Assembly: GCF_004364865.1 (NCBI RefSeq)
Contig: NZ_SOAU01000001.1
Coordinates: 2,388,001 to 2,452,000, forward strand
Direction: 5' to 3'
DNA: 64,000 bases
DNA from: Ilumatobacter fluminis
GTDB taxonomy: Bacteria; Actinomycetota; Acidimicrobiia; Acidimicrobiales; Ilumatobacteraceae
The notes under the pieces are model-generated. The model searched no databases and had not been told where the DNA came from. It saw nothing but the letters and a program-made list of their open reading frames with translations. A program made the position numbers and the translations under genes. Positions 1 to 64,000 of this stretch are shown in pieces (position 1 is the first letter of the stretch; each line of letters starts with the position of its first letter).

Positions 1-1
1 C

Positions 2-937
2 ATGTCCGAACCGCATCCGAGCGATCCGTACAACAAGACGGGGCGCCGGCTCGGCGACGCCCAGTTCGCCCAGCACCCAGTGTGGAAAAACCGTGGGCTG
101 ATGGCACTCGTCGGCATGGGCGTCGAGCCCGGCTTCTCCGACGTCGCGGCCCGCTACGCCGCCGACCACCTGTTCTCCCGCATCGACGAGATCGGGGTCC
201 GTGACGGCGCCGACCTCGTCGTCGACGGGTACGACTTCGCACCGACGTTCTCGATCTGGACGACGATCGAGGAGTGTCTCAATCCGCCGGTCGTCTACGA
301 GCGCGATCGCGGCTGGTTCACGACGGAGCCCTTCAGCGAGCCGGAGGTGTTCACGTTCCCGGAAGGCATCGGTCCGCTCCAGTGCGTCAACGTCGAGCAC
401 GAGGAGGTCATCCTCATCCCGCGATGGATCGATGTGCAGCGGGTGACGTTCAAGTACGGGCTCGGTGAGGACTTCATCAACGTGTTGAAGACGCTGAAGA
501 AGCTCGACCTGGTGTCGACCGAGCCGGTCGAGGTCCGCGGCGTGAAGGTGTCACCGCGCGATGTCGTCGCCGCAGCTCTGCCCGACCCGGCCGAACTCGG
601 CGAGCGCATGCACGGCCGCACCTGCGCCGGCACGTGGGTGAAGGGGCTCGACAACGACGGTGCCGAGCGCGAGATCTACCTGTACCACGTGGTCGACAAC
701 GCCTGGTCGATGAAGGAGTTCGGGCATCAGGCGGTCGTGTGGCAGACGGCCGTGATGCCGGCGGTCGCGATCGAGCTCATGGCCACGGGTGTCTGGAACG
801 CGATCGGCGTCGTCGGTCCCGAGGCGTTGCCGCCCGATCCGTTCCTCGACCTGCTCGACCAACACGGCGTCGAATGGGAGTGGACCGAGTATCGCGACCG
901 CGCCCCGGCTCCCGAATCCGACAGCGGCGCCGCCTGA
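2..937 (+). CDS. Saccharopine dehydrogenase-like oxidoreductase, 3' part (cut by window edge)
   Basis: The reading frame is open at the left edge, so the first visible Met is probably internal and the true start lies outside. The 311 visible residues look like the C-terminal half of the saccharopine dehydrogenase / carboxynorspermidine dehydrogenase superfamily. The phrase LVGMGVEPGFSDVAARYA (residues 36-53) normally follows the N-terminal NAD(P)-binding Rossmann fold, which is missing here. Family members reduce imine conjugates of amino acids or polyamines in the cytosol. The exact substrate cannot be read from this half. It ends 15 bp before the convergent pdxA-like gene. Family call is fairly sure; function is not. 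Confidence 0.75.
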   Translation: MSEPHPSDPYNKTGRRLGDAQFAQHPVWKNRGLMALVGMGVEPGFSDVAARYAADHLFSRIDEIGVRDGADLVVDGYDFAPTFSIWTTIEECLNPPVVYERDRGWFTTEPFSEPEVFTFPEGIGPLQCVNVEHEEVILIPRWIDVQRVTFKYGLGEDFINVLKTLKKLDLVSTEPVEVRGVKVSPRDVVAAALPDPAELGERMHGRTCAGTWVKGLDNDGAEREIYLYHVVDNAWSMKEFGHQAVVWQTAVMPAVAIELMATGVWNAIGVVGPEALPPDPFLDLLDQHGVEWEWTEYRDRAPAPESDSGAA

Positions 938-952
938 CGCCTCTCCGTCGGG

Positions 953-1942
953 TCAGACCGGCGCGAGACGTCGGGCCGCTGCGAGGGCGTGGTCGAGTGA
1001 GTCGGTGAACGCCTCGCCCTTCCACGCGATGTCGAACGCCGTGCCGTGGTCGACCGACGTGCGCACGATCGGCAGACCGAGCGTGACGTTCACACCCGTG
1101 TCGAAGGCGAGCAGCTTCATCGGCGCGTGGCCCTGGTCGTGGTACATCACGACGATCGCGTCGTATCGGCCGCGATGCACGGCCTGGAAGAAGACGGTGT
1201 CGGCGGGGTGCGGTCCGGTGGCGTCGACGCCGTCGGCCTGTGCGGCTGCGATCGCCGGGGCGATCTCGTCGGCGTCCTCGCTTCCGAACAGACCGTGCTC
1301 GCCGGCGTGCGGGTTCAGGCCGCACACGGCGATCCTCGGCTGGTCGAGGTAGCCCCGCAACGAGTCGTGGGTGAGGCGGATGACGTCGAGCACTCGGGCG
1401 GTCCGGGTGCGTTCGATCGCATCCTGCAGCGAGCAGTGGGTCGAGACGTGGGTGACCGCGAGCGTGCCGTGTTCGTGTTCGGCGGTGAGCATCATCGTGA
1501 CGGACTCAGCGCCGCATCGATGGGCGATGAACTCGGTGTGGCCGACGAACGACGGCGTCGAGAGCTGGGTGGCCTCCTTGTTCATCGGCATCGTCACGAT
1601 CGCCTGCACCTCACCGGCCAGCGCCAGGTCGGTCGCCCGGGCCACGTAGTCGAGCGCCGCGGCACCGGCCGCACGATCGAGTTCGCCCGGCCGGTGCTGC
1701 TCAGCCGACAGGGCGCCGACGTCGATCACGTCGAGCGTGCCCGAGGCGACGTGCGACGGGCGGTCGACGAGCCGAAGGGGCGCGTCCAAACTCAGGAGTT
1801 CGAGTCCGGCACGGAGGATCGACGCGTCGCCGACCACGACGACGTCGTCGCCGAGCAACGCGCCGTCAGCGGCTCGACGCAGGACGAGCTCCGGTCCGAC
1901 GCCCGACGCGTCGCCCATCGTGATCGCGTACGGAACCGTCAT
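953..1942 (-). CDS. pdxA2: PdxA-family 4-phospho-acid-sugar dehydrogenase (PdxA2-like)
   Basis: This is a 329-residue member of the PdxA family of NAD-dependent, metal-binding dehydrogenases that oxidise and decarboxylate a 4-phosphorylated hydroxy acid. The start ATG at 1942 gives MTVPYAITMGD, the usual family N-terminus. Metal and substrate residues are visible in GHTEF (His135), HVSTH (165-169), CGLNPHAGE (207-215) and MYHDQGH (His268, His272). The ATG overlaps the stop of the upstream kinase gene as ATGA, so the two are coupled. Classical PdxA works on 4-phosphohydroxythreonine in B6 synthesis. The kinase partner instead points to PdxA2, which acts on 4-phospho-D-threonate or -erythronate. 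The family is certain; the PdxA2 assignment is inferred from context. Confidence 0.85.
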   Translation of the reverse strand: MTVPYAITMGDASGVGPELVLRRAADGALLGDDVVVVGDASILRAGLELLSLDAPLRLVDRPSHVASGTLDVIDVGALSAEQHRPGELDRAAGAAALDYVARATDLALAGEVQAIVTMPMNKEATQLSTPSFVGHTEFIAHRCGAESVTMMLTAEHEHGTLAVTHVSTHCSLQDAIERTRTARVLDVIRLTHDSLRGYLDQPRIAVCGLNPHAGEHGLFGSEDADEIAPAIAAAQADGVDATGPHPADTVFFQAVHRGRYDAIVVMYHDQGHAPMKLLAFDTGVNVTLGLPIVRTSVDHGTAFDIAWKGEAFTDSLDHALAAARRLAPV

Positions 1943-3054
1943 GGCCGTCGGAGGCGGTCGAGCAGGTCGACGAGGGCATGGTCGGCGCCGAAGCCCCCGG
2001 ACCGGGTGACGATCGGCGCATCGAATCCCGCGGCGTCGACCCACGCCTCGCCCGGACCGAGCGAGCCGAGCACCTCGACGTCGGCGTCGCCGATGACGGC
2101 GGTGGCGGTGTCCCCGCCGAGGATGACGATCGCACCGAGTTCGACGTGGCGTCGGATGTCGTGCACGCCGCGGGCGAGCGCGCTCGCTGCGGCGACGGCC
2201 ATCGGTTCGTCGACGTCGCCGACGGGGATCTCGGTCGCGATCACGAGCGTCCCCTCACGTTGCAGCTGGCGGGCGGCGATGTCGTCGGCGATCGAGCTGA
2301 CCGGGATGCCCCGCCGCTCGGCGAAGTCGATCTGGCGGCGGGAGGCCGGGTGGACGCTGCCGCAGACGACCAGGACCGACCCGTCGACCGGTGGCACGTC
2401 GAGCGTGTCGTCGTCGTGGGCGACGACGGCAGCCGCGGCACCGACCGCGGCGGACGTACCGGCGAGGACGACGTCGGCGGCGTGCTCGGTCCACCGGGCG
2501 ACGATCTCGTCGATCTCGTCGTCGTCGACGGCGTCGACGACCGCGACGCCGTGCGGCGCCGCCAGCCAGGCGTCGAGCCCGTCGCGAACGGTGACCTCGC
2601 TGGCGTCGTGTTCCCCCGCCTGCAGCAACGCTTCGACTGGCCGCGAGGTTCGGACGGCGCGTCGGACGTCGGTGGCGGCGTTGCCTTCGTGTACGGGTCG
2701 TCCGAGTTCGAGCACGACCCCTCCCTCGCAGGTTCGACCGAGCGACGGCAGTGACGGGACGAGCAGCACCGGTTTGGTGCGGGCTCGGGCGGCCAGTTCG
2801 GTCGGCCAGTTGCCGCGGAGCGTCGAGTCGATCTTGTGGGCGTGGAACGTGGCATCGGGCAGGACGTCGACCCGATCGGCGGCGTCGGCCGGGCTCAAGT
2901 GCCTGCTCCCCAGATCGAGCACCCCGATCGGACGCTCCGACGCCGAGGTGCGCGGCCACGCGGTGACGGCGACCGGTCCGGTGCCGTGGTCGGCGAGCAC
3001 GGCTGCGCTCTCGAATGCTCCGGTGCGATCATCAGCGGCGACGAGGAGTTCCAC
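1939..3054 (-). CDS. Four-carbon acid sugar kinase (DUF1537 family)
   Basis: The protein opens with VELLVAADDRTGAFESA, the N-terminal signature of four-carbon acid sugar kinases such as D-threonate and D-erythronate kinases (OtnK/DtnK). The C-terminus has the glycine-rich nucleotide-binding end LGPGEAWVD...VTRSGGFGAD. I chose the GTG at 3054 (371 aa) because homologues begin right at this motif. Upstream in-frame codons to 3138 would overlap the divergent hydrolase gene. It is the first gene of a two-gene unit and its TGA overlaps the pdxA start. Known pairs phosphorylate a C4 sugar acid at O4 and then oxidise and decarboxylate it to dihydroxyacetone phosphate. No class II aldolase or specific regulator is adjacent, so the substrate stays open. 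Confidence 0.85.
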   Translation of the reverse strand: MELLVAADDRTGAFESAAVLADHGTGPVAVTAWPRTSASERPIGVLDLGSRHLSPADAADRVDVLPDATFHAHKIDSTLRGNWPTELAARARTKPVLLVPSLPSLGRTCEGGVVLELGRPVHEGNAATDVRRAVRTSRPVEALLQAGEHDASEVTVRDGLDAWLAAPHGVAVVDAVDDDEIDEIVARWTEHAADVVLAGTSAAVGAAAAVVAHDDDTLDVPPVDGSVLVVCGSVHPASRRQIDFAERRGIPVSSIADDIAARQLQREGTLVIATEIPVGDVDEPMAVAAASALARGVHDIRRHVELGAIVILGGDTATAVIGDADVEVLGSLGPGEAWVDAAGFDAPIVTRSGGFGADHALVDLLDRLRRP

Positions 3055-3085
3055 GTCCGCATTCTGGCGCGTGCAGCCTGCTCGG

Positions 3086-3091
3086 TAGGTT
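3086..3091 (+). promoter_or_regulatory. -10 element TAGGTT for leaderless hydrolase mRNA
   Basis: TAGGTT is followed by exactly six bases and then the ATG at 3098. This spacing puts the expected transcription start on the A of the start codon. No Shine-Dalgarno sequence precedes this gene. The same TANNNT-N5-8-start layout recurs before about 15 other genes in the window. Confidence 0.55.
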
Positions 3092-3097
3092 TCCGAC

Positions 3098-3958
3098 ATG
3101 CCAACGACGCACGGACACGCGGTGAACGGTGACTGCACGATCTACTTCGAGCGGTTCGGGTCGCCCGACGATCCGACGCTGTTGCTCGTGAACGGTCTCG
3201 GATCGCAGTGCGTCAACTACGAAGAGGCGTGGTGCGAGCGCTTCGCCGCCGAGGGCTATCAGGTGATCCGATTCGACAACCGTGATGTCGGTCTGTCGAC
3301 ACACTTCACCGACGCACCGGTCGGCGACGACGGTGCGGCCTATTCGCTGCGCGACATGGCGGCCGATGCGATCGCCGTGCTCGACGCCGTCGGCGTCGAG
3401 CGAGCTCACGTGATGGGCTTGTCGATGGGCGGCATGATCGTCCAGCAGTTGGCGATCCACCATCGCGACCGTCTGCTGACGATCACCTCGGTGATGTCGC
3501 GGACCGGCGAGCGCGAGTACGGCCAGTCGACACCGGAAGCGTTCGCCCTGCTGACCGCTCCCCCGGTGACCGAACGCGACGACGTGCTCGACCGAGCGGT
3601 CGCGTCGCTCCACGTGTGGGGCAGCCCGGCCTTCCGTGACGAGGAGCGGGCCCGGGCGCAGGCGGCGCGCGCCTACGAGCGCGCCTTCGACCCCGCCGGA
3701 GTCGGACGTCAGTACTTCGCCGTCGTCGCTGCGGGTTCGTGGGCCGACGAACTGGCCGGGGTGACGACGCCAACGCTCGTCCTCCACGGCTCCGCCGACA
3801 CCCTGATCGACATCAGCGGTGGCCGCCGCACGGCCGAGCTGATCCCCGGCGCCCGCTTCGTCGAGATCGAGGGCATGGGCCACGACTATCCGCCCGAGTT
3901 CTGGCAACGCTGGATCGACGAATGGACCTCCTTCGTCGCCGCCTCCACCCCCACCTGA
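3098..3958 (+). CDS. Alpha/beta hydrolase
   Basis: This 286-residue cytosolic alpha/beta-fold hydrolase has a complete catalytic triad. The nucleophile elbow is GLSMGG (Ser109), the acid is probably the Asp of HGSADTLI, and the base is the His of EGMGHDY near the C-terminus. The oxyanion strand is LLVNGLGSQ. No signal peptide is seen. The sequence resembles general esterase/peroxidase-like hydrolases in which Asn-Gly replaces the usual His-Gly, and no substrate can be named. It is divergent from the acid sugar kinase (43-bp gap) and convergent with another hydrolase across the palindrome at 3981-4021. Translation is probably leaderless. Confidence 0.85.
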   Translation: MPTTHGHAVNGDCTIYFERFGSPDDPTLLLVNGLGSQCVNYEEAWCERFAAEGYQVIRFDNRDVGLSTHFTDAPVGDDGAAYSLRDMAADAIAVLDAVGVERAHVMGLSMGGMIVQQLAIHHRDRLLTITSVMSRTGEREYGQSTPEAFALLTAPPVTERDDVLDRAVASLHVWGSPAFRDEERARAQAARAYERAFDPAGVGRQYFAVVAAGSWADELAGVTTPTLVLHGSADTLIDISGGRRTAELIPGARFVEIEGMGHDYPPEFWQRWIDEWTSFVAASTPT

Positions 3959-3980
3959 CCCTCCCTCGAGTCCACGCAAT

Positions 3981-4021
3981 GCGTGAACAAACTGCGGAAT
4001 AGTTCCGCAGTTTGTTCACGC
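3981..4021. terminator. Perfect 41-bp palindrome, copy 1 (bidirectional terminator / REP-like)
   Basis: Two 19-base arms beginning GCGTGAACAAACTGCGGAA flank a 3-base centre (TAG). The element lies between two convergent hydrolase genes, so it can form a strong hairpin in either transcript. The TGA of the minus-strand gene (4016-4018) is inside the right arm, so the element supplies that protein's last codons. An exact reverse-complement copy lies at 44581-44621, also between convergent genes. There is no long U tract. Confidence 0.75.
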
Positions 4022-4822
4022 CTTCGAGGTGAGGGAGGAGAGGAAGGTGGCGGTTCGGGACGACCAGGTGTCGAGGCCGGCTCTGGTCGTGGCGACGACC
4101 AGCTCGCTCTGGGGCATGAGTTCCTGCAGGCGGGCGGCGGTGGTGAGCGGATGGGTGGCGTCACCGGTCCAGGCGAGGATCAGCACCGGTACGTCGATCG
4201 TCGCGATCGCGTCAGCGAGTGGCAGATCGGCCGTCCCCGCACCGCGGAAGACGCGGGCCAGGCGGACGGGATCGGTCTCGGCGAGCTTGCGCTCGAAGCG
4301 CTCGGTCCAGAGCGGCTCGTCGGCGACGGGGTCGGGTGGCGGCACATCGGCCGACGCGGCCAGCAACTCGGCGTGCCGCTCCGCCTCCACCAGATCGGCC
4401 ATCGCGGCGTACAACCCGGTCTGCGCAGCTCGGGTCTCCCACCCCGTCGGTGGGATGACCAACACCAGTGCACGAACCCGGTCGGGAGCGATCAGGGCGG
4501 CATGCAGGGCGGTCGCGGCGCCCATCGAGGCACCGGCCGCCACGTAGCGGTCGATGCCGACGGCGTCGGCGAGAGCGAGCTGGTCGTGCGCGAGGGACTC
4601 CCACGAGTAGTCGGTGGGTTCGGTGGTCGAGTCGCTCCCGCCGTGACCACGGGCGTCGTAGCGGAGCACGCGATGCCCGGCGCCGGCCGTCGACCAGTCG
4701 ACGAGGGCGAGTTGATCCTCCTCGTCCATCGACGAGGTGAGACCGTGTCCCCACACCACGTCGGGGCCATCGCCGGTCAGGCGGTAGTCGAGGTGGCAGT
4801 TCCGGACGACGGTGCTCGGCAT
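4016..4822 (-). CDS. Alpha/beta hydrolase fold protein lacking the usual catalytic His
   Basis: A 268-residue alpha/beta-fold protein with oxyanion HGLTSS, a nucleophile elbow GASMG (Ser99) and an acid-type loop WTGDATHP. At the C-terminal position where relatives have Gly-His, this one reads TTRAGLDTW, so the catalytic His seems to be missing. It may be a non-hydrolytic or divergent member. The ATG at 4822 is preceded by TACCGT seven bases upstream on the minus strand, suggesting its own leaderless promoter. It also lies 35 bp behind the DCC gene and could be co-transcribed. The stop codon lies within the palindrome at 3981-4021. No substrate is evident. Confidence 0.75.
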   Translation of the reverse strand: MPSTVVRNCHLDYRLTGDGPDVVWGHGLTSSMDEEDQLALVDWSTAGAGHRVLRYDARGHGGSDSTTEPTDYSWESLAHDQLALADAVGIDRYVAAGASMGAATALHAALIAPDRVRALVLVIPPTGWETRAAQTGLYAAMADLVEAERHAELLAASADVPPPDPVADEPLWTERFERKLAETDPVRLARVFRGAGTADLPLADAIATIDVPVLILAWTGDATHPLTTAARLQELMPQSELVVATTRAGLDTWSSRTATFLSSLTSKA

Positions 4823-4857
4823 GGTCGCGACGGTACCCAGCCTCGGCTCGGCGAGCG

Positions 4858-5241
4858 TCAGTCGGGATCGACGCGGGGCAGGCTGCAGGCCGGGGTGCCG
4901 CCCGGCAGCTTGTGCCGGTACTTCGCGACGAGTCGGTAGACGACGCCGGCGAGCTGCCGGATGCCCGGCAGTGCCATCACCGAACCGAGCACCGCCCACA
5001 CCCCACCGGCGTGGCGCAGCGAGGCGATGACGGCGAACTCGGCAGCGCAATGGTCACCGTCGTCGGTCACCCACTGCACGGCCTGTTCGCACTCGTCCTG
5101 GGTCAGGCCGAGCTCGTCGAGGTCGAGGAACTGCCACGGCTCCACGTGCTCGAGTCCGAGCCAGCGCTGGCCACGGCGGGCCCAGGTCGTGCAGAACGCG
5201 CAGTCGCCGTCGAACACGAGGAGGGGGCGGCCGGCGATCAT
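4858..5241 (-). CDS. DCC-family thiol-disulfide oxidoreductase (DUF393)
   Basis: This 127-residue protein begins MIAGRPLLVFDGDCAFC. The DGDCxFC motif (Cys14 and Cys17) defines the DCC/DUF393 family of small thioredoxin-fold-like putative thiol-disulfide oxidoreductases. The conserved AVIASLRHAGG and LPGGTPAC regions follow, with a further Cys near the end. The start ATG at 5241 overlaps the stop of the DUF4262 gene as ATGA, so the two are translationally coupled. The family has no firmly established physiological role. Confidence 0.85.
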   Translation of the reverse strand: MIAGRPLLVFDGDCAFCTTWARRGQRWLGLEHVEPWQFLDLDELGLTQDECEQAVQWVTDDGDHCAAEFAVIASLRHAGGVWAVLGSVMALPGIRQLAGVVYRLVAKYRHKLPGGTPACSLPRVDPD

Positions 5242-5726
5242 GACGAACCGAAGGTGCCGACGACGGGCTGGGCGAGACGCATGCGCTGCTCGTACCCGGT
5301 CTCGTACGGCATGAAGCCGTTGCGGTCCGGGTAGATCATCTGCAGCATCGAGAACTCGCCACCCCGGTACCAGGAGCGGGCGGTCTCGAAGAAGGCGCCG
5401 TGTGTGTCGATGTCGACCGGGGCGAAGGCACACCGCAGCTCGTTCTCGAGCAGGCCGACGAGTTCGACCTCGAGTGGGATCTCGGTACCGCCGCGGACGG
5501 CGTCGACGACGAGCCCGATCAGCCCACGGCTCGTGACCGGCGTCAGCCCGAACACGACCAGCTCGGGGAACCCGAGCAGGGCCGGGAGCCCGATCGTGTA
5601 GGCGTAGGCGGGGAGCGGCGGGTCGGTGTCGGCGCGTGGCGACACCGGCTCGAGCGCCCACCCGTCGGTCTCGATCATCCACTCGATCTTCTCCGCGTGC
5701 GGGATGTGGAAGTCGGGCAGCTCCAT
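5238..5726 (-). CDS. DUF4262 domain protein
   Basis: A 162-residue soluble protein whose core, YTIGLPALLGFPELVVFGL, matches the DUF4262 family (a conserved Tyr-Thr-Ile-Gly-Leu followed by a Pro-Glu-Leu-Val motif). The function of the family is unknown. TAGGGT lies eight bases before the ATG on the minus strand and is the likely -10 of this DUF4262-DCC unit. It is divergent from the SURF1 gene, with 70 bp between them holding both promoters. Confidence 0.75.
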   Translation of the reverse strand: MELPDFHIPHAEKIEWMIETDGWALEPVSPRADTDPPLPAYAYTIGLPALLGFPELVVFGLTPVTSRGLIGLVVDAVRGGTEIPLEVELVGLLENELRCAFAPVDIDTHGAFFETARSWYRGGEFSMLQMIYPDRNGFMPYETGYEQRMRLAQPVVGTFGSS

Positions 5727-5796
5727 CGCCTCCGACCCTACCCCCGGCCGTTACCTCGACCGGCTCGGCGCCGAGGTCGATAGCGTCCGACCTGAC

Positions 5797-6597
5797 ATGT
5801 ACCGATTCCTGCTGCGCCCGAAGTGGATTGCGTTCCACCTCGTCGTGGTGTTCGGCATCGTGCTCATGATCAACCTCGGCTTCTGGCAGCTCCGACGGCT
5901 CGACGAGCGCCAGGAGTTCAACGCGACGGTCGAGGCTCGGTACGACGTGGCGGCCGCACCGCTCGACGAGGTGCTGACGCCGACCACCGACCCCGACGAC
6001 GTGGAGTGGCGTCAGGTCACCGTCTCGGGGACCTACCTGCCGGAGGGGGCGTTCAGCGTCGTCAACCGTTCGCAGAACGGCGCCGCCGGGGTGAACGTCG
6101 CCGTGCCGATGCGACTCGACGACGGCAGGATCCTGATCGTGAACCGGGGCTTCGTGCCGCTCGTGTCGGGCGACGCTCCGCCGGTGCCGGGCATCGATGT
6201 CGACCTGGTCGGGCGGCTGCGCGAAACCGAAGTGCGACGCACCGGTCAGCTGAGCGACCCGGCCGACGGCGTGCTGACCGAGGCGCAGCGGATCGATCTC
6301 GACCGGCTGGCGGCCCAGCTTGACGGTGACGTGGTCCCGATGTACGTCGACCTCATCGAGTCGACCCCGCCCGAACCGGACGGGCCGCCGTTCCCGATCG
6401 CACCACCGGAGCTGTCGGAGGGCAACCACCTCTCGTACGCGTTCCAGTGGTTCATCTTCTCGATCGCCGTCGCGGTCGGCTGGGTCCTGGCCGTGCGCCA
6501 CTCCGTGCGAAGCCGTCGGGAGGAACAGAGCGCCGCGGCTCCCGACGCCGACTCGGACGAACCGGCTCCCACCGAACCCGCCGACCAACCCGCCTGA
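5797..6597 (+). CDS. SURF1 family cytochrome oxidase assembly protein
   Basis: A 266-residue membrane protein with the SURF1 layout: an N-terminal membrane segment (about residues 12-30) running into GFWQLRRLDER, a long extracytoplasmic domain with VNRGFVPL, and a second membrane segment (about 209-231) after HLSYAFQWF. SURF1 proteins help insert haem into subunit I of aa3-type cytochrome c oxidase. The start at 5797 puts the first membrane helix at the proper place, and an upstream in-frame extension would antisense the DUF4262 gene. TAGCGT ten bases before the ATG may be the -10. An acidic, Pro-rich tail of about 30 residues ends the protein. No oxidase subunit genes are in the window. Confidence 0.9.
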   Translation: MYRFLLRPKWIAFHLVVVFGIVLMINLGFWQLRRLDERQEFNATVEARYDVAAAPLDEVLTPTTDPDDVEWRQVTVSGTYLPEGAFSVVNRSQNGAAGVNVAVPMRLDDGRILIVNRGFVPLVSGDAPPVPGIDVDLVGRLRETEVRRTGQLSDPADGVLTEAQRIDLDRLAAQLDGDVVPMYVDLIESTPPEPDGPPFPIAPPELSEGNHLSYAFQWFIFSIAVAVGWVLAVRHSVRSRREEQSAAAPDADSDEPAPTEPADQPA

Positions 6598-6686
6598 CGC
6601 CGAGCGCCAGGCCGTCGCCCGACCGTCCTGCGTCGATCCGGGACGCCGAGACCCAGCGCCCCCGACCACGTCCCGGCGCAACCAAG

Positions 6687-7192
6687 GTTCTCCGCGGCTC
6701 CCGTCCGAGATCCCGCACCGACACCACCGAGAACCTGCCCAGCCGACAGCACCCACGATTCTCGGCGGCTCCCGTCCGATATTCCGTACCAACGCCGCCG
6801 AGCACCCGCCCAGCGATCGGCGGCGCGGAAGCCAACTACCCGGCCCGACCATCTCGGCGACCGCGGAGACGGGACGCCGGAGGCCTCAGAGCCGACGACG
6901 CATCGACGACAACGACCCGTCGCAGCCACCGTTCTCGGCGGCTCTCGTCCGACATCCCGCACCAACGCCACCGAGAACCCGCCCAGCCGACAGCAACACC
7001 AAGCGACCGACCGTTCTCGGCGGCTCTCGTCCGACATCCCGCACCAACGCCACCGAGAACCCGCCCAGCCGACAGCACCCACCGTTCTCGGCGGCTCCCG
7101 TCCGACATCCCGCACCAACGCCACCGAGAACCGGCCCGACCCCGGTTTTCGGGGGCTCGCGTCCAATGTCCCGCACCAACGCCACCGAGAAC
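6687..7192. repeat. Array of six 48-bp hairpin repeats (left cluster)
   Basis: Six copies of a 48-bp unit lie at 6687-6734, 6758-6805, 6931-6978, 7013-7060, 7084-7131 and 7145-7192. Each begins about GTTCTCGGCGGCT and ends GCCACCGAGAAC, so the ends are 12-base near-perfect inverted repeats. The inner part is conserved around CGTCCGACATCCCGCACCAA. Copies 3, 4 and 5 are almost identical; copies 1, 2 and 6 have drifted. Spacers vary (13, 23, 23, 34 and 125 bp), and two of them share GCCCAGCCGACAGCA. No convincing gene lies in 6598-7218; open frames across it are unbroken only because of base composition. Confidence 0.8.
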
Positions 7193-7195
7193 CGG

Positions 7196-7216
7196 CCGGC
7201 GCCTGGCAGGCGCCGG
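7196..7216 (-). terminator. Hairpin terminator of the metallo-hydrolase gene
   Basis: CCGGCGCC and GGCGCCGG form a perfect 8-bp stem around TGGCA, starting 2 bp downstream of the stop of the minus-strand hydrolase gene. There is no U tract, so it may act as a stability hairpin rather than a classical terminator. Confidence 0.5.
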
Positions 7217-7218
7217 GG

Positions 7219-8184
7219 TCAGGTGGTGTGACCCGCGGCTTCGATGGCGGCCATGCGGCGGAACTGTTCGACGACGTCGGGCGTCGAGTGGTCGGGGTCG
7301 AGTTCACGGTAGACCGCCTCGACGTTGACGGCGATTCGACCGAACTCACCGAGCGACGAGAAGTCCTCCCGCGCACCGATCGCGACGGCGAGATCTCGTG
7401 CGGCGTCGAAGGCATCCATGCCCGCCGCGTGCCGCTCGCCGGCCCCTCGCTCGACGAAGCTCAGGTAGTCGCGCACGGCGGTGACGCCCGCCTCGTCGGT
7501 GACCGGGCCGTGGCCGGGGACGACGGTGTCGACGTCCATTCCCAGCATCAGGTCGCATGCGGCGATCCAGTTCGACAACGGCCCTGCCCAGACGATGGGC
7601 GTGCCGCCGATGAAGAGGATGTCGCCGGTGTAGACGGTCTTGGCGTCGGGCACGACGACGATCGTGTCGCCCGCCGTGTGCGCCGGACCGACCTCGATCA
7701 ACTCGACCGATCGGCCCCCGACGTCGAGTTCGAGGCGACCGTCGAAGGTGCGGTCGGGCAACCGCATCTCGATGCCGTCGAAGTCGAACTCACCGAAGAA
7801 CGATCGGAACAGATCGCCGGCGGCACCCGGGTCGTTGTTCAACGCGGCGAGCAGCGCCGGCGGCACGTCCTCCATCTCGCTCGCCGCTGCCGATGACGCG
7901 ACGATCGTCGCGGTATCGGCGACCACCGAGTTGCCGTAGCAGTGGTCGCCGTTGGCGTGGGTGTTCACGACCGTGCCGATCGGCGCCGAGCGGACGTGGT
8001 CGGCCATCGTGTCGAGCATCGATCGGGTCAACGCCGAGTCGAACAGGGTGTCGACGAGCAGCGAGGCACCGTCGCCCACCACCAGCCCGGCGTTGCTCCA
8101 TCCCCAACCGCCATCACCCTGCAGATACGCCAGACAACCGTCGGCCACCTCGTCCAACCGGATCTCCCGATTCCCCATCCCCAC
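7219..8184 (-). CDS. MBL-fold metallo-hydrolase (HxNxDH type)
   Basis: A 321-residue metallo-beta-lactamase fold protein. The metal site reads NTHANGDHCYG (residues 74-84), the variant in which Asn replaces the second His of HxHxDH. Further ligands are the His of PAHTAGD, the Asp of YTGDILF and the His of PGHGPVT. This THxNxDH subclass is common among soluble hydrolases of unknown substrate. The start may be GTG 8184 or the ATG two codons downstream (8178). The gene stands alone, enclosed by clusters of a 48-bp hairpin repeat on both sides, which is unusual. Confidence 0.85.
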   Translation of the reverse strand: MGMGNREIRLDEVADGCLAYLQGDGGWGWSNAGLVVGDGASLLVDTLFDSALTRSMLDTMADHVRSAPIGTVVNTHANGDHCYGNSVVADTATIVASSAAASEMEDVPPALLAALNNDPGAAGDLFRSFFGEFDFDGIEMRLPDRTFDGRLELDVGGRSVELIEVGPAHTAGDTIVVVPDAKTVYTGDILFIGGTPIVWAGPLSNWIAACDLMLGMDVDTVVPGHGPVTDEAGVTAVRDYLSFVERGAGERHAAGMDAFDAARDLAVAIGAREDFSSLGEFGRIAVNVEAVYRELDPDHSTPDVVEQFRRMAAIEAAGHTT

Positions 8185-8223
8185 AGGCCTACCACGCCCT
8201 CGCTCCGCTCGACGGTCCGAACG

Positions 8224-8407
8224 ATCTCAGTGCAAGGAGGCCGGTATCCCGGACCCAGATCTGCGAGAGCTCGGACAGCAGCCCCACGTTCTCGGCGGAC
8301 ACCGTCCGGCATCCCGGACCCAGGTCACCGAGAACCGAGCTGCCCCGCCGACGACCCACGATCTGGGTGAACCCAGGCCGGCATCCCGGACCCGGGCCAC
8401 CGAGAAG
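8224..8407. repeat. Three further copies of the 48-bp hairpin repeat (right cluster)
   Basis: Copies lie at 8224-8270, 8288-8335 and 8361-8407. The middle one has the same 48-bp length and the same ends (GTTCTCGGCGG...ACCGAGAAC) as the left cluster, but its centre reads CGTCCGGCATCCCGGACCCA. The outer two keep GGCCGGCATCCCGGACCC but their left ends have decayed. The cluster fills the gap between the metallo-hydrolase start and the oxidoreductase stop. It forms a separate sequence subfamily from the six copies at 6687-7192. Confidence 0.7.
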
Positions 8408-8412
8408 CCTGG

Positions 8413-9636
8413 TCAGGGCACCGTGAGGGTGGAGACCAGGCGCTCGGCCTGGGTGACGACGGCGAGGTACGGGTCGGCTCGTGGCACGCCCGGGAGCGCC
8501 GAGGCGTCGGCGACGAACAGGCCGTCGTAACCACGCACCCGACCGGCGTCGGTGACCACACCCTCCCGAGCGGTGCCGGCGACGTGGTAGTGGCCGCCGG
8601 CGTGCTCGACCACGAACTCCTCGAACCGGTCGGGGGTCGACCAAAGATCGTCCGTCGTCGTGCCGGCCGAGTCGACGAACACTCGCTCGACCACCGCCCC
8701 GAACGGCTCTGCCGACAGCAGCTCGAGCGCCGATCGGACACCGGCGACCAGCCGCTCCCGATCACCTGGGTCGGTCAGCTGCCCGAGCTCGACGACCGGC
8801 TCGCCGTCACGACCGAGACGAACCCGGCCCTCGCTCGACACCGTCGTCAGCCCCACCATCAACGCCACGTATCCCGGCGTGCTCAGGTGTTCGACGGGCA
8901 GCAGCTGGAATCCCCCGTGATCGGCCACGCACGAGATCGTCGGTGCCGTCGGGTCGGCGACACCGTCCGTCAGCGAGAGCGTCAGCGTGAAGGCCGGATG
9001 ATCCTGCAGGTGGTCGCCCAACCCCGGCACGGCGACACCGCTCCGCAGCAGGAGTGCCGGCGTCCGGATCGCGCCGGCGCACACCACCACGGCGTCGGCG
9101 TCGTAGGTGCCGCCGGCGAGTTGGACGCCCGTCGCACGACGACCCTCGAAGCGGATCGAGCGCACCGGTTCGCCGACGACGACCGTCAACGAGTCGGGTG
9201 CGACGGCGAGGTAGGCGTCCGCCACGGTCACCCGTCGACGATCTCGGCGGACCAGCCGCACCGGCCGGGCGTGCGGATCGGTGTCGAGCAAGGCGGCGGA
9301 CAGGGGTCCGTGCGCCCACGGTTCTTCCAGGGGCAGCAGGTGACCGCCCGGATCGTCCCCGGTGACGATCGACCCGTTCACGAGTGACGAACCACCGAGC
9401 CCGTGCCCCTGCAGGTACGGCTCGGGGTGTCGACCGGGCCGCCGCACGACCTCGGTGGGCAACAGTCGGTTCGGGTCGCTCAGGTAGGGGCCGAGGTCGG
9501 ACGCTGCGGGCGTGGGCACGCCGTCGAAGCGCGGTCCCGACTCGACGAGGAGGACCTCGTGTCCAGGCCGTTGTGCGAGGCGAGCGGCGACGACACAGCC
9601 CGCTGCTCCCCCGCCGACGACGACCCAGCGCGGCAT
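8413..9636 (-). CDS. Short GMC-type FAD-dependent oxidoreductase
   Basis: A 407-residue flavoprotein starting MPRWVVVGGGAAGCVVAARLA, the FAD-binding Rossmann motif of the glucose-methanol-choline family. GHGLGGSSLVNG is the GMC signature 1 region and GAIRTPALLLRSGV is signature 2. The active-site His is probably in GGHYHVAGT, and the end reads RADPYLAVV where most relatives have Asn-Pro-Tyr. At 407 residues it is over 100 shorter than typical GMC enzymes (500-600), so much of the substrate-binding insert is missing. The ATG shares its A with the TGA of the upstream phosphatase gene (TGATG). The substrate is unknown, probably an alcohol. Confidence 0.8.
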   Translation of the reverse strand: MPRWVVVGGGAAGCVVAARLAQRPGHEVLLVESGPRFDGVPTPAASDLGPYLSDPNRLLPTEVVRRPGRHPEPYLQGHGLGGSSLVNGSIVTGDDPGGHLLPLEEPWAHGPLSAALLDTDPHARPVRLVRRDRRRVTVADAYLAVAPDSLTVVVGEPVRSIRFEGRRATGVQLAGGTYDADAVVVCAGAIRTPALLLRSGVAVPGLGDHLQDHPAFTLTLSLTDGVADPTAPTISCVADHGGFQLLPVEHLSTPGYVALMVGLTTVSSEGRVRLGRDGEPVVELGQLTDPGDRERLVAGVRSALELLSAEPFGAVVERVFVDSAGTTTDDLWSTPDRFEEFVVEHAGGHYHVAGTAREGVVTDAGRVRGYDGLFVADASALPGVPRADPYLAVVTQAERLVSTLTVP

Positions 9637-10310
9637 CAGCCGTCGCTCATGCGCGGCGTCTCCGCAGGCAACCCCTCGAGGTGGCCGGCGTCGTTGTACC
9701 GGACGAGCCGCCATCGACCCGGTCGGCCGAGCACCAACTCGGTGAGCGAGGTGTTGAGGGTGTGCACGTCGAAGTCGCCGGTCATCGGCGCACGGAGCGA
9801 ACGCCGCAGGATGGCGTCGATCACCCCGCCGTGGCAGACGACCACGACGGTTCCTCCCTCGTGCTGTGCGATCACCTCGGTCAGGGCGACGCCGACCCGA
9901 TGATGGAACGCCGCCACGGTCTCACCGCCGGGGAAGGTGACCGTGAACGGATCGGCCTCCCAGTCGGGCATGCCGTGTCGATCGATGAACTCCTGGAAGG
10001 TCAGCCCGTCGCATTCGGGCCCCGGGTCGTGCTCGCCGAACCCGTCGACGACCTGCACGTCGAGCCCCAGCGCCGGAGCGATCAGCTCGGCGGTTTCGCG
10101 AGCCCGTGGATAGGCGGAGCTGATCAGGGCGGTGGCGTCGACCTCACCGGTTCGTTCGAGTCGAGACCGGAGCCGTTCGCCTTGTCGCTGCCCGAGCTCC
10201 GACAAGCCGCTGCAGGTGCGCGGCCCACCGACCACCCGGTTGACGGTCACGACCGACTCGCCGTGGCGCACCAGGACGATTCGGGTGGGCCGGTGCTCGC
10301 CGTCGCTCAC
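9636..10310 (-). CDS. Histidine phosphatase family protein
   Basis: A 224-residue member of the histidine phosphatase (phosphoglycerate mutase-like) superfamily. The RHG motif is in IVLVRHGES near residue 16, the second catalytic His is in VVVCHGGV, and SSAYPRARETAE is the conserved middle motif. The GTG at 10310 overlaps the EVE gene stop as GTGA, giving VSDGEHRPTRIVLVRHGES at the N-terminus. Family members are phosphatases acting on sugar phosphates or similar small molecules; no specific substrate is visible. It is the middle gene of an EVE-phosphatase-GMC operon. Confidence 0.9.
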   Translation of the reverse strand: MSDGEHRPTRIVLVRHGESVVTVNRVVGGPRTCSGLSELGQRQGERLRSRLERTGEVDATALISSAYPRARETAELIAPALGLDVQVVDGFGEHDPGPECDGLTFQEFIDRHGMPDWEADPFTVTFPGGETVAAFHHRVGVALTEVIAQHEGGTVVVVCHGGVIDAILRRSLRAPMTGDFDVHTLNTSLTELVLGRPGRWRLVRYNDAGHLEGLPAETPRMSDG

Positions 10311-10774
10311 GACCGACCGCCCTTGGCGTCGGCTGCGGCGACGATCGCGTCGAACTCGTCGTCGGTCAACGGCAGCACCGAGAGGCGGTTGCCGCGGGCG
10401 AGCAGCCGACACTCGGCCAGTTCGGGCATCGCCTTGAGCTCGTCGAGGGACAGGAAGGTCAGCGGTCGGTCGGGCGCCACGGTGACCCAGTCCCAGCGGG
10501 GGTCGTCGGGGTCGGACTTCGGGTCGAAGTAGTCGGAGTCGGGATCGAACTGGGTCGGGTCGGGCTCGGCACCCTTCACGATCTTGGCGATACCCGCCAC
10601 CCCGGGCGGCTTCGCGTTCGAGTGGTAGAAGATCGCTCGATCGCCGCGCTTCATCTCCCGCATGAAGTTGCGGGCCTGGTAGTTGCGTACGCCGTCCCAG
10701 CCCTCACGCTTGGCAGCGACCAGATGGTCGTAGCCGAACACGTCGGGCTCGCTCTTCAGGAGCCACTTCGCCAT
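10307..10774 (-). CDS. EVE domain protein
   Basis: A 155-residue protein with MAKWLLKSEPDVFGYDHL, WDGVRNYQARNFMREM, GDRAIFYHSN and GVAGIAKI, which together mark the EVE domain (thymocyte nuclear protein 1-like). EVE domains resemble YTH and PUA domains and are thought to recognise modified bases. I chose ATG 10774 over the in-frame GTG three codons upstream because TACCGT lies seven bases before it on the minus strand, which fits a leaderless mRNA. It is first in the operon with the phosphatase and oxidoreductase, and divergent from the purine operon. Confidence 0.85.
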   Translation of the reverse strand: MAKWLLKSEPDVFGYDHLVAAKREGWDGVRNYQARNFMREMKRGDRAIFYHSNAKPPGVAGIAKIVKGAEPDPTQFDPDSDYFDPKSDPDDPRWDWVTVAPDRPLTFLSLDELKAMPELAECRLLARGNRLSVLPLTDDEFDAIVAAADAKGGRS

Positions 10775-10902
10775 GCGGGGCACGGTACCGCACGCGCTCG
10801 TGCGCGGACCCGATGCGGAACCCGCCGACCGGGCGCCCTGCGACGCCCGTCACGCCCGCCTGAATTTTCGTCCAAATGCGAACGAGGTGTCGTCCGATCT
10901 CG

Positions 10903-10908
10903 TAGGTT
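10903..10908 (+). promoter_or_regulatory. -10 element TAGGTT of the purine operon
   Basis: TAGGTT is followed by seven bases and then the GTG at 10916. A transcript from this promoter would begin at the start codon itself, so translation of the first purine gene is probably leaderless. No riboswitch-like leader fits between promoter and start. The 110 bp upstream shows no obvious PurR operator. Confidence 0.5.
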
Positions 10909-10915
10909 CGCTCCA

Positions 10916-13714
10916 GTGGTCCCCCGGCACCGCTTGACGATCCGTTCCATCGACCCCGACCCTCGGGCGACGGCCATCCAGACGGCTGCCCGCCAACTGG
11001 GTTTGGTCACCGACGACGCGTTGGAGGTGAAGGTCGCCGACGTCGTCTTCCTGGAAGGCGATCTCGACCAGGACGCCCTGAACAAGCTGCACGGCTTCCT
11101 GGTCGATCCGCTGCTCCAGCAGGGCCGCTGGGGTGAGCCCAACGGCCACGGGACCGAAGTGACGTTCCTCCCCGGTGTGACCGACTCTGCGGCGGCGAGC
11201 CTGTTGCACGCGGCCGAGCAGTTGGGCGTGCCGATCACGGGCGCTGCGACCGGACGCCGGGTCGAACTGGGCGACATCGACGACGATCTGGCCGACCGCA
11301 TCGTCCGCCGGATCGTCGCGAACCCGGTGATCGAACGGTGGCAGGTGGGAACGGTCGAGCCGACCTTCCACGCCGAGAGCGTTGCGTCCGGCGTCGCCGA
11401 CACGGTCGAGATCATCGGCAAGACGATGGACGAGCTCCTCACGATCGGTGTCGAGCGTGGCCTCGCCCTCGATCCGCAGGAGCTGCGGGTCGTGCAGGCC
11501 CACTACGCCGAACTCGGCCGTGAGCCGACCGACGTCGAACTCGAGACCCTGGCCCAGACGTGGAGCGAGCACTGCGCCCACAAGACGTTCCGCGCTGCGA
11601 TCACGACCGACGACGGTGAAGACCGCCCGTCGCTCATCCAGATGCTCCGCAACTGCACCGACTCGATCGACGCGCCGTTCGTGAAGTCGGCGTTCGTCGG
11701 CAACGCCGGGATCGTCGGGTTCCGGGGCGAGACGACGATCGCGCTGAAGGCGGAGACCCACAACCATCCGTCGGCCGTGGAGCCGTTCGGCGGCGCCAAC
11801 ACCGGCGTCGGCGGCGTGATCCGAGACGTGCTCGGCATCGCCCACAAGCCGATCGCGGTCACCGACATCCTGTGCTTCGGCCCGCCCGACACACCGCTGT
11901 CGAGCGTGCCCGACGGGGCGCTCCATCCGCTCCGGATCCGAGACGGTGTGATCGACGGCGTCGCCGACTACGGCAACAAGATCGGCCTCCCGACGGTGGC
12001 CGGCGCCGTGCTGTACGACCCGGGCTTCACGACGAACCCGCTCGTCTTTGCCGGGTGCATCGGCGTGGCCGAGGGGTGGTCGATGCCCGACGGCCCGTTC
12101 CCCGGCGACCGGGTCGTCGTGCTCGGCGGACGCACCGGCCGTGACGGCATCCGGGGCGCGACGTTCTCCTCCCTCACGATGGACGCGTCGACCGGCGAGG
12201 TCGCCGGCGCGAGCGTGCAGATCGGCGACCCGATCGTCGAGAAGCTGCTGATCGACGTGCTCGTCGGTGCGGAGCACCTGTTCAGCGCCATCACCGATTG
12301 TGGCGCCGGCGGACTGTCGTCGGCGGTCGGCGAGATGGCCGAGGGCGTCGGTGCCGACGTCGAACTCGACGAGGTGCCGCTCAAGTACGCCGGGCTCGAG
12401 CCCTGGGAGATCTGGTTGTCGGAGGCCCAGGAGCGGATGGTGATCGCCGTGCCGCCGGCCAACATGGCCGAGCTGGAAGATCGTTGCAGCTACTACGGCG
12501 TCGAGCTGGCCGATCTCGGTGAGTTCACCGGCGACGGACGACTCGTGGTCCGCAGCGGCGGGGTCCCGGTGCTCGACATGACCACCGAGTTCCTGCACGA
12601 CGGTCGGCCACCGCGGGCCCTGACCGCCAAGATGCCCCAGCCGAAGCGGGGCGAGGAGGTCGGCCGCGAGGTCGACGACCTGCGCGGCACCCTGCTCGGG
12701 CTGCTGTCGCATCTGAACATCGCCTCGAAGGCGGAGACGATCCACCGCTACGACCACGAGATCCTCGGCGGGACGGTCATCCGACCGCTGGTGGGCCGAC
12801 TGAGCGATGCACCCGCCGACGGTGTGGTCATCGCCGAACCGACGGACGACGCCGGCATCGCGATCGGCATCGGCGTCAACCCCTGGTGGGGGCTGCACGA
12901 CCCGGAGGCGATGGCGTACGGGGCAGTCGACGAGGCGATGCGCAACGTGGTCGCCGCCGGCGGCGATCCCGACAACACGGCGCTGCTCGACAACTTCTCG
13001 TGGGGCGACCCCCGACGGGAGTCGACGCTGGGCGAGCTCGTCGCCGCCGTCGACGGTGCGTGCGCCGCCGCGATGGCGTACCGGGCACCCTTCGTGTCGG
13101 GCAAGGACTCGCTCAACAACGAGTACACGGGTGCCGACAGCAAGCGCCACGCGGTGCCGCCGACGCTGGTGATCACCGCCGTGGCCAACGTGCCCGACGC
13201 CGACCGCTGCGTCACCCCGGTGCTGCGGCAACCCGGCAACAAGATCGTGCTCCTCGGCTCGACGGCGACCGAGTTCGCCGGCAGCCATCTCGACCTGCTG
13301 CTCGGCGAACCCGACGATCCCGGATCGGTGCCGTCGCCCGACCCGGATGCACCGACCCGCTACCGCAACCTGCATCGGGCGATCAACGAGGGCCTGGTCT
13401 GGTCGTGCCACGACCTGAGCGAGGGCGGCCTCGCGGTCGCGCTCGCCGAACTGTGCATCGCCGGTCGCCTCGGCGCCGAGATCACCGAGCTCCCTCACGA
13501 CGACCTGGTGACCTCGCTCTTCGCCGAATCGCAGAGCCGACTCCTGGTCGAGGTGGCCCCCGGCGATCTCGACGAGTTCCGGGGCGTCATGCACGAACCC
13601 GTCCGGGTGATCGGCACCGTGACCGAGCTGACCGATCTCGTCCTGCCCGGACTCGACCCGATCGACGTCGAAGACCTCGCCGACGCATTCACCCGACTCG
13701 AGGATCTCGCATGA
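10916..13714 (+). CDS. purL: Phosphoribosylformylglycinamidine synthase with fused PurS-like N-terminus (PurSL)
   Basis: This 932-residue protein carries out the fourth step of purine synthesis, the ATP- and glutamine-dependent conversion of FGAR to FGAM. The first 150 residues hold two PurS-like halves (one from HRLTIRSIDPD, one from VTFLPGVTD). The rest is a small-type PurL with WSEHCAHKTF (about 214-223), AETHNHPSAVEPFGGA, and a second AIRS-like half with SGKDSLNN and VWSCHDLSEGGL. Stand-alone small PurL is about 740 residues, so the extra length is the fused PurS part. The glutaminase is the separate PurQ, coupled by ATGA. The GTG start is chosen from homology to the PurS fold and from the -10 spacing. 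Confidence 0.93.
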   Translation: MVPRHRLTIRSIDPDPRATAIQTAARQLGLVTDDALEVKVADVVFLEGDLDQDALNKLHGFLVDPLLQQGRWGEPNGHGTEVTFLPGVTDSAAASLLHAAEQLGVPITGAATGRRVELGDIDDDLADRIVRRIVANPVIERWQVGTVEPTFHAESVASGVADTVEIIGKTMDELLTIGVERGLALDPQELRVVQAHYAELGREPTDVELETLAQTWSEHCAHKTFRAAITTDDGEDRPSLIQMLRNCTDSIDAPFVKSAFVGNAGIVGFRGETTIALKAETHNHPSAVEPFGGANTGVGGVIRDVLGIAHKPIAVTDILCFGPPDTPLSSVPDGALHPLRIRDGVIDGVADYGNKIGLPTVAGAVLYDPGFTTNPLVFAGCIGVAEGWSMPDGPFPGDRVVVLGGRTGRDGIRGATFSSLTMDASTGEVAGASVQIGDPIVEKLLIDVLVGAEHLFSAITDCGAGGLSSAVGEMAEGVGADVELDEVPLKYAGLEPWEIWLSEAQERMVIAVPPANMAELEDRCSYYGVELADLGEFTGDGRLVVRSGGVPVLDMTTEFLHDGRPPRALTAKMPQPKRGEEVGREVDDLRGTLLGLLSHLNIASKAETIHRYDHEILGGTVIRPLVGRLSDAPADGVVIAEPTDDAGIAIGIGVNPWWGLHDPEAMAYGAVDEAMRNVVAAGGDPDNTALLDNFSWGDPRRESTLGELVAAVDGACAAAMAYRAPFVSGKDSLNNEYTGADSKRHAVPPTLVITAVANVPDADRCVTPVLRQPGNKIVLLGSTATEFAGSHLDLLLGEPDDPGSVPSPDPDAPTRYRNLHRAINEGLVWSCHDLSEGGLAVALAELCIAGRLGAEITELPHDDLVTSLFAESQSRLLVEVAPGDLDEFRGVMHEPVRVIGTVTELTDLVLPGLDPIDVEDLADAFTRLEDLA

Positions 13715-14430
13715 GCGCCGTTCCCGCCCTCGTCGTCGCCGGACCCGGCACCAACCGCGACCGCGACCTGTCACTGGCGCTCGAACTCGCCGGGGCCGAC
13801 CCGACGATCGTCCTGGCATCGGAACTCGCCGAGAACCCCGACCTGCTCGACGAGGCACGCCTGGTCGCCGTCGCCGGCGGCTTCTCGTACGGCGACGCAC
13901 TCGGTGCCGGCCGCATGCTCGCGCTCGACCTGAACGTCGGTGTGGGTGACCGGCTTCGCGAGTTCGTGGCGACCGGCCGCCCCGTTATCGGCATCTGCAA
14001 CGGGTTCCAGGTGCTGACACGCACCAAGCTCCTCCCCGGCGCCCTCGGCCACAACGCACACGGCCGGTTCGAGTGCCGTTGGGTCGTCCTCGACCCGAAG
14101 CCGAGTTCGCGGTGTCTGTGGACCAAGGGCATCGAGCAGCCGATCCACTGTCCGATCGCTCACGGCGAGGGTCGCTACGTGCACCCCGATCCCGAGGCCC
14201 TGGCCGAGGCGGGCCAGATCGCACTCACCTACCGCAGCACGAACCCGAACGGCTCCGTGGCCGACATCGCCGGGGTGTGCAACGCCGACGGCAACGTGCT
14301 CGGGTTGATGCCGCATCCGGAGAACTTCGTGGTGGGTCGCCAACACCCCCACTTCAGCAACGGGGGCGGGCTCGATCATCTCGGCCTCCAGTTGTTCCGC
14401 AACGGAGTCGCGGCAGCGGCGGAGATGTAG
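13711..14430 (+). CDS. purQ: FGAM synthase glutaminase subunit PurQ
   Basis: A 239-residue class I glutamine amidotransferase that supplies ammonia to PurL. The nucleophile is the Cys of GICNGFQVL (about residue 95), and the His-Glu pair is in LMPHPENF near the C-terminus. FSYGDALGAGRM is characteristic of PurQ. Its ATG overlaps the purL stop as ATGA, so the two subunits are translationally coupled. With the PurS part fused to PurL, the complex needs only two polypeptides. Confidence 0.95.
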   Translation: MSAVPALVVAGPGTNRDRDLSLALELAGADPTIVLASELAENPDLLDEARLVAVAGGFSYGDALGAGRMLALDLNVGVGDRLREFVATGRPVIGICNGFQVLTRTKLLPGALGHNAHGRFECRWVVLDPKPSSRCLWTKGIEQPIHCPIAHGEGRYVHPDPEALAEAGQIALTYRSTNPNGSVADIAGVCNADGNVLGLMPHPENFVVGRQHPHFSNGGGLDHLGLQLFRNGVAAAAEM

Positions 14431-14439
14431 GAGTCGACG

Positions 14440-15393
14440 ATGAGGACCAGCCTGTTCGAGCCGTTCACCGAGATCGATCTCCCGCTCCCCGATCGGCGCG
14501 ACGGCAAGGTTCGGGCCTCGTGGGCGATCGGTCACGACCGCCGCCTGATCGTCACGACCGACCGCCTGTCGGCGTTCGACCGCATCCTGGCCGGCGTCCC
14601 GTACAAGGGGCAGGTGCTGAACCAGTTGGCCGCCTGGTGGTTCGACCGCACGTCCGACATCGTGCCGAACCATGTCGTCTCGGTCCCCGATCCGAACGCC
14701 CTCCTGGCCCGAGCGGCCGTTCCGCTGCCGGTCGAGGTCGTCGTGCGGGGCCACATCACCGGGGTCACCGACACGTCGGTATGGGGCATGTACTCGGAGG
14801 GCCAGCGTTCGATCTACGGCTACGACTTCCCGGATGGGCTCGCGAAGAACACCCCGCTCCCGAATCACATCGTCACCCCCACGACGAAGGCGCAGGCCGG
14901 CGGCCACGACGTGCCGCTCACGTGTGCCCAGGTGGTCGAACGGGGCCTGCTCGACGCCGACCTGTGGGAACGGGTGATGGACATCGCCCTCACCGTGTTC
15001 GGCCGTGGCGTCGAGATCGCCGAGCAGGCGGGCCTCATCCTGGCCGACACGAAGTACGAGTTCGGCATGACGCACGACGGCGACCTGATCCTGATCGACG
15101 AGATCCACACGCCCGACTCGTCTCGTGTGTGGATGGCCGACAGCTACGAGCGTCGCCTCGCCGACGGCAACGAGCCCGAGAGCCTCGACAAAGAAGACGT
15201 CCGACGGGCGTTCGCCGAACTCGGTTACAAGGGCGAAGGCCCGATCCCGAACGTGCCCGACGAGGTCTGGTCGGCGACGACTGCCCGCTACATCGTCGCC
15301 TACGAACGGCTCACCGGCACGCCGTTCGACCCCGGCGCCTACCCCGTGCCCGAACGGCTCACCGCCAACCTGACGAAAGCAGGCCTGCTGTGA
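14440..15393 (+). CDS. purC: SAICAR synthase PurC
   Basis: A 317-residue phosphoribosylaminoimidazole-succinocarboxamide synthase that joins aspartate to CAIR using ATP. Conserved blocks are GKVRASWAIG, SAFDRILAGVPYKGQVLNQL, RGHITGVTDTSVWG, ADTKYEFGM and LIDEIHTPDSSR. The length, about 60 residues longer than the shortest bacterial PurC, fits the longer yeast-like form. It follows purQ by 9 bp, with the weak AGGAG-like sequence GTAGGAG in front. Its stop overlaps the purF start. Confidence 0.95.
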   Translation: MRTSLFEPFTEIDLPLPDRRDGKVRASWAIGHDRRLIVTTDRLSAFDRILAGVPYKGQVLNQLAAWWFDRTSDIVPNHVVSVPDPNALLARAAVPLPVEVVVRGHITGVTDTSVWGMYSEGQRSIYGYDFPDGLAKNTPLPNHIVTPTTKAQAGGHDVPLTCAQVVERGLLDADLWERVMDIALTVFGRGVEIAEQAGLILADTKYEFGMTHDGDLILIDEIHTPDSSRVWMADSYERRLADGNEPESLDKEDVRRAFAELGYKGEGPIPNVPDEVWSATTARYIVAYERLTGTPFDPGAYPVPERLTANLTKAGLL

Positions 15394-16820
15394 AGAAGAT
15401 CCCCGTCACCACGGACGATCGACCCAAGGAGGAGTGCGGCGTCTTCGGCATCTCGACGCCGCACGGCGACGGTGTCGCGGAGCTGTCGTTCTTCGGCTTG
15501 TTCGCGCTCCAGCACCGCGGACAGGAAGCGGCCGGCATCGCCGTCAGCGACGGTTCGCGAGTGCGGCTGCACAAGGACGAGGGGTTGGTGTCGAACATCT
15601 TCACGCCGGAGGTGCTCGCCCCGCTGTCGGGTTATCACGCGATCGGCCACACCCGGTACTCGACCACGGGATCGAACGCCCACCGGAACATCCAGCCGTT
15701 CGTGATCGAGACCATGCACGGACCGTTGGCGGTCGCGCACAACGGCAACATCGTCAACGCCTCGGCGTTGCGTGAGGAGCTGCTCCATCGCGGGTTCGGT
15801 CTCACGGCGACGAGCGACACCGAGGTCATCGCGCTGATGCTCGCCGCGGCCGGTGGCCGCACCTGGCAGGAGCGTCTCGAGCGGACGCTGCCGGCCTGGA
15901 AGGGTGCGTTCTCGCTGGTGTTGCTCGCAGCCGACGAGGTCATCGCCGTGCGCGACCCGTGGGGCTTCCGTCCCCTGTCGGTCGGGCGGCTCCCCCACGG
16001 CGGCTGGACCGTCGCGTCGGAGACGTGCGCGCTCGCCACGCTCGGCTGCACCGACATCGACGAGGTCCGGCCCGGTGAGATCGTCACCCTCCGCGGCGCC
16101 GAGATCGACCGCATCCAGGCGCTCACCCCGTCCGGACAGCCGGCCCGCTGCACGTTCGAGTTCGTCTACTTCTCCCGCCCCGACTCGTTCTGGGACGGGC
16201 AGAACGTGCACCACGTCCGCCAACGGCTCGGCCGCGAACTCGCCATCGAGTCGGCGATCGACGCCGACGTGGTCATCCCCGTTCCCGACTCCTCGATCCC
16301 GGCGGCGATCGGCTACTCGGCCGAGTCGGGGATCCCCCACAACGACGGGCTGATCAAGAACCGCTACATCGGCCGCACCTTCATCGAGCCGACGCAAGAC
16401 ATGCGCGAGCGCGGCGTCGCCCTCAAGTTCAACGCGTTGCGGGAGAACCTCGAGGGCAAGCGAGTCGTCATGATCGACGACTCACTCGTGCGCGGCACGA
16501 CCGCCGGGCCGCTCGTCAAACTCGTCCGTGACGCCGGCGCCACCGAGGTGCACCTGCGCATCACGTGTCCGCCGATCACCCACGCCTGCCACTTCGGCGT
16601 CGACATGGGCCACGACGGCGACCTCATGGCGTCGAGGCTCAGTGTCGAGGAGATGGAGGCCCACATCGGAGCCGACTCGCTCGCCTTCCTGTCGCTCGAC
16701 GGCATGATGCGTGCCGTCGGCCAGTCCGAGGGCTACTGCAACGCCTGCTTCACCGGCGAGTACCCGATCGCCGTGCACGAAGCCCAGGCGAAGCTGTCGT
16801 TCGAGGGAGCGATCGCCTGA
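15390..16820 (+). CDS. purF: Amidophosphoribosyltransferase PurF (Fe-S type)
   Basis: A 476-residue glutamine PRPP amidotransferase that catalyses the first committed step of purine synthesis. The N-terminal nucleophile is the Cys in KEECGVFGIS (Cys16), preceded by a short propeptide that must be removed. The PRPP loop is VVMIDDSLVRGTT. Cysteines in ITCPPITHACHFG and GYCNACFTGEYP match the 4Fe-4S ligands of the Bacillus-type enzyme, so it should be oxygen sensitive. The GTG start overlaps the purC stop as GTGA. The TGA shares its A with the next ATG. Confidence 0.95.
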   Translation: MKKIPVTTDDRPKEECGVFGISTPHGDGVAELSFFGLFALQHRGQEAAGIAVSDGSRVRLHKDEGLVSNIFTPEVLAPLSGYHAIGHTRYSTTGSNAHRNIQPFVIETMHGPLAVAHNGNIVNASALREELLHRGFGLTATSDTEVIALMLAAAGGRTWQERLERTLPAWKGAFSLVLLAADEVIAVRDPWGFRPLSVGRLPHGGWTVASETCALATLGCTDIDEVRPGEIVTLRGAEIDRIQALTPSGQPARCTFEFVYFSRPDSFWDGQNVHHVRQRLGRELAIESAIDADVVIPVPDSSIPAAIGYSAESGIPHNDGLIKNRYIGRTFIEPTQDMRERGVALKFNALRENLEGKRVVMIDDSLVRGTTAGPLVKLVRDAGATEVHLRITCPPITHACHFGVDMGHDGDLMASRLSVEEMEAHIGADSLAFLSLDGMMRAVGQSEGYCNACFTGEYPIAVHEAQAKLSFEGAIA

Positions 16821-19036
16821 TGCGTGTCGTGGTGATCGGACGAGGTGGCCGCGAGCACGCGATCGCCTGGTCGTGCGAGGAGCACGGCCACACGGTGAGC
16901 CTGGCCGACGATCTCGGCGAGCTCACGGCCGACGACGTCGATCTGGTGATCCCGGGGCCCGAGGCAGCGCTGGTCGACGGCGTCGCCGACGAGTGCAGCT
17001 TCCGCAAGATCCCCTGTTTCGGCCCGACGTCGAAGCAGGCCCGTATCGAGTCGTCGAAGGGCTTCTCCCGCCATCTCGCCGACTCGCTCGGCGTACCAGG
17101 CCCGGTCTACGAGCGGTTCGAGGAGCTCGACGCCGACGGGGCGATCGCCTGGTGGCGCGGGTTCGGCAAGCCCGTCGTCGTGAAGCTCGACGGTCTCGCA
17201 GCCGGCAAGGGCGTCATCGTGCCCGCCGACGACGACGAGACCGAGGCGGCGATCCGTTCGACCGCCAAGCTCGGCCCGTTCGTGCTCGAGGAACGGATTT
17301 CCGGCCCCGAGTGCTCACTGCTCGCCCTCTGCGACGGCAACTCGGCGGTCGCCCTGCCGCTCGCGCAGGATCACAAGCGGATCGGTGAGGGCGACACCGG
17401 CCCGAACACCGGCGGCATGGGCGCCTACGCGCCGGCGCCGGTCGCCTTCGACGCGACGGAGCTGCTGGCCACCTTCGTCCAACCGATCCTCGACTACTAC
17501 GCCTCGTCGGGAACGCCGTACGTCGGCGTGCTGTACGCCGGTCTGATGCTCACCGCCGACGGGCCCCGCCTCATCGAGTACAACTGTCGCTTCGGTGACC
17601 CCGAGACCCAAGCGGTGCTGCCGCTCCTCGAGACCGATCTCGCCGAGCTTGCACTCGCCTGCACCCGACACGACGTGTCGTCGGTCCCCGTCGGCGTGCG
17701 CGACGCCGTGGCGTGCACCGTCGTGGCCGCTGCGCCCGGCTATCCGGCCTCGCCGAGCACCGGCGCAGCGATCACGTTGACCGGTTTCTCGACGACCGAC
17801 TGGGCGAACCGATCGAGTGACGACCCGAACGCAATCCTGTTCCCGGCCGGTGTGTCCGACGGTCGCACGGCCGGAGGACGGGTGCTGGCCGTGACCGGCC
17901 TGGGTACCGACCTCGCCGCCGCACGTGCCGCCGCCTACCGGGCGATGGACGGTGTCTCGTTCCCGAACATGATCGTGCGTCGCGACATCGGGTGGCGCGC
18001 ACCGGGCGCCATGCTCACCTCGTACGCGTCGACCGGTGTCGACATCGACGAGGGCAACCGGGCGGTCGAGCAGATGAAGGGCGCCGTCGAGCGCACGCTC
18101 GGCAGCGACGTGCTCCGGGGTGTCGGGTCGTTCGGTGGCGTGCTGTCGGCGAAGCGGATCCTCGAGCGAGCCGATCCGGTGCTGGTCGCCTCGACCGACG
18201 GCGTCGGGACGAAGGTCGAACTCGCCGCCCGGCTCGGCAAGGTGCGCAACATCGGCCACGACATCGTCAACCACTGCATCGACGATGTGCTCGTGCAGTC
18301 GGCGCGACCGTTCTTCTTCCTCGACTACATCGCCGCAAGCAAGCTCGACGCCGACCTCGTCGCCGACGTCGTGACCGGCATGGCCGAAGCCTGCGAGGCG
18401 TCGGGCTGTGTGCTGCTCGGCGGCGAGACGGCCGAGATGCCCGGCGTGTACGCAGCGGGTGCGTTCGACGTCGCCGGCACCCTCGTCGGCATCGCCGAGC
18501 GGAGCGAGCTGCTCCCCCGCGACGACGTGTCACCCGGCGACGTGTTGATCGGCGTGGCGTCGAGCGGGCCCCACACCAACGGCTTCTCGTTCCTGCGCAA
18601 GCTGTTCGACTGGGTGCCGATGAACGTGACGCCGCCCGGTTTCGACCAGGAGCTCGGCGACGCCCTGCTGGCACCGCACCGGTCGTATCTGGGTGTGCTC
18701 GACGGGGCCCTCGAGTCGGGCAAGGTGAAGGCGCTCGCCCACATCACCGGTGGTGGCCTCCCGGAGAACCTGCCGCGGGTGCTCCCCGACGCAGTCGACG
18801 CCGAGATCCGACTCGGTTCGTGGCCGAAGGGCCCGCTGTTCGAACTGATCGGCGAACTCGCGACCGGCGTCGACGATCACGAGCTGCACCGCATGCTCAA
18901 CATGGGTATCGGCATGGTCGTCGTGTGCGACCCCGCCGACGCCGACGCCGTCCAAGCATCGATCGACGAACCCACCTGGCAGATCGGCACCCTCGTCCGC
19001 AGCCGACCAGGCTCCCGAACCGTCCACCTGATCTAG
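16820..19036 (+). CDS. purD-purM: Fused GAR synthetase - AIR synthetase (PurD-PurM)
   Basis: One uninterrupted 738-residue frame holds two whole enzymes. Residues 1 to about 394 are PurD: MRVVVIGRGGREHAIAW, an ATP-grasp core with VVVKLDGLAAGKGVIV, NTGGMGAYAP and the usual end RRDIGWRA. PurM follows after only a few residues: LTSYASTGVDIDEGN (from 398), DGVGTKVELAAR, GCVLLGGETAEMPGVY and HITGGGLPENLPR. They catalyse steps 2 and 5 of purine synthesis. A Met at 18011 (residue 398) could allow internal initiation of free PurM, but no ribosome site precedes it. The TGATG overlap couples it to purF. Confidence 0.93.
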   Translation: MRVVVIGRGGREHAIAWSCEEHGHTVSLADDLGELTADDVDLVIPGPEAALVDGVADECSFRKIPCFGPTSKQARIESSKGFSRHLADSLGVPGPVYERFEELDADGAIAWWRGFGKPVVVKLDGLAAGKGVIVPADDDETEAAIRSTAKLGPFVLEERISGPECSLLALCDGNSAVALPLAQDHKRIGEGDTGPNTGGMGAYAPAPVAFDATELLATFVQPILDYYASSGTPYVGVLYAGLMLTADGPRLIEYNCRFGDPETQAVLPLLETDLAELALACTRHDVSSVPVGVRDAVACTVVAAAPGYPASPSTGAAITLTGFSTTDWANRSSDDPNAILFPAGVSDGRTAGGRVLAVTGLGTDLAAARAAAYRAMDGVSFPNMIVRRDIGWRAPGAMLTSYASTGVDIDEGNRAVEQMKGAVERTLGSDVLRGVGSFGGVLSAKRILERADPVLVASTDGVGTKVELAARLGKVRNIGHDIVNHCIDDVLVQSARPFFFLDYIAASKLDADLVADVVTGMAEACEASGCVLLGGETAEMPGVYAAGAFDVAGTLVGIAERSELLPRDDVSPGDVLIGVASSGPHTNGFSFLRKLFDWVPMNVTPPGFDQELGDALLAPHRSYLGVLDGALESGKVKALAHITGGGLPENLPRVLPDAVDAEIRLGSWPKGPLFELIGELATGVDDHELHRMLNMGIGMVVVCDPADADAVQASIDEPTWQIGTLVRSRPGSRTVHLI

Positions 19037-19081
19037 GGGTCGGATACGTTTCGTCGGGCCCGACGAAACGTATCCGACCCC
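19036..19081. terminator. Perfect 46-bp palindrome between convergent operons
   Basis: Two uninterrupted 23-base arms (GGGGTCGGATACGTTTCGTC..., centre GGG|CCC) start on the last base of the purD-purM stop codon and end 2 bp before the stop of the convergent sulfatase gene. It can act as a terminator hairpin for both operons. There is no loop and no U tract, so it could also be a repeat element placed at the junction. Confidence 0.75.
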
Positions 19082-19083
19082 AT

Positions 19084-21693
19084 CTACTCGACGAGGCGCA
19101 TGAGTTCTCGGGCGACCATGGGGGCGGCGTTCTGGTTCTGGCCGGTGACGAGGTTGCCGTCGACGACCCAGTGGTTGGCGAACGGGTCGCGGAAGGCGTG
19201 CTTCGACTCGAACTCCGCGCCGGCGGCACGCAGCTCGGTCTCGGGGTGCTGCGGGGTCGATGCGATGCCGAGTTCTCGAACCTGCTTGTCGGTCACCGCC
19301 GTCAGACGACGACCTGCGACCAGCGGGCTGCCGTCGGGCTTGGTGGCCTGCAGGAGGCCGAGCGGCCCGTGGCACACGCCGCCGATGGCCGCTCCCCGCT
19401 CGTCGGCGGCGGTGATCTGACGACCGAGCGCTTCGGACGTGCCGAGGTCGAACGCTGCGCCCCACCCGCCGGCCAGGTACACGATGTCGTACACGGAGAT
19501 GTCGACGTCGCCCACCGCCAGTGACTCGGCGAGCTGCCCGCGCAGCACCGGATCGGCGAGCAGTCGATCGTCGGCGGCGGTCCGGATGACCGGCTTGAGC
19601 GACTGGGGATCGACCGGGATGTCGCCTCCCCTCGGGCTCGCCACGTCGACCACCATGCCGGCGTCGCGGAACGCGTAGTACGGCACGGTCAGCTCGCTCG
19701 CGAACACGCCGGTCGGCTTGCCCAGGTCGAGTCGGCCGTGGTTCGTGGCGATGACCAGTGCCCGCTTGCCGTCGAGCGCGAACACGTCGGCGTCGGGATC
19801 GTCGGGGTGCAACCCGATCCGCTGCAACAGTCGGCGCACCGCCTTCTGCGGGGGGCGGGGCCGATGGGCCGCAGCGGCACGCCGCTGCTTGATCTGCATC
19901 TGGATGACTTCCTTCGGCGGGAGCAGCGGCACCTTGTCGATCTCGGTGATGCGACTCGTCACGTACGGCCACGGCTGGTTGCGTTCGGGGATCGAGCGGT
20001 GCCGTTCGTCCTTCATCCGGTCGACGAGCCAGCCGAACACATCGGCGGCGGCCGGGTCGTCGGCACGGTTCACGACCTCGTCGCCGTCGGCGGTGAGGTC
20101 GTAGAGCTCCCACTGGTCGGGCAGGACGTTCGTGCGGTACTGCGGGCCCCCGATGCCGTCGCTCGCCAGTTGGCGCACGCCCGGCTCGGTCCAGGTGGCC
20201 GGATCGTCGAACGTGCGCACGAGCTTCCACAGGTGGTCGTCGCCGCCGGCCGAGGCGGGGACGCGAGCGACGACGCCCTCGAAGTTCGTCGCCACGTGGG
20301 CGGCGACCTGGATCCGGAGCGGGCCGGGTGCGTCGTCGACGCGTCCGAAGGCACGGGCGATGGCGTTGGCGCCGGTGTCGCCTTCGGGCATGTTGTCGCG
20401 GGTCATCACGTACACGACGCGGTCGGCGTCGGGGTCGGCGCCGTCGACGACGGGCAGCAGGTTGCGGCCGGGCAGCGGGTGCACCTCGCTGAACGTCGAC
20501 CGCAGTTCGTCCGCCGTGGCGGCCTCGTCGATCGATGCTGCGGCGAGCAGCGTCGGGACGATGTCGAGGTGCGACGTCGGGTCGGCGATGCGACGCGCCT
20601 CGTTGGTGCCGGCGCCCACGCGGGCGATCGAGAACGGGACGCGGGTGGCCTCGTCGTAGAGCTGGAACCACTTCTGGTGCAGCCCGCCGTGCGAGCCGAG
20701 CAGGTCGCCGTGATCGGCGGTCTTCACCAGCACGGCCTCGCCGGTCGTGTGCTCGGTGACCGCTCGGCGGACCTGGTCGAGCGGGCCGTCGACTGCCGCG
20801 TGGAGCTGGTAGTACAGGTCGCGGTACTCCTGGGCGTGGCGACGGTACAGGCCGGCCACGGCGCCGGGCGGGCCGTAGCAGGAGGGGTAGGCGGCTCGGT
20901 ACGCCACGTGTGCCGCCGGCTTGGTGCGGAGGTCTTCGGTGGCGCTGGGCGCGGGCGGCACCGTGGGCACCTCGATCGAGGCCAGTTCGTCGGGCATGCC
21001 CCGGCGCATCCAGAGCGGGAACAGCACGATGTCGTGCGGGTTCACGAAGCTGGCGACGAGGAGGAACGGTCGCTGCGCGTCGGCGTCGCCGGCGCGGCGG
21101 CGGGCGTATCGGTCGTCGAGCCAGGCGACGACCCGGTCGGCGATCAGGGTGTCGCGGGCGAGACCCGAGTTGGCGAACAGACCGCCGTGCGGTTCGGGGC
21201 CGACCCATCCCGAGAAGCCGTAGGGGCCGAGCGGGTCGGCCTCGAGGTAACGCTGCACGTTCTCGTCGAGCACGTCGCCGGTGGCGGTGTTGGTCGGGAG
21301 CGGTTGCCCGTCGTCGTCGTGGAGGTCGGCGTGGCTGATGTGCCACTTGCCGTCGTAGTGGGTGTCGTAGCCGGCGGCCCGGAACCAGTTGCCGAGCGTC
21401 GGCACCTCGTGCGGGGGGAGCCAGCGCATGCGCGAGTCGTCGGCCATCTTGCCGAGTCCGTCGGTCTGGGTCACGCCGTGGAGGTCGGGATACTGGCCCG
21501 TGAAGAGGGTCGGCCGGCTCGGGACACAGGCGAGCGAGCCCGTGTAGTGGCGGTCGAACGAGACGCCGTGGTCGTCGAACCAGCGGGCGCCGGGCAGCGC
21601 GTCGCGTCGCCACGCCCGGAGTTCGTCGGTTTCGTAGGGAGGAGCGGCGCGCTCCTCGTCGGTCATCAGGATGATGATGTCGGGACGGTTCAC
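19084..21693 (-). CDS. Sulfatase fused to a C-terminal DJ-1/PfpI domain
   Basis: An 869-residue two-domain protein. Residues 1 to about 600 are an alkaline-phosphatase-fold sulfatase: RPDIIILMTDEE (metal-binding Asp), formylglycine site CVPSR (Cys56-Arg60), DGKWHISH, VKTADHGDLLGSHG. Residues about 642-869 are a DJ-1/PfpI (class I amidotransferase-like) domain with nucleophile elbow GGVCHGPLG (Cys774) and the Hsp31-like segments GKPTGVFASELTVPYYAF and TGQNQNAA. No signal peptide is seen, so both parts should be cytosolic. The GTG start overlaps the SRPBCC gene stop as GTGA. It is last in a six-gene operon. The domain calls are sure; why they are joined is unknown. Confidence 0.9.
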   Translation of the reverse strand: MNRPDIIILMTDEERAAPPYETDELRAWRRDALPGARWFDDHGVSFDRHYTGSLACVPSRPTLFTGQYPDLHGVTQTDGLGKMADDSRMRWLPPHEVPTLGNWFRAAGYDTHYDGKWHISHADLHDDDGQPLPTNTATGDVLDENVQRYLEADPLGPYGFSGWVGPEPHGGLFANSGLARDTLIADRVVAWLDDRYARRRAGDADAQRPFLLVASFVNPHDIVLFPLWMRRGMPDELASIEVPTVPPAPSATEDLRTKPAAHVAYRAAYPSCYGPPGAVAGLYRRHAQEYRDLYYQLHAAVDGPLDQVRRAVTEHTTGEAVLVKTADHGDLLGSHGGLHQKWFQLYDEATRVPFSIARVGAGTNEARRIADPTSHLDIVPTLLAAASIDEAATADELRSTFSEVHPLPGRNLLPVVDGADPDADRVVYVMTRDNMPEGDTGANAIARAFGRVDDAPGPLRIQVAAHVATNFEGVVARVPASAGGDDHLWKLVRTFDDPATWTEPGVRQLASDGIGGPQYRTNVLPDQWELYDLTADGDEVVNRADDPAAADVFGWLVDRMKDERHRSIPERNQPWPYVTSRITEIDKVPLLPPKEVIQMQIKQRRAAAAHRPRPPQKAVRRLLQRIGLHPDDPDADVFALDGKRALVIATNHGRLDLGKPTGVFASELTVPYYAFRDAGMVVDVASPRGGDIPVDPQSLKPVIRTAADDRLLADPVLRGQLAESLAVGDVDISVYDIVYLAGGWGAAFDLGTSEALGRQITAADERGAAIGGVCHGPLGLLQATKPDGSPLVAGRRLTAVTDKQVRELGIASTPQHPETELRAAGAEFESKHAFRDPFANHWVVDGNLVTGQNQNAAPMVARELMRLVE

Positions 21694-22130
21694 GCGAGGT
21701 TCTCCAGGTGGGCGGTGAGGCCGTCGAGCATCATGTCGCTCGCCTCGGCCATCTTGCGGGCGATGCCGGCGCCGATCAGCGCCTTGTCGGGACGTTTGCC
21801 GGTGTCGACGGTGGTGGCGAGCGAGACGAGGGTGCCATCGGCGGTGGGTGTGAGCGTCCACGTGTTGGTCGCTCGCTTGACGATCGGGAGGAGCCCTTCG
21901 ATGTCGTAGGCCAGTCGGTGATCGGGCTCCCAGACGGTGACGCGCTCGATGAGGGTGATCTGGCCCATCTGGACCCGGCGGGTGGTGCCGACGCCGTCGC
22001 GCTGTTCGGTGGCCAGGCTCGAGTGGTCGATGTCGTCGGCCCACAGGGCGAGTGCGTCGAAGTCGGCGAGGGTGGCCCACACGGTGGCGGGCGACGCCGG
22101 GAGGTCTCGGGTTCGGGTGATGGTCGTCAT
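21690..22130 (-). CDS. SRPBCC family protein
   Basis: A 146-residue START/Bet v 1-like protein: ITRTRDLPASPATVWATLADFDALALWADDID at the N-terminus and a helical end (IARKMAEASDMMLDGLTAHLENL) are typical of the SRPBCC polyketide-cyclase/dehydrase group. These proteins bind hydrophobic ligands in a deep cavity. It lies between the SCO6745-like gene (12 bp) and the sulfatase fusion (GTGA overlap). It may bind an operon substrate or intermediate, which is inference. Confidence 0.8.
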   Translation of the reverse strand: MTTITRTRDLPASPATVWATLADFDALALWADDIDHSSLATEQRDGVGTTRRVQMGQITLIERVTVWEPDHRLAYDIEGLLPIVKRATNTWTLTPTADGTLVSLATTVDTGKRPDKALIGAGIARKMAEASDMMLDGLTAHLENLA

Positions 22131-22142
22131 GGGTTCCTTCGT

Positions 22143-23015
22143 TCAGGTGCGTTCGTCGCGGTGGCGTCCAGCGGGCATCCACTTCTCCCCCGCCGTCGCG
22201 TCGACGCGGGCGATCAGGCGGTCGCCGACCGATTCGACGAGTTCGCAGAAGCGGACGGTCGCGTCCTCGCCGAGATGCTGCCACGCGTTGGCGGTGATGT
22301 CGTCGAGTCGGTTTTCGAGCGAGATGCGCAGGGCGATCGCCTCATCGGTGACGCGTCCGTCGACGGCGAGGCCCCGCTCCTCGAGTCGGGCGTAGGCGGC
22401 GGCAAGCGCGGCGTCGTCGGCTCCGCGGCTGCGGGGCAGCCAGTCGTCGTCGTAGTGCCGCCACGCGCCGTCGAGGATGCCCGCTTCGGTGCCGGCGATG
22501 TCTTCGGCCGTCTGGATCGCGAAGTGGGTGTCGCCGCGCCATTCGCGGATGCAGTTGACGGCGAGCCACGCCGACAGGAGCGGGTCGTCGGTGCGGCGGT
22601 GCCGGAGCTGTGCCGCGAACATCGCCCGGCCCGACAACGGCAGGGTGTCGGCCGCAGCCCACAGCGGCTCGGCGAGACCGGCCAGGTCGTCGCAGATCTC
22701 GGGCACGTGGGTGCGGAGGCCCTCGAGCACGGCCTCGTCGCGGACGCGGACGGCGTCGGCCGAGGTGCCGACCTTCAGGAGCTCGTCGATCGAGAGCCGG
22801 ATGAAGTCGGCGTGGATCGAGTAGTACGCGGCGGTGACGACGTCGGCGCCCGCGTCGACGAGCGCGCCGGCACGGGTCGTGATGTAGTAGCCGAGCCCGT
22901 TCGGGATGCCCAGGGCCGCGTAGCGCTCGATGCCGACCGGGTCCCAGAAGATCCACCCGACGAGGCGGTGCGAGGCGAACGCCGCCCTCCCCGACAGGGT
23001 GCGCCAGTCGGTCAC
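22143..23015 (-). CDS. SCO6745-like family protein
   Basis: A 290-residue, mostly helical soluble protein. The phrases HRLVGWIFWDPVGIERYAAL and GYYITTRAGAL resemble the actinobacterial family named after Streptomyces SCO6745, which has no firm function. The GTG at 23015 overlaps the dehalogenase stop as GTGA. No catalytic motif can be seen, and calling it a regulator or an enzyme would be a guess. Members often sit next to oxidoreductases or transporters in actinobacteria. Confidence 0.6.
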   Translation of the reverse strand: MTDWRTLSGRAAFASHRLVGWIFWDPVGIERYAALGIPNGLGYYITTRAGALVDAGADVVTAAYYSIHADFIRLSIDELLKVGTSADAVRVRDEAVLEGLRTHVPEICDDLAGLAEPLWAAADTLPLSGRAMFAAQLRHRRTDDPLLSAWLAVNCIREWRGDTHFAIQTAEDIAGTEAGILDGAWRHYDDDWLPRSRGADDAALAAAYARLEERGLAVDGRVTDEAIALRISLENRLDDITANAWQHLGEDATVRFCELVESVGDRLIARVDATAGEKWMPAGRHRDERT

Positions 23016-23923
23016 AGGGTGCCCGCGATGAAGTCGTTCAGGAGCTGGGCGAGTTCGGGACCACAGTCTTCCTGGAAGAAGTGGCCACCACCTTCGATGG
23101 TGCGGTGGGACTGTCCCTGGGCACCGGCGATCAGGGTCCGGAACGGCTTGTCGCCGCCGGCGGTCACTGGGTCTTGGTCGCTGAAGCAGCAGAGGAAGGG
23201 CTTGTCGAACGAACGGAGCACCTCCCACGCCTCCTTGTTCGGGCCGGCCTCGGGGTCGTCGGGCGAGGTGACGACCAGGGCCGGCCAGATGCGAGCGCCC
23301 GCCTTGTACGAGTCGTCGGGGAACGGCGCGTCGTAGGCGGCGACCTCGGCCGGGTCGAGGTCGCGGACGGAGGCGGCGTTGATGAGGAAGCCGACGTCGA
23401 ACGTCGGGGTCGTCTGGGAGAACTGCTGCCAGCGCAGGAACGCCTCGCTCGGCTGCTGGTCGCCGGTGGGCAGGCCGGTGTTGCCGACGGCGACCCGGGC
23501 GAAGCGTTCGGGCTGGGCGGCGACGAGGCGGAGGCCGATCAGGCCGCCCCAGTCCTGCCCGAAGAAGGTGCAGTCGGTGAGGTCGAGGTGGTCGAACACG
23601 AGCGCCGACATCCACGCGACGTGGCGGGCGTACGTGTAGTCGGACTGTTCCGTCGGCTTGTCGCTCCGTCCGAAGCCGACCTGGTCGGGCACGATCACGC
23701 GGTGTCCCGCGGCGACGAGGGGCGGGATCATGAAGCGGTACAGGTAGCTCCACGAGGGCTCGCCGTGGAGCAGGAGGATCGGGGCGGCGTCGGCCGGACC
23801 CTCGTCGAGGTAGTGGACGCGCAAGGTGCCGCCGTCGCCGTCGGGCACCTCCGCGTAGTGGGGTTCGAACGGGTAGTCGGGCAGGTCGGCGAAGCGGTCG
23901 TCGGGGGTGCGAAGGGTCTGCAT
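23012..23923 (-). CDS. Haloalkane dehalogenase (HLD-I type)
   Basis: A 303-residue alpha/beta hydrolase with the dehalogenase residues in place. The oxyanion/halide motif is HGEPSWSYLYR (residues 53-63). The nucleophile is Asp124 in FGQDWGG, with the halide-holding Trp125 next to it. The acid is in FSDQDPVT and the base is the His of GGGHFFQED. Replacement of the usual Ser by Asp at the nucleophile, followed by Trp, is diagnostic. The family cleaves carbon-halogen bonds in haloalkanes to alcohols. Acid after strand 7 fits subfamily I, as in DhlA and DhmA. It lies 1 bp behind the MBL gene. Confidence 0.88.
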   Translation of the reverse strand: MQTLRTPDDRFADLPDYPFEPHYAEVPDGDGGTLRVHYLDEGPADAAPILLLHGEPSWSYLYRFMIPPLVAAGHRVIVPDQVGFGRSDKPTEQSDYTYARHVAWMSALVFDHLDLTDCTFFGQDWGGLIGLRLVAAQPERFARVAVGNTGLPTGDQQPSEAFLRWQQFSQTTPTFDVGFLINAASVRDLDPAEVAAYDAPFPDDSYKAGARIWPALVVTSPDDPEAGPNKEAWEVLRSFDKPFLCCFSDQDPVTAGGDKPFRTLIAGAQGQSHRTIEGGGHFFQEDCGPELAQLLNDFIAGTL

Positions 23924-23924
23924 G

Positions 23925-24770
23925 TCAGGCTCCTGTGGGATCGACGGGTTGGATTTCGATGCGGTGGAGGTCGTCGCCGAGTTCGACGACGCCGTCGAAG
24001 TGGGTGGCGGCTCGCGACCGCCATTCGTCGACGGTGTCGGCGGTGAGGGCCGGCACGTAGTGGGTCAGCACCAGCGTGCCGACACCGGCTCGGGCGGCGG
24101 TGTCGCCGGCCTGTTCGGGTGACGAGTGGTAGTCGAGCGTGTCCTGCATCCGTTGGAGCGGGATGTTCTCGATCACGTCCTTGCGGATCACGGTGTGGAC
24201 CAGGGCGGTGGCGCCCGCGCACAGCCGATCGAGGCCGTCGCACGGCACGGTGTCGCCGGCGAGCACGACCGACGCTCCGTCGTGGTCGACCCGGAAGCCG
24301 AGGGAGGGTTCGACCGGCTTGTGGTCGGTCGGCGCACACGTGAGCGTGAAACGTGCGTCGAGGTCGATCTGGCCGTCGCCGAACTCACGGACGACGACGG
24401 GCGGCGGTTCGGTGAGATCGGCGTGGTGGGCGATGCGGTAGGCGATGTCGGGCGCCAGTGCGGCGAGCAGGTGGTCGACGACCTCGGCGGTGCCGGGCGG
24501 GCCGACGATCGTCAACGGGTTCGGCTCGAACGAGGTGACCCACCGCGTGGTGATCACGTCGTTCAGGTCGGTGATGTGGTCGCTGTGCAGGTGGGTGATC
24601 AGGAGCGCCGTGAGGTTGCCCGCACCCAAGCCGCAGGCGGCGAGGCGCATGAGGACGCCGCGCCCGGCGTCGACGAGGACGTGTTCGTCGTCGATGGTGA
24701 CGAGCGTGGCGGGTCCGGCACGGTCGGGGGCCGGGATCGGGCTGCCGGTACCGAGGAGGGTGACGATCAT
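23925..24770 (-). CDS. MBL-fold hydrolase (RNase Z / arylsulfatase-like)
   Basis: A 281-residue metallo-beta-lactamase fold protein of the RNase Z-like branch. It starts [20 protein letters not shown], has the metal motif [12 protein letters not shown], a second His/Asp set in VLAGDTVP and [12 protein letters not shown], and ends with TLVLTHYVP. The same branch includes tRNA 3' processing enzymes and type III arylsulfatases. The long flexible arm of tRNase Z is not evident, so a small-molecule ester or sulfate ester is likelier. Its ATG overlaps the arylsulfatase stop as ATGA, which supports a role in the same pathway. Confidence 0.85.
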
Positions 24771-27025
24771 TGTTGGGCCATCTGTTGTTGGGCGCGGGCG
24801 GCGTCGGTGCCGGCTGCCTCGCGTGAGACGAGTTGGATCTCGACCGAGTGGAGCAGACCCGCGAACGGGAATGGCGCCGGGTAGCGGGTGGAGACCGGCG
24901 ACCCCTGGTCGAAGCCCACCGACGCGCCGACGGAGGAGATCATCCGCATGTAGAACGGGATGTCGGACGAGCCGGCGGGCATGCCGTCGACCAGGATCTC
25001 GACCGATCCGGTCCGGCTGCCGGTGCGTCGGAATCGAGCGGTGAGGGTGACGACGCCGTCGGGCAGCGGGTCGGCGGATTCGACGACGGTGTGGTCGTCG
25101 AATGCGTTGTAGTCGACGACGAGACGATCGTCCTGCACGAACACGCTGATGCCCGAGTTCTGGGTGCCGGTCGCGTAGAGGACGCCGTCGTCACCGGACG
25201 AGCGGGTGACCGTCGCCGTCAGGTCGAAGGAGCGACCTCCGATCGACGCCGCGGCCTGGGCCGGGATGGGCGACATCGGTGGCCGGTAGACGTAGCGCCG
25301 GTCGGCCGGGTGGGGTGACCGGTCGCGGAAGCGTGCACCGAACAGTTCGACGCCGCGATCGTCGAGCGGGAGCACGCCGTGGCGGTCGGCCTCGCTCCAC
25401 CAGAGATCGATCAGGCGGGCGAGGGTGTCGGGCTCGTCGTCGGCCAGGTCGTGACACTCCGACCAGTCGTCGTCGAGTCGGTAGAGCTCCCACGGCTCGG
25501 TGTCGAAGTCGCCACCGTGTTCGTGCCGGCAGACCGCTTTCCACCAGACACCGTCGAGCTGGGCGACGAGGGCACGGCTGCCCATCATCTCGAAGTACTG
25601 CAGGGTGTTGCGGGCCGGCGCGTCGGGGTCGGTCAGCAGCTCGGCGAACGAATGGCCGGTGACCGGCAGTTGGTCGAGACCGCGCCGTGTGGCGGGCGGT
25701 GTGACCCCGATCAGGTCGTACAGCGTGGGGGCGATGTCGGCGACGTTGGCGAACTGGTGCCGCAGGGTGCCGTGCTGGTCGGGGTCGATGCCCTTCGGCC
25801 AGTGGACGATCATCGGCACGTGGACGCCGCCTTCGTGCGTGTTCTGCTTGTACCAGCGGAACGGGGTGTTGCCGCACTGGGCCCAGCCCCACGGGTAGTT
25901 CGTGTGGCTGTGCGGTCCGCCGATGTCGTCGATGCGTTCGATCGCCTCGTCGGGCGTCTCGAGGATGAAGTTGAAGAACTTCATCTCGTGCATGACGCCG
26001 TACGGTCCGCCCTCCTGGGAGGCACCGTTGTCGGCGAGGGCGACGACGATGGTGTCGTCGAGTTCGCCCATTGCGCGAAGGCCGTCGATCAGGCGACCGA
26101 TCTGGTCGTCGGTGTGGTCGAGGAAGGCGGCGAACGCCTCCTGCAGGCGGGCGGCGAGGCGCTGCTGGTTGTCGGGCAGGTCGTCCCACGCCTCGACCCC
26201 GGGATTGCGCGGCGCCAGTTGGGTGTCGGGCGGGATCAGGCCGAGCTCGAGCTGGCGCTCGTACCAGCGGCGGCGGTGGACGTCCCAGCCGTCGTCGTAG
26301 CGGCCCCGGTACTTGGCGAGGTACTCGGGCGGCGCCTGGTGCGGGGCGTGGGTCGCGCCGAAGGGGAGGTACGCAAAGAACGGGCGGTCGGGGCGGACGC
26401 CCTTCGAGTCACGGATCATGCGCAGGAGCTGGTCGACGAGGTCGACGCTCAGGTGGTAGCCGTCGTCGGGGCCGGCCGGCGGGTCGACCGGATGGTTGTC
26501 GCACACGAGGTCGGGATGGAACTGGTCGGTTTCGCCTTCGAGGAAGCCGTAGAAGCGGTCGAAGCCACGGGCGAGCGGCCAGTGATCCATCGGCCCGGCC
26601 GCCGAACACTGCTCCATCGGGGCGAGGTGCCACTTGCCGGCACAGAAGGTGCCGTATCCGGCGTCGTGGAGCACCTCGGCGACGGTGGCCGCGTGGGGCG
26701 AGATGTGGCCGAGCTGGTGCGGGAAGCCGGTGCTCCAGTTGGAGACACCGCGCATCCCGACGGCGTGTTGCGAGCGACCGGTGAGGAGTGAGGCCCGGGT
26801 CGGCGAGCACAGGGGTGTCACGTGGAAGTTGGTGAACTGGAGTCCGCCGGCCGCGAGCGCGTCGAGGTTCGGGGTGTCGATGTCGGAGCCGTAGCAGCCG
26901 AGCTGGGCGAAGCCGGTGTCGTCGAGCAGGATCACGAGCACGTTCGGTGCGTCGTCGCCCGGATGCGGCGGTTCGGTGAACGACGGCGTCGACTCGGCGA
27001 GCGTGCGTCCGATCTGGAGTGTCAT
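24767..27025 (-). CDS. Arylsulfatase (type I, formylglycine-dependent)
   Basis: A 752-residue sulfatase. Metal-binding Asp residues are in [18 protein letters not shown]; the formylglycine site is [12 protein letters not shown] with Cys73. [21 protein letters not shown] and [14 protein letters not shown] are typical of AtsA-like arylsulfatases. From about residue 570 a beta-rich region ([21 protein letters not shown]...) resembles a LamG-type C-terminal domain. No signal peptide is visible, so it is probably cytosolic. An anaerobic or FGE-type maturase must modify Cys73, and none is in the window. It is the first gene of the six-gene operon; GAGGGGGA about ten bases before the ATG is a fair ribosome site. 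Confidence 0.9.
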
Positions 27026-27070
27026 GTGCGGCGGTCCCCCTCGTGTGCCGTCGACGACATCTTGCATTCT

Positions 27071-27110
27071 GCGAGTCGCACTGTCAATATCTTCTGACAT
27101 GACGACTCGC
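27071..27110. promoter_or_regulatory. Candidate TetR operator between the sulfatase operon and tetR
   Basis: Two nested inverted repeats occupy the 73-bp divergent gap and the first tetR codons: GCGAGTCG (27071-27078) with CGACTCGC (27103-27110), and inside them TGTCA (27082-27086) with TGACA (27095-27099). The -10-like TATCTT of tetR lies between. This placement would let the TetR protein control both itself and the sulfatase operon. Confidence 0.5.
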
Positions 27111-27728
27111 GATAGTGCGCAGCACGCCGCCGGTGACGAGGACGACACCGTCACCGACGGTCGGCGGCGCCGCCGCGAACTCGGACGGGTCGCTGTCGTG
27201 GATGCGGTGATCGACCTGATCCTCGCCGGGGGCCGTGCCCCCACGGCCGACCAGATCGCCGAGCGAGCGGATGTGTCGGTCGCCTCGGTGTATCGCTACT
27301 TCGAGTCGCTCGACGAGCTGCGGCGACTCGGCGTGCAGCGCTACTTCGAGCGCATCGATCACCTGATCGCGATCCCCGACATCGGTGAGGGGCCGCTCCC
27401 CCGCCGGATCGACTCGTTCGTGGCGAGCCGGCTCGAGTTCTACCGGGTCACCGAACCGATGGCCCGGATGAGCCGCCACCAGGCGCTCGACGTCGAGCAG
27501 ATGCGAGCCACCCTCGCCCGGGTCCGCGCCACCCTCGCCGACCAGGTCGCCCAACACTTCGCTCCCGAGCTCACCCCGCTGAGCAGCGCCGCCCGCAAGG
27601 ACCGTGTCGCCGTCGTCGCCGCCCTCACCTCGTTCGAAGCCTGGGACCTGCTGCAGGAACAAGGTCTCGATCGCAGCGCCGTCCGGCGTGCCTGGCGAAC
27701 GAACCTCGGCATCCTGCTCGTCAGTTGA
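27099..27728 (+). CDS. TetR family transcriptional regulator
   Basis: A 209-residue regulator with a TetR helix-turn-helix, ADQIAERADVSVASVYRYFESLDELRR, near residues 49-75, followed by a variable helical ligand-binding domain. A charged N-terminal extension of about 40 residues precedes the DNA-binding domain. ATG 27099 is chosen because TATCTT lies five bases upstream and the next upstream start would run into the divergent gene. Its position opposite the arylsulfatase operon suggests that it represses that operon and that an operon substrate or product is the inducer, which is inference. Confidence 0.88.
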   Translation: MTTRDSAQHAAGDEDDTVTDGRRRRRELGRVAVVDAVIDLILAGGRAPTADQIAERADVSVASVYRYFESLDELRRLGVQRYFERIDHLIAIPDIGEGPLPRRIDSFVASRLEFYRVTEPMARMSRHQALDVEQMRATLARVRATLADQVAQHFAPELTPLSSAARKDRVAVVAALTSFEAWDLLQEQGLDRSAVRRAWRTNLGILLVS

Positions 27729-27741
27729 GGTCAGACATCAT

Positions 27742-27766
27742 CCGACCGACCAGAATGGTCGGTCGG
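27742..27766 (+). terminator. Hairpin downstream of tetR
   Basis: CCGACCGACCA and TGGTCGGTCGG form a perfect 11-bp stem around GAA, 13 bp after the tetR stop. It has no U tract. The remaining DNA up to 27992 contains no gene or repeat that I can support. Confidence 0.55.
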
Positions 27767-27992
27767 GACAGCAACTGGTCGATTCTGATCTGACATCAAC
27801 CTGCCTCGAGCCGTTGAGTCTGGCAGTGTCCGTGCCTGGGGGTAGATCGGTTCGAGCGTCGCCGATCCGAGCAGTCGCGGGCTGCAGGCGAAGCCGTCGG
27901 TGGTCGTCACGGATCGAGGGGGCTGGCGAGTCGTTCCATCGGACGGATCGCGCCGGCCGGCTGGCTGAACATTCCGAGCGGTTTCAACGGAG

Positions 27993-28015
27993 CATGATCA
28001 TGGCATGATAGTGGC
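27993..28015. promoter_or_regulatory. Candidate mazEF operator
   Basis: The palindrome CATGATCATG is followed by GGCATGATA and GTGGCATGAC, so a CATGA-type half site occurs several times within 28 bp ending at the mazE start codon. Toxin-antitoxin pairs are normally autorepressed through such repeats. Confidence 0.4.
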
Positions 28016-28255
28016 ATGACTCGAGCTCGGATCAGTACGACTGTCGACCGCACGCTTCTCGATGACGCTCGCCGACTCCACGCCGGAACCACTGATGCCG
28101 AACTCGTCGATGAGGCACTGACAGCACTCCTCGATCGCTACCGGTCTGCCGAAATTGACGCCGCGTATGAAGCTGCGTACGAAGCTCACCCGATCGACGG
28201 CGAAGATGAGTGGGGCGATCTCGCCTCGTTCCGAAGCGCTGCTTCGGCCACATGA
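28016..28255 (+). CDS. mazE: Ribbon-helix-helix antitoxin (MazE-like)
   Basis: A 79-residue protein whose N-terminus, [20 protein letters not shown], reads as a ribbon-helix-helix DNA-binding domain. The acidic C-terminal half ([17 protein letters not shown]) has the look of a toxin-wrapping segment. It is followed, with an ATGA overlap, by a MazF toxin, the classical antitoxin-first order. The antitoxin should neutralise MazF and repress the operon. The AT-richer leader and lack of a linked housekeeping gene suggest acquired DNA. Confidence 0.8.
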
Positions 28256-28578
28256 GCGCTGCGCCCGTCCGGGGGGAGCTGTGGTGGTGCGAACCACCGG
28301 AGATCGGTCGACGACCAGTCGTGGTCCTCTCGCGTGATGCAGCGATCCCGCGTCTGCGTCGTGCACTCGTCGCACCATGCACCACCACGATCAGAGGTCT
28401 GCCGAGTGAGGTCGTTCTCGACCCGGGTGACGATCCCATCGTTCGCCGCTGTGCCGTCAACCTGGACTCGATCGAGTCGGTATCAACCGCCGTGCTCGTC
28501 GAGCGGATCGGTGCACTGAGCGGCATGCGAATGCGAGAGATCTGCCAGGCACTTGAGGTTGCAGTCGACTGCCGATAG
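28252..28578 (+). CDS. mazF: MazF/PemK family endoribonuclease toxin
   Basis: A 108-residue MazF-like toxin: [24 protein letters not shown] is the usual first strand pair, with the catalytic Arg region, and [18 protein letters not shown] and VNLDSIESV complete the fold (Thr-Thr-Thr loop and DxI motif). MazF enzymes cut single-stranded RNA at short sequences and arrest growth. It is coupled to the antitoxin gene by ATGA. It appears full length and intact. Confidence 0.88.
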
Positions 28579-28673
28579 CCGGAACGTTCTCGAGCGGGTG
28601 GACGAGCACCGAGGTGCCGAACTGGTCGGCCCATCTCGGCATTTCCGCACGCGATTACGCGCTCCTCGGGGCA

Positions 28674-29150
28674 TCAGGCGTCGGGGACCGGGAACCGATC
28701 CCGGAACACCGCGGCGGGTTCGAGTACGAAGCCGTCCAGGCCGAGCGTGACCGTGAAGGTGTCCAAGAATCCCGACTGGCCGAGGATCACGGCCGTTCCC
28801 TGATGCGGCCACGGGTCGAGCGCGGCGACGACGCCTCTCCACGTCATCGGATCAGCCTCGCGCATACCAACGGGCGGGCGAACCTCGAGGGTCAGGTCGA
28901 AAAACGCGACCTCACTCGTCGTTCCGCCGAGCCTCAACATCATCGTGTCGCCACGCTCGACAGGTTCACCACCGGCAGCGAGTACCTCGTGGGCAACCAC
29001 AGTGATCGGGCCGCCGGTGTCAATGATCGCGGCGAACCGCGTCGACGAGCCCGGTGTCGCGACGGCTACGACCGCGCGCAGGACGGGTTGTGGGCTGCGG
29101 CCTCGGCCCTCGCCGAAGTCGGTGTACGCGTACTGCCAGGCGTCAGCCAA
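28674..29150 (-). CDS. Retropepsin-like aspartyl protease
   Basis: A 158-residue protein with FAAIIDTGGPITVVAHEVL (catalytic Asp-Thr-Gly about residues 44-46) and a later hydrophobic-hydrophobic-Gly stretch AVILGQSGFLDTF. This is the layout of single-domain bacterial retropepsins, which work as homodimers. No signal peptide is seen. The best start is a TTG at 29150 that overlaps the end of the DUF5678-like gene by 8 bases; a later start would lose the first strand. The pair looks like one functional unit. Its target is unknown. Confidence 0.75.
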   Translation of the reverse strand: MADAWQYAYTDFGEGRGRSPQPVLRAVVAVATPGSSTRFAAIIDTGGPITVVAHEVLAAGGEPVERGDTMMLRLGGTTSEVAFFDLTLEVRPPVGMREADPMTWRGVVAALDPWPHQGTAVILGQSGFLDTFTVTLGLDGFVLEPAAVFRDRFPVPDA

Positions 29151-29331
29151 ACCCGTAGACCACCGGATCGTCCGGTGCAGGCGCCCGCATCACCTCGACC
29201 TCACCCAGGTCCGCTTCCTCGATCGCGGTGAGCAGTTCGGCCAAGGATGCAGCGTCGGAGCACACACGACCCTCCGCGTCGACAGCAACCCACCGGCCCG
29301 CCCAGGGCTCGAGATCAAGCGTGCGTGCCAT
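29143..29331 (-). CDS. Small DUF5678-like protein
   Basis: A 62-residue acidic protein, beginning MARTLDLEPWAGRWVAVDAEGRVCSDAASLAELL. The WAGRWVAV...GRV pattern resembles DUF5678, small proteins often encoded beside retropepsin-like proteases. TACTCT lies six bases before the ATG on the minus strand, so this gene probably starts a leaderless two-gene transcript. It might be an inhibitor, adaptor or substrate of the protease; that is speculation. Confidence 0.6.
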   Translation of the reverse strand: MARTLDLEPWAGRWVAVDAEGRVCSDAASLAELLTAIEEADLGEVEVMRAPAPDDPVVYGFG

Positions 29332-29533
29332 GAGTTCAGAGTACCTCGTGGGTGTGTCACCGATCAGCGCACGGTCGGCACGGCAGGCCGCGTGATTACC
29401 GAGCGGGTGCGCTCGAGCGTCAGTGCCGGACTGCTCGGTCGAGGCGGCCTCGGATGCTGAGCGTTATGCGTGGCCGCGTCGAGTCGGACCGTGAGAGACA
29501 TGGCCTCGGCAGGCTGCCAGATCGGCGGATCTC

Positions 29534-29863
29534 TCAGCTGTGGGCGAGGCGGTCGCTGACGAGACGGTTCAAGCTGACGCCCTGCTCGGCGGCTGCGAGG
29601 GCGAGTTCGCGGTGCAGTGACTCGGGGACGCGGACGTTGAACTTGCCCGAGTAGCGGCGATCGGCGATCGGTTCGGGGATCGGCTCGCCGTTCGCCGCCA
29701 GGTCGGCGAGGACTCCGTCGACGAGGGCGACCAAGCCGCGCAGCGCCTGGCCCTGGTCGGCGTCGAGCCAGGACAGCGACGGGAACTCGACGACGGTCGC
29801 GACGTATTCGTCGTCCTCGCCGGACCACGAGACCCGGTAGGTGTAGTGCTTGGTGTCGGTCAC
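29534..29863 (-). CDS. hicB: HicB-family antitoxin
   Basis: A 109-residue antitoxin. The N-terminal half (YTYRVSWSGEDDEYVATVVEFPSLSWL) is the degraded RNase H-like HicB fold. The C-terminal half (KFNVRVPESLHRELALAAAEQGVSLNRLVSDRLA) is a ribbon-helix-helix DNA-binding domain. The GTG start overlaps the hicA stop as GTGA. It should bind HicA and repress the operon. Confidence 0.88.
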   Translation of the reverse strand: MTDTKHYTYRVSWSGEDDEYVATVVEFPSLSWLDADQGQALRGLVALVDGVLADLAANGEPIPEPIADRRYSGKFNVRVPESLHRELALAAAEQGVSLNRLVSDRLAHS

Positions 29864-30123
29864 GTCTGTTCCTCGTTGAGTTTGTCGATCGCCTTCAGCA
29901 CTTGGCGGACCTGGTACGGCTTGGCCTTGCCGCCCTTGGATTTCTGGATGTTGACCCGAGGGTCGCCCGGCCACGGCGTCTTGAACACCGCGTGCGACGT
30001 ACCGCTCTGGCGGGGTTCACCGAAGAAGTGAACGCACACCGAGTGCAGGTCGTTGTACGAGATGTTCTGCGGTGCGTTGCGCATCGCGGCCACGGTCTTG
30101 TCGATCCTGGCCACAACGTGCAT
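29860..30123 (-). CDS. hicA: HicA-family mRNA interferase toxin
   Basis: An 87-residue toxin with the double-stranded-RNA-binding-like HicA fold. The catalytic His is in QSGTSHAVFKTPW, and NIQKSKGGKAKPYQVRQVLKAID is the conserved end. I start it at ATG 30123, since the upstream extension is unlike the family. HicA toxins cleave mRNA and tmRNA. Toxin-first order with a coupled HicB is canonical. It lies 1.3 kb from MazEF, which makes this a small toxin-antitoxin island. Confidence 0.88.
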   Translation of the reverse strand: MHVVARIDKTVAAMRNAPQNISYNDLHSVCVHFFGEPRQSGTSHAVFKTPWPGDPRVNIQKSKGGKAKPYQVRQVLKAIDKLNEEQT

Positions 30124-30124
30124 A

Positions 30125-30140
30125 GTACCAATAGCGGTAC
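30125..30140. promoter_or_regulatory. Candidate hicAB operator
   Basis: GTACC-N6-GGTAC is an inverted repeat ending one base before the hicA start codon on the minus strand. HicB ribbon-helix-helix domains bind such repeats, so it is a likely autoregulatory site. Confidence 0.4.
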
Positions 30141-30381
30141 CACCGCGCAATAGCTGGAACCGGAGGCCGGTCAAGACAACCAGCTGATGTCGCGCTGGTC
30201 GGTGGCGTTGTCCGCGTCAGCCCCTCGCGCGATATCGAGTGGGCCAGCCGGTCGTATCGCTCCGCGGTCGTGCCGAACTGCTCGGGGAAGTTGTCCTCGT
30301 GTCGACAGGCGATATCGGGCGGGCGAGTCAGCCGCCGGGTGCCGTGTCGCTGCGGATCGGTTCAGTTCTAGCCTGGGCCTG

Positions 30382-30795
30382 GTGGAGGCATCTTGGGCAG
30401 CTCTCGTTCCTGAGCTGTCCTGCTCCGACCTCGACGTCTCGATGCACTTCTGGACCGGCGTCCTCGGGTTCTCCTGTCGATTCCGACGAGAGGAGGACCG
30501 CTTCGCTTACCTCGAACTCGGCGATGCACAGGTGATGCTGGAAGAGCGTCACCAGTCATCGTGGGAAACCGCTTTGCTCGAGCGACCGTTCGGTCGAGGG
30601 ATCAACCTGCAGATCGAGGTCGATGACGTCGAGCGCCTCCACGCGCGCGTCACCGAAGCAGGTCTTCCGCTCTTCCGGGATCTCCTGCGGACTGAGTACC
30701 GAGAAGACGACACGGTCCACGTCGCGTACGAGTTTCTCGTACAAGACCCGGATGGCTACCTCTTGCGCTTCGTTCAGAACCCAGACGCCACCTGA
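30382..30795 (+). CDS. VOC family protein (glyoxalase/bleomycin resistance fold)
   Basis: A 137-residue protein of the vicinal oxygen chelate fold: VPELSCSDLDVSMHFWTGVLGFSCRF, a central DDVERLHARVTEAG and a closing FLVQDPDGYLLRFVQ. The last Glu metal ligand common in glyoxalases is not obvious, and the sequence resembles bleomycin-binding proteins. The GTG at 30382 is supported by TAGCCT seven bases upstream (leaderless). The length matches single-domain members of the family. It stands alone; the function is open. Confidence 0.82.
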   Translation: MEASWAALVPELSCSDLDVSMHFWTGVLGFSCRFRREEDRFAYLELGDAQVMLEERHQSSWETALLERPFGRGINLQIEVDDVERLHARVTEAGLPLFRDLLRTEYREDDTVHVAYEFLVQDPDGYLLRFVQNPDAT

Positions 30796-31213
30796 CGCTC
30801 GCTGTCATGACGAGCAGGGAGGCGGACCGGCCCAGGTTCTGCGACGCGGGCGTCGGACAGTCAGGATCGCCCGACACCTCTCCATGCTGTTTCCAAAGCA
30901 CACGTCTCGGAACCGGTACGGCGAACGGTACGTCTGCTCGTCGCAGTGACCACTGCCCACAATGCGCCACCTAGCACCCGGGCGGCGAGACCGCTCCGCT
31001 TGACGTGCGGGCCGGTGCAGAGCGAGGTCGGCGTATTGTCCCGCGGCCTCAGCCACGCATATCGACACCTGAAGCCGCATGGTTCACCCGATCGGGATCC
31101 GGCAATCTGCTCGCCGATCAAGCGCACATATCGCGCGGGCTGTCGGTCGGGCCTATGGCGAACCGGTGCGGCTCGAGCGGTTCCTCGTGGGGTGCGAGGT
31201 CTACGCTCGCCGC
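30796..31213. other. Intergenic stretch without a supported gene
   Basis: These 418 bp between the VOC gene and the amidase hold only short open frames on both strands with no recognisable protein features. I see no strong hairpin, tRNA or repeat. The right end contains the amidase promoter, TACGCT at 31202-31207. The DNA may be eroded remains of the accessory island to the left. Confidence 0.5.
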
Positions 31214-32656
31214 ATGGGGAACATCGGGGTGTACAGCACGGCGACGGAGATGTTGGCGGCGCTCGACCGGGGTGAGGTGACGAGCGTCGACCTCGTCGAG
31301 ATGCAGCTCGAGCGGATCGACGCCGTCGACGGCGACATCAACGCGATCGCGGTGAACACGCCCGACCGGGCACGGGCAGCGGCGCAGGAGGCCGATCGTC
31401 GCCGGGCCGACGGCGACAGCGCTCCCCTCCTCGGCTTGCCGCTCACCCTGAAGGAGTCGACCCGCACGGCCGGACTCCCGCAGTCGGCCGGTATTCCGGA
31501 GTTCGCCGGCTTCGTCCCCGAGACCGACGGCCGGGTGGCCGAGCGGGTGTCGGCGGCGGGCGGGTGCCTGCTCGGGACGACGAACATCCCGTTCGCACTG
31601 AGCGACTGGCAGGCCGACAGCGCCGTGTACGGCCGCACGCTCAACCCGTGGGACACGACCCGCAGTCCGGGCGGCAGCACCGGCGGCGGGGGCGCCGCTC
31701 TGGCCGCGGGCATGACGCCCCTCGAGATCGGCAGCGACATCGGCGGCTCGATCCGGGTACCGGCCGCGTTCTGCGGTGTATACGGGCACCGCCCGACCGA
31801 AACGGCGATCCCACGATCGGGTTCGATGCCACCGCACGACCTGGAGAACCCGGCGGCGATCATGGGTGTGCAGGGACCGCTGGCGAGGTCGGCCGCCGAC
31901 CTCGAGTTGATGTTCGACGTCGTGGCCGGCCCGATCGAACTCGAGGATCGAGCGTGGCGGCTCGACGTACCGCCGTCGCGCCACGAGTCGCTCGGCGAGT
32001 TCCGGGTCGCTGTGATGCCGGAGATCCCGTTCGCGAAGCCGTCCCGAGCGATGCAAGCGTCGGTCGAGAGCCTCGCTGCGTTCGCGTCGGACGGGGGCGC
32101 TCGGGTCGCCGAGGCGATGCCGTCGTTCGACGCCGAGCAGTACTTCCACGACTATCTGACCACCCTCATGCTCATCACGACCCAGGCGATGAGCGACGAC
32201 CACCGTCACTCGGCGGCCGAGAAGATGATCGCCACGGGTGACTCGACCGAGATCGCCCGGGCGAAGGGCATGACGATGTCGGCCGTCGACTTCTTGCAGC
32301 TGCTCGATCGTCGCGAGCTCGCTCGGCGGGCGTGGGCCGAGTTCTTCGAGGAGTGGGACGTCCTGATCTGCCCGACGGCGATCGATGCGGCGTTCCCCCA
32401 CACCGACGGCAAGTTCAACGATCGAACGTTGGAGATCGACGGCGAGACGGTGCCGTACCACCACATGGTGGTGTACCCGATGTGGGCGATCTTCGCCGGC
32501 CAGCCGGCGACGGCGTTCCCGGGCGGACTCGACCCACGTGGCTTGCCGCTCGGCCTGCAGGCCATCGGCCCGTACCTGGAGGATCGCACCACGATGCGGT
32601 TCGCCGGTCTCGTCGAGGAGTGGAACGGCTTCGTCCCGCCACCGGCGTACGCCTGA
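31214..32656 (+). CDS. Amidase signature family amidase
   Basis: A 480-residue amidase signature enzyme. The catalytic Lys is in LPLTLKEST, the cis-Ser in RSPGGSTGGGGAALAAG, and the acylating Ser in SDIGGSIRVPA. These enzymes hydrolyse a wide range of carboxamides. A GatA role is unlikely since no gatB or gatC is nearby and the C-terminal half differs. The ATG at 31214 is preceded by TACGCT six bases upstream, which supports it over earlier in-frame starts. It is followed, 144 bp on, by an oxygenase gene. Confidence 0.9.
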   Translation: MGNIGVYSTATEMLAALDRGEVTSVDLVEMQLERIDAVDGDINAIAVNTPDRARAAAQEADRRRADGDSAPLLGLPLTLKESTRTAGLPQSAGIPEFAGFVPETDGRVAERVSAAGGCLLGTTNIPFALSDWQADSAVYGRTLNPWDTTRSPGGSTGGGGAALAAGMTPLEIGSDIGGSIRVPAAFCGVYGHRPTETAIPRSGSMPPHDLENPAAIMGVQGPLARSAADLELMFDVVAGPIELEDRAWRLDVPPSRHESLGEFRVAVMPEIPFAKPSRAMQASVESLAAFASDGGARVAEAMPSFDAEQYFHDYLTTLMLITTQAMSDDHRHSAAEKMIATGDSTEIARAKGMTMSAVDFLQLLDRRELARRAWAEFFEEWDVLICPTAIDAAFPHTDGKFNDRTLEIDGETVPYHHMVVYPMWAIFAGQPATAFPGGLDPRGLPLGLQAIGPYLEDRTTMRFAGLVEEWNGFVPPPAYA

Positions 32657-32800
32657 GCCGTGTGAACCGTTCGTGAACGGCGGGCCGCTCCCCTTCCATC
32701 GCAACCGACAGTTCCGTATGGTCGGGTCACACATCAGGGAGTAGAAGCGGTCAGGGCTCGACGGCCCCGGGCATTGCTCCGTCCGACGAAAGGACCTCCC

Positions 32801-33784
32801 GTGCCCACTTCCCCCGAACGCTCCGTCGAACTCGACCTGGAGTCGACGATCGGCAGCATCGGCGTCGACGCCGACCGGACGATCCCCGTGATCAGCCTTG
32901 CCGACATGGACCGGCGGCGAGCCGAGATCACCGACGAGCTGTGGGCCGCAGCCCGCGACGTCGGCTTCTTCCAGCTGGCCAACCACGGCATCGACACGGC
33001 GCTGGTCGATGCGACGTTCGCCGCAGCAGAGCGGTTCTTCGACCTCGACGATGACGTGAAGGCCGAGGTGCCGTGGCGACGCGAGTTGAACGCCGGGTGG
33101 GAGTCGAGGTCGCAGGTGCGGCCCTCGACGAGAGTGGCCGATCAGAAAGAGACGTACCAGGTGACGGTGCCGCACATGTCGGGCCTGTGGCCCGCCGACG
33201 AGACGGTGCCCGGCTTCCGCACGACACTGCTCGAGATGGAGCGGCGGTGCTGGCGCATCGCGATGGACGTCCTCTCGTGCTTCGCCGATCGGTTGGGCTT
33301 CGCGCCCGACTTCTTCACCGTGGCGCACGAGCCCACCGGCGACGGCTACCAGAGCACGCTGCGCCTGCTGCGCTACTTCCCGATGTCGGCCGACGATTTC
33401 GAGGAAGGACAGTGGAGGGCAGGCGCCCACACCGACTACAACTGCCTGACCCTCCTGTTCCAGCGGGAGGGGCAGGCAGGGCTCCAGGTGTGCCCCGGCA
33501 CCGACGCGGCGACCGGTCGGTGGACCAGTGTCACGCCCGACGAGCGTCTGATCACGTGCAACATCGGCGACATGTTGAAGCGGTGGAGCGACGACCGCGT
33601 CTCGTCGACGCTGCACCGCGTGCGTGGGCCGAAGCCCGGGGAGCCGGTCGTGTCGCGCCACAGCGTCGCCTTCTTCGCCCAGGCGAACAAGCCGGTGATG
33701 ATCATCCCGCCGGGCGGGTCGTACGAGCCGACGAGTGCCGGCGACTTCCTCCAGCAACGGATCGACGCCAACTTCGTCCGGTGA
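32801..33784 (+). CDS. 2-oxoglutarate/Fe(II)-dependent oxygenase (isopenicillin N synthase family)
   Basis: A 327-residue oxygenase. The N-terminal domain has TIPVISLADMD and GFFQLANHGID; the iron site is His210-x-Asp212 (in AGAHTDYNCLTLL) with His272 (in STLHRVRG). The following Arg-x-Ser (RHSVAFF) would bind the 2-oxoglutarate carboxylate. A clear ribosome site, GAAAGGA at 32788-32794, sits six bases before the GTG at 32801 and decides the start. Members hydroxylate or desaturate small molecules, including amino acids and thymine. The substrate is not visible. A strong hairpin follows. Confidence 0.9.
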   Translation: MPTSPERSVELDLESTIGSIGVDADRTIPVISLADMDRRRAEITDELWAAARDVGFFQLANHGIDTALVDATFAAAERFFDLDDDVKAEVPWRRELNAGWESRSQVRPSTRVADQKETYQVTVPHMSGLWPADETVPGFRTTLLEMERRCWRIAMDVLSCFADRLGFAPDFFTVAHEPTGDGYQSTLRLLRYFPMSADDFEEGQWRAGAHTDYNCLTLLFQREGQAGLQVCPGTDAATGRWTSVTPDERLITCNIGDMLKRWSDDRVSSTLHRVRGPKPGEPVVSRHSVAFFAQANKPVMIIPPGGSYEPTSAGDFLQQRIDANFVR

Positions 33785-33789
33785 CGCAA

Positions 33790-33824
33790 CACGCCGCCCC
33801 GAGCCGGTTGCTCGGGGCGGCGTG
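33790..33824. terminator. Hairpin terminator between the oxygenase and katG
   Basis: CACGCCGCCCCGAGC and GCTCGGGGCGGCGTG form a perfect 15-bp stem around CGGTT, just past the oxygenase stop and 36 bp before the convergent katG stop. It can serve both genes; no U tract follows. Confidence 0.7.
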
Positions 33825-33859
33825 CTCGCCAGTGCTCAGGCGAGACCGTTCTGCTGGGT

Positions 33860-36058
33860 TCAGTCCAGGTCGAAGCGGTCGTTGTGCATGACGACGAACC
33901 AGCCGTCGACGAAGTGGCGGATCATGTCCTCTTCGCCACCGGCGGCTGCGAACTCTTCGGCGAGCGCACGCAGCTGGCTGTTGGCGCCGAACACGAGGTC
34001 GACGCGGGTCGCCTTCCACTTGAGGTCTCCCGACGTGCGGTCGCGGCCCTCGAACACGTCCTCGGCCTCACCGACGGCTGCCCACTTGGTGCGCATGTCG
34101 AGGAGGTTGACGAAGAAGTCGTTCGTCAGCTGACCCTTGCGGTCGGTGAACTCGCCATAGCCCTCGTCGCCGACGTTGGCACCGAGCACCCGCAACCCGC
34201 CGATCAGGGCGGTCATCTGCGGGGCGGTCAGGTTGAGCATGAACGCCTTGTCGATGAGGAGATGCTCGGTGGGCACGGCACCCATCTTCTGCACGTAGTT
34301 GCGGAAGCCGTCGGCCTTCGGCTCGAGCCACTGGAACGAGTCGACGTCGGTGTTCTCCTGGGTGGCGTCGGTGCGACCCGGCTCGAACGGGACCTCGATG
34401 TCGTGACCGGCGGCCTTGGCGGCTGCTTCCACGGCGGCGGTGCCACCGAGGACGATGAGGTCGGCGAGCGACACCTGCGGGCCACCCTTCCCGTTGAAGT
34501 CGGCCTGGACCTGCTCGAGCTTCGAGATGACCTCGTTGACGCCCGACGCCACGTTGACATCCCAGTCGCTCATCGGCGAGAGACGGATGCGGGCACCGTT
34601 GGCACCGCCGCGGTAGTCGGTGCGTCGGTACGTCGAGGCCGACGCCCATGCGGCCTTGATCAGCTGGGCTCCGGACAGACCGGAGTCGAGCAGCGTCGAC
34701 TTGAGCTCGGCGATCTCGGCGTCGCCGATCATCGGCCCCTCGTGGGCGGGCACGTTGTCCTGCCAGAGGAACTCCTCCGACGGAACCTGCGGGCCGATGT
34801 ACCGGTTGGCCGGACCCATGTCGCGGTGGAGCAGCTTGAACCAGGCCTTGGCGAAGGCGTCGGCCAGCTGGTCGGGGTTCTCGTAGAAGCGCTTCGAGAT
34901 CTCCAGATAGGCCGGGTCGGTGATCATCGCCATGTCGGCGGTCGACATCGTGGGCGGCGTCTCGGGCGCTCCCTCGGCGACCGGCGGCACCATGAAGCCG
35001 GGCTTGACCTCGGTCGGCTGCCATTGCTGTGCGCCGGCCGGTGAGTGGACGAGTTCCCACTCGTGGGAGAAGATCGTCTCGAGGTACTTGTTGTCCCACT
35101 GGGTCGGGGTCGGGGTCCAGGCGCCTTCGAGACCCGAGGTGAGGGTGTACTCGCCGAGGCCCTTCTCGTGCTTGTTCGCCCAGCCGAAGCCCTGGTCGGC
35201 GAGTCCGGCACCTTCGGGCTCGGGCCCGTGATGGTCGGGCGTCACCGCACCGTGCATCTTGCCGAAGGTGTGACCGCCGACCGTGAGCGCCACGGTCTCC
35301 TCGTCGTTCATGGCCATGCGACCGAACGTCTCGCGGATGTCTTGCGCCGACTTCAGGGCGTCGGGCACACCGTTCGGACCTTCCGGGTTGACGTAGATCA
35401 GACCCATCTGCACCGCCGCGAGGGGGTTGTCGAGCACTCGGTTGCCGTCCTCGAACGAGCCGGTGTATCGCTCGTCGTGCACGGCCAGCCACTCGTTCTC
35501 CGGGCCCCAGTAGATGTCGTCCTCGGGTGCCCAGATGTCGGCACGACCGAACGCGAAGCCGGCGGTGCGGAAACCCATCGTCTCGAGCGCCCGGTTGCCG
35601 GCGAACACGAACAGGTCGGCCCACGAGATCTGCTTGCCGTACTTCTGCTTGATCGGCAGCAGGAGGCGTCGGGCCTTGTCGAGGTTGCCGTTGTCGGGCC
35701 ACGAGTTGAGCGGGGCGTAGCGCTGGGCGCCGGTGCCGCCGCCGCCACGACCGTCGCTGACGCGGTAGGTGCCGGCGGCGTGCCAACTCATGCGGATGAA
35801 GAAGCCGCCGTAGTGGCCCCAGTCGGCGGGCCACCAGTCTTGCGAGTCGGTCATGAGGGCGTCGACGTCACGCGTCAGCGCGTCGACGTCGATGCCGGTG
35901 AAGGCCTTGCGGTAGTCGTACTCGGGACCGAACGGTGTCGAGTCCGGATGATTCTGGTGCAGGATTCGCAGATTGAGCGAGTTGGGCCACCACTTCTCGT
36001 TCGACTGGAACTCGGCGGACGTGAGCGATCCCCACTCGGCGGACAACGAATCTGACAT
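33860..36058 (-). CDS. katG: Catalase-peroxidase KatG
   Basis: A 732-residue haem catalase-peroxidase. The distal site reads [18 protein letters not shown] with Arg89, Trp92 and His93. [12 protein letters not shown] contains the Tyr of the Met-Tyr-Trp adduct, and [14 protein letters not shown] holds the proximal haem His. The typical second, haem-free domain follows. AGGAGAG before the ATG is a good ribosome site. It detoxifies hydrogen peroxide and has peroxidase side activity. The usual actinobacterial partner furA is not upstream; an SDR gene transcribed in the same direction lies 133 bp away instead. Confidence 0.97.
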
Positions 36059-36191
36059 GACATCTCTCCTGGCGGTTGGCGGATGTTCCCCCTGCGACCA
36101 TTGTCACGTCCGGATCACTGGCTGTAAAGATCACCCGACCCAGATTCTGGTGATGTCATCCATAACCCCGCCTGATGATGCCGTGTGGTGG

Positions 36192-36836
36192 CTAGAGCGC
36201 TCCGACGGCGTCCTCGATGGGGGTCGACCCGCCGACGATCTCGATCGTGCGGCCGTCACCGTTGCCGGAGTCGATGATCTCGGTCAGCACGGCGGCGACG
36301 TCGGCCCGGGTGATCTCGCCGCGCTCGACCGACTCGCCGAGTTCGACGGCGCCCGTGGCCGAACCGTCGGTGAGCTTGCCGGGCCGCACGATGACGGCCG
36401 GGATGTCGGCGGAGCGGACTGCCTCGTCGGCGGCTGCCTTGGCACGGAGGTAGACGCTGAACGTCTCGTCGTCCTGGGGCGGGTCGTCGGCCCCCATCGA
36501 GCTGACGATCAGGAATCGGTCGGCACCCACACGAACAGCCGACTCGACCGTCTTGATCGCACCGTCGCGGTCGAGCGTGTTCTTGCGCTCCGGCCCACTG
36601 TTCGGCCCGGCACCGGCGGCGAACACGACGACGTCGCTGCCATCGAGCGCCTCGTCGAACTCCTCAGGCGTGCAGTTCTCGAGGTCGAGCAAGACGGGCT
36701 CGCCCCCGTCGCTCTCGATGTCGGCGAACTGGTCCTCGGATCGGATGAGGCCACGGACGTGGTGTCCGGTACTGCGGAGGAAGGTGGTCAGCTGGCGGGC
36801 GATCTGCCCGTGCGCTCCGGCGATCGTGACTTGCAT
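36192..36836 (-). CDS. NAD(P)-binding atypical SDR protein
   Basis: A 214-residue protein opening MQVTIAGAHGQIARQLTTFL, a GxxGxxG dinucleotide-binding motif of the atypical short-chain dehydrogenase SDR5 group (YwnB-like). DVVVFAAGAG, FLIVSSMGAD and VIVRPGKLTD follow the family. The canonical Tyr-x-x-x-Lys is replaced by a Tyr-Leu-Arg-Ala-Lys sequence (SVYLRAKAAAD), so activity is possible. ATG 36836 is the best start. Function is unknown; NADH-binding stress proteins of this kind often lie near oxidative-stress genes such as katG. Confidence 0.82.
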   Translation of the reverse strand: MQVTIAGAHGQIARQLTTFLRSTGHHVRGLIRSEDQFADIESDGGEPVLLDLENCTPEEFDEALDGSDVVVFAAGAGPNSGPERKNTLDRDGAIKTVESAVRVGADRFLIVSSMGADDPPQDDETFSVYLRAKAAADEAVRSADIPAVIVRPGKLTDGSATGAVELGESVERGEITRADVAAVLTEIIDSGNGDGRTIEIVGGSTPIEDAVGAL

Positions 36837-37019
36837 GACACCCGGGATACCACGTCGACAGCGGGTCGAACCCGAGCCGCCCGTCACACGTGACGAACGA
36901 CGACCACATGGGGTCCTCGACCCACCGCCTTCCGTCGTTCGGTCACGCTTCACACAACTTCACGTAGGCATCACACGCTGGCTCTTTCCGAGTGAATCGT
37001 ACTGGTGTACGCTGTTCAC

Positions 37020-38243
37020 ATGGTCGCCGCAGTGTCGGTCTCCGCGAGCCGAGCGCTCGATGAGCAGATGGCAGGCGCTGCTGGACTGATGAACGTGGCG
37101 CACGCCGACCTGACCCGACTCACGGCCGAGGCGATCGAGAACAACACCTGGTCGGGCGCCTCGCCCAAGCACTGGGTCGTGCACTGCATGGGCACGAACC
37201 CGACCCGGGCCGAGATGGTGGTACAGGTCGCCGAGCGTCGGCACCTCTACCCCACCATCGTCGGCCGATTCGACGCCGGCGAACTCTCGCTCGAGCAGGT
37301 CAACGAGCTGATGAAGGCCCCGCCGGTCGCCGACGCCTCGCTCGAGGACTGGGCCGAGATCGCCACGCCACATCGCATCCGCCTCTCGGTGAAGAAGCGA
37401 TGGGGTGGCGCCCCGACCGACACACCCGCAGACACCGACACCGGCGCCGAGACCGAAGACCCGACGAGCGACATCGAGCCCGAGCCGGCTCCGGCAGAGC
37501 CCGAATGGGTGAGCACTCGTGTCGACGACGAGCACCGGTTCCGGCTGACCGGCAGCTTCGACCTCGACACCGGCCAGAAGATCGATGCCGCGCTCGTCCA
37601 GGCTCGTGAAGAACTGTTCGCCGACGGTCAGCGCGACATCTCGCTCGCCGACTGCTTCCGACACGTCGTCGAACGATTCCTCGACGGCATCGAGAGCCCG
37701 GCTCGCCGCAATCGAGCACGGGTGTGGGTCCATCTCGACGCCGACGGCGACGGTCTGACCCCGTCCGGCGTCCGGATCCCCGACTCGGTCCGAGATCGCA
37801 TCACCTGCGACGGCACGATCCAGCCGGTGTGGAAACGTGACGGTGTTCCGTTCAATCTCGGCCGGGCACAGCACATCGTGCCCGATCGTCTGCGTCGAGT
37901 GGTGCTGCTGCGAGACCAGGGCTGCCGCACACCGGGGTGCCATCACGATCGCTTCGTCGAGATCCACCACATCATCCACTGGGCCGACGGCGGCCCGACC
38001 GATTCATGGAATCTCGTGGCGCTCTGCACGAAGCATCATCGAATGCACCACCAGGGTCGACTCGGGATCACGGGCAACGCCGACGATCCGAACAGTCTCG
38101 TGTTCACCGACGAACACGGACGACGAATCGAGCCCTGCGGGGCCCCACTTCCACCAACCGAACTCCCCGACGCCCGCTACCGGGCCCCGAGCATGGAACG
38201 GGTCGACTGGCAGTGGGTCGGCCTCAACTGGCCCGACCCCTGA
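37020..38243 (+). CDS. DUF222 - HNH endonuclease domain protein
   Basis: A 407-residue protein with an N-terminal helical DUF222 domain, a low-complexity Asp/Glu/Pro/Thr stretch near residues 130-165, and a C-terminal HNH nuclease domain with zinc-type cysteines (CRTPGCHHDRFVEIHHIIHW...WNLVALCTKHHRMHH). This group (13E12-like in mycobacteria) is greatly expanded in actinobacteria and is often linked to mobile DNA. ATG 37020 is preceded by TACGCT six bases upstream (leaderless), which decides against the earlier GTG at 37005. Its cellular role is not known. Confidence 0.88.
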   Translation: MVAAVSVSASRALDEQMAGAAGLMNVAHADLTRLTAEAIENNTWSGASPKHWVVHCMGTNPTRAEMVVQVAERRHLYPTIVGRFDAGELSLEQVNELMKAPPVADASLEDWAEIATPHRIRLSVKKRWGGAPTDTPADTDTGAETEDPTSDIEPEPAPAEPEWVSTRVDDEHRFRLTGSFDLDTGQKIDAALVQAREELFADGQRDISLADCFRHVVERFLDGIESPARRNRARVWVHLDADGDGLTPSGVRIPDSVRDRITCDGTIQPVWKRDGVPFNLGRAQHIVPDRLRRVVLLRDQGCRTPGCHHDRFVEIHHIIHWADGGPTDSWNLVALCTKHHRMHHQGRLGITGNADDPNSLVFTDEHGRRIEPCGAPLPPTELPDARYRAPSMERVDWQWVGLNWPDP

Positions 38244-38288
38244 CACGCCCCGAGCCGACCCCGGCGCCACCAGTACCATCCTCCCGGG

Positions 38289-38996
38289 ATGAAGACGATC
38301 GGGTTGCTGGGCGGGATGAGTTGGGAGAGTTCGATCGAGTACGAGCGACTCATCAACGAGGGAGTCCGTGCGGCTCGGGGAGGCACCTCGTCGGCCGACC
38401 TCATCATCCGCAGCTACGACTTCGCTGCCATCGAGGCGCTCCAGGAAGCCGGTGACTGGGACGCCGCCGGGCAACTGCTCGCCGCCGACGGCCGTCGTCT
38501 GCAGGACGCCGGCGCCGAACTCCTCGTGCTCTGCACGAACACGATGCACGTCGTCGCACCGGCGATCGAAGCCGCGATCTCCGTGCCGTTCCTCCACCTG
38601 GCCGACACCACCGCAGACGCCGTGCTCGGGCAACGACTCGACACGGTCGCCCTGCTCGGCACCCGCTACACGATGGAGCACGTTTTCTACCGAGGCCGTC
38701 TCGAAGCACGTGGCCTCACGGTGTTGGTGCCGCCCGAACCCGACCGCACGACGGTGCACGACGTGATCTACGACGAGTTGGTGCGCGGTGTGGTGAACCC
38801 CGATTCGAAGCAGCGGTACCTCCACATCGTCGATCGGCTGGTCGCCGCAGGAGCCCAGGGGGTGATCGCCGGCTGCACCGAGATCGAACTCCTGGTCACC
38901 GCCGACGATCTCGACGTGCCCTACTTCCCCACCGCACGACTCCACGCCGAGGCCGCCGTGGCGGCGGCACTCGCCGACGACGACTGTCGCGACTGA
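38289..38996 (+). CDS. Aspartate/glutamate racemase family protein
   Basis: A 235-residue PLP-independent racemase: KTIGLLGGMSWESSIEYERLIN at the start, and two catalytic cysteines, Cys82 in LCTNTMH and Cys196 in AGCTEIEL. These are the paired acid/base thiols of aspartate racemases and their relatives. The substrate could be aspartate, glutamate or a broader set of amino acids (YgeA-like). TACCAT nine bases before the ATG is a possible -10. It follows the HNH gene by 45 bp and has no functional partner nearby. Confidence 0.9.
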   Translation: MKTIGLLGGMSWESSIEYERLINEGVRAARGGTSSADLIIRSYDFAAIEALQEAGDWDAAGQLLAADGRRLQDAGAELLVLCTNTMHVVAPAIEAAISVPFLHLADTTADAVLGQRLDTVALLGTRYTMEHVFYRGRLEARGLTVLVPPEPDRTTVHDVIYDELVRGVVNPDSKQRYLHIVDRLVAAGAQGVIAGCTEIELLVTADDLDVPYFPTARLHAEAAVAAALADDDCRD

Positions 38997-39101
38997 CGAC
39001 TCACGACCAACGCCGCACGAGCGGGTTTGCCGAGTTGCCCGACCGGGGACCTACGAGGTCGTCCGCCCCACGACCTGCGCTGCGCGCAGTGAGGAGTTGC
39101 C

Positions 39102-40058
39102 ATGTGCCGAGTACTCGCCTATGTCGGGCCCGACCTGCCGCTCGAGAGCCTGCTGCTCACGCCGGACAACAGCCTGATCAACCAGACCCTCGACCCCGAG
39201 CTGCACCCCCTGCTGCAGCTCGCCGGGTGGGGCTTCGGTGCTTGGAGCGACGGCTTCGTGCGGCCCGACGACCCGCTGGTGTACCGGCGGCCGGTCGCCG
39301 CCTTCTACGACGACAACGCGGAAGGCATCATCCCGAGCCTGCAGGCGAGCACCTTGCTGGCCCACGTGCGCGCCGCCGGGTACGACGCCGGTGCCGTCCT
39401 GGCCGACGAGAATTGCCACCCGTTCCGCATGGACGGAACGCCGTGGATCATGGCGCAGAACGGGGCGCTCCCCCACTGGAAGCAGCTCCAGCGTGTGCTG
39501 CTCCCGCACTGCGACGACCGGTTCCTCGGCCAGATGCGCGGCACGACCGACACCGAGTTCTTGTACGTCCTGCTCCTGTCGCTGCTCGACGGCGACGGGG
39601 TGGACGACGTCCAGCGTGCCTTCGAACAGCTCCTGCGGGTGTGTCACGAGGCGATGACCGAACTCGATCTCGTCGCGCTCACGAAGATGAAGATCGGCCT
39701 GGTCACCAAAGATCGTGTGATCGGCGTCAACTACGGCTTCGGCCACGACGGCGAGACCGAGATGGATCAGGACTGGCGCGAGTTGCGGGAGCACGACGCC
39801 GGCACCGACGAGCACTCCCTGTCGATGGTCCTCGAACCGATGTACCTGCTCACCGGCCGCAACTTCGACGACTACGAGGGCTCCTACGACGTCGATGTGA
39901 CGCCGCCGGACGAGGCGACGTCGGCGATCTTCGCCTCCGAGCCGCTCACCGAGCAGAGCGACGACTGGACCGAGCTGGCATTCGGCCAACTGGTGTCGAT
40001 CGAACGGTCGGGGTCGGGTCTGCAGGTCTCGATGCGTGACCTCGACATGTCGGTCTGA
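39102..40058 (+). CDS. Class II glutamine amidotransferase-like (Ntn hydrolase, EgtC-like)
   Basis: A 318-residue Ntn-hydrolase starting MCRVLAYVGPDLPLESLLL, with Cys2 exposed after Met removal. LAGWGFGAW, LAHVRAAGYDAGAV, NCHPFRM and IMAQNGALP are the class II amidotransferase substrate-loop motifs. The closest recognisable group is the DUF/GATase_4 family that includes EgtC and YafJ. A ribosome site, GAGGAG, precedes the ATG. No ergothioneine genes are near, so the amide substrate is unknown. Confidence 0.85.
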   Translation: MCRVLAYVGPDLPLESLLLTPDNSLINQTLDPELHPLLQLAGWGFGAWSDGFVRPDDPLVYRRPVAAFYDDNAEGIIPSLQASTLLAHVRAAGYDAGAVLADENCHPFRMDGTPWIMAQNGALPHWKQLQRVLLPHCDDRFLGQMRGTTDTEFLYVLLLSLLDGDGVDDVQRAFEQLLRVCHEAMTELDLVALTKMKIGLVTKDRVIGVNYGFGHDGETEMDQDWRELREHDAGTDEHSLSMVLEPMYLLTGRNFDDYEGSYDVDVTPPDEATSAIFASEPLTEQSDDWTELAFGQLVSIERSGSGLQVSMRDLDMSV

Positions 40059-40177
40059 CACCCCACGTCTCGCGCGCTCCGTGGTCCCCCTGATCGGGGT
40101 CCGGTTGTGGTTGGCTACTAGGTCCACCAGGTTCCGCCGACATCCCGTCGGTCGCCTGCCCGACTCCCCTCCACGAC

Positions 40178-42157
40178 ATGAGCACGAAGAGCTACGACGC
40201 CGCCGCCATCTCCGCACTGTCCGGTCTGTCCCACGTCCGCCATCGCCCCCTGATGTACCTGGGGTCGGCCGGGGTGGGCGTGAACGGTTTACACCACCTG
40301 ATCTGGGAAATCGTCGACAACTCGGTCGACGAGGCCATGGCCGGCCACGGCTCCACGATCACCGCCACCCTGCACGCCGACGGCTCCGTCAGCGTCGAGG
40401 ACGACGGCCGCGGCATCCCGGTCGACCCGATGAAGGAAGGCCCGCACAAGGGTCGCAGCGCGCTCGAGGTCGTGCTCACCGAGACGAACGCGGGCGGCAA
40501 GTTCGACTCCGACAGCTACAAGGTGTCGGGCGGCCTCCACGGCGTGGGTGCATCGGTGGTGACGGCGCTGTCGACCAAGCTCGAGGCCGAGGTGCGCCGT
40601 GGCGGGCAGAAGCACCGGCTCACGCTGCAGGCGAAGAAGCAGGGCAAGGAGATCGTGCCCGGCGTGCCGAACGGGCCGATCACGGCGAGCGGCAGCATCC
40701 CGAAGAGCAAGACGGGCACCACGATCCGCTTCTGGCCCGACCTGAGCTTGTTCCACGACGACCAGGGCATCCCGTTCGAGCGTCCGCAGTGGAGCCTGCG
40801 CACGATCTCCGACCGGTTCCGCCACAAGAGCTTCGTGCACCCCGGCGTCACCTTCGTGCTGATCGACGAACGCAAGAAGGGCGAGCACGAGCGGTACGAG
40901 TGGTGCTCGACCGGTGGCGTGGCCGACCTGGTGACCGAGATGACCGCCGACACGAGCGTGGTCGGGCAGGTGGTGTCGTTCCAGGGCGAGGACGACGACG
41001 TCACCGTCGACGCCGCCATCGCCTGGACCGTCGACGGGCGCGACACCAGCCTCGGCTTCGCCAACGGTGTCGCCACGCCCGAGGGCGGCACCCACATCAA
41101 CGGCTTCCGCAACGCGGTGACCGAGGCGGTGCAGAAGCACATCGCCGATCGCGAACTCCTGAAGGACAAGGAGTCGGCGCCCAACACCCGCGACATCTTC
41201 GCCGCCGGCCTGCTGGTCGTGTCGATCATGCTCCCGGGGCCGCAGTTCGCCGGTAACTCCAAGTCGAAGCTGATGAACACCGAGGCGGCCGGCAAGACGC
41301 GTGCGATCGTGCTCCCGGCGATGAGCCGCTGGCTCGAGGAGAACCCCGACTCGGCGAAGAAGATCGCCGATCTGGCGATTGCGTCGATGCGCTCGCGCAC
41401 CAAGTCGAACGCCGAGCAGGCCGCCGTGCGGGCGCTGCTCGGCAAGGGCACCAAGTCGCGCAACGGCTTGCCCGCCAAGCTGCGCGACTGCACCCACAAG
41501 ACCGAACGCCCGACCGAACTCCTCATCGTCGAGGGCGACTCCGCCGGCGGCACCGCCATCGACGCCCGCGATCCGTCGTTCCAGGCCGTGCTCCCCCTGC
41601 GCGGCAAGCCGCTCAACTCGTACCGCGAGTCGATCGAGCGGGTCGTCCGGTCGCTGTCCGATCTGATCCTCTCGATGGGTTGCGGCATCGGGGAGGACTT
41701 CGACCTCGACAAGTTCCGCTACGGCCGGATCGTGGTCGTGGCCGACGCCGACACCGACGGTCTGCACATCCGCTCGCTGATCAAGGCGTTCCTGTACACG
41801 TGGTGCCCGGGCTTCGTCGAGTCGGGTCGCCTCTTCTACGCACTGCCGCCGCTGTGGACCACCGTCCACCAGGGCGAACGCATCTACCTGGAGGACGACG
41901 CCGCCAAGGCCGCGTTCCTCGCCGAGAACCCGAAGCACAAGGCCCACATGGGCCGCTTGAAAGGGCTGGGCGAGATGGACGCCGCCGAACTGCGCGAGGT
42001 GATCGGCACCGGCCGCAAGATCGGCCGGGTCACCATCGACGATCCGGCGGGCTTCGCCAAGCTCGCCGAGCAGCTGTTCGGATCGAAGTCCGAGCTGCGC
42101 AAGACCTGGTTCCTGCAACAGTCCGGCGAAACGCTCGCCGTGGGAGGTGGCCGCTGA
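40178..42157 (+). CDS. parE: Type IIA DNA topoisomerase subunit B (ParE-like)
   Basis: A 659-residue ATPase subunit. The GHKL motifs EIVDNSVDEAM, DDGRGIPVD and GGLHGVGASVV bind ATP, and the TOPRIM motifs are IVEGDSAGG and DADTDGLHIRSL. Its length fits ParE or short GyrB; the PLRGKPLN and DADTDG variants differ from canonical gyrase (PLRGKILN, DADVDG). It overlaps the subunit A gene as TGATG, and the pair is far from any dnaA-recF context, so topoisomerase IV is more likely than the main gyrase. It acts in chromosome decatenation and supercoil relaxation. Confidence 0.88.
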   Translation: MSTKSYDAAAISALSGLSHVRHRPLMYLGSAGVGVNGLHHLIWEIVDNSVDEAMAGHGSTITATLHADGSVSVEDDGRGIPVDPMKEGPHKGRSALEVVLTETNAGGKFDSDSYKVSGGLHGVGASVVTALSTKLEAEVRRGGQKHRLTLQAKKQGKEIVPGVPNGPITASGSIPKSKTGTTIRFWPDLSLFHDDQGIPFERPQWSLRTISDRFRHKSFVHPGVTFVLIDERKKGEHERYEWCSTGGVADLVTEMTADTSVVGQVVSFQGEDDDVTVDAAIAWTVDGRDTSLGFANGVATPEGGTHINGFRNAVTEAVQKHIADRELLKDKESAPNTRDIFAAGLLVVSIMLPGPQFAGNSKSKLMNTEAAGKTRAIVLPAMSRWLEENPDSAKKIADLAIASMRSRTKSNAEQAAVRALLGKGTKSRNGLPAKLRDCTHKTERPTELLIVEGDSAGGTAIDARDPSFQAVLPLRGKPLNSYRESIERVVRSLSDLILSMGCGIGEDFDLDKFRYGRIVVVADADTDGLHIRSLIKAFLYTWCPGFVESGRLFYALPPLWTTVHQGERIYLEDDAAKAAFLAENPKHKAHMGRLKGLGEMDAAELREVIGTGRKIGRVTIDDPAGFAKLAEQLFGSKSELRKTWFLQQSGETLAVGGGR

Positions 42158-44556
42158 TGGCCCGCAAGAAGAAGAGCGCTCCGGTCGTCGAGTTCACCGA
42201 GGACGTCGTCGACCTCGGCGCCGTCGAGCAGCTCAACAAGGACTACTTCGCCTTCTCCGACTACGTGGTCGGCGACCGTGCCGTGCCGTCGGCCTCCGAC
42301 GGTCTGAAGCCGGTGCACCGTCGCATCCTGTGGGGCATGCACACGATGCGGCTGTTCCCCGATCGGCCCCACGTGAAGACCGCCCGCGTGACGGGTGAGG
42401 TGATGGGTAAGTACCACCCGCACGGCGATCAGTCGATCTCCGATGCACTCGCCCGCCTCGCGCAGCCGTTCTCGAACCTGCTGCCGCCGCTCGACTTCCA
42501 CGGCAACGTCGGCTCGCCCGACTTCGGCCCGGCGGCTCCCCGCTACACCGAGACGCGGCTCGGCCGTTTCGGCATGCTCCTGCTCGACGAGATCGACCAG
42601 GGCGTCGTGCCGATGGAGGAGAACTACGAGGGTTCCACGACCGAGCCGGTCGTGCTCCCGGCCGCCTACCCGAACCTGTTGGTGAACGGCGCCAACGGCA
42701 TCGCCGTCGGCCTGTCGTCGTACCTTCCGCCCCACGACCCTCGCGAGGTGTGCGAAGCGGCCCTGATGCTGCTCGACCGCAAGTCGTCGTCGGTCGAAGA
42801 CCTGATGACCGTCCTGCCCGGGCCGTCGTTCCCGTCGGAATGCACGATCACCAACGGCGACGAGCTGCCCGACATCTACCGCTCGGGTCAGGGCCGGGTG
42901 ACGGTGCGAGGCGCCTGGACGATCGAACCGGTCGGCCGCGGCCGCCAGCAGATCGTGGTGACCTCGCTCCCCTACGACGACACCCGCCTCGGTTCGACCG
43001 AGAAGTTCATCGGCCAGGTCGGCGACGCACTCGATGCCGGTGACCTCGCCGGCATCGTCTCGTTCAACGACGAGTCGTCCGACGGCCAGGTGCGCATCAC
43101 GCTCGAACTCGGTACCGGTGTCGACCCCGACATGATCATCCCCGGTCTGCTGCGCCACACGAATCTGCAGACCACCAACAAGGTGCAGATGCACTTCCTC
43201 GACGAGCACGGCGTGGTGCGCCTCTACAACCTGCGCACCGTGCTCCAGGCGTGGGTCGCCCACCGCATCCGGGTCGTGGTGGCCCGCAGCGAGAACCGGC
43301 TCGCCAAGATCGCCGAACGCCTCCACCGACTGCGCGGCTTCCTCGCCGTCTTGGTCGACATCGACGAGACGATCCGGATCGTCCGCACGTCGAAGACGCG
43401 AGCGGTCGCCCGTGAGCGGTTGTGCGAGCGCTTCGAGATCGACGAGATCCAGGCCAACGCCGTCCTCGATCTCAACCTCGGCCAGCTCACCGAGGACGCC
43501 GTGATCGAGTTCAACAAGGAGACCGACGAGCTCGAGAAGGAGCAGGCGAAGCTGGAGCTGCTGCTCTCTTCCGAGCAGCGTCAGCGCACCGAGGTCGCAC
43601 GCGGCCTGCGCAAGGTCATGGAGGAGTTCACCGACGACATCGCACCCCGGGTCACGACCATCACCACCGAGGAGGCACCGAAGGTGTCGAAGGCGGCGAT
43701 GGTGATCGACCAACCGATCCAGGTCTACGTCGACGCCTCGGGTTGGGTGCAGGGCATCCGTCGCGGCTCCAAGGCCAAGCCGAAGCTGGTTCCGCTCCAC
43801 ACCTTCGACACCTCGACCGCGAACACCATGGTCGTCATCACGACGTCGGGTCAGCTGATCCGAACCCTGGTCGACAACGTGCCCGAGAAGCCGACGGCCG
43901 CTGCCTCGCTCCTCCCCGGGCTCGAGGGCGAGCCGCTCGTCTGGTGGCTCGAAGCCGACATGCCCGACGACTTGCTCCTGGTGATGTCGGACGGCATGGT
44001 GAAACGGATCGCCGCGTCCGACTGCGAGGGCGGCGACCGCAAGGGCGGCATCTCGATCGTGAAGCTCGCCACAGGCAGCCGATTGGTGTCGATCGGCCGG
44101 TTCGACGAGGCGACCCCGGTGGTGCTGGTGGCCGACAGCGGCCAGGGCATCCGGTTCGTCCCGTCCGACATGCGACAGATGGGTCGTGCCGCCGCCGGCG
44201 TGAAGGGCATCAAGCTCGGCGCTGGCGAACAGGTCGTGTTCGGCGGCACCGTCACCGGCGACACCATCTTGCTCGCCACCGACAAGAAGCACGGCAAGCG
44301 CTTCGCCGTCGACGAGCTGCCCGAACAGGGTCGCGCCGGCAAGGGCGTCAAGGTCATGCCGGCCGGGCGGTGGGGCAAGGCCGCCGTCGGCGCCTTCACC
44401 GAGGCCGCCGGCGACGTGCTCGTCATCGACGGTGACGATCAGCCCGACCCGGTCTCCCTCTCGATCGGCGCCTTCCCCCAAGTCGCCCGCGACGCCAAGC
44501 CCGGCAAGATCCGCATGCACGACGTCCCCATCCGCAGAATCGTCACCCCCACCTGA
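42157..44556 (+). CDS. parC: Type IIA DNA topoisomerase subunit A (ParC/GyrA-like)
   Basis: A 799-residue DNA-cleaving subunit. The catalytic Tyr is residue 130 in APRYTETRL. The quinolone-contact region reads GKYHPHGDQSISDALA, with Gln92 where Escherichia coli GyrA has Ser83. The C-terminal beta-pinwheel (MVVITTSGQLIRTL, LLLVMSDGMVKRI and similar blades) is present, but the canonical GyrA box QRRGGKG is replaced by DRKGGIS. This favours a ParC-like relaxing or decatenating enzyme. It is followed by a perfect palindrome that can end transcription. Confidence 0.88.
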   Translation: MARKKKSAPVVEFTEDVVDLGAVEQLNKDYFAFSDYVVGDRAVPSASDGLKPVHRRILWGMHTMRLFPDRPHVKTARVTGEVMGKYHPHGDQSISDALARLAQPFSNLLPPLDFHGNVGSPDFGPAAPRYTETRLGRFGMLLLDEIDQGVVPMEENYEGSTTEPVVLPAAYPNLLVNGANGIAVGLSSYLPPHDPREVCEAALMLLDRKSSSVEDLMTVLPGPSFPSECTITNGDELPDIYRSGQGRVTVRGAWTIEPVGRGRQQIVVTSLPYDDTRLGSTEKFIGQVGDALDAGDLAGIVSFNDESSDGQVRITLELGTGVDPDMIIPGLLRHTNLQTTNKVQMHFLDEHGVVRLYNLRTVLQAWVAHRIRVVVARSENRLAKIAERLHRLRGFLAVLVDIDETIRIVRTSKTRAVARERLCERFEIDEIQANAVLDLNLGQLTEDAVIEFNKETDELEKEQAKLELLLSSEQRQRTEVARGLRKVMEEFTDDIAPRVTTITTEEAPKVSKAAMVIDQPIQVYVDASGWVQGIRRGSKAKPKLVPLHTFDTSTANTMVVITTSGQLIRTLVDNVPEKPTAAASLLPGLEGEPLVWWLEADMPDDLLLVMSDGMVKRIAASDCEGGDRKGGISIVKLATGSRLVSIGRFDEATPVVLVADSGQGIRFVPSDMRQMGRAAAGVKGIKLGAGEQVVFGGTVTGDTILLATDKKHGKRFAVDELPEQGRAGKGVKVMPAGRWGKAAVGAFTEAAGDVLVIDGDDQPDPVSLSIGAFPQVARDAKPGKIRMHDVPIRRIVTPT

Positions 44557-44580
44557 CCCACCCCACCGCCCCCTACGAAG

Positions 44581-44621
44581 GCGTGAACAAACTGCGGAAC
44601 TATTCCGCAGTTTGTTCACGC
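44581..44621. terminator. Perfect 41-bp palindrome, copy 2 (exact reverse complement of copy 1)
   Basis: The 19-base arms are identical to those at 3981-4021; only the 3-base centre (CTA here, TAG there) shows that the copy is inverted. It lies between the convergent topoisomerase and methyltransferase genes, 24 bp after one stop and 10 bp before the other, and can act as a two-way terminator. Confidence 0.75.
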
Positions 44622-44631
44622 ATTCGGCGGG

Positions 44632-45219
44632 TCAGGGGCGGCGGGCGGCGGCCATGAGGGGGCGCATGACTTCGCCCTCGAACGGCACCTCGAAACCGGT
44701 GCCGACGGAGATCTCGACGAGGCCGGCGCCCTCGAGCGCAGCACGGGCGGCCTCGACGGAGAGGCCACCGCCATCGGGGTCGTCCGGGTCGGCTTCCCAG
44801 TCCCAGTGCACGAGCAGTCCGCCGGAGGCCAACCGCTCCGCCAACGCCGCCACCGTCGCCGGATGGTCGTCGACGAAGGCGAGCACCGACGACGCCACGA
44901 CCAGCCCGTAGCCGCCCGTGAGCGCGGCCGGCAGCCGGTCGAGCACGGCAACGTGTTCCCAGCCGTGCTGCGCGGTCTTCTCGGCGAGGACGGCACGCAT
45001 CGCCTCCGACAGGTCGACCGCGTCGACACGTGCGGCGACCGGTGCGAGCCGCTCGGTCAGCAGTCCGGTGCCGCACCCGAAGTCACAGACCGTCGCTCCG
45101 TCGAGTTCGATGCCGATTCGTGAGGCGAGGCGGAGGAGCGACTCCCAGGCAGCCGCGGCATAGGCGCGCGCCACCGGGTCGTCGTCCCATCCGTCTGCGT
45201 ATTCATCCCATTCCGACAC
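44632..45219 (-). CDS. Class I SAM-dependent methyltransferase
   Basis: A 195-residue Rossmann-fold methyltransferase. Motif I is VCDFGCGTGLLTERLA, motif II VDAVDLSEAM, and the motif IV/post region ASSVLAFVDDHP. The GTG at 45219 is preceded by GGGGAGGA, a usable ribosome site. The short C-terminus gives no clue to the substrate. It is convergent with the topoisomerase operon and stands alone, 66 bp downstream of the MocR gene's stop side on the opposite strand arrangement. Confidence 0.85.
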   Translation of the reverse strand: MSEWDEYADGWDDDPVARAYAAAAWESLLRLASRIGIELDGATVCDFGCGTGLLTERLAPVAARVDAVDLSEAMRAVLAEKTAQHGWEHVAVLDRLPAALTGGYGLVVASSVLAFVDDHPATVAALAERLASGGLLVHWDWEADPDDPDGGGLSVEAARAALEGAGLVEISVGTGFEVPFEGEVMRPLMAAARRP

Positions 45220-45288
45220 GAGTCCTCCCCGGCGTCTCTTTCGGCGTCGCGCGCCAGCCTGACAGAGGGTGACGGGGCCGACAACTGC

Positions 45289-46722
45289 TCAGCGCGGTGG
45301 CGAGCCGGCGATCGCCACTGCGAGACGGTCGAGCGCCTCGGCGAGTTCTTCCGTGGCGGTGGCGCCGAAGCCCACCACGATGCCCTCCGGGCCGGGCGTC
45401 GATCGATGGCATGCGCCGAAGTGTCCCAGCGCGACCCCCGACGCTGCGGCGTCGTCGCGGACCTGCTGCTCGGTCCGGCCGGGTGGCAGGAGCGCCGCCA
45501 CGTGCAGACCGGCCTGGCTCGGCACGACGGCTGTCAAGACTCCCTCGTCGACCAGCTCGTCGAGGCGAGCGCACACCATGGCGTGCCGCTCGCTGTAGAT
45601 CCGACGCGTCCGCCGAAGGTGTCGGTCGAGGTGCCCCGCCTCGATGAAGAGGCGCAGTGCGCGCTGTGAGACGGCGGGCGTCTGCCAGTCGATCAGCGAA
45701 CGCAACGCCGACGCCGCCTCGACGAGTGCTGCGGGGAGCACCACGAATCCGAGCCGGAGCGACGGCGACAGCGTCTTCGAGAACGTGCCGACGTAGAGCA
45801 CACTCCCTCTCGCATCGAGACGGTGGAGCGGTTCGAGCGGGCGATCGCCGTGTCGGTACTCGGTGTCGTAGTCGTCCTCGATCACGGCCATGCCCTGCGC
45901 CGCAGCCAGATCGAGGAGCGCCCGCCGGCGTTGCATGGTCATCACGACGCCGGTCGGCGACTGGTGCGAGGGCGTCACGTAGACGATGCGCGCCTCAAAG
46001 GGGACGTGCTCCACGACGATGCCCTCACGGTCGACCGGTACCGGCACGACCCTCGCGCCGAGCGACTCGAGCAGGGCGGCCACCGGCGGATAGCCGGGAT
46101 CCTCGATCGCGACCGTCTCACCGGGCCGGACGAGCAGCCGAGAGGCGAGGTGGATGGCCTGCTGGGCGCCGGCGGTGATCAGCACCTGGTCCGCGTCGCA
46201 CACGACACCGCGTGATCGACCGATCCACTGGGCGATCGTGCGGCGTACCGCCGGCAGACCGGCTGGATGTCCGTACCCGTCCGGCGGTGCCGATGCTGCG
46301 TCGGTCAGCGCTCGCCGCCACGTCGGGTGCGGGAACAGGGCCGGGTCGGGGCGGCCGGTCCGCAGGTCGAAGCGAGGCGCTCGCGTGCCGAAGGGACCCT
46401 GCGACCAGGCAGCGATGTCGGTCGCGACGCCGTCGACCGGCCGGAGGTGTGTCGACGCTGCCGGCGTCGTCGGTTCGGCCGCTCCGGTGTAGGACACGTA
46501 GCTGCCGGCGCTCCCCCGGCCCGTCACGTACCCCTCGGCGACCAGCCGTCCGTACACCGTGGTGATCGTCGTGCGAGCCACACCGAGCTCGGCGGCCAGC
46601 CCCCTGCTCGTCGGCAGTCGATCGCCCTGCGCCAGCCGGCCCGTGACGATCGCCTCACGGAGCTGCTCGTAGATCGAGGCCGACGTGCGGCCGCGACTCG
46701 CCGCGTCGACGAACACATCCAT
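45289..46722 (-). CDS. MocR/PdxR-type GntR regulator with aminotransferase domain
   Basis: A 477-residue two-domain regulator. A GntR winged helix-turn-helix (SIYEQLREAIVTGRLAQGDRLPTSRGLAAELGVARTTI split over residues 17-54) is joined by a linker to a fold type I aminotransferase-like domain. The PLP Lys is in GTFSKTLSPSLRLGF and the ring contacts are in IEDDYDTEY. MocR proteins sense PLP or PLP-amino acid adducts. TAGGGT seven bases before its ATG and three TTGGTCC boxes in the shared divergent promoter suggest autoregulation and control of the neighbouring SnoaL-like gene. Confidence 0.92.
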   Translation of the reverse strand: MDVFVDAASRGRTSASIYEQLREAIVTGRLAQGDRLPTSRGLAAELGVARTTITTVYGRLVAEGYVTGRGSAGSYVSYTGAAEPTTPAASTHLRPVDGVATDIAAWSQGPFGTRAPRFDLRTGRPDPALFPHPTWRRALTDAASAPPDGYGHPAGLPAVRRTIAQWIGRSRGVVCDADQVLITAGAQQAIHLASRLLVRPGETVAIEDPGYPPVAALLESLGARVVPVPVDREGIVVEHVPFEARIVYVTPSHQSPTGVVMTMQRRRALLDLAAAQGMAVIEDDYDTEYRHGDRPLEPLHRLDARGSVLYVGTFSKTLSPSLRLGFVVLPAALVEAASALRSLIDWQTPAVSQRALRLFIEAGHLDRHLRRTRRIYSERHAMVCARLDELVDEGVLTAVVPSQAGLHVAALLPPGRTEQQVRDDAAASGVALGHFGACHRSTPGPEGIVVGFGATATEELAEALDRLAVAIAGSPPR

Positions 46723-46741
46723 CGTCCCGACCCTACGACAC

Positions 46742-46787
46742 TTGGTCCACCGAAGCTGCCGCTGTTTGGTCCTTCCTCGTGGACCAA
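46742..46787. promoter_or_regulatory. Three TTGGTCC boxes, candidate MocR operator
   Basis: TTGGTCCAC (46742-46750) is matched by its exact inverse GTGGACCAA (46779-46787), and a third direct copy, TTTGGTCC, lies between (46765-46772). Two direct plus one inverted site fit the two-winged-helix MocR dimer. The left box touches the mocR -10; the right one lies just upstream of TACCGT (46796-46801), the probable -10 of the SnoaL-like gene. Confidence 0.6.
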
Positions 46788-46838
46788 CGATTCCGTACCG
46801 TCGAGGCAGACACCGTTCGATCCGACGAGGAGTGCACC

Positions 46839-47228
46839 ATGCCGACCGAGACCCGACCGACCCACGAGTTCGCCCGCCACGTCGGCGAGGCGATGGCCGA
46901 GGCCCGCTGGGGCGACGTGCTCGACGTCGTCGCCCCCGACGTGGTGACCCACATCCCCGCCGTCGGCGACCTGCACGGCGTCGACGCGCTGGCGGGCTTC
47001 CTCCTCGAGACGGCGGCGAAGACCGACGACGGGGAACGATTCGAGCTGATCGACGCCCTCGCCGGCGAGACCCACGCCGCCCTCTACTTCCGCATCACCG
47101 CAACCCGACAAGGACGCGCCCCGCTCGACAACCTGACCGTCCACCTCGCCCGCCTGGACGGCAACCGGATCGTCGAGATCTGGTTCCACAACTTCGACGG
47201 CCCCGCCGTCGCCGCCTTCTGGGCCTGA
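46839..47228 (+). CDS. SnoaL-like / ketosteroid isomerase-fold protein
   Basis: A 129-residue small cone-shaped protein of the NTF2/SnoaL superfamily: a helical start (HEFARHVGEAMAEARWGDVLDVVAPDVVTHIP), DLHGVDALAGFL, and strands ending DGNRIVEIWFHNFD. GAGGAG at 46827-46832 is six bases from the ATG and decides the start. Enzymatic and binding roles both occur in the family. Control by the divergent MocR regulator hints at an amine or amino-acid related role, which is inference. Confidence 0.8.
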   Translation: MPTETRPTHEFARHVGEAMAEARWGDVLDVVAPDVVTHIPAVGDLHGVDALAGFLLETAAKTDDGERFELIDALAGETHAALYFRITATRQGRAPLDNLTVHLARLDGNRIVEIWFHNFDGPAVAAFWA

Positions 47229-47248
47229 ACGAGCGGGGCCGCCGATGC

Positions 47249-48409
47249 TCAGGCGTGCGCCTTCTCGGCTTCGTAGCGTTGGGCGGCTTCGTCGACGGCG
47301 ACCAGCTGCTTCTCGGCGAGTTCGGGACGTGACTGCTGGGCTCGGTCGGCCGCGCCGATCAGGCTGCTGACGCTGCCTTGGAAGCGCGGCATCACGTGTC
47401 GGGCGAACAGCTCGTAGCTCTTCTTGGTCGCCTGGTTGTTGGCCCAGTTGTGGCTCAGGGTGAGGTACGCCCCGAATCCGCCGTTCGACTGCTCGAGGAG
47501 TTCCTCGATCTGGGCGATCGCCTGATCCGGCGTGCCGATGACACCGAGTCCGCCGTTGACGAAGCTGACCATCTCGTCGATGTCGCCGCCCTCGACGGCC
47601 ATCTGCGGGAACGCTGCGACGTTCTGGAAGTACCGGAACCACTGGGTGATGCCGTACTCGACATCTCGACGTGCCTCTTCCTCGGTCTCGGCGAGGTGCA
47701 TCAGACCGACCAGCCGCCACTTCTCACGATCGGCGACCTGACCGTGCTGGGCGGCGACCTCTTCCTGGATCGTCCAATGGTGCGCCAACACATCCATACC
47801 GATCGCCACCGTTGCTCCGAGCGACAGCACACCGGCGCCGTACCTGCCGGCGAGCTTGGCGCCCGACGGCGAGGCCACCGCTGCGACCGCGACGTCGAAC
47901 AACGGGTCGGAATACGGGCGCAGGTGCAGTCGAGCGTCGCTGAGCGTGAGGCGCTCGGACGAGTAGTTGACCGGCTCGTCGGTCGTCAGCAGCTGCATCA
48001 CGATCTCCATGTATTCCTCGAGGAGCGGTCGCATCTGGCTGGGTTCGAGTCCGAGCATCGCGGCGTCGGTCGGCAGTGCGCCCGGGCCCACACCGAGCAT
48101 GATGCGGCCCCGGGTCAGATGATCGAGCAGCACGATCCGCTCCGCCGTCCAGAGCGGGTTGTGATACGGGAGCGACACCACGCCGGTGCCGAGCTTGATC
48201 CGCTGCGTTCGAGCGGCGGCCGCAGCGATGAAGATCTCCGGCGAGGCGATGATCTCGCTCCCGGCGGAGTGGTGCTCGCCGATCCACGCCTCGTCGAAGC
48301 CGAGCGTGTCGAGGTGTTCCAGGAGGTCGAGATCGGCCTCCAACGACAGCGTCGGATTGTGCTCCGGCGGGTGGAAGGGTGCCATGAACGTGCCGAAACG
48401 TAAGCGCAT
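47249..48409 (-). CDS. LLM class flavin-dependent oxidoreductase
   Basis: A 386-residue bacterial luciferase-like TIM-barrel oxidoreductase: MRLRFGTFMAPFHPPEHNPT, GFDEAWIGEHHSAGSEI, IKLGTGVVSLPYHNPLWTAERIVLLDHLTRGRIMLGVGPG. This subgroup includes alkanal monooxygenase-like and limonene monooxygenase-like enzymes using reduced FMN. The ATG at 48409 matches the family N-terminus; an upstream extension does not. GGAG precedes it weakly. The C-terminal lid ends in an acidic/basic helix. No reductase or substrate genes lie near. Confidence 0.88.
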   Translation of the reverse strand: MRLRFGTFMAPFHPPEHNPTLSLEADLDLLEHLDTLGFDEAWIGEHHSAGSEIIASPEIFIAAAAARTQRIKLGTGVVSLPYHNPLWTAERIVLLDHLTRGRIMLGVGPGALPTDAAMLGLEPSQMRPLLEEYMEIVMQLLTTDEPVNYSSERLTLSDARLHLRPYSDPLFDVAVAAVASPSGAKLAGRYGAGVLSLGATVAIGMDVLAHHWTIQEEVAAQHGQVADREKWRLVGLMHLAETEEEARRDVEYGITQWFRYFQNVAAFPQMAVEGGDIDEMVSFVNGGLGVIGTPDQAIAQIEELLEQSNGGFGAYLTLSHNWANNQATKKSYELFARHVMPRFQGSVSSLIGAADRAQQSRPELAEKQLVAVDEAAQRYEAEKAHA

Positions 48410-48518
48410 GATGAGTTCTCCGTCCTGGTCGATCGACCGGTAGGTGCCCGCTGCCCTGGACCCTATGTGCCCTTGTGAACCGGCAACGTGTCGGAGCGAC
48501 ACGGCACACGAGCGGACC

Positions 48519-48602
48519 GTCGGATGGGGTCAGACCAGATCCGACTGGGCGCTGCGATCCCCAGTGCGCACAGCGGTCGGATCTGGTCTGACCCCATCCG
48601 AC
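48519..48602. repeat. 27-bp perfect inverted repeat with 30-base loop
   Basis: Arms 48519-48545 and 48576-48602 begin and end with GTCGGA / TCCGAC and contain GGGGTCAGACC. The loop can fold further (CGCTG with CAGCG). It lies between the tRNA-Leu terminator and the start of the luciferase-like gene. It shares the GTCGGA(T/C) terminal core with the palindromes at 19036 and 56664. Confidence 0.7.
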
Positions 48603-48620
48603 TCCTGCACGCACGCCTCG

Positions 48621-48655
48621 AAAAAGCAAAACGACCAGGGCGTTTGCCCTGGTCG
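48621..48655 (-). terminator. Rho-independent terminator of tRNA-Leu
   Basis: On the minus strand CGACCAGGGC and GCCCTGGTCG (48632-48655) form a 10-bp stem with an AAAC loop, followed by TTTTGCTTTTT. It lies a few bases beyond the tRNA 3' end and is the only classical U-tract terminator noticed in the window. Confidence 0.85.
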
Positions 48656-48662
48656 GTTCTGG

Positions 48663-48749
48663 TGTCGAAGGGGGGACTTGAACCCCCACGCCCAATAATA
48701 GGGCACTAGCACCTCAAGCTAGCGCGTCTGCCAATTCCGCCACTTCGAC
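48663..48749 (-). tRNA. tRNA-Leu (anticodon GAG)
   Basis: The minus strand gives acceptor GTCGAAG paired with CTTCGAC, a Leu-type D arm (GTGGCGGAATTGGCAGACGC), anticodon stem CTAGC/GCTAG with loop TTGAGGT (anticodon GAG, reading CUC and CUU), a long variable arm, and a T arm GGGGGTTCAAGTCCCCC. CCA is encoded at 48662-48660. Class II size (87 bases without CCA) fits leucine. Confidence 0.95.
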
Positions 48750-48788
48750 GTGTGGACTGCGCAGGCTATCGCCTGGTTTTCCGATTCG

Positions 48789-49016
48789 TTACTCCATCAT
48801 CAGGAAGCTGAGCGCGATGGTCGTCAGGATCCAGACGAGGGAGAACACGAACGTGATGCGGTTCAGGTTGCGCTCGGCAGCCGTCGAACCGAGGGCTGCG
48901 CCGCCGCCTCCACCGAACATGTCGGAGAGACCGCCGCCACGACCGCTGTGCATCAAGATGCCGGCGATCAAGGCCACCATCGAGATCACATTGATCACGA
49001 GCACGATGTAGAGCAT
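48789..49016 (-). CDS. secG: Preprotein translocase subunit SecG
   Basis: A 75-residue membrane protein with two hydrophobic segments (about 2-22 and 53-72) around GRGGGLSDMFGGGGG, the conserved SecG cytoplasmic loop. SecG assists SecYE in protein export. In actinobacteria it usually follows tpiA directly; here a peptide transporter operon and a membrane protein gene come between. No strong ribosome site is visible; ATG 49016 is chosen by homology. Confidence 0.88.
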   Translation of the reverse strand: MLYIVLVINVISMVALIAGILMHSGRGGGLSDMFGGGGGAALGSTAAERNLNRITFVFSLVWILTTIALSFLMME

Positions 49017-49039
49017 GACGTCACGCACGATCGGCCAGC

Positions 49040-49582
49040 CTATCGTCGCTCCGCCGACTCCGGCCTCCAATGACGTCGCCGATACAGCCACGTCGGAGGA
49101 ATCTTCTCGTTCGGCATCGGCAACACGTCGGCGCCCACCTCGCTGCCCGGCGTGCCGTCGGCGTCCATGACGTCGAGCAGGGCCTCGTACTCGGCGAGAC
49201 TCTCCAGCCGATCGACCAGCAGGTACTTGCGCCGCCCCCGGCGCAGCGCCAATCCCCCGTGTTCGAGCGACCGGGCGATGCCGATCACCGAGGGCCGAGT
49301 CCGGGTCAGCTGATCACCGTCACGGAAGTCGAGGCGATGCTTGCGCAACGGGGCGCGCCGGACCACACCGTGATCGTCGAACGTCGACGCCATCGGCATG
49401 TCGAACAGCACGATCGCGAGCACGCCCCAACCGACCAGGAACACGACCACCGGGATGAACCGGAAGCCACCCATCGCAACCGCCCACGTACCGGCGGTGG
49501 CGAGCATCCCCGCGCTCACCCAGCTCCCGAGCAGGAGCCTCCAGGTCGAGTGCAGGGTGATGGTCGGACGTGACTCGGTCAC
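49040..49582 (-). CDS. Two-helix membrane protein with PH-like cytoplasmic domain
   Basis: A 180-residue protein with two adjacent membrane segments (about residues 14-35 and 41-61: [21 protein letters not shown]) followed by a soluble domain ([22 protein letters not shown]...[15 protein letters not shown]) that resembles bacterial PH domains. Its GTG overlaps the oppF stop as GTGA, so it is the last gene of the transporter operon. No function can be assigned. Confidence 0.65.
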
Positions 49583-50679
49583 GTCGAGGCGATGTCGACC
49601 TCGCGGCCCATCGACTGGGCCCGCTCGAGCAGCAGCTCACCCTCCGCCAACGGGAAGTGGCAGGCCACCTGATGGCCCGAATGGACCTCACGCAGCTCGG
49701 GCGTCTCCTCCGCGCAGCGGTCCTGGGCGATCGGGCAACGGGTGCGGAACCGGCAACCAGACGGCGGGTTGGCCGGGCTCGGCACGTCGCCCTGCAGGAT
49801 GATCCGCTTGCGCGAACGCTCACGCCGGGGATCGGCCACCGGCACCGCCGACAGCAGCGACTGTGTGTAGGGGTGCGACGGCGCCTCGTAGAGCCGATCG
49901 CGGTCGGCGACCTCGGCGATCCGGCCAAGGTACATGACCGCGACACGGTCGGATTTGTGGCGTACCACCGACAGGTCGTGGGCGATGAAGATGAAGCTGA
50001 GGTCGAACTCTTCCTGGATCTCGTCGAGCAGGTTCAGCACCTGGGCCTGGATCGACACGTCGAGTGCCGACACGGGCTCGTCGAGGACGATCACCTTCGG
50101 ACGCAGGGCGAGCGACCGAGCGATGCCGATGCGCTGACGCTGACCGCCCGAGAACTCGTGCGGGTAGCGGTTGCCGTGCTCGGGCAGGAGCCCGACCCGG
50201 CTCAACAGATCGCCGACCCAGTCGCGGGTCTCCGACTTGCTGAACCCGTGGATGCGCATCGGCTCACCGACGATGTCTCGGACCGGGATGCGCGGATTGA
50301 GCGACGCATATGGATCCTGGAACACCATCTGCAGGTCTCGGCGCAGGTCGCGCAGCTGCGACTTCGACGCCTTGGTGACGTCGACCTCGCCGAACGTGAC
50401 GGTGCCCGACGTCGGCTCGATCAGGCGCAGCAGGCTGCGACCGAGCGTGCTCTTGCCGCAGCCCGACTCGCCCACCACACCGAGGGTCTCCTGCTGGAAC
50501 AGGTCGAAGCTGACGTCGCTGACCGCCTGCACCTGGCCGATCTCACGCCGGAACACACCGGCCCGGATCGGGAACTCCTTGACCAGGTTCTTCACCTGGA
50601 GCAGCGGCGCCGAGGCGGCGAGATCGTCGGGGACGGCGCCCGAATCGAACGCTTCGTTGTCGACGGCCATATCGGTCAT
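49579..50679 (-). CDS. oppF: Peptide ABC transporter ATPase (OppF/DppF type)
   Basis: A 366-residue ABC ATPase: Walker [15 protein letters not shown]-loop [15 protein letters not shown], signature [13 protein letters not shown], Walker [13 protein letters not shown], and the C-terminal oligopeptide/dipeptide module with [14 protein letters not shown]. Some OppF and OppD proteins carry a 4Fe-4S-like Cys pattern here. It works with OppD as a heterodimer that drives peptide import. The ATG overlaps the oppD stop as ATGA. Confidence 0.92.
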
Positions 50680-51671
50680 GAGGTCGCTCCTGCCGACATC
50701 GGCTCGAAGTCACCGACACGGTGGCAGCGGCTGGCGTGCGCGCCTTCGATGGTGAGCAGCTCGGGCGTCTTCTCCTTGCACTCGTCGATCGCCATGGAAC
50801 AACGCGGCCGGAACGGGCAGCCGCTCGGCGGCCGCAACAGGCTCGGCGGATTGCCCGGGATCGGCTCGAGCGCGCTCTTCGGGCCCTCGAGGCTCGGGAT
50901 CGAGTTGAGCAACGCACGCGTGTACGGGTTGCGCGAGTCGTAGAAGATGTCGTCGAGGTCGCCCGTCTCGAACAGGCGACTCGCGTACATCACCTGCATG
51001 CGGTCGGCACTGCCGGCCACCAGGCCGAGGTCGTGGGTGATCAGCATCATCGCCGACCCCGTGGCCTCCTGCACGTCGTGCAGGACCTCCATCACCTGAG
51101 CCTGCACCGTCACGTCGAGCGCCGTGGTGGGCTCGTCCGCGATCAGCAGCTTCGGATCGTTCGAGATCGCCATGGCGATCATCGCCCGCTGGCGCATGCC
51201 GCCCGAGTACTCGTGCGGATACTGCGCAGCGCGACGCTTCGGCTCGGGCACGCCGACCATGTCGAGCAGTTCGACGGCGCGGGCCCAGGCCTTCTCCTTG
51301 GTGATGTCGCGGTGGGTGCGGATCGCCTCGACGATCTGGTCGCCGACGGTGAACACCGGGTTGAGCGCCGTCATCGGATCCTGGAAGATCATCGAGATGT
51401 CGCGACCACGGATGTGGCGCATCTCCTCTTCCGACAGATCGAGCAGGTTCTTGCCCTCGAACTCGATGGTGCCGGTGATCTGGGTCGACTTGGGGTGCAG
51501 ACGCATGACGGCCAACGCCGTCACCGACTTGCCCGAACCCGACTCGCCCACCACCGACAGGACCTCGCCGGGTCGGATCTCGAAGTTGGCGTCGGTGACC
51601 GCTTGGACCACACCGGCCTTGCTCGGGAACCCGACGTGGAGTCCCTCGACTTTCAGGAGCGGTGCGGTCAT
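50676..51671 (-). CDS. oppD: Peptide ABC transporter ATPase (OppD/DppD type)
   Basis: A 331-residue ABC ATPase: Walker [15 protein letters not shown]-loop [15 protein letters not shown], signature [14 protein letters not shown], Walker [13 protein letters not shown], and a C-terminal [14 protein letters not shown] module. It pairs with OppF. Its start shares one base with the oppC stop (TGATG), so the ATPase subunits are co-translated with the permeases. Confidence 0.92.
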
Positions 51672-52624
51672 CAGCCACGCTCCGATCGCGAACGCGGATC
51701 GAGGGCGTCACGCAGGCCGTCACCGAGGAAGTTGACGCACAGCACGATCAACACGATCAGGAAGCCCGGGGTGAGCACGCGGATCGGGTCGTCGTCGATC
51801 TTGCTCTTGGCGTCGGCGACCAGCAGGCCGAGCGACGTCTCGGGCGGCTTGACGCCGAGACCGAGGAACGACAGCGTGCTCTCGAGCACGATCACCGTGC
51901 CGAGCAGGAGCGTGATCTCGACCGCGACGACACCGATCACGTTCGGCAACACGTGCCGGAAGATGATGCGCGGGTGTGACGCGCCGGCGGCTCTGGCCGC
52001 CATCACGAACTCTTGCTCCTTGATCGAGAACACGACACCACGGACGACACGTGCGATGCGTGTCCACAACAGGGCCGCGAGTACCAGGGCGAGTCGCCAC
52101 CATGTGGAGCCGAAGTACAGCGCGAACACCGACAACACGATGAGCGCCGGCACCACCAGCGTCAGGTTGACCAGGTTGCTGATCAGGCCGTCGGCCCAAC
52201 CGCCGAAGTAGCCGGCGACCGCACCCATGATCGTGCCGAGCAGGGTCGCGAGGAACGCCGCCAGCAGGCCGATCTGCATCGAGTACTGGCCGCCCTGCGC
52301 CGTGCGGACGAACAGGTCGCGGCCGATCTCGTCGGTGCCGAACGGATGCTCGGCCGAGGGGCCCGCCATCCGGTTCGCCACGTCGGGGGTCGACACGTCG
52401 TAGTCGGACCAGATCGGGCCGATGAAGAACGCGATCGCGATCAGGATCAGCCCGAACAGGCCGATGAGGGCCAACTTGTGGTGGATGAATCGTTCCCAGG
52501 CGAGGCGTCCGAAGCTCTTCGGCTTCTCGGACAGGCCTTCCAGGTCGAGGTTCTCGTCGAAGACGTCGGTCGCCGACGCGACGTCTTCGTGGGTGGGCGG
52601 GGACGCCCGGTCCATCATCGCCAT
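51671..52624 (-). CDS. oppC: Peptide ABC transporter permease (OppC/DppC type)
   Basis: A 317-residue permease with a cytosolic N-terminal extension of about 45 residues, a first membrane helix (HKLALIGLFGLILIAIAFFIG) and the BPD_transp_1 core with the EAA-type loop YVMAARAAGASHPRIIFRHVLPN (here FVMAARAAGAS). HPFGTDEIGRDLFVR is typical of OppC. It lies 4 bp behind oppB. Confidence 0.92.
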   Translation of the reverse strand: MAMMDRASPPTHEDVASATDVFDENLDLEGLSEKPKSFGRLAWERFIHHKLALIGLFGLILIAIAFFIGPIWSDYDVSTPDVANRMAGPSAEHPFGTDEIGRDLFVRTAQGGQYSMQIGLLAAFLATLLGTIMGAVAGYFGGWADGLISNLVNLTLVVPALIVLSVFALYFGSTWWRLALVLAALLWTRIARVVRGVVFSIKEQEFVMAARAAGASHPRIIFRHVLPNVIGVVAVEITLLLGTVIVLESTLSFLGLGVKPPETSLGLLVADAKSKIDDDPIRVLTPGFLIVLIVLCVNFLGDGLRDALDPRSRSERG

Positions 52625-52628
52625 GGCA

Positions 52629-53585
52629 CTAGTCCAATCGAATCCGTGGGTCGAGCAGGCCGTACAAGATGTCGGCGAGCAGGTTGAACGTGACCACGAT
52701 GACGCCGGTGAGCATCACGTAGCCCAGCAGCAGATCGAGGTCGGGTTTGCCGAGTGCGGTCAGGAACGCGGGTCCGAGACCCGGCCACGAGAAGATCGAC
52801 TCGGTCACGACGGCACCACCGAGCAGCGCCGACAGGCTCAGCGCCCACAGGGTGACGAGCGGGATCATGGCGTTGCGCAGTGCGTGACGCCACACCACCT
52901 TGCCCTCGTCGAGGCCCTTGGCGCGAGCGGTGCGGATGTAGTCCTGGTTGAGGGTCTCGAGCATCGCGGAGCGGCCGAAGCGGCTCTCGGCGGCGATCCC
53001 GAGGATCGCCAGCGACATCGCCGGCAACGTGATGTCGCGCAGCAGCTCGAGGAAGTTGTCGCCCGATTTTCGTCCGGTGTTGAACGGCTTCACGCCGAAC
53101 CAGTTCTCGAACTGGACGCCGAAGATGTTCTGGATGACGAGCGCCATCACGAACGACGGGAAGGCGAACCCGAAGAAGGCGAGGCCGGTGAAGATGTAGT
53201 CGCCGGCGGAGTACTGATGGCGGGCCGAGTAGACCGACAGCAGCAGTGCCACGCTGGAACCGACCAGGAACGCCGGAATGGCGATCATGGCGGTGTTCTT
53301 GCCACGCTCCCACAACACTTCGGTCACGGGTTGACCGAGGGTGACCGATTCGCCGAGATCGCCCTGCAGGGCGTTCGCGAACCAGGAGAACGGGCGCAGC
53401 CAGATGCTCTGGTCGAGGTTGTATTGCGCGGTGATCGCGTCGAAACCCTCTTGGCAGCGCGGGAGACAGAGATAGAAATCGGCCCGTGGGTCGGAGGTGT
53501 AGGACACCCCGACGTAGACCAAGTAGAGCGCTACCGCCATGAGCGGGATCGTGACGAGGACGCGCCTGATGATGTACGCAAGCAC
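52629..53585 (-). CDS. oppB: Peptide ABC transporter permease (OppB/DppB type)
   Basis: A 318-residue permease with six predicted helices, an N-terminal IIRRVLVTIPLMAVALYLV helix and the EAA loop YIRTARAKGLDEGKVVWRHALRN. The GTG start has TAAGGT eight bases upstream on the minus strand. That could be a separate promoter or, through AAGG, a ribosome site. A stable hairpin lies between the binding-protein gene and this gene, so permease levels may be set lower than those of the binding protein. Confidence 0.92.
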   Translation of the reverse strand: MLAYIIRRVLVTIPLMAVALYLVYVGVSYTSDPRADFYLCLPRCQEGFDAITAQYNLDQSIWLRPFSWFANALQGDLGESVTLGQPVTEVLWERGKNTAMIAIPAFLVGSSVALLLSVYSARHQYSAGDYIFTGLAFFGFAFPSFVMALVIQNIFGVQFENWFGVKPFNTGRKSGDNFLELLRDITLPAMSLAILGIAAESRFGRSAMLETLNQDYIRTARAKGLDEGKVVWRHALRNAMIPLVTLWALSLSALLGGAVVTESIFSWPGLGPAFLTALGKPDLDLLLGYVMLTGVIVVTFNLLADILYGLLDPRIRLD

Positions 53586-53644
53586 TGATCGAAACCTTAG
53601 GTCAGGTGGTCGAGAGCGGAAAGAGACAGTCCTGTAACGGACGA

Positions 53645-53670
53645 GGTCCCGGCGGCGAGCCGCCGGGACC
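53645..53670 (-). terminator. Attenuating hairpin between the binding-protein gene and oppB
   Basis: GGTCCCGGCGG and CCGCCGGGACC make a perfect 11-bp stem with a CGAG loop, 41 bp after the binding-protein stop and 60 bp before oppB. Partial termination or 3'-end protection here is a common way to make more binding protein than permease. Confidence 0.65.
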
Positions 53671-53710
53671 CCGTCATCGTCACATCAGGTCGTAGCCGAC
53701 CTCATTCACC

Positions 53711-55675
53711 TCAGCCGGCGAACGAGAAGTCGGCGACGTTGGTGAGCGGACCGGCGCCCTGGGCGTCGGGAGCAACACCAGCCGTCGCCAGCTGCGACGT
53801 GTAGCCGTAGAACGACGGCTTCTGCGTGATGGGCAGCATGAACAGACCCGTCTCCGGGTCGAGCTCGAGCGTCGTGACGTACTTGTCGAGCTCGTTGTAG
53901 CAAGCCGCACGCTCGGTGTCGTCCACCGTGGCGTCGCACTCGGCCGACTTCGCATCGAAGTCGGGGTTGGCGTAGCCGTACGGGTTGTTGCCCGAGCCGC
54001 TCAGGTACGAGGCGCTCTGGCCGCCCGGCCAGGGGCCGCCGACCCATGCGAACTGGGTGATGTCCCAGATCTCGCAGTTGCCCTCGGCGCCGCCGCTCGT
54101 CGAGCAGGCAATGGCCTCCTCGGAGAACGGAACCTCGGAGAAGTAGGCGCCACCCTCGACGTTGTCGATGGTGATCTCGATGCCCGCAGCGGCGTAGCCG
54201 GCCTGGAGGAGCTCCTGCTGGATCTCACGCAGACGGTTGCCACCGGTGGTGCCGACCCGGAGGCTCAGCGGACCACGCTCGGGGTGCTCGTAGATGCCAC
54301 CGTTGTCGGTGTAGCCGGCCGCCTCGAGGGCCGCACGGGCACCGTCGACGTCGCCCATACCGTAACCGGCGTCGCCGGCGTGGTCTTCGTAGGTCGACTG
54401 GTTCGACAGCCAGTAGGTGTTGCCGAGACCCGAAGCCGGGAGCAGATCGCCGAACAGCGGGGTGTACAGACCAGCCATGACCTCGGCCTTGTTCATCGCG
54501 AGCGCGAGCGCTTCACGAACGGCGGGGTCGGCCAGGTGCACGTTGTTCAGGTTCAGGCCCCAGTGCTCGAACACCGGACCGGCCGACGCGTTGACCGTGA
54601 AGTCCTCGCTCTCGGCCAGCTGCTCGAAGGCGAGCTGCGGCTGGGTCATGATGATCTGCGCCTCGCCGGCGAGCAGAGCGTTGATCTGCGCGTCGGTGTC
54701 GGTCACGAAGTTGATCTGCACACCGTCGACGGCCGCGGTGCCCGTGTTCTGGGCGTCGGGGCTGTTCGAGCCGTTGTACGAGTCGTTGCGGACCATGTTC
54801 AGCTGGACGCCGCGCTCCCACGAGTCGAAGATCATGGCGCCCGACGACGGGATGACCGCGCCGTCGACGCTCCACTCACGCAGCGACTCGTTGAGTGCCG
54901 TGGCGGCCTCGACCGGATCGGCCGGGAACACGTGCATCGGGTAGACCTCGTTGAGGACAGCCTTCCAACCGGCGAAGAAGCCTTCCCAGGTCACGCTGAA
55001 CTCGGTCGGCGAGTTGACGGTGAAGTCGACGATGGTGTCGAGGCCCGTGCGGTCACCGATGAGGTAGACGTAGGCGGGGTTGCCCTCTTCGTCTTCGCCG
55101 TCGGTCGCCATGATGGCGTCGAACGTCCACTTGACGTCGTCGGCGGTGAGGTCGTCACCGTCGCTCCAGACGAGGCCGTCACGCAGGACGTAGTTCACCG
55201 TGAAGGTGCCGTCGCCGTTGTCGGTCGGAGGATTGTCCTCGGCCAGCAGCTCGGGGTAGTACTCGGTCGCACCGGAGATGCCGTACAGACCCTCGAGCAT
55301 CGCGGAGCGGATCCACGACGTGATCGACAGGTTGTTGTTCGGGTCGTCGAGGTGGAGGTCGGGCGGCTCCTGCTCGTGCGCCCAGATCAGGGTGCCACCG
55401 TCGGCGCCGGCCTCGGCCGGTTCTTCGGCGGGCTCGGAACCCTCGTCGCCGCCGTCGTCGCCGCCGTCGTCGGCAGGCTCGTCGCCGTCGTCGGCAGGCT
55501 CGTCAGCGGGCTCGTCGCCGCTGTCGTCGCCACCGTCGTCGTCGGCAGCCGTTTCTTCGGTCGCAGCGTCGTCGCCGTCGTCCGCGTCGTCGTCGTCGCC
55601 ACCGCATGCTGCGGCCACGAGCGACAGGCCGACAGCGAGTGCGATGACCCGCTTCGTGCGCCTCGTCTTGATCAC
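53711..55675 (-). CDS. oppA: Peptide-binding lipoprotein (SBP family 5)
   Basis: A 654-residue extracytoplasmic solute-binding protein. The signal peptide ends in a lipobox LVAAAC (Cys24). About 65 residues of almost pure Asp, Glu, Ala, Pro and Gly follow as a flexible acidic tether before the folded domain (TLIWAHEQEPPDLHL). Family 5 features include DDVKWTFDAIM and VREALALAMNKAEVM. It should capture oligopeptides for OppBCDF. AAGGAGG sits six bases before the GTG start, the strongest ribosome site in the region. The 190-bp gap upstream holds its promoter. Confidence 0.93.
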   Translation of the reverse strand: MIKTRRTKRVIALAVGLSLVAAACGGDDDDADDGDDAATEETAADDDGGDDSGDEPADEPADDGDEPADDGGDDGGDEGSEPAEEPAEAGADGGTLIWAHEQEPPDLHLDDPNNNLSITSWIRSAMLEGLYGISGATEYYPELLAEDNPPTDNGDGTFTVNYVLRDGLVWSDGDDLTADDVKWTFDAIMATDGEDEEGNPAYVYLIGDRTGLDTIVDFTVNSPTEFSVTWEGFFAGWKAVLNEVYPMHVFPADPVEAATALNESLREWSVDGAVIPSSGAMIFDSWERGVQLNMVRNDSYNGSNSPDAQNTGTAAVDGVQINFVTDTDAQINALLAGEAQIIMTQPQLAFEQLAESEDFTVNASAGPVFEHWGLNLNNVHLADPAVREALALAMNKAEVMAGLYTPLFGDLLPASGLGNTYWLSNQSTYEDHAGDAGYGMGDVDGARAALEAAGYTDNGGIYEHPERGPLSLRVGTTGGNRLREIQQELLQAGYAAAGIEITIDNVEGGAYFSEVPFSEEAIACSTSGGAEGNCEIWDITQFAWVGGPWPGGQSASYLSGSGNNPYGYANPDFDAKSAECDATVDDTERAACYNELDKYVTTLELDPETGLFMLPITQKPSFYGYTSQLATAGVAPDAQGAGPLTNVADFSFAG

Positions 55676-55865
55676 GTAGATCCTCCTTGTTGGATGGACA
55701 GGAGGGAGGTGTGCGAGCTAGGTCAGGCCCCCGACGTGTTCACGCTGCGGTGCCATTGGTTAGCCCCCGATTCGTCCTCCCCAGCCGATCGGGTGCGCAT
55801 GAGGGTAGCACGTGTCGAACGTCACCATTGTGAACGTCGGTGAACAAATGGTTCAGGTGTTCCGA

Positions 55866-56642
55866 TCAGGCCCGCGCCGCGAACTGGACGATCCGGCTGA
55901 ATTCCTCGGGATCCAGGCTCGCTCCGCCGACCAGTGCGCCGTCGATGTCGGGCTGCGCCATCAGATCTTCAGCAGTGCTTGCCTTGACCGATCCGCCGTA
56001 CTGGATGCGGACCTCGGCTGCGGTCTCGGCGTCGTACTTCGCGGCGACCGCTCCACGGATCGCCTTGCACACCGCCTGGGCGTCCTCGGACGTCGCCGTC
56101 TTGCCGGTGCCGATCGCCCAGATCGGCTCGTACGCGATCACCATCGAGGCGACCTGGTCGGCCTTGACCTTGTCGAGCCCGGCGACGACCTGACCGAGCA
56201 CCTTTGCCTCGGTCTCCCCCGCTTCACGCTCCTCGAGCGATTCGCCGCAGCACATGATCGGCGTCATGCCGTGCTTGAAGATCGCCTTGACCTTCTTGTT
56301 GACCATCTCGTCGGTCTCACCGAACAGATCTCGTCGTTCGCTGTGGCCGCACACGACCAGCTTCACGTCGAGCTTGGCCAGGAACAGCGGCGAGATCTCG
56401 CCGGTGAACGCGCCCTTCTCTTCCCAATGGCAGTGCTGGGCGCCGAGTTGCAGCTCGAGTTCGTCACTCTCGATGACGGTCTGCACGCTGCGGATGTCGG
56501 TGAACGGCGGGTGCACGCTCACGTCGACGTCGCGGTACACCTCCTTCGGGAGCGAGTAGTGCAGCTTCTGCACCGTCTGGATCGCCTCCCAGTGGTTGAG
56601 GTTCATCTTCCAGTTGCCCGAGATGATCGGCTTGCGCGACAT
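55866..56642 (-). CDS. tpiA: Triosephosphate isomerase
   Basis: A 258-residue TIM-barrel enzyme that interconverts dihydroxyacetone phosphate and glyceraldehyde 3-phosphate. Catalytic Lys12 is in GNWKMN, His in CGHSERR, and Glu in AYEPIWAIGTGK, with the mobile loop complete. GAAGGA precedes the ATG. It follows pgk, with a 37-bp palindrome between them. Confidence 0.97.
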   Translation of the reverse strand: MSRKPIISGNWKMNLNHWEAIQTVQKLHYSLPKEVYRDVDVSVHPPFTDIRSVQTVIESDELELQLGAQHCHWEEKGAFTGEISPLFLAKLDVKLVVCGHSERRDLFGETDEMVNKKVKAIFKHGMTPIMCCGESLEEREAGETEAKVLGQVVAGLDKVKADQVASMVIAYEPIWAIGTGKTATSEDAQAVCKAIRGAVAAKYDAETAAEVRIQYGGSVKASTAEDLMAQPDIDGALVGGASLDPEEFSRIVQFAARA

Positions 56643-56663
56643 GGTGGTGTCCTTCGTGGGTTC

Positions 56664-56700
56664 GGTGTGTCGGACGGTGCCAGGCACCATCCGACACACC
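56664..56700. repeat. 37-bp near-perfect palindrome between pgk and tpiA
   Basis: Arms GGTGTGTCGGACGGTGCC and GGCACCATCCGACACACC differ at one position and are separated by a single A. It lies in the 75-bp gap between two co-oriented glycolytic genes. It shares the GTCGGA core with the palindromes at 19036 and 48519 and could separate or stabilise pgk and tpiA messages. Confidence 0.7.
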
Positions 56701-56717
56701 CCGGTTGTTCGGTTGGA

Positions 56718-57848
56718 TCAGGCGTTGGGGGCGCCGCGCAGGGCGGCGAGGCCGGGCAGGTCGCCGTTCTCGAGCAGTTCGAGGCTGGCGCCGCCACCGG
56801 TCGACACGTGATCGACCTCGTCGTCGAGGCGGAACTGTGCGAGCGCGGCAGCGGAGTCGCCGCCACCGACGACCGTGAACGCCTTCGTGTCGGCCATGGC
56901 CTGGGCGACGGTCTTGGTGCCGTTGGCGAAACGGTCGTCCTCGAACATGCCCATCGGGCCGTTCCAGAACACCATCCGAGCGTCCATGATCACGTCGGTG
57001 AACGCCGCGGCCGACCCGGGTCCGATGTCGAAACCCTTGCCACCGTCGGGCACCTGGGCACCCCAGGTGGCGAACTGGCCGTTCGCATCGAGGCCGACGA
57101 GATCGTCGGGCAGGTGGATCTTGCCGGCGTTCGCCGCGAGGATCTTGGCGCACGTGTCGACCTGGTCGGGCTCGAACAGCGAGTCACCGATCCGCTTGCC
57201 TTGCGCGGCGAAGAACGTGAAACACATCGCCCCGCCGATCACCAGCGAGTCGACGACGTCGAGCAGCGCCTCGACCACGCCGAGCTTGTCGGAGATCTTG
57301 GCGCCACCGAGCACGGCCACGAACGGCCGCTTCGGCTGGTTGCGGAGGCCGAGCAACACGTCGACCTCCTTCTCGAGCAGGCGGCCCATCGCCGACGGCA
57401 CCGTCTTCGGCGGACCGACGATGGATGCGTGCGCACGGTGTGAGGCACCGAACGCGTCGTTGACGTAGAGGTCGATGCCGTCGGTCAGCTGGGCCGTGAA
57501 CTCGTCGCTGTTGCCGGTCTCGCCCGGATCGAAGCGCAGGTTCTCGAGCAGTTCGACGCCGGGCGCGAGCTCGGCGAGGCGAGCCCGGACCGGGTCCATC
57601 GAGTACTGCGGGTTCGGCTCACCCTTCGGACGACCGAGGTGGCTCGCACACACGACGCTCGCGCCGCGTTCGGTGAGCCATTCGATCGTCGGCAGGGCCG
57701 CGCGGATCCGGAAGTCGTCGGTGATGCGACGGTCGTCGCCGTCGTCGTCCGCCTCGCCGTCGAGGGGCACGTTGAAGTCGGTGCGCACGAAGACGCGCTT
57801 GCCCGACACCTCACCGAGATCCTCCAGCGTGGGAATCCCGTTGATCAT
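56718..57848 (-). CDS. pgk: Phosphoglycerate kinase
   Basis: A 376-residue kinase that makes ATP from 1,3-bisphosphoglycerate. It has FVRTDFNVPLDG, SHLGRPKGEPNP, LENLRFDPGETGN, VNDAFGASHRAHASI, AVLGGAKISDK and TVVGGGDSAAA. It begins 7 bp after gap. The length is slightly short (usual about 395), with no missing motif. Confidence 0.97.
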   Translation of the reverse strand: MINGIPTLEDLGEVSGKRVFVRTDFNVPLDGEADDDGDDRRITDDFRIRAALPTIEWLTERGASVVCASHLGRPKGEPNPQYSMDPVRARLAELAPGVELLENLRFDPGETGNSDEFTAQLTDGIDLYVNDAFGASHRAHASIVGPPKTVPSAMGRLLEKEVDVLLGLRNQPKRPFVAVLGGAKISDKLGVVEALLDVVDSLVIGGAMCFTFFAAQGKRIGDSLFEPDQVDTCAKILAANAGKIHLPDDLVGLDANGQFATWGAQVPDGGKGFDIGPGSAAAFTDVIMDARMVFWNGPMGMFEDDRFANGTKTVAQAMADTKAFTVVGGGDSAAALAQFRLDDEVDHVSTGGGASLELLENGDLPGLAALRGAPNA

Positions 57849-57855
57849 GATGCGA

Positions 57856-58866
57856 TCAGCGCTTCTTGGTACCGACGTACGACACGAGGTCGACGAGGCG
57901 GTTCGAGTAGCCCCACTCGTTGTCGTACCACGAGCACACCTTGACGAGCTTGCCCATCGTCATGGTCAGCCCGGCGTCGAAGATCGACGAATGCGGGTTG
58001 TTGACGATGTCGCTCGACACGATCGGGTCTTCGGTGTATTCGAGGATGCCCTTCAGGGCGCCGCGGGCGGCGGCGGCCTTGTATGCGGCGTTGATCTCCT
58101 CGACCGAGGCCTTCTTGCGGAGGTTCGCGGTGAAGTCGGTGATCGAACCGGTCGGGATCGGCACGCGGAACGAGGTGCCGTCGAGCTTGCCCTTCATCGA
58201 CTCCATGACGAGGCTGGTGGCGCGGGCGGCACCGGTGCTGGTCGGCACGATGTTGATCGCGGCGCCACGGGCACGACGGAGATCCTTGTGCGGGCCGTCG
58301 ACGAGCTGCTGGTCGCCGGTGTAGGCGTGGGTGGTCGTCATGAGACCGTTGACGACACCGAACGCATCGTCGAGCACCTTGACGAGCGGGACGAAACAGT
58401 TCGTGGTGCAGCTCGCGTTCGAGATGACCTGGTGCTGCTTCGGCTTGTACTCCTTGTGGTTCACGCCGTACACGACCGTCAGGTCGGCGCCGGCCGACGG
58501 GGCCGACACGATGACGGTCGGGGCGCCGGCCTCGACGTGCATCGCCGCGTCGTCGCGGGCGGTGAAGAAGCCGGTCGACTCGATGACGACGTCGACGCCG
58601 AGGTCGCCCCACGGGAGCGCCTTGGGATCACGCTCGGACAGCACCGTCAGGGTGTCGTCGCCGACCTTGATGCCGTTCTTCGTGGCCGAGATCTTCTCGG
58701 GCAGCACGCCCATGACCGAGTCGTACTTGAGCAGGTGAGCCATCGTGTCGAGCGAGCCGAGGTCGTTCACCGCGACGAAGTCGATGTCGGCGCCGCTTTC
58801 CTTCGCGGCACGGAAGAAGTTGCGGCCGATGCGCCCGAAGCCGTTGATGCCTACGCGAACGGTCAT
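57856..58866 (-). CDS. gap: Glyceraldehyde-3-phosphate dehydrogenase, type I
   Basis: A 336-residue NAD-dependent dehydrogenase: VGINGFGRIGRNFFRA binds NAD, the catalytic Cys is in SNASCTTNCF, and the following His and substrate motifs (TTHAYTGDQ, ATSLVMESMKGKL) are intact. AAAGGA before the ATG is a ribosome site. TAGTCT at 58912-58917 (minus strand) may be the -10 of the gap-pgk-tpiA operon, giving a 5' leader of roughly 40 bases. Confidence 0.97.
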   Translation of the reverse strand: MTVRVGINGFGRIGRNFFRAAKESGADIDFVAVNDLGSLDTMAHLLKYDSVMGVLPEKISATKNGIKVGDDTLTVLSERDPKALPWGDLGVDVVIESTGFFTARDDAAMHVEAGAPTVIVSAPSAGADLTVVYGVNHKEYKPKQHQVISNASCTTNCFVPLVKVLDDAFGVVNGLMTTTHAYTGDQQLVDGPHKDLRRARGAAINIVPTSTGAARATSLVMESMKGKLDGTSFRVPIPTGSITDFTANLRKKASVEEINAAYKAAAARGALKGILEYTEDPIVSSDIVNNPHSSIFDAGLTMTMGKLVKVCSWYDNEWGYSNRLVDLVSYVGTKKR

Positions 58867-59039
58867 GGGATGGTCCTTTCGATGGGGGTTTCAGTCGTAC
58901 TGACGACGCCGAGACTAGTGGTTCTGTGGGAAGGCGCCGCCGTTACCGAACGGTATGCCGACCGAGGTCATGTCGTGGAGGGCCGGATGACCCGAATCGA
59001 CGACGTGACTCGATCGATCACCGACGTCAGTGGGCGACG

Positions 59040-59885
59040 TCAGTGGGCGACGTCGCGGTGCGAGGTGCGGACGGCGACGCCGTGCTCGGCGAAGCGCCGT
59101 GCGAGTTCTTCGGTGATGGCCACCGAACGGTGACGACCGCCGGTGCAACCGATCGCGATCGTGAGATAGGCGCGGCCCTCGGCCTGGTAGCTCGGGAACA
59201 GATCGACCAGCATCGTCTCGAGGTGATCGAGAAACGCTGCGGTCACGCTCCGTTCGAGGACATAGTCGCGGACCTTCGGGTCGTGCCCGGTGAGCGGACG
59301 GAGTTCGTCCTCCCAGTGCGGGTTCGGCAGGAACCGCACGTCCATCACGATGTCGGCGTCGAGCGGCACCCCGTGCTTGAAACCGAATGACTCGACCGTG
59401 ATCTGGACCTGCTGGTGGTCGACCTCGGCGAACGCGCTGATCAGCTTCTCTTTCAGCTGATGCACGTTGAGGTCGGTCGTGTCGATCACCAGATCGGCCT
59501 GGTTCTTGACCGGCTGGAGGATGTCTCGTTCGTGCTCGATCGCCTCGAGCACACCCTCGCTCTGGTCGGCGAACGGGTGCCGCCGGCGCGTGGCGTCGTA
59601 GCGCTGCACGATGACGGGTGTCGCGGCGTCGAGGAACAGCAACGTCACGACGTGTCCGTCGGCCCGCATCTTGGCGACCTCGCGCATGAGGCCTTCGTGG
59701 TTCCGCCCCGACACGAGCGCCAGCCGGGCGATGTCGGACGACGGCTGTGATGCGAGGTCGACGATGGTCGGCAGGAGTGACGTCGGCAGGTTGTCGACGA
59801 CGTAGAACCCGAGGTCTTCGAGCACGTCGGCCGCGCCCGATCGACCCGCTCCGGACAACCCTGCGATCACCACGATCTCAGCCAC
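59040..59885 (-). CDS. rapZ: RapZ/YvcJ family nucleotide-binding protein
   Basis: A 281-residue protein with an N-terminal P-loop domain (VVIAGLSGAGRSGAADVLEDLGFYVVDNLP) and a C-terminal domain with FGFKHGVPLDADIVMDVRFLPNP and IGCTGGRHRSVAI. The Walker A Lys is Arg15, common in actinobacterial members. In Escherichia coli RapZ guides RNase E to a small RNA in amino-sugar control; in Gram positives it binds UDP-GlcNAc-type ligands. GTG 59885 is chosen by homology. Its stop lies inside a 13-bp tandem duplication. The usual neighbours yvcK and whiA are absent between it and gap. Confidence 0.93.
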   Translation of the reverse strand: MAEIVVIAGLSGAGRSGAADVLEDLGFYVVDNLPTSLLPTIVDLASQPSSDIARLALVSGRNHEGLMREVAKMRADGHVVTLLFLDAATPVIVQRYDATRRRHPFADQSEGVLEAIEHERDILQPVKNQADLVIDTTDLNVHQLKEKLISAFAEVDHQQVQITVESFGFKHGVPLDADIVMDVRFLPNPHWEDELRPLTGHDPKVRDYVLERSVTAAFLDHLETMLVDLFPSYQAEGRAYLTIAIGCTGGRHRSVAITEELARRFAEHGVAVRTSHRDVAH

Positions 59886-59902
59886 GACGTCGAGCGTAGT
59901 GG

Positions 59903-60649
59903 TCAGGTGCGCCGCAGGCGCAGGTACAGCAGTCGAGGCACGGTGGCGGCCTCGACATACTCCGGCGCCCGTTCGAGGAACCCGGGCGGGGGTGCCGGCT
60001 CCAGCATCCGTTCGAGGACGAGGCCGTGTTCGGCGAGGGTGTTGAGGTAGCGCGACAGCGGGCGGTGGATGAACCGGATCCACACGCCGAGCTCGACCTG
60101 CTCGACCGACTCGCTCTCGACGAGGTACGGACCGATCCGCCAGTACTGCTCGGGCGGGTCGATCATGTGGTCGTCGATCCAACCGGATCCCGGCGTCTGC
60201 AGGAGCGGGTGGTTGAGGAAGAAGCAGAAGCGGCCGCCGGGCTTGGTGACCCTGGCGACCTCGGCGATCGCTGCGTCGACGGCGTCGATGTGTTCGAACA
60301 CCAGGCAGGCCACCGTCGCGTCGAACGATGCGTCCGCGAAGGGCAACTCGTCGGCCGTGGATCGGGCGTAGTGCGCGCCACCACCACGCTCGTGGGCGAC
60401 ACGAATCTGGTTCCACGTCGGGTCGATGCCGACGACCGTGGCGCCGACCGACGCCATCATGCGGCTGATCTGACCGTCACCGCAGCCGATGTCGAGGATC
60501 GTCCGTGCGTCACCCAGCTCGCCGGCGGCCAGCGGCAGGATCTGCTCCTCGTACTCCGGGTCGGCACCGTCGGTGAATCCGTCGATCCACCAGTTCGCGT
60601 GTTCTTCCCACAGGTCTCGGGACGGATCGCGTTCGGTCTCGCTGGTCAC
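59903..60649 (-). CDS. Class I SAM-dependent methyltransferase
   Basis: A 248-residue methyltransferase: ILDIGCGDGQISRMMASVG (motif I), VVGIDPTWNQI, ADELPFADASFDATVACLVFEHI (motifs II-III) and VARVTKPGGRFCFFLNHPLL. It resembles UbiE/Coq5-type methyltransferases of the Methyltransf_11 group. TAGGTT six bases before the GTG start points to a leaderless mRNA that may continue into rapZ 17 bp downstream. The substrate is unknown. Confidence 0.88.
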   Translation of the reverse strand: MTSETERDPSRDLWEEHANWWIDGFTDGADPEYEEQILPLAAGELGDARTILDIGCGDGQISRMMASVGATVVGIDPTWNQIRVAHERGGGAHYARSTADELPFADASFDATVACLVFEHIDAVDAAIAEVARVTKPGGRFCFFLNHPLLQTPGSGWIDDHMIDPPEQYWRIGPYLVESESVEQVELGVWIRFIHRPLSRYLNTLAEHGLVLERMLEPAPPPGFLERAPEYVEAATVPRLLYLRLRRT

Positions 60650-60700
60650 GGCTCGAACCTACTGGCGGTCGGGCAACGCTCCTCGGAGCAGGTTGTGGGA

Positions 60701-62839
60701 TCAGGGAAGCAGGCGGGTGTCGGCGAGGCGGACCGGGTTGTCGACCGGTTCGATGCCGTCGGTCCAGGTGCCGGTGTGATCGACGACGAGGTCGGCTTCG
60801 GCGGCCGTGTACACGCACACCCGGCCCGTGGCGTCGGGACGCACCATCGCCAGGTTCGCCACCGTCTCCCCCGCCCCGTAGTTCACATTCGACGCCGTCG
60901 GCACCGCACGATCACACGGGAACACCGTCAGATGCCCCGCCCCCGACGGCACCACCGCCGTCACGTTCAACACCGGCACACCCACACCATCGGGCACCTC
61001 CACCACGAACACACCACCCGCCGCGACACGACCCGCCACACCGCCCACGCCCGAACGCGTATCGACCAGGCGGACCGGGTTGTCGACCGGTTCGTACGTG
61101 GTCGCCCGACCGGCCAGGTCGACGACGAGGTCGGTCTCGGCGAAACTCTGGACGCACACCCGGCCCGTGGCGTCGGGACGCACCATCGCCAGGTTCGCCA
61201 CCGTCTCCCCCGCCCCGTAGTTCACGTTCGACGCCGTCGGCACCGCACGATCACACGGGAACACCGTCAGATGCCCCGCCCCCGACGGCACCACCGCCGT
61301 CACGTTCAACACCGGGACACCCACACCATCGGGCATTTCCACCACGAACACACCACCCGCCGCAACACGACCCGCCACACCGCCGACGCCCGAACGCGTG
61401 TCGACGAGGCGGCGCGGGTTGTCGACCGGTGTGAACCCGTCCGGAAGCTGCGCCGTGTGGTCGACCACCAGGTCGCCATCGGAATGCGAGCGGATGCACA
61501 CCCGACCGTCGGCGTCGGGACGCACCATCGCCAGGTTCGCCACCGTCTCCCCCGCCCGGTGATTCACGTTCGACGCCGTCGGCACCGCACGATCACACGG
61601 GAACACCGTCAGATGCCCCGCCCGCGACGGCACCACCGCCGTCACGTTCAACACCGGAACGCCCTCACGGTCGGGTACGTCGATCGCGACGATCCCACCC
61701 TCGGGCACGAACTGCGGTGCCGCCACGGTGTGGAACGTCGGCCGGTACCCGGCGGTGATCTCGCCGTCCCACCGGTTGTGCGAGATGGTCCAGCCGAGGG
61801 TGCGGGCAGGGCGGCCGGCGGCGTCCCACGGCACCCACGTGGCGAAGAACGAGTTGCACTCGAGCTCGTCGCACTTGAGTGGTTCGGCGACGCGGTCGAA
61901 CTCGACGAACGGCCCGGTCGGCGACGCCGAACGGCCGAAGACGACGGTGTCGCCCCACCAGTCGTCGAGCTTGTCGATCGAGACGAACGACGCGCCGGTC
62001 CAGACGATCTGGGTCGCATGGGCGATGCGGCCGGCCGTGGGCACGACCGACACCGCTCGCGCCGGGTCGCCCTGCCACGTCGATCCGTCCCAGTACTGCG
62101 GTGTCGCCAGCAATTGTCCTCTCGGCACACGGCCGACCGTGACGCGTGCCGCACAGTCGTCGTGGGCGGGGATGCCGTTCACGTCCTCGAAGCCGAACTG
62201 GCGGTGGCACTGCGCGTACAGGTAGGTCCAGTCGCGGTCGGTGGTCACCGACCATCCATACAGCGCGGCGGACGAGTTCGGCGCCGGCGAGCGCCCGACC
62301 GGGAGCAGTGTCTGCCCGTCGAGCGCGACCACGTGGGTCGCGACGGGCACGGCATGGCTCAAGTAGTCGTCGCCGCGCTCTTCGAGTTCGGCGACGAACA
62401 CGTAGACCTTGCCGTCGTTCGCCGTCTCGGCACCGAGTGGCCAGTACCAGCGCTGGTACGGCTGGGTGATGTCGCCGAAGAAGAACGGCTCGGGATCGAA
62501 GCGACTGCCGCCGTAGAGGATCGAGAAGCAGCCGCCGTCCTGCAGCGCCGCGATGTTGTGCACGATAGTGATCTCGTCGGGGCCGAGCCGGACCGCGGCG
62601 TCCTGGAAGGTCCAGAGCACCCGACCGTCGCCGAGCGCCGTGGCGCGCTGATAGTCGGCACCCACCACGCCGGCCGGTTCGCTGTCGAACAATCCGTCGA
62701 GCAGATCGATCCGCGCCTCGCTCAGGCAGCGGACACCCTGCACCGACGGAGCGGCCGACACCGGTTCGGCGGTGCCGGGCGCGACGGCGAACACGATGAA
62801 GGTCGCGATCGCGACGAGAAGCCGGTCCCGCCCGGACAT
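60701..62839 (-). CDS. Secreted beta-propeller-like protein with three RLVDTR repeats
   Basis: A 712-residue exported protein: signal peptide (RLLVAIATFIVFAVAPGTAEPVSAA), a 340-residue domain rich in Trp and Tyr (YQRWYWPLGAE, DGKVYVFVAELEE, SISHNRWDGEI-type blades) that looks like a DUF4185-like beta-propeller, and three C-terminal repeats of about 113 residues. Each repeat holds VPVLNVTAVVPS, HLTVFPCDRAVPTASNVN, ETVANLAMVRPDA and DNPxRLVDTR. The last ends truncated at RLADTRLLP. TACGGT six bases before the ATG suggests a leaderless mRNA. Such repeats are typical of actinobacterial surface proteins; the ligand is unknown. Confidence 0.8.
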   Translation of the reverse strand: MSGRDRLLVAIATFIVFAVAPGTAEPVSAAPSVQGVRCLSEARIDLLDGLFDSEPAGVVGADYQRATALGDGRVLWTFQDAAVRLGPDEITIVHNIAALQDGGCFSILYGGSRFDPEPFFFGDITQPYQRWYWPLGAETANDGKVYVFVAELEERGDDYLSHAVPVATHVVALDGQTLLPVGRSPAPNSSAALYGWSVTTDRDWTYLYAQCHRQFGFEDVNGIPAHDDCAARVTVGRVPRGQLLATPQYWDGSTWQGDPARAVSVVPTAGRIAHATQIVWTGASFVSIDKLDDWWGDTVVFGRSASPTGPFVEFDRVAEPLKCDELECNSFFATWVPWDAAGRPARTLGWTISHNRWDGEITAGYRPTFHTVAAPQFVPEGGIVAIDVPDREGVPVLNVTAVVPSRAGHLTVFPCDRAVPTASNVNHRAGETVANLAMVRPDADGRVCIRSHSDGDLVVDHTAQLPDGFTPVDNPRRLVDTRSGVGGVAGRVAAGGVFVVEMPDGVGVPVLNVTAVVPSGAGHLTVFPCDRAVPTASNVNYGAGETVANLAMVRPDATGRVCVQSFAETDLVVDLAGRATTYEPVDNPVRLVDTRSGVGGVAGRVAAGGVFVVEVPDGVGVPVLNVTAVVPSGAGHLTVFPCDRAVPTASNVNYGAGETVANLAMVRPDATGRVCVYTAAEADLVVDHTGTWTDGIEPVDNPVRLADTRLLP
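60842..61655. repeat. Tandem 339/342-bp coding repeats
   Basis: Three copies of a block starting CACCATCGCCAGGTTCGCCA begin at 60842, 61181 and 61523, giving periods of 339 and 342 bp. About 130 bp of each block is nearly identical at the DNA level, including silent positions, which implies recent duplication or gene conversion within the secreted-protein gene. Confidence 0.8.
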
Positions 62840-62937
62840 CCGCTCACCGTACGCGCCGGGTCACTCCGCGCGGTGTCGCCGGTGCACCGAGGTGCACCTG
62901 TCGATCCGTGCGGAGACCGCCGGGTACGGTCGGCGCC

Positions 62938-63846
62938 GTGAAGATCTCCATCTGGCCGAACATGTCCATCGCCACCGACGAGGTGCTCGACCGGGCCCGG
63001 TGGGCCGACGCCAACGGCTACCACGGTGTCTGGTTCGCCGACCACTACATGCCGAACACCGGCTCCGAGGAGATCCAGCGCGGTGACACGCACGAGTGCT
63101 GGGCGATGCTGCCGGCGATCGCCGCTGTCACCGAACGGGTGCGCATCGGCTCGTTGGTGTCCCCGACGTCGGTACACCACCCGGCCGTGCTCGCCAACCG
63201 GGCCGTTACCCTCGACCACATCTCGAACGGTCGCATGGTGCTCGGCCTCGGCGCCGGCTGGCAGATCAACGAGCACAAGGCGTACGGGATCGAGTTGCAG
63301 GCGCCGAAGGATCGTGTCGACCGTTTCGAGGAGGCGATCACGATCATCCGGTCGCTGCTCGACGACGACGTCACCGACTTCCACGGCACGTACTACGACC
63401 TGACCGCGGCGCCGTCCGATCCGTCGCCGGTGCAGTCGCCGCTGCCGATCCTGGTCGGCACGGGCGGCAACCGCATGATGCGCATCACCGCCACCTACGC
63501 CCAAGAGTGGAACACCTGGGGCGACGTGGCGATGGCGACCGAACGGCGCACGGCGTTCCTGGCAGCCTGTGATCGAGCCGGGGTCGACCCGGCGACGAAG
63601 ACGACCTCGGTGCAGTCGCTGGTGTTCCTCACCGACACCGACGATCAGGCGGCGAGCATCCTCGACGGACCGATGGGCAGTCGCTCGATCGCTGGCACCG
63701 CCGACTCACTGCTCGGCCAGCTCGCCGCCTACGAGGCCGCCGGCTTCGACGAGTTCATCGTGCCCGACTTCAACATGGGCGACAGCCCCGAACAGCGCAC
63801 CGAGCGGTTGCAGCGCCTGCACGACGAGGTCGTCAGCCGCCGCTGA
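62938..63846 (+). CDS. LLM class F420-dependent oxidoreductase
   Basis: A 302-residue luciferase-like barrel: VKISIWPNMSIATDEVLDRA, GYHGVWFADHYMPN, RVRIGSLVSPTSVHHPAVLANRAVTLDHISNGRMVLGLGAGW and ILVGTGGNRMMRITA. The pattern fits the F420-dependent glucose-6-phosphate dehydrogenase/LLM branch. TACGGT seven bases before the GTG start decides it and suggests a leaderless mRNA. It is divergent from the secreted propeller gene; the 98-bp gap holds both promoters. Confidence 0.88.
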   Translation: MKISIWPNMSIATDEVLDRARWADANGYHGVWFADHYMPNTGSEEIQRGDTHECWAMLPAIAAVTERVRIGSLVSPTSVHHPAVLANRAVTLDHISNGRMVLGLGAGWQINEHKAYGIELQAPKDRVDRFEEAITIIRSLLDDDVTDFHGTYYDLTAAPSDPSPVQSPLPILVGTGGNRMMRITATYAQEWNTWGDVAMATERRTAFLAACDRAGVDPATKTTSVQSLVFLTDTDDQAASILDGPMGSRSIAGTADSLLGQLAAYEAAGFDEFIVPDFNMGDSPEQRTERLQRLHDEVVSRR

Positions 63847-63885
63847 TTCACGCCTCGTTCACGGCACCGTGGTCGAGTCGGCGGC

Positions 63886-64000
63886 ATGATCCGCCGCACT
63901 CTTGCCACTGTCGTGCCCGTCGCCCTGCTGGTCGCCGCCTGCGGCGGCGACGACACCGCCGACACCTCCGACACCTCTGCACCGGCCCCCACCGCTGCTG
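63886..64000 (+). CDS. Lipoprotein, 5' part (cut by window edge)
   Basis: The first 38 codons start at ATG 63886 and read MIRRTLATVVPVALLVAAC, a lipoprotein signal peptide with lipobox LVAAC (Cys19). A short Asp/Thr/Ser/Pro-rich tether (GGDDTADTSDTSAPAPTAA) follows. The gene runs off the right edge. It could be a solute-binding or other surface lipoprotein; nothing more can be said. Confidence 0.6.
   Translation, partial: MIRRTLATVVPVALLVAACGGDDTADTSDTSAPAPTAA

Follow-up and report, generated by a model that had tools for sequence, protein, structure and literature searches.

A predicted formylglycine-dependent sulfatase fused to a DJ-1/PfpI domain recurs across many actinobacteria and may serve an organosulfate pathway

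What many DJ-1 proteins act on in nature is disputed, and for a DJ-1 domain that is hard-wired to one sulfatase the question narrows to the products of that sulfatase, with the partner pointing to the substrate of the DJ-1 subfamily. In yeast Hsp31 the predicted site comprises E30, D57, H108, H139, and E170 (PMC1782040, available part), and the available part of a second study reports that Glu30 and Cys138 are essential for its glyoxalase III activity, the His being less so, and that Cys138-His139-Glu170 resembles a protease triad without known function (PMC4021431). In SAV0551, exchange of the equivalent Glu, Cys, His, or acid costs the protein its glyoxalase III activity, with marginal activity left in D221A, the mutant in the acid of the triad, but chaperone activity is retained in those same mutants (PMC5691139, in the portion of the text available). 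Large-subunit catalases place an enzyme and then an Hsp31-type domain on one chain, as does the protein described here, and the accessible text on them credits this C-terminal, Hsp31-derived domain with stability and chaperone activity (PMC9137513).

We analyzed a 64,000-nucleotide stretch of the Ilumatobacter fluminis genome (the window, to which all positions refer). The sulfatase/DJ-1 fusion gene (19084..21693, minus strand) is a single 869-residue frame with a GTG start at 21693 and a stop ending at 19084; the open frame extends 5' of the chosen GTG, which overlaps the stop of the upstream SRPBCC gene by 4 nucleotides (GTGA). A PF00884 match spans residues 5-387 (E 2e-36, 126 bits against a cut-off of 25) and a PF01965 match residues 665-866 (E 2e-13, 50.8 bits against 26.6). 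On the same strand, the sulfatase half (19969..21693) takes up residues 1-575, or about 5-575, with the formylglycine (FGly) site at C56-R60, the linker (19774..19968) residues 576-640, with low model confidence at 578-609, and the Hsp31-type DJ-1 half (19087..19773) residues 641-869, including E667, W744, C774, H775, Q804, and V805. The initial annotation had described a sulfatase and a DJ-1/PfpI domain in one uninterrupted 869-residue frame, and this reading holds, both Pfam matches lying above their cut-offs, as do the complete formylglycine sulfatase with a CVPSR site (C56 to R60) and the complete DJ-1/PfpI domain with an intact nucleophile (GGVCHGPLG, with C774 and H775, the Cys being invariant) that it had claimed. 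It did not mention the run of genes, the SRPBCC gene as a constant partner, or the changed sites (His to Trp744, acid to Val805) described below. The source genome, one contig of 4,775,416 bases that is 99.97% complete, holds 8 PF00884 and 5 PF01965 matches, and only in the fusion do the two share a frame.

A scan of genome contigs gave 357 pattern stretches and from these 337 relatives, the best 80 of which were kept by score. Both halves lie in one stop-free frame in 80 of these 80 best of 337 relatives (6 are cut by contig ends), a figure that is not a frequency because ranking by score favors full-length, that is fused, matches. The record titles of the best 80 of 337 loci name actinobacteria or just a "bacterium," and the fusion carriers without a metagenome label include Nocardioides sp. 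Root1257, Streptomyces sp. CB02009, and IMCC26207. The fusion of one locus titled as a Bifidobacterium breve MAG (L087) falls very near that of IMCC26207 in the tree, and the L087 title is probably wrong. In two evenly drawn genome sets (E <= 1e-60), the fusion was found in 10 of 149 from the class and in 6 of 296 from the phylum, 1 of the latter 6 being split over contigs. The initial annotation had looked to recurrence in related genomes for support, and this was borne out in 16 of 61 such genomes, own genome included, with 14 full-length as one match, one (G041) full-length in a 947-residue frame, and one (G003) cut by a contig end. What it had named as refutation, homologues always encoded as two genes and an error at the junction here, is not what is seen, since one-frame fusions recur. 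An assembly join or frameshift artefact is ruled out because the same junction occurs in many assemblies, namely in all 80 best of the 337 relatives and in the 16 related genomes. A plasmid-borne fusion was likewise rejected: matches occur on 490 plasmid records, but no record reaches 80% of the query at a single site, and the 40 of these 490 matches that were listed are each confined to one half. The fusion is thus a genuine two-domain protein that recurs across many actinobacteria, a conserved architecture in a large, little-studied group from water and soil.

The residues of both halves were compared in an alignment (A1) of 69 proteins, one from the window and 68 from the 80 kept loci, leaving out the 6 contig-cut loci and L042, L044, L104, L106, L111, and L113, assumed to be near duplicates. 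Of the 12 positions that, by analogy with the family, we take to form the sulfatase site, 11 (D12, C56, P58, S59, R60, K116, H118, H220, D327, H328, and K341) are invariant in 69/69 fused proteins and are also kept in all 13 sulfatase-only rows, with position E13 being Glu in 50 and Gln in 19 of the 69. The role of K341 is assigned from sequence, because it falls within a low-confidence stretch of the model (332-341). The C-x-P-x-R formylglycine site is intact throughout (C56, P58, S59, and R60 in 69/69), and the own genome holds three matches above cut-off to the FGly machinery family PF03781. The protein falls far below the choline sulfatase equivalog TIGR03417 (88 bits against a cut-off of 433.45). 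An AlphaFold2 model computed on A1 (pLDDT 85.1, pTM 0.67) is weak at 332-341, 578-609, and 833-835, and the placing of the halves relative to each other is uncertain at this pTM. The modeled sulfatase half matches 3b5q (Z 29.6, rmsd 3.0, 410 residues), 5g2u, and choline sulfatases at Z of about 29 to 29.6, and the DJ-1 half matches 4p5p (Z 32.6, rmsd 1.5, 222 residues), 1u9c (Z 32.1, rmsd 1.7, 217 residues), 1qvw, and 4lru at Z 30.7 to 32.6, these listed matches being taken up by two families and saying nothing about other families. By profile and fold, the N-terminal half is an FGly-dependent S1 sulfatase, with hydrolysis of a sulfate ester as its predicted reaction.

The DJ-1 half belongs with the Hsp31-type DJ-1/PfpI proteins by its PF01965 score, its fold, its Cys-His pair, and the Glu upstream, and E667, C774, and H775 are invariant in all 69 fused proteins of A1, as is N840 in the fused DJ-1 halves. 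Three further positions set the fused proteins apart from the six unfused relatives compared: W744 (69/69) is His in 4 and Leu in 2 of the 6, Q804 (69/69) is Glu in 6/6, and position 805, Val in 68 and Ile in 1 of the 69, is also Glu in 6/6. By alignment, W744 would correspond to H108 of yeast Hsp31 and V805 to E170. The acid of the triad expected of an Hsp31-type glyoxalase III is therefore missing at a position that was matched by sequence alignment, and the NCBIfam models for HchA (NF003168, 27.3 bits against 365) and for the DJ-1 family glyoxalase III (TIGR01383, 22.7 bits against 131.25) both remain under cut-off. The DJ-1 half looks catalytic, yet not like a canonical glyoxalase III, because the Hsp31 His is Trp and the triad acid is Val or Ile in every one of the 69 proteins. 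Catalysis is also not assured, given the missing acid and the marginal activity of the SAV0551 D221A mutant (in the accessible part of PMC5691139), and the change may weaken or alter the chemistry of the domain.

Both halves are conserved to a similar degree. Mean identity over all pairs of the 69 proteins is 69.9% in the sulfatase core and 70.6% in the DJ-1 half, against 59.2% in the C-terminal part of the sulfatase and 47.3% in the linker, which varies in both sequence and length. Median dN/dS among close pairs (Nei-Gojobori) is 0.12 in the sulfatase, from 26 pairs, and 0.10 in the DJ-1 half, where dS was usable in 24 pairs. These low ratios point to purifying selection on each half, and their likeness, together with that of the identities, indicates that the DJ-1 half is preserved as carefully as the sulfatase.

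The fusion is the last gene of a tightly packed six-gene run, ARS2-MBL-HLD-HTH67-SRPBCC-fusion, with a divergent TetR gene opposite. Overlaps of 4 nucleotides occur at ARS2/MBL, HLD/HTH67, and SRPBCC/fusion, and the gaps elsewhere are 1 and 12 bp. Neighbors were counted at 43 fused loci, those among 88 distinct ones whose flanks reach 5 kb or more on either side, with one query per family at E <= 1e-6 and flanks of unequal length; loci were merged only where 900 bases are identical (2 pairs), so near-identical rows remain. The SRPBCC (Polyketide_cyc2, Pfam) protein (21690..22130, minus strand) is present at 43 of 43 loci and lies directly upstream in 85/85 distinct fused loci for which 400 bp or more of upstream sequence is available; its matches to solved structures are weak (best E 0.0014), and a match to an NCBIfam toxin family is far under cut-off. 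Further along the minus strand are an HTH_67 family protein (22143..23015, Pfam, relatives at 12 of the 43 loci), a haloalkane dehalogenase-like alpha/beta hydrolase (HLD, 23012..23923, 22 loci) with strong matches to solved structures (411 bits to 6f9o and 392 to 4mj3), and an RNase Z-like metallo-beta-lactamase hydrolase (MBL, 23925..24770, 25 loci). The assignment of the MBL protein is ambiguous: it passes the cut-off of one ribonuclease Z model of NCBIfam and stays below those of the other models listed, and its best-scoring solved structure is 8gyg, named "Arysulfatase." The run begins with ARS2 (24767..27025, minus strand, 25 loci), a second FGly-type sulfatase whose best-scoring solved structures are the arylsulfatases 4cxk and 1hdh (about 300 bits) and whose start, set at MTLQIG, possibly lies further upstream; where found, it has the highest median identity (73%, one query per family) of the neighbor families compared. 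The TetR-type regulator (27099..27728, plus strand, start chosen here) diverges from the run and has relatives at 30 loci. DUF1330 proteins occur at 20 of the 43, a family without Pfam match at 10, and GST-like proteins at 6, and 3 of the 43 have none of the eight neighbor families besides SRPBCC. Because gene order shifts between loci while content persists, we read the neighbors as a probable functional set.

None of the six proteins of the run has a strongly hydrophobic N-terminal stretch, the highest 10-residue Kyte-Doolittle mean being 1.75, a measure that is not a signal-peptide predictor, and from these N-termini we infer that they act inside the cell. Between 18900 and 28000, a promoter scan found no sigma-70-like site, and terminator-like sites number 3 against 2.3 in shuffled sequence. 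Four other loci (L039, L040, L042, and L065) have a dioxygenase-like gene near the fusion, the L042 copy belonging to the TauD/TfdA family (Pfam), some members of which are alkylsulfatases. At 31079-36058 of the window, and not counted in the run, are an amidase and a 2OG-Fe(II) oxygenase (Pfam) and, by eye, a KatG-like catalase-peroxidase. On the other side, a 42-bp perfect palindrome (19038..19079, unstranded) sits between the end of a purine-gene frame on the plus strand and that of the fusion gene on the minus strand. Its 18-base arm has 62 copies in the genome (32 forward and 30 reverse, against 0 for a reversed-letter control), arranged as 28 inverted pairs, whose starts lie 24 or 45-50 nucleotides apart, and 6 single arms; placed between convergent genes, the palindrome could be a REP-like repeat or a shared terminator. 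The purine frame (16565-19036) reads by eye as PurD-like and then PurM-like sequence in one open frame, possibly a natural fusion or a read-through of two purine genes.

Close relatives of the sulfatase without the DJ-1 domain, 58-69% identical over about residues 2-584, were found in G205, G154, G133, and G098, four genomes that all belong to one distant genus; G025, G002, and G008 each have one as a second copy, and in G001 it is the sole copy. No DJ-1 match at E <= 1 was present in the 12.5-15 kb around eight such loci (L127-L134), nor in the same span around three distant ones (L136-L138), and the picture of two adjacent genes that later fused finds no adjacent DJ-1 gene at these 11 loci. 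The SRPBCC neighbor is kept at L127-L130, in the distant genus, and was found neither at L131-L134, within the family, nor at L136-L138. In nine genomes searched with the DJ-1 half, relatives of at least 70% identity exist only as fusions (G000, G025, G008, and G002); G133 and G154 hold ordinary DJ-1 relatives at 35-37% identity, and G205, G098, and G001 have none anywhere in the genome at E <= 1e-5. As the sulfatase-only genes of G205 and G098 are linked to SRPBCC in genomes that have no DJ-1 relative at this threshold, the DJ-1 step is dispensable for some users, and as the domain is missing from some sister sulfatases, it need not be a requirement for desulfation. On a quick tree with long outgroup branches, whose root, set by distant rows, is insecure, it takes 4 changes to account for the 13 sulfatase-only rows, 3 of them forced by well-supported branches. 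Loss of the DJ-1 domain in some lineages is likelier than its repeated gain, because L127-L130 group with the fused L062 (support 98). Three unfused DJ-1 relatives examined on plasmids share a gene run with an NADH:flavin oxidoreductase in 3/3 and a VOC protein in 2/3; all are sphingomonad plasmids, so these loci are not independent. In one of them, from Sphingobium yanoikuyae (L152, 2495-4838), the unfused Hsp31-type gene stands between an SRPBCC gene and the NADH:flavin oxidoreductase gene.

We propose, with about an even chance of being right, that the fusion is a bifunctional enzyme for small organosulfates in a TetR-flanked and probably cytosolic set, whose DJ-1 half acts on a carbonyl in a way that differs from Hsp31. 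Cys56 would be converted to formylglycine, allowing the N-terminal half to cleave the sulfate ester group of a small, hydrophobic compound that the SRPBCC protein may bind or deliver. Glu667, Cys774, and His775 of the tethered DJ-1 half could then attack a carbonyl carbon by thiohemiacetal-type chemistry, the target being either the desulfated product or a companion metabolite of the same pathway. Its substrate or reaction would differ from that of canonical Hsp31 glyoxalase III because Val805 and Trp744 stand where the triad acid and the usual His would be. The initial annotation had offered two ideas for this half, and of these the handling of a carbonyl stays the best reading, with the invariant Glu/Cys/His and the plasmid relatives near NADH:flavin oxidoreductase and VOC genes in its favor and, against it, the missing triad acid, the sister sulfatases that lack the domain, and the varying wider neighborhood of the fusion. 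The other idea, that the domain guards the formylglycine protein, has lost ground: among the PF00884 matches of the genome the remaining seven lack a PF01965 match in frame, the domain was probably lost from a sister clade of this sulfatase, and, in the part of PMC5691139 available, SAV0551 chaperone activity is independent of the residues that are invariant here.

A stabilizing or chaperone appendage is a rather doubtful explanation. The large-subunit catalases are a real precedent with the same order, an enzyme followed by a C-terminal Hsp31-type domain (PMC9137513, available text), but the Glu, Cys, and His that are invariant in 69/69 fused proteins speak against this role, while being compatible with it, and among 21 related genomes the 4 that have Catalase_C (PF18011) carry no Cys-His dipeptide in the last 260 residues of these proteins, as read from the protein ends, the alignment itself being poor. 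Because the three residues are kept here and are not needed for chaperone activity in SAV0551 (PMC5691139, as far as accessible), we favor catalysis over a mere stabilizer. If it is catalytic, the DJ-1 half could be an ordinary glyoxalase III or deglycase that shields the cell or the fusion enzyme from methylglyoxal, and the Candida glyoxalase III (4lru) among its solved relatives, as well as the retention of the Glu and Cys essential for this activity (PMC4021431, available part), would fit. This is unlikely, however, since the acid is Val in 68 and Ile in 1, and the GGHG His is Trp in 69/69, whereas the unfused relatives keep the acid in 6/6 and the His in 4/6; the NCBIfam glyoxalase III models are far under cut-off, and such a general function needs no single sulfatase partner. 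Least probable of all is a joining for co-expression only, with two unrelated activities under the same stress or catabolic regulon: the variable linker and the absence of the domain, without an adjacent replacement, from several sister lineages agree with it, but the close DJ-1 relatives (at least 70% identity) occur only fused in the nine genomes searched.

The proposed bifunctional enzyme could also be part of something broader, an undescribed pathway of actinobacteria for small organosulfates that are halogenated or reactive in some other way, which would combine the sulfatases, the dehalogenase, an SRPBCC carrier, and a new type of DJ-1 with a Trp/Val site; we regard this as quite improbable. 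The two FGly sulfatases and the MBL hydrolase would strip sulfates and the haloalkane dehalogenase halogens, the SRPBCC carrier would hold a hydrophobic intermediate, and the DJ-1 half, as a new catalytic type, would act on the carbonyl exposed by desulfation. Chlorosulfolipid-like compounds would be one example of its substrates. A search of the literature by title found nothing on chlorosulfolipid degradation, and the dehalogenase is present at only 22 of the 43 loci. More generally, the constant SRPBCC neighbor and the sulfatase run suggest an organosulfate pathway absent from the literature found.

In the literature searched, mostly outside subscription journals and judged by the titles and opening abstract lines of the papers listed, we found no description of a sulfatase paired with a DJ-1/PfpI domain, and the accessible text of the SulfAtlas paper does not contain "DJ-1" (PMC5066984); protein databases could well contain the architecture. 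Each of the two domain families is known, as are fusions of each to other enzymes, and it is the DJ-1 activity that is possibly new. With the FGly-dependent S1 sulfatases (choline sulfatase 6fny/7ptj, BT1596 5g2t, and 3b5q) the N-terminal half shares the fold, the FGly, Lys, and His residues, and the Asp-His pair, but identity is only about 16-25%, and the fusion adds the DJ-1 domain. The S1_25 sulfatase module of rhamnosidase FA22250 (6hr5, by its entry title) is also joined to a second catalytic module, which there is a rhamnosidase; the partner here is a DJ-1 domain, and the protein shows no evident export signal. In the large-subunit catalases the enzyme that precedes the Hsp31-type domain is a different one, and the four catalase proteins of the relatives are without a Cys-His dipeptide in their last 260 residues. 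With the Hsp31-type proteins 1u9c (APC35852), 4p5p (REP24), and 4lru (glyoxalase III), the C-terminal half has in common the fold of the whole domain and the Glu, Cys, and His, whereas it differs from them in having Trp744 in place of the His, Val805 in place of the acid, and the invariant Q804 and N840.
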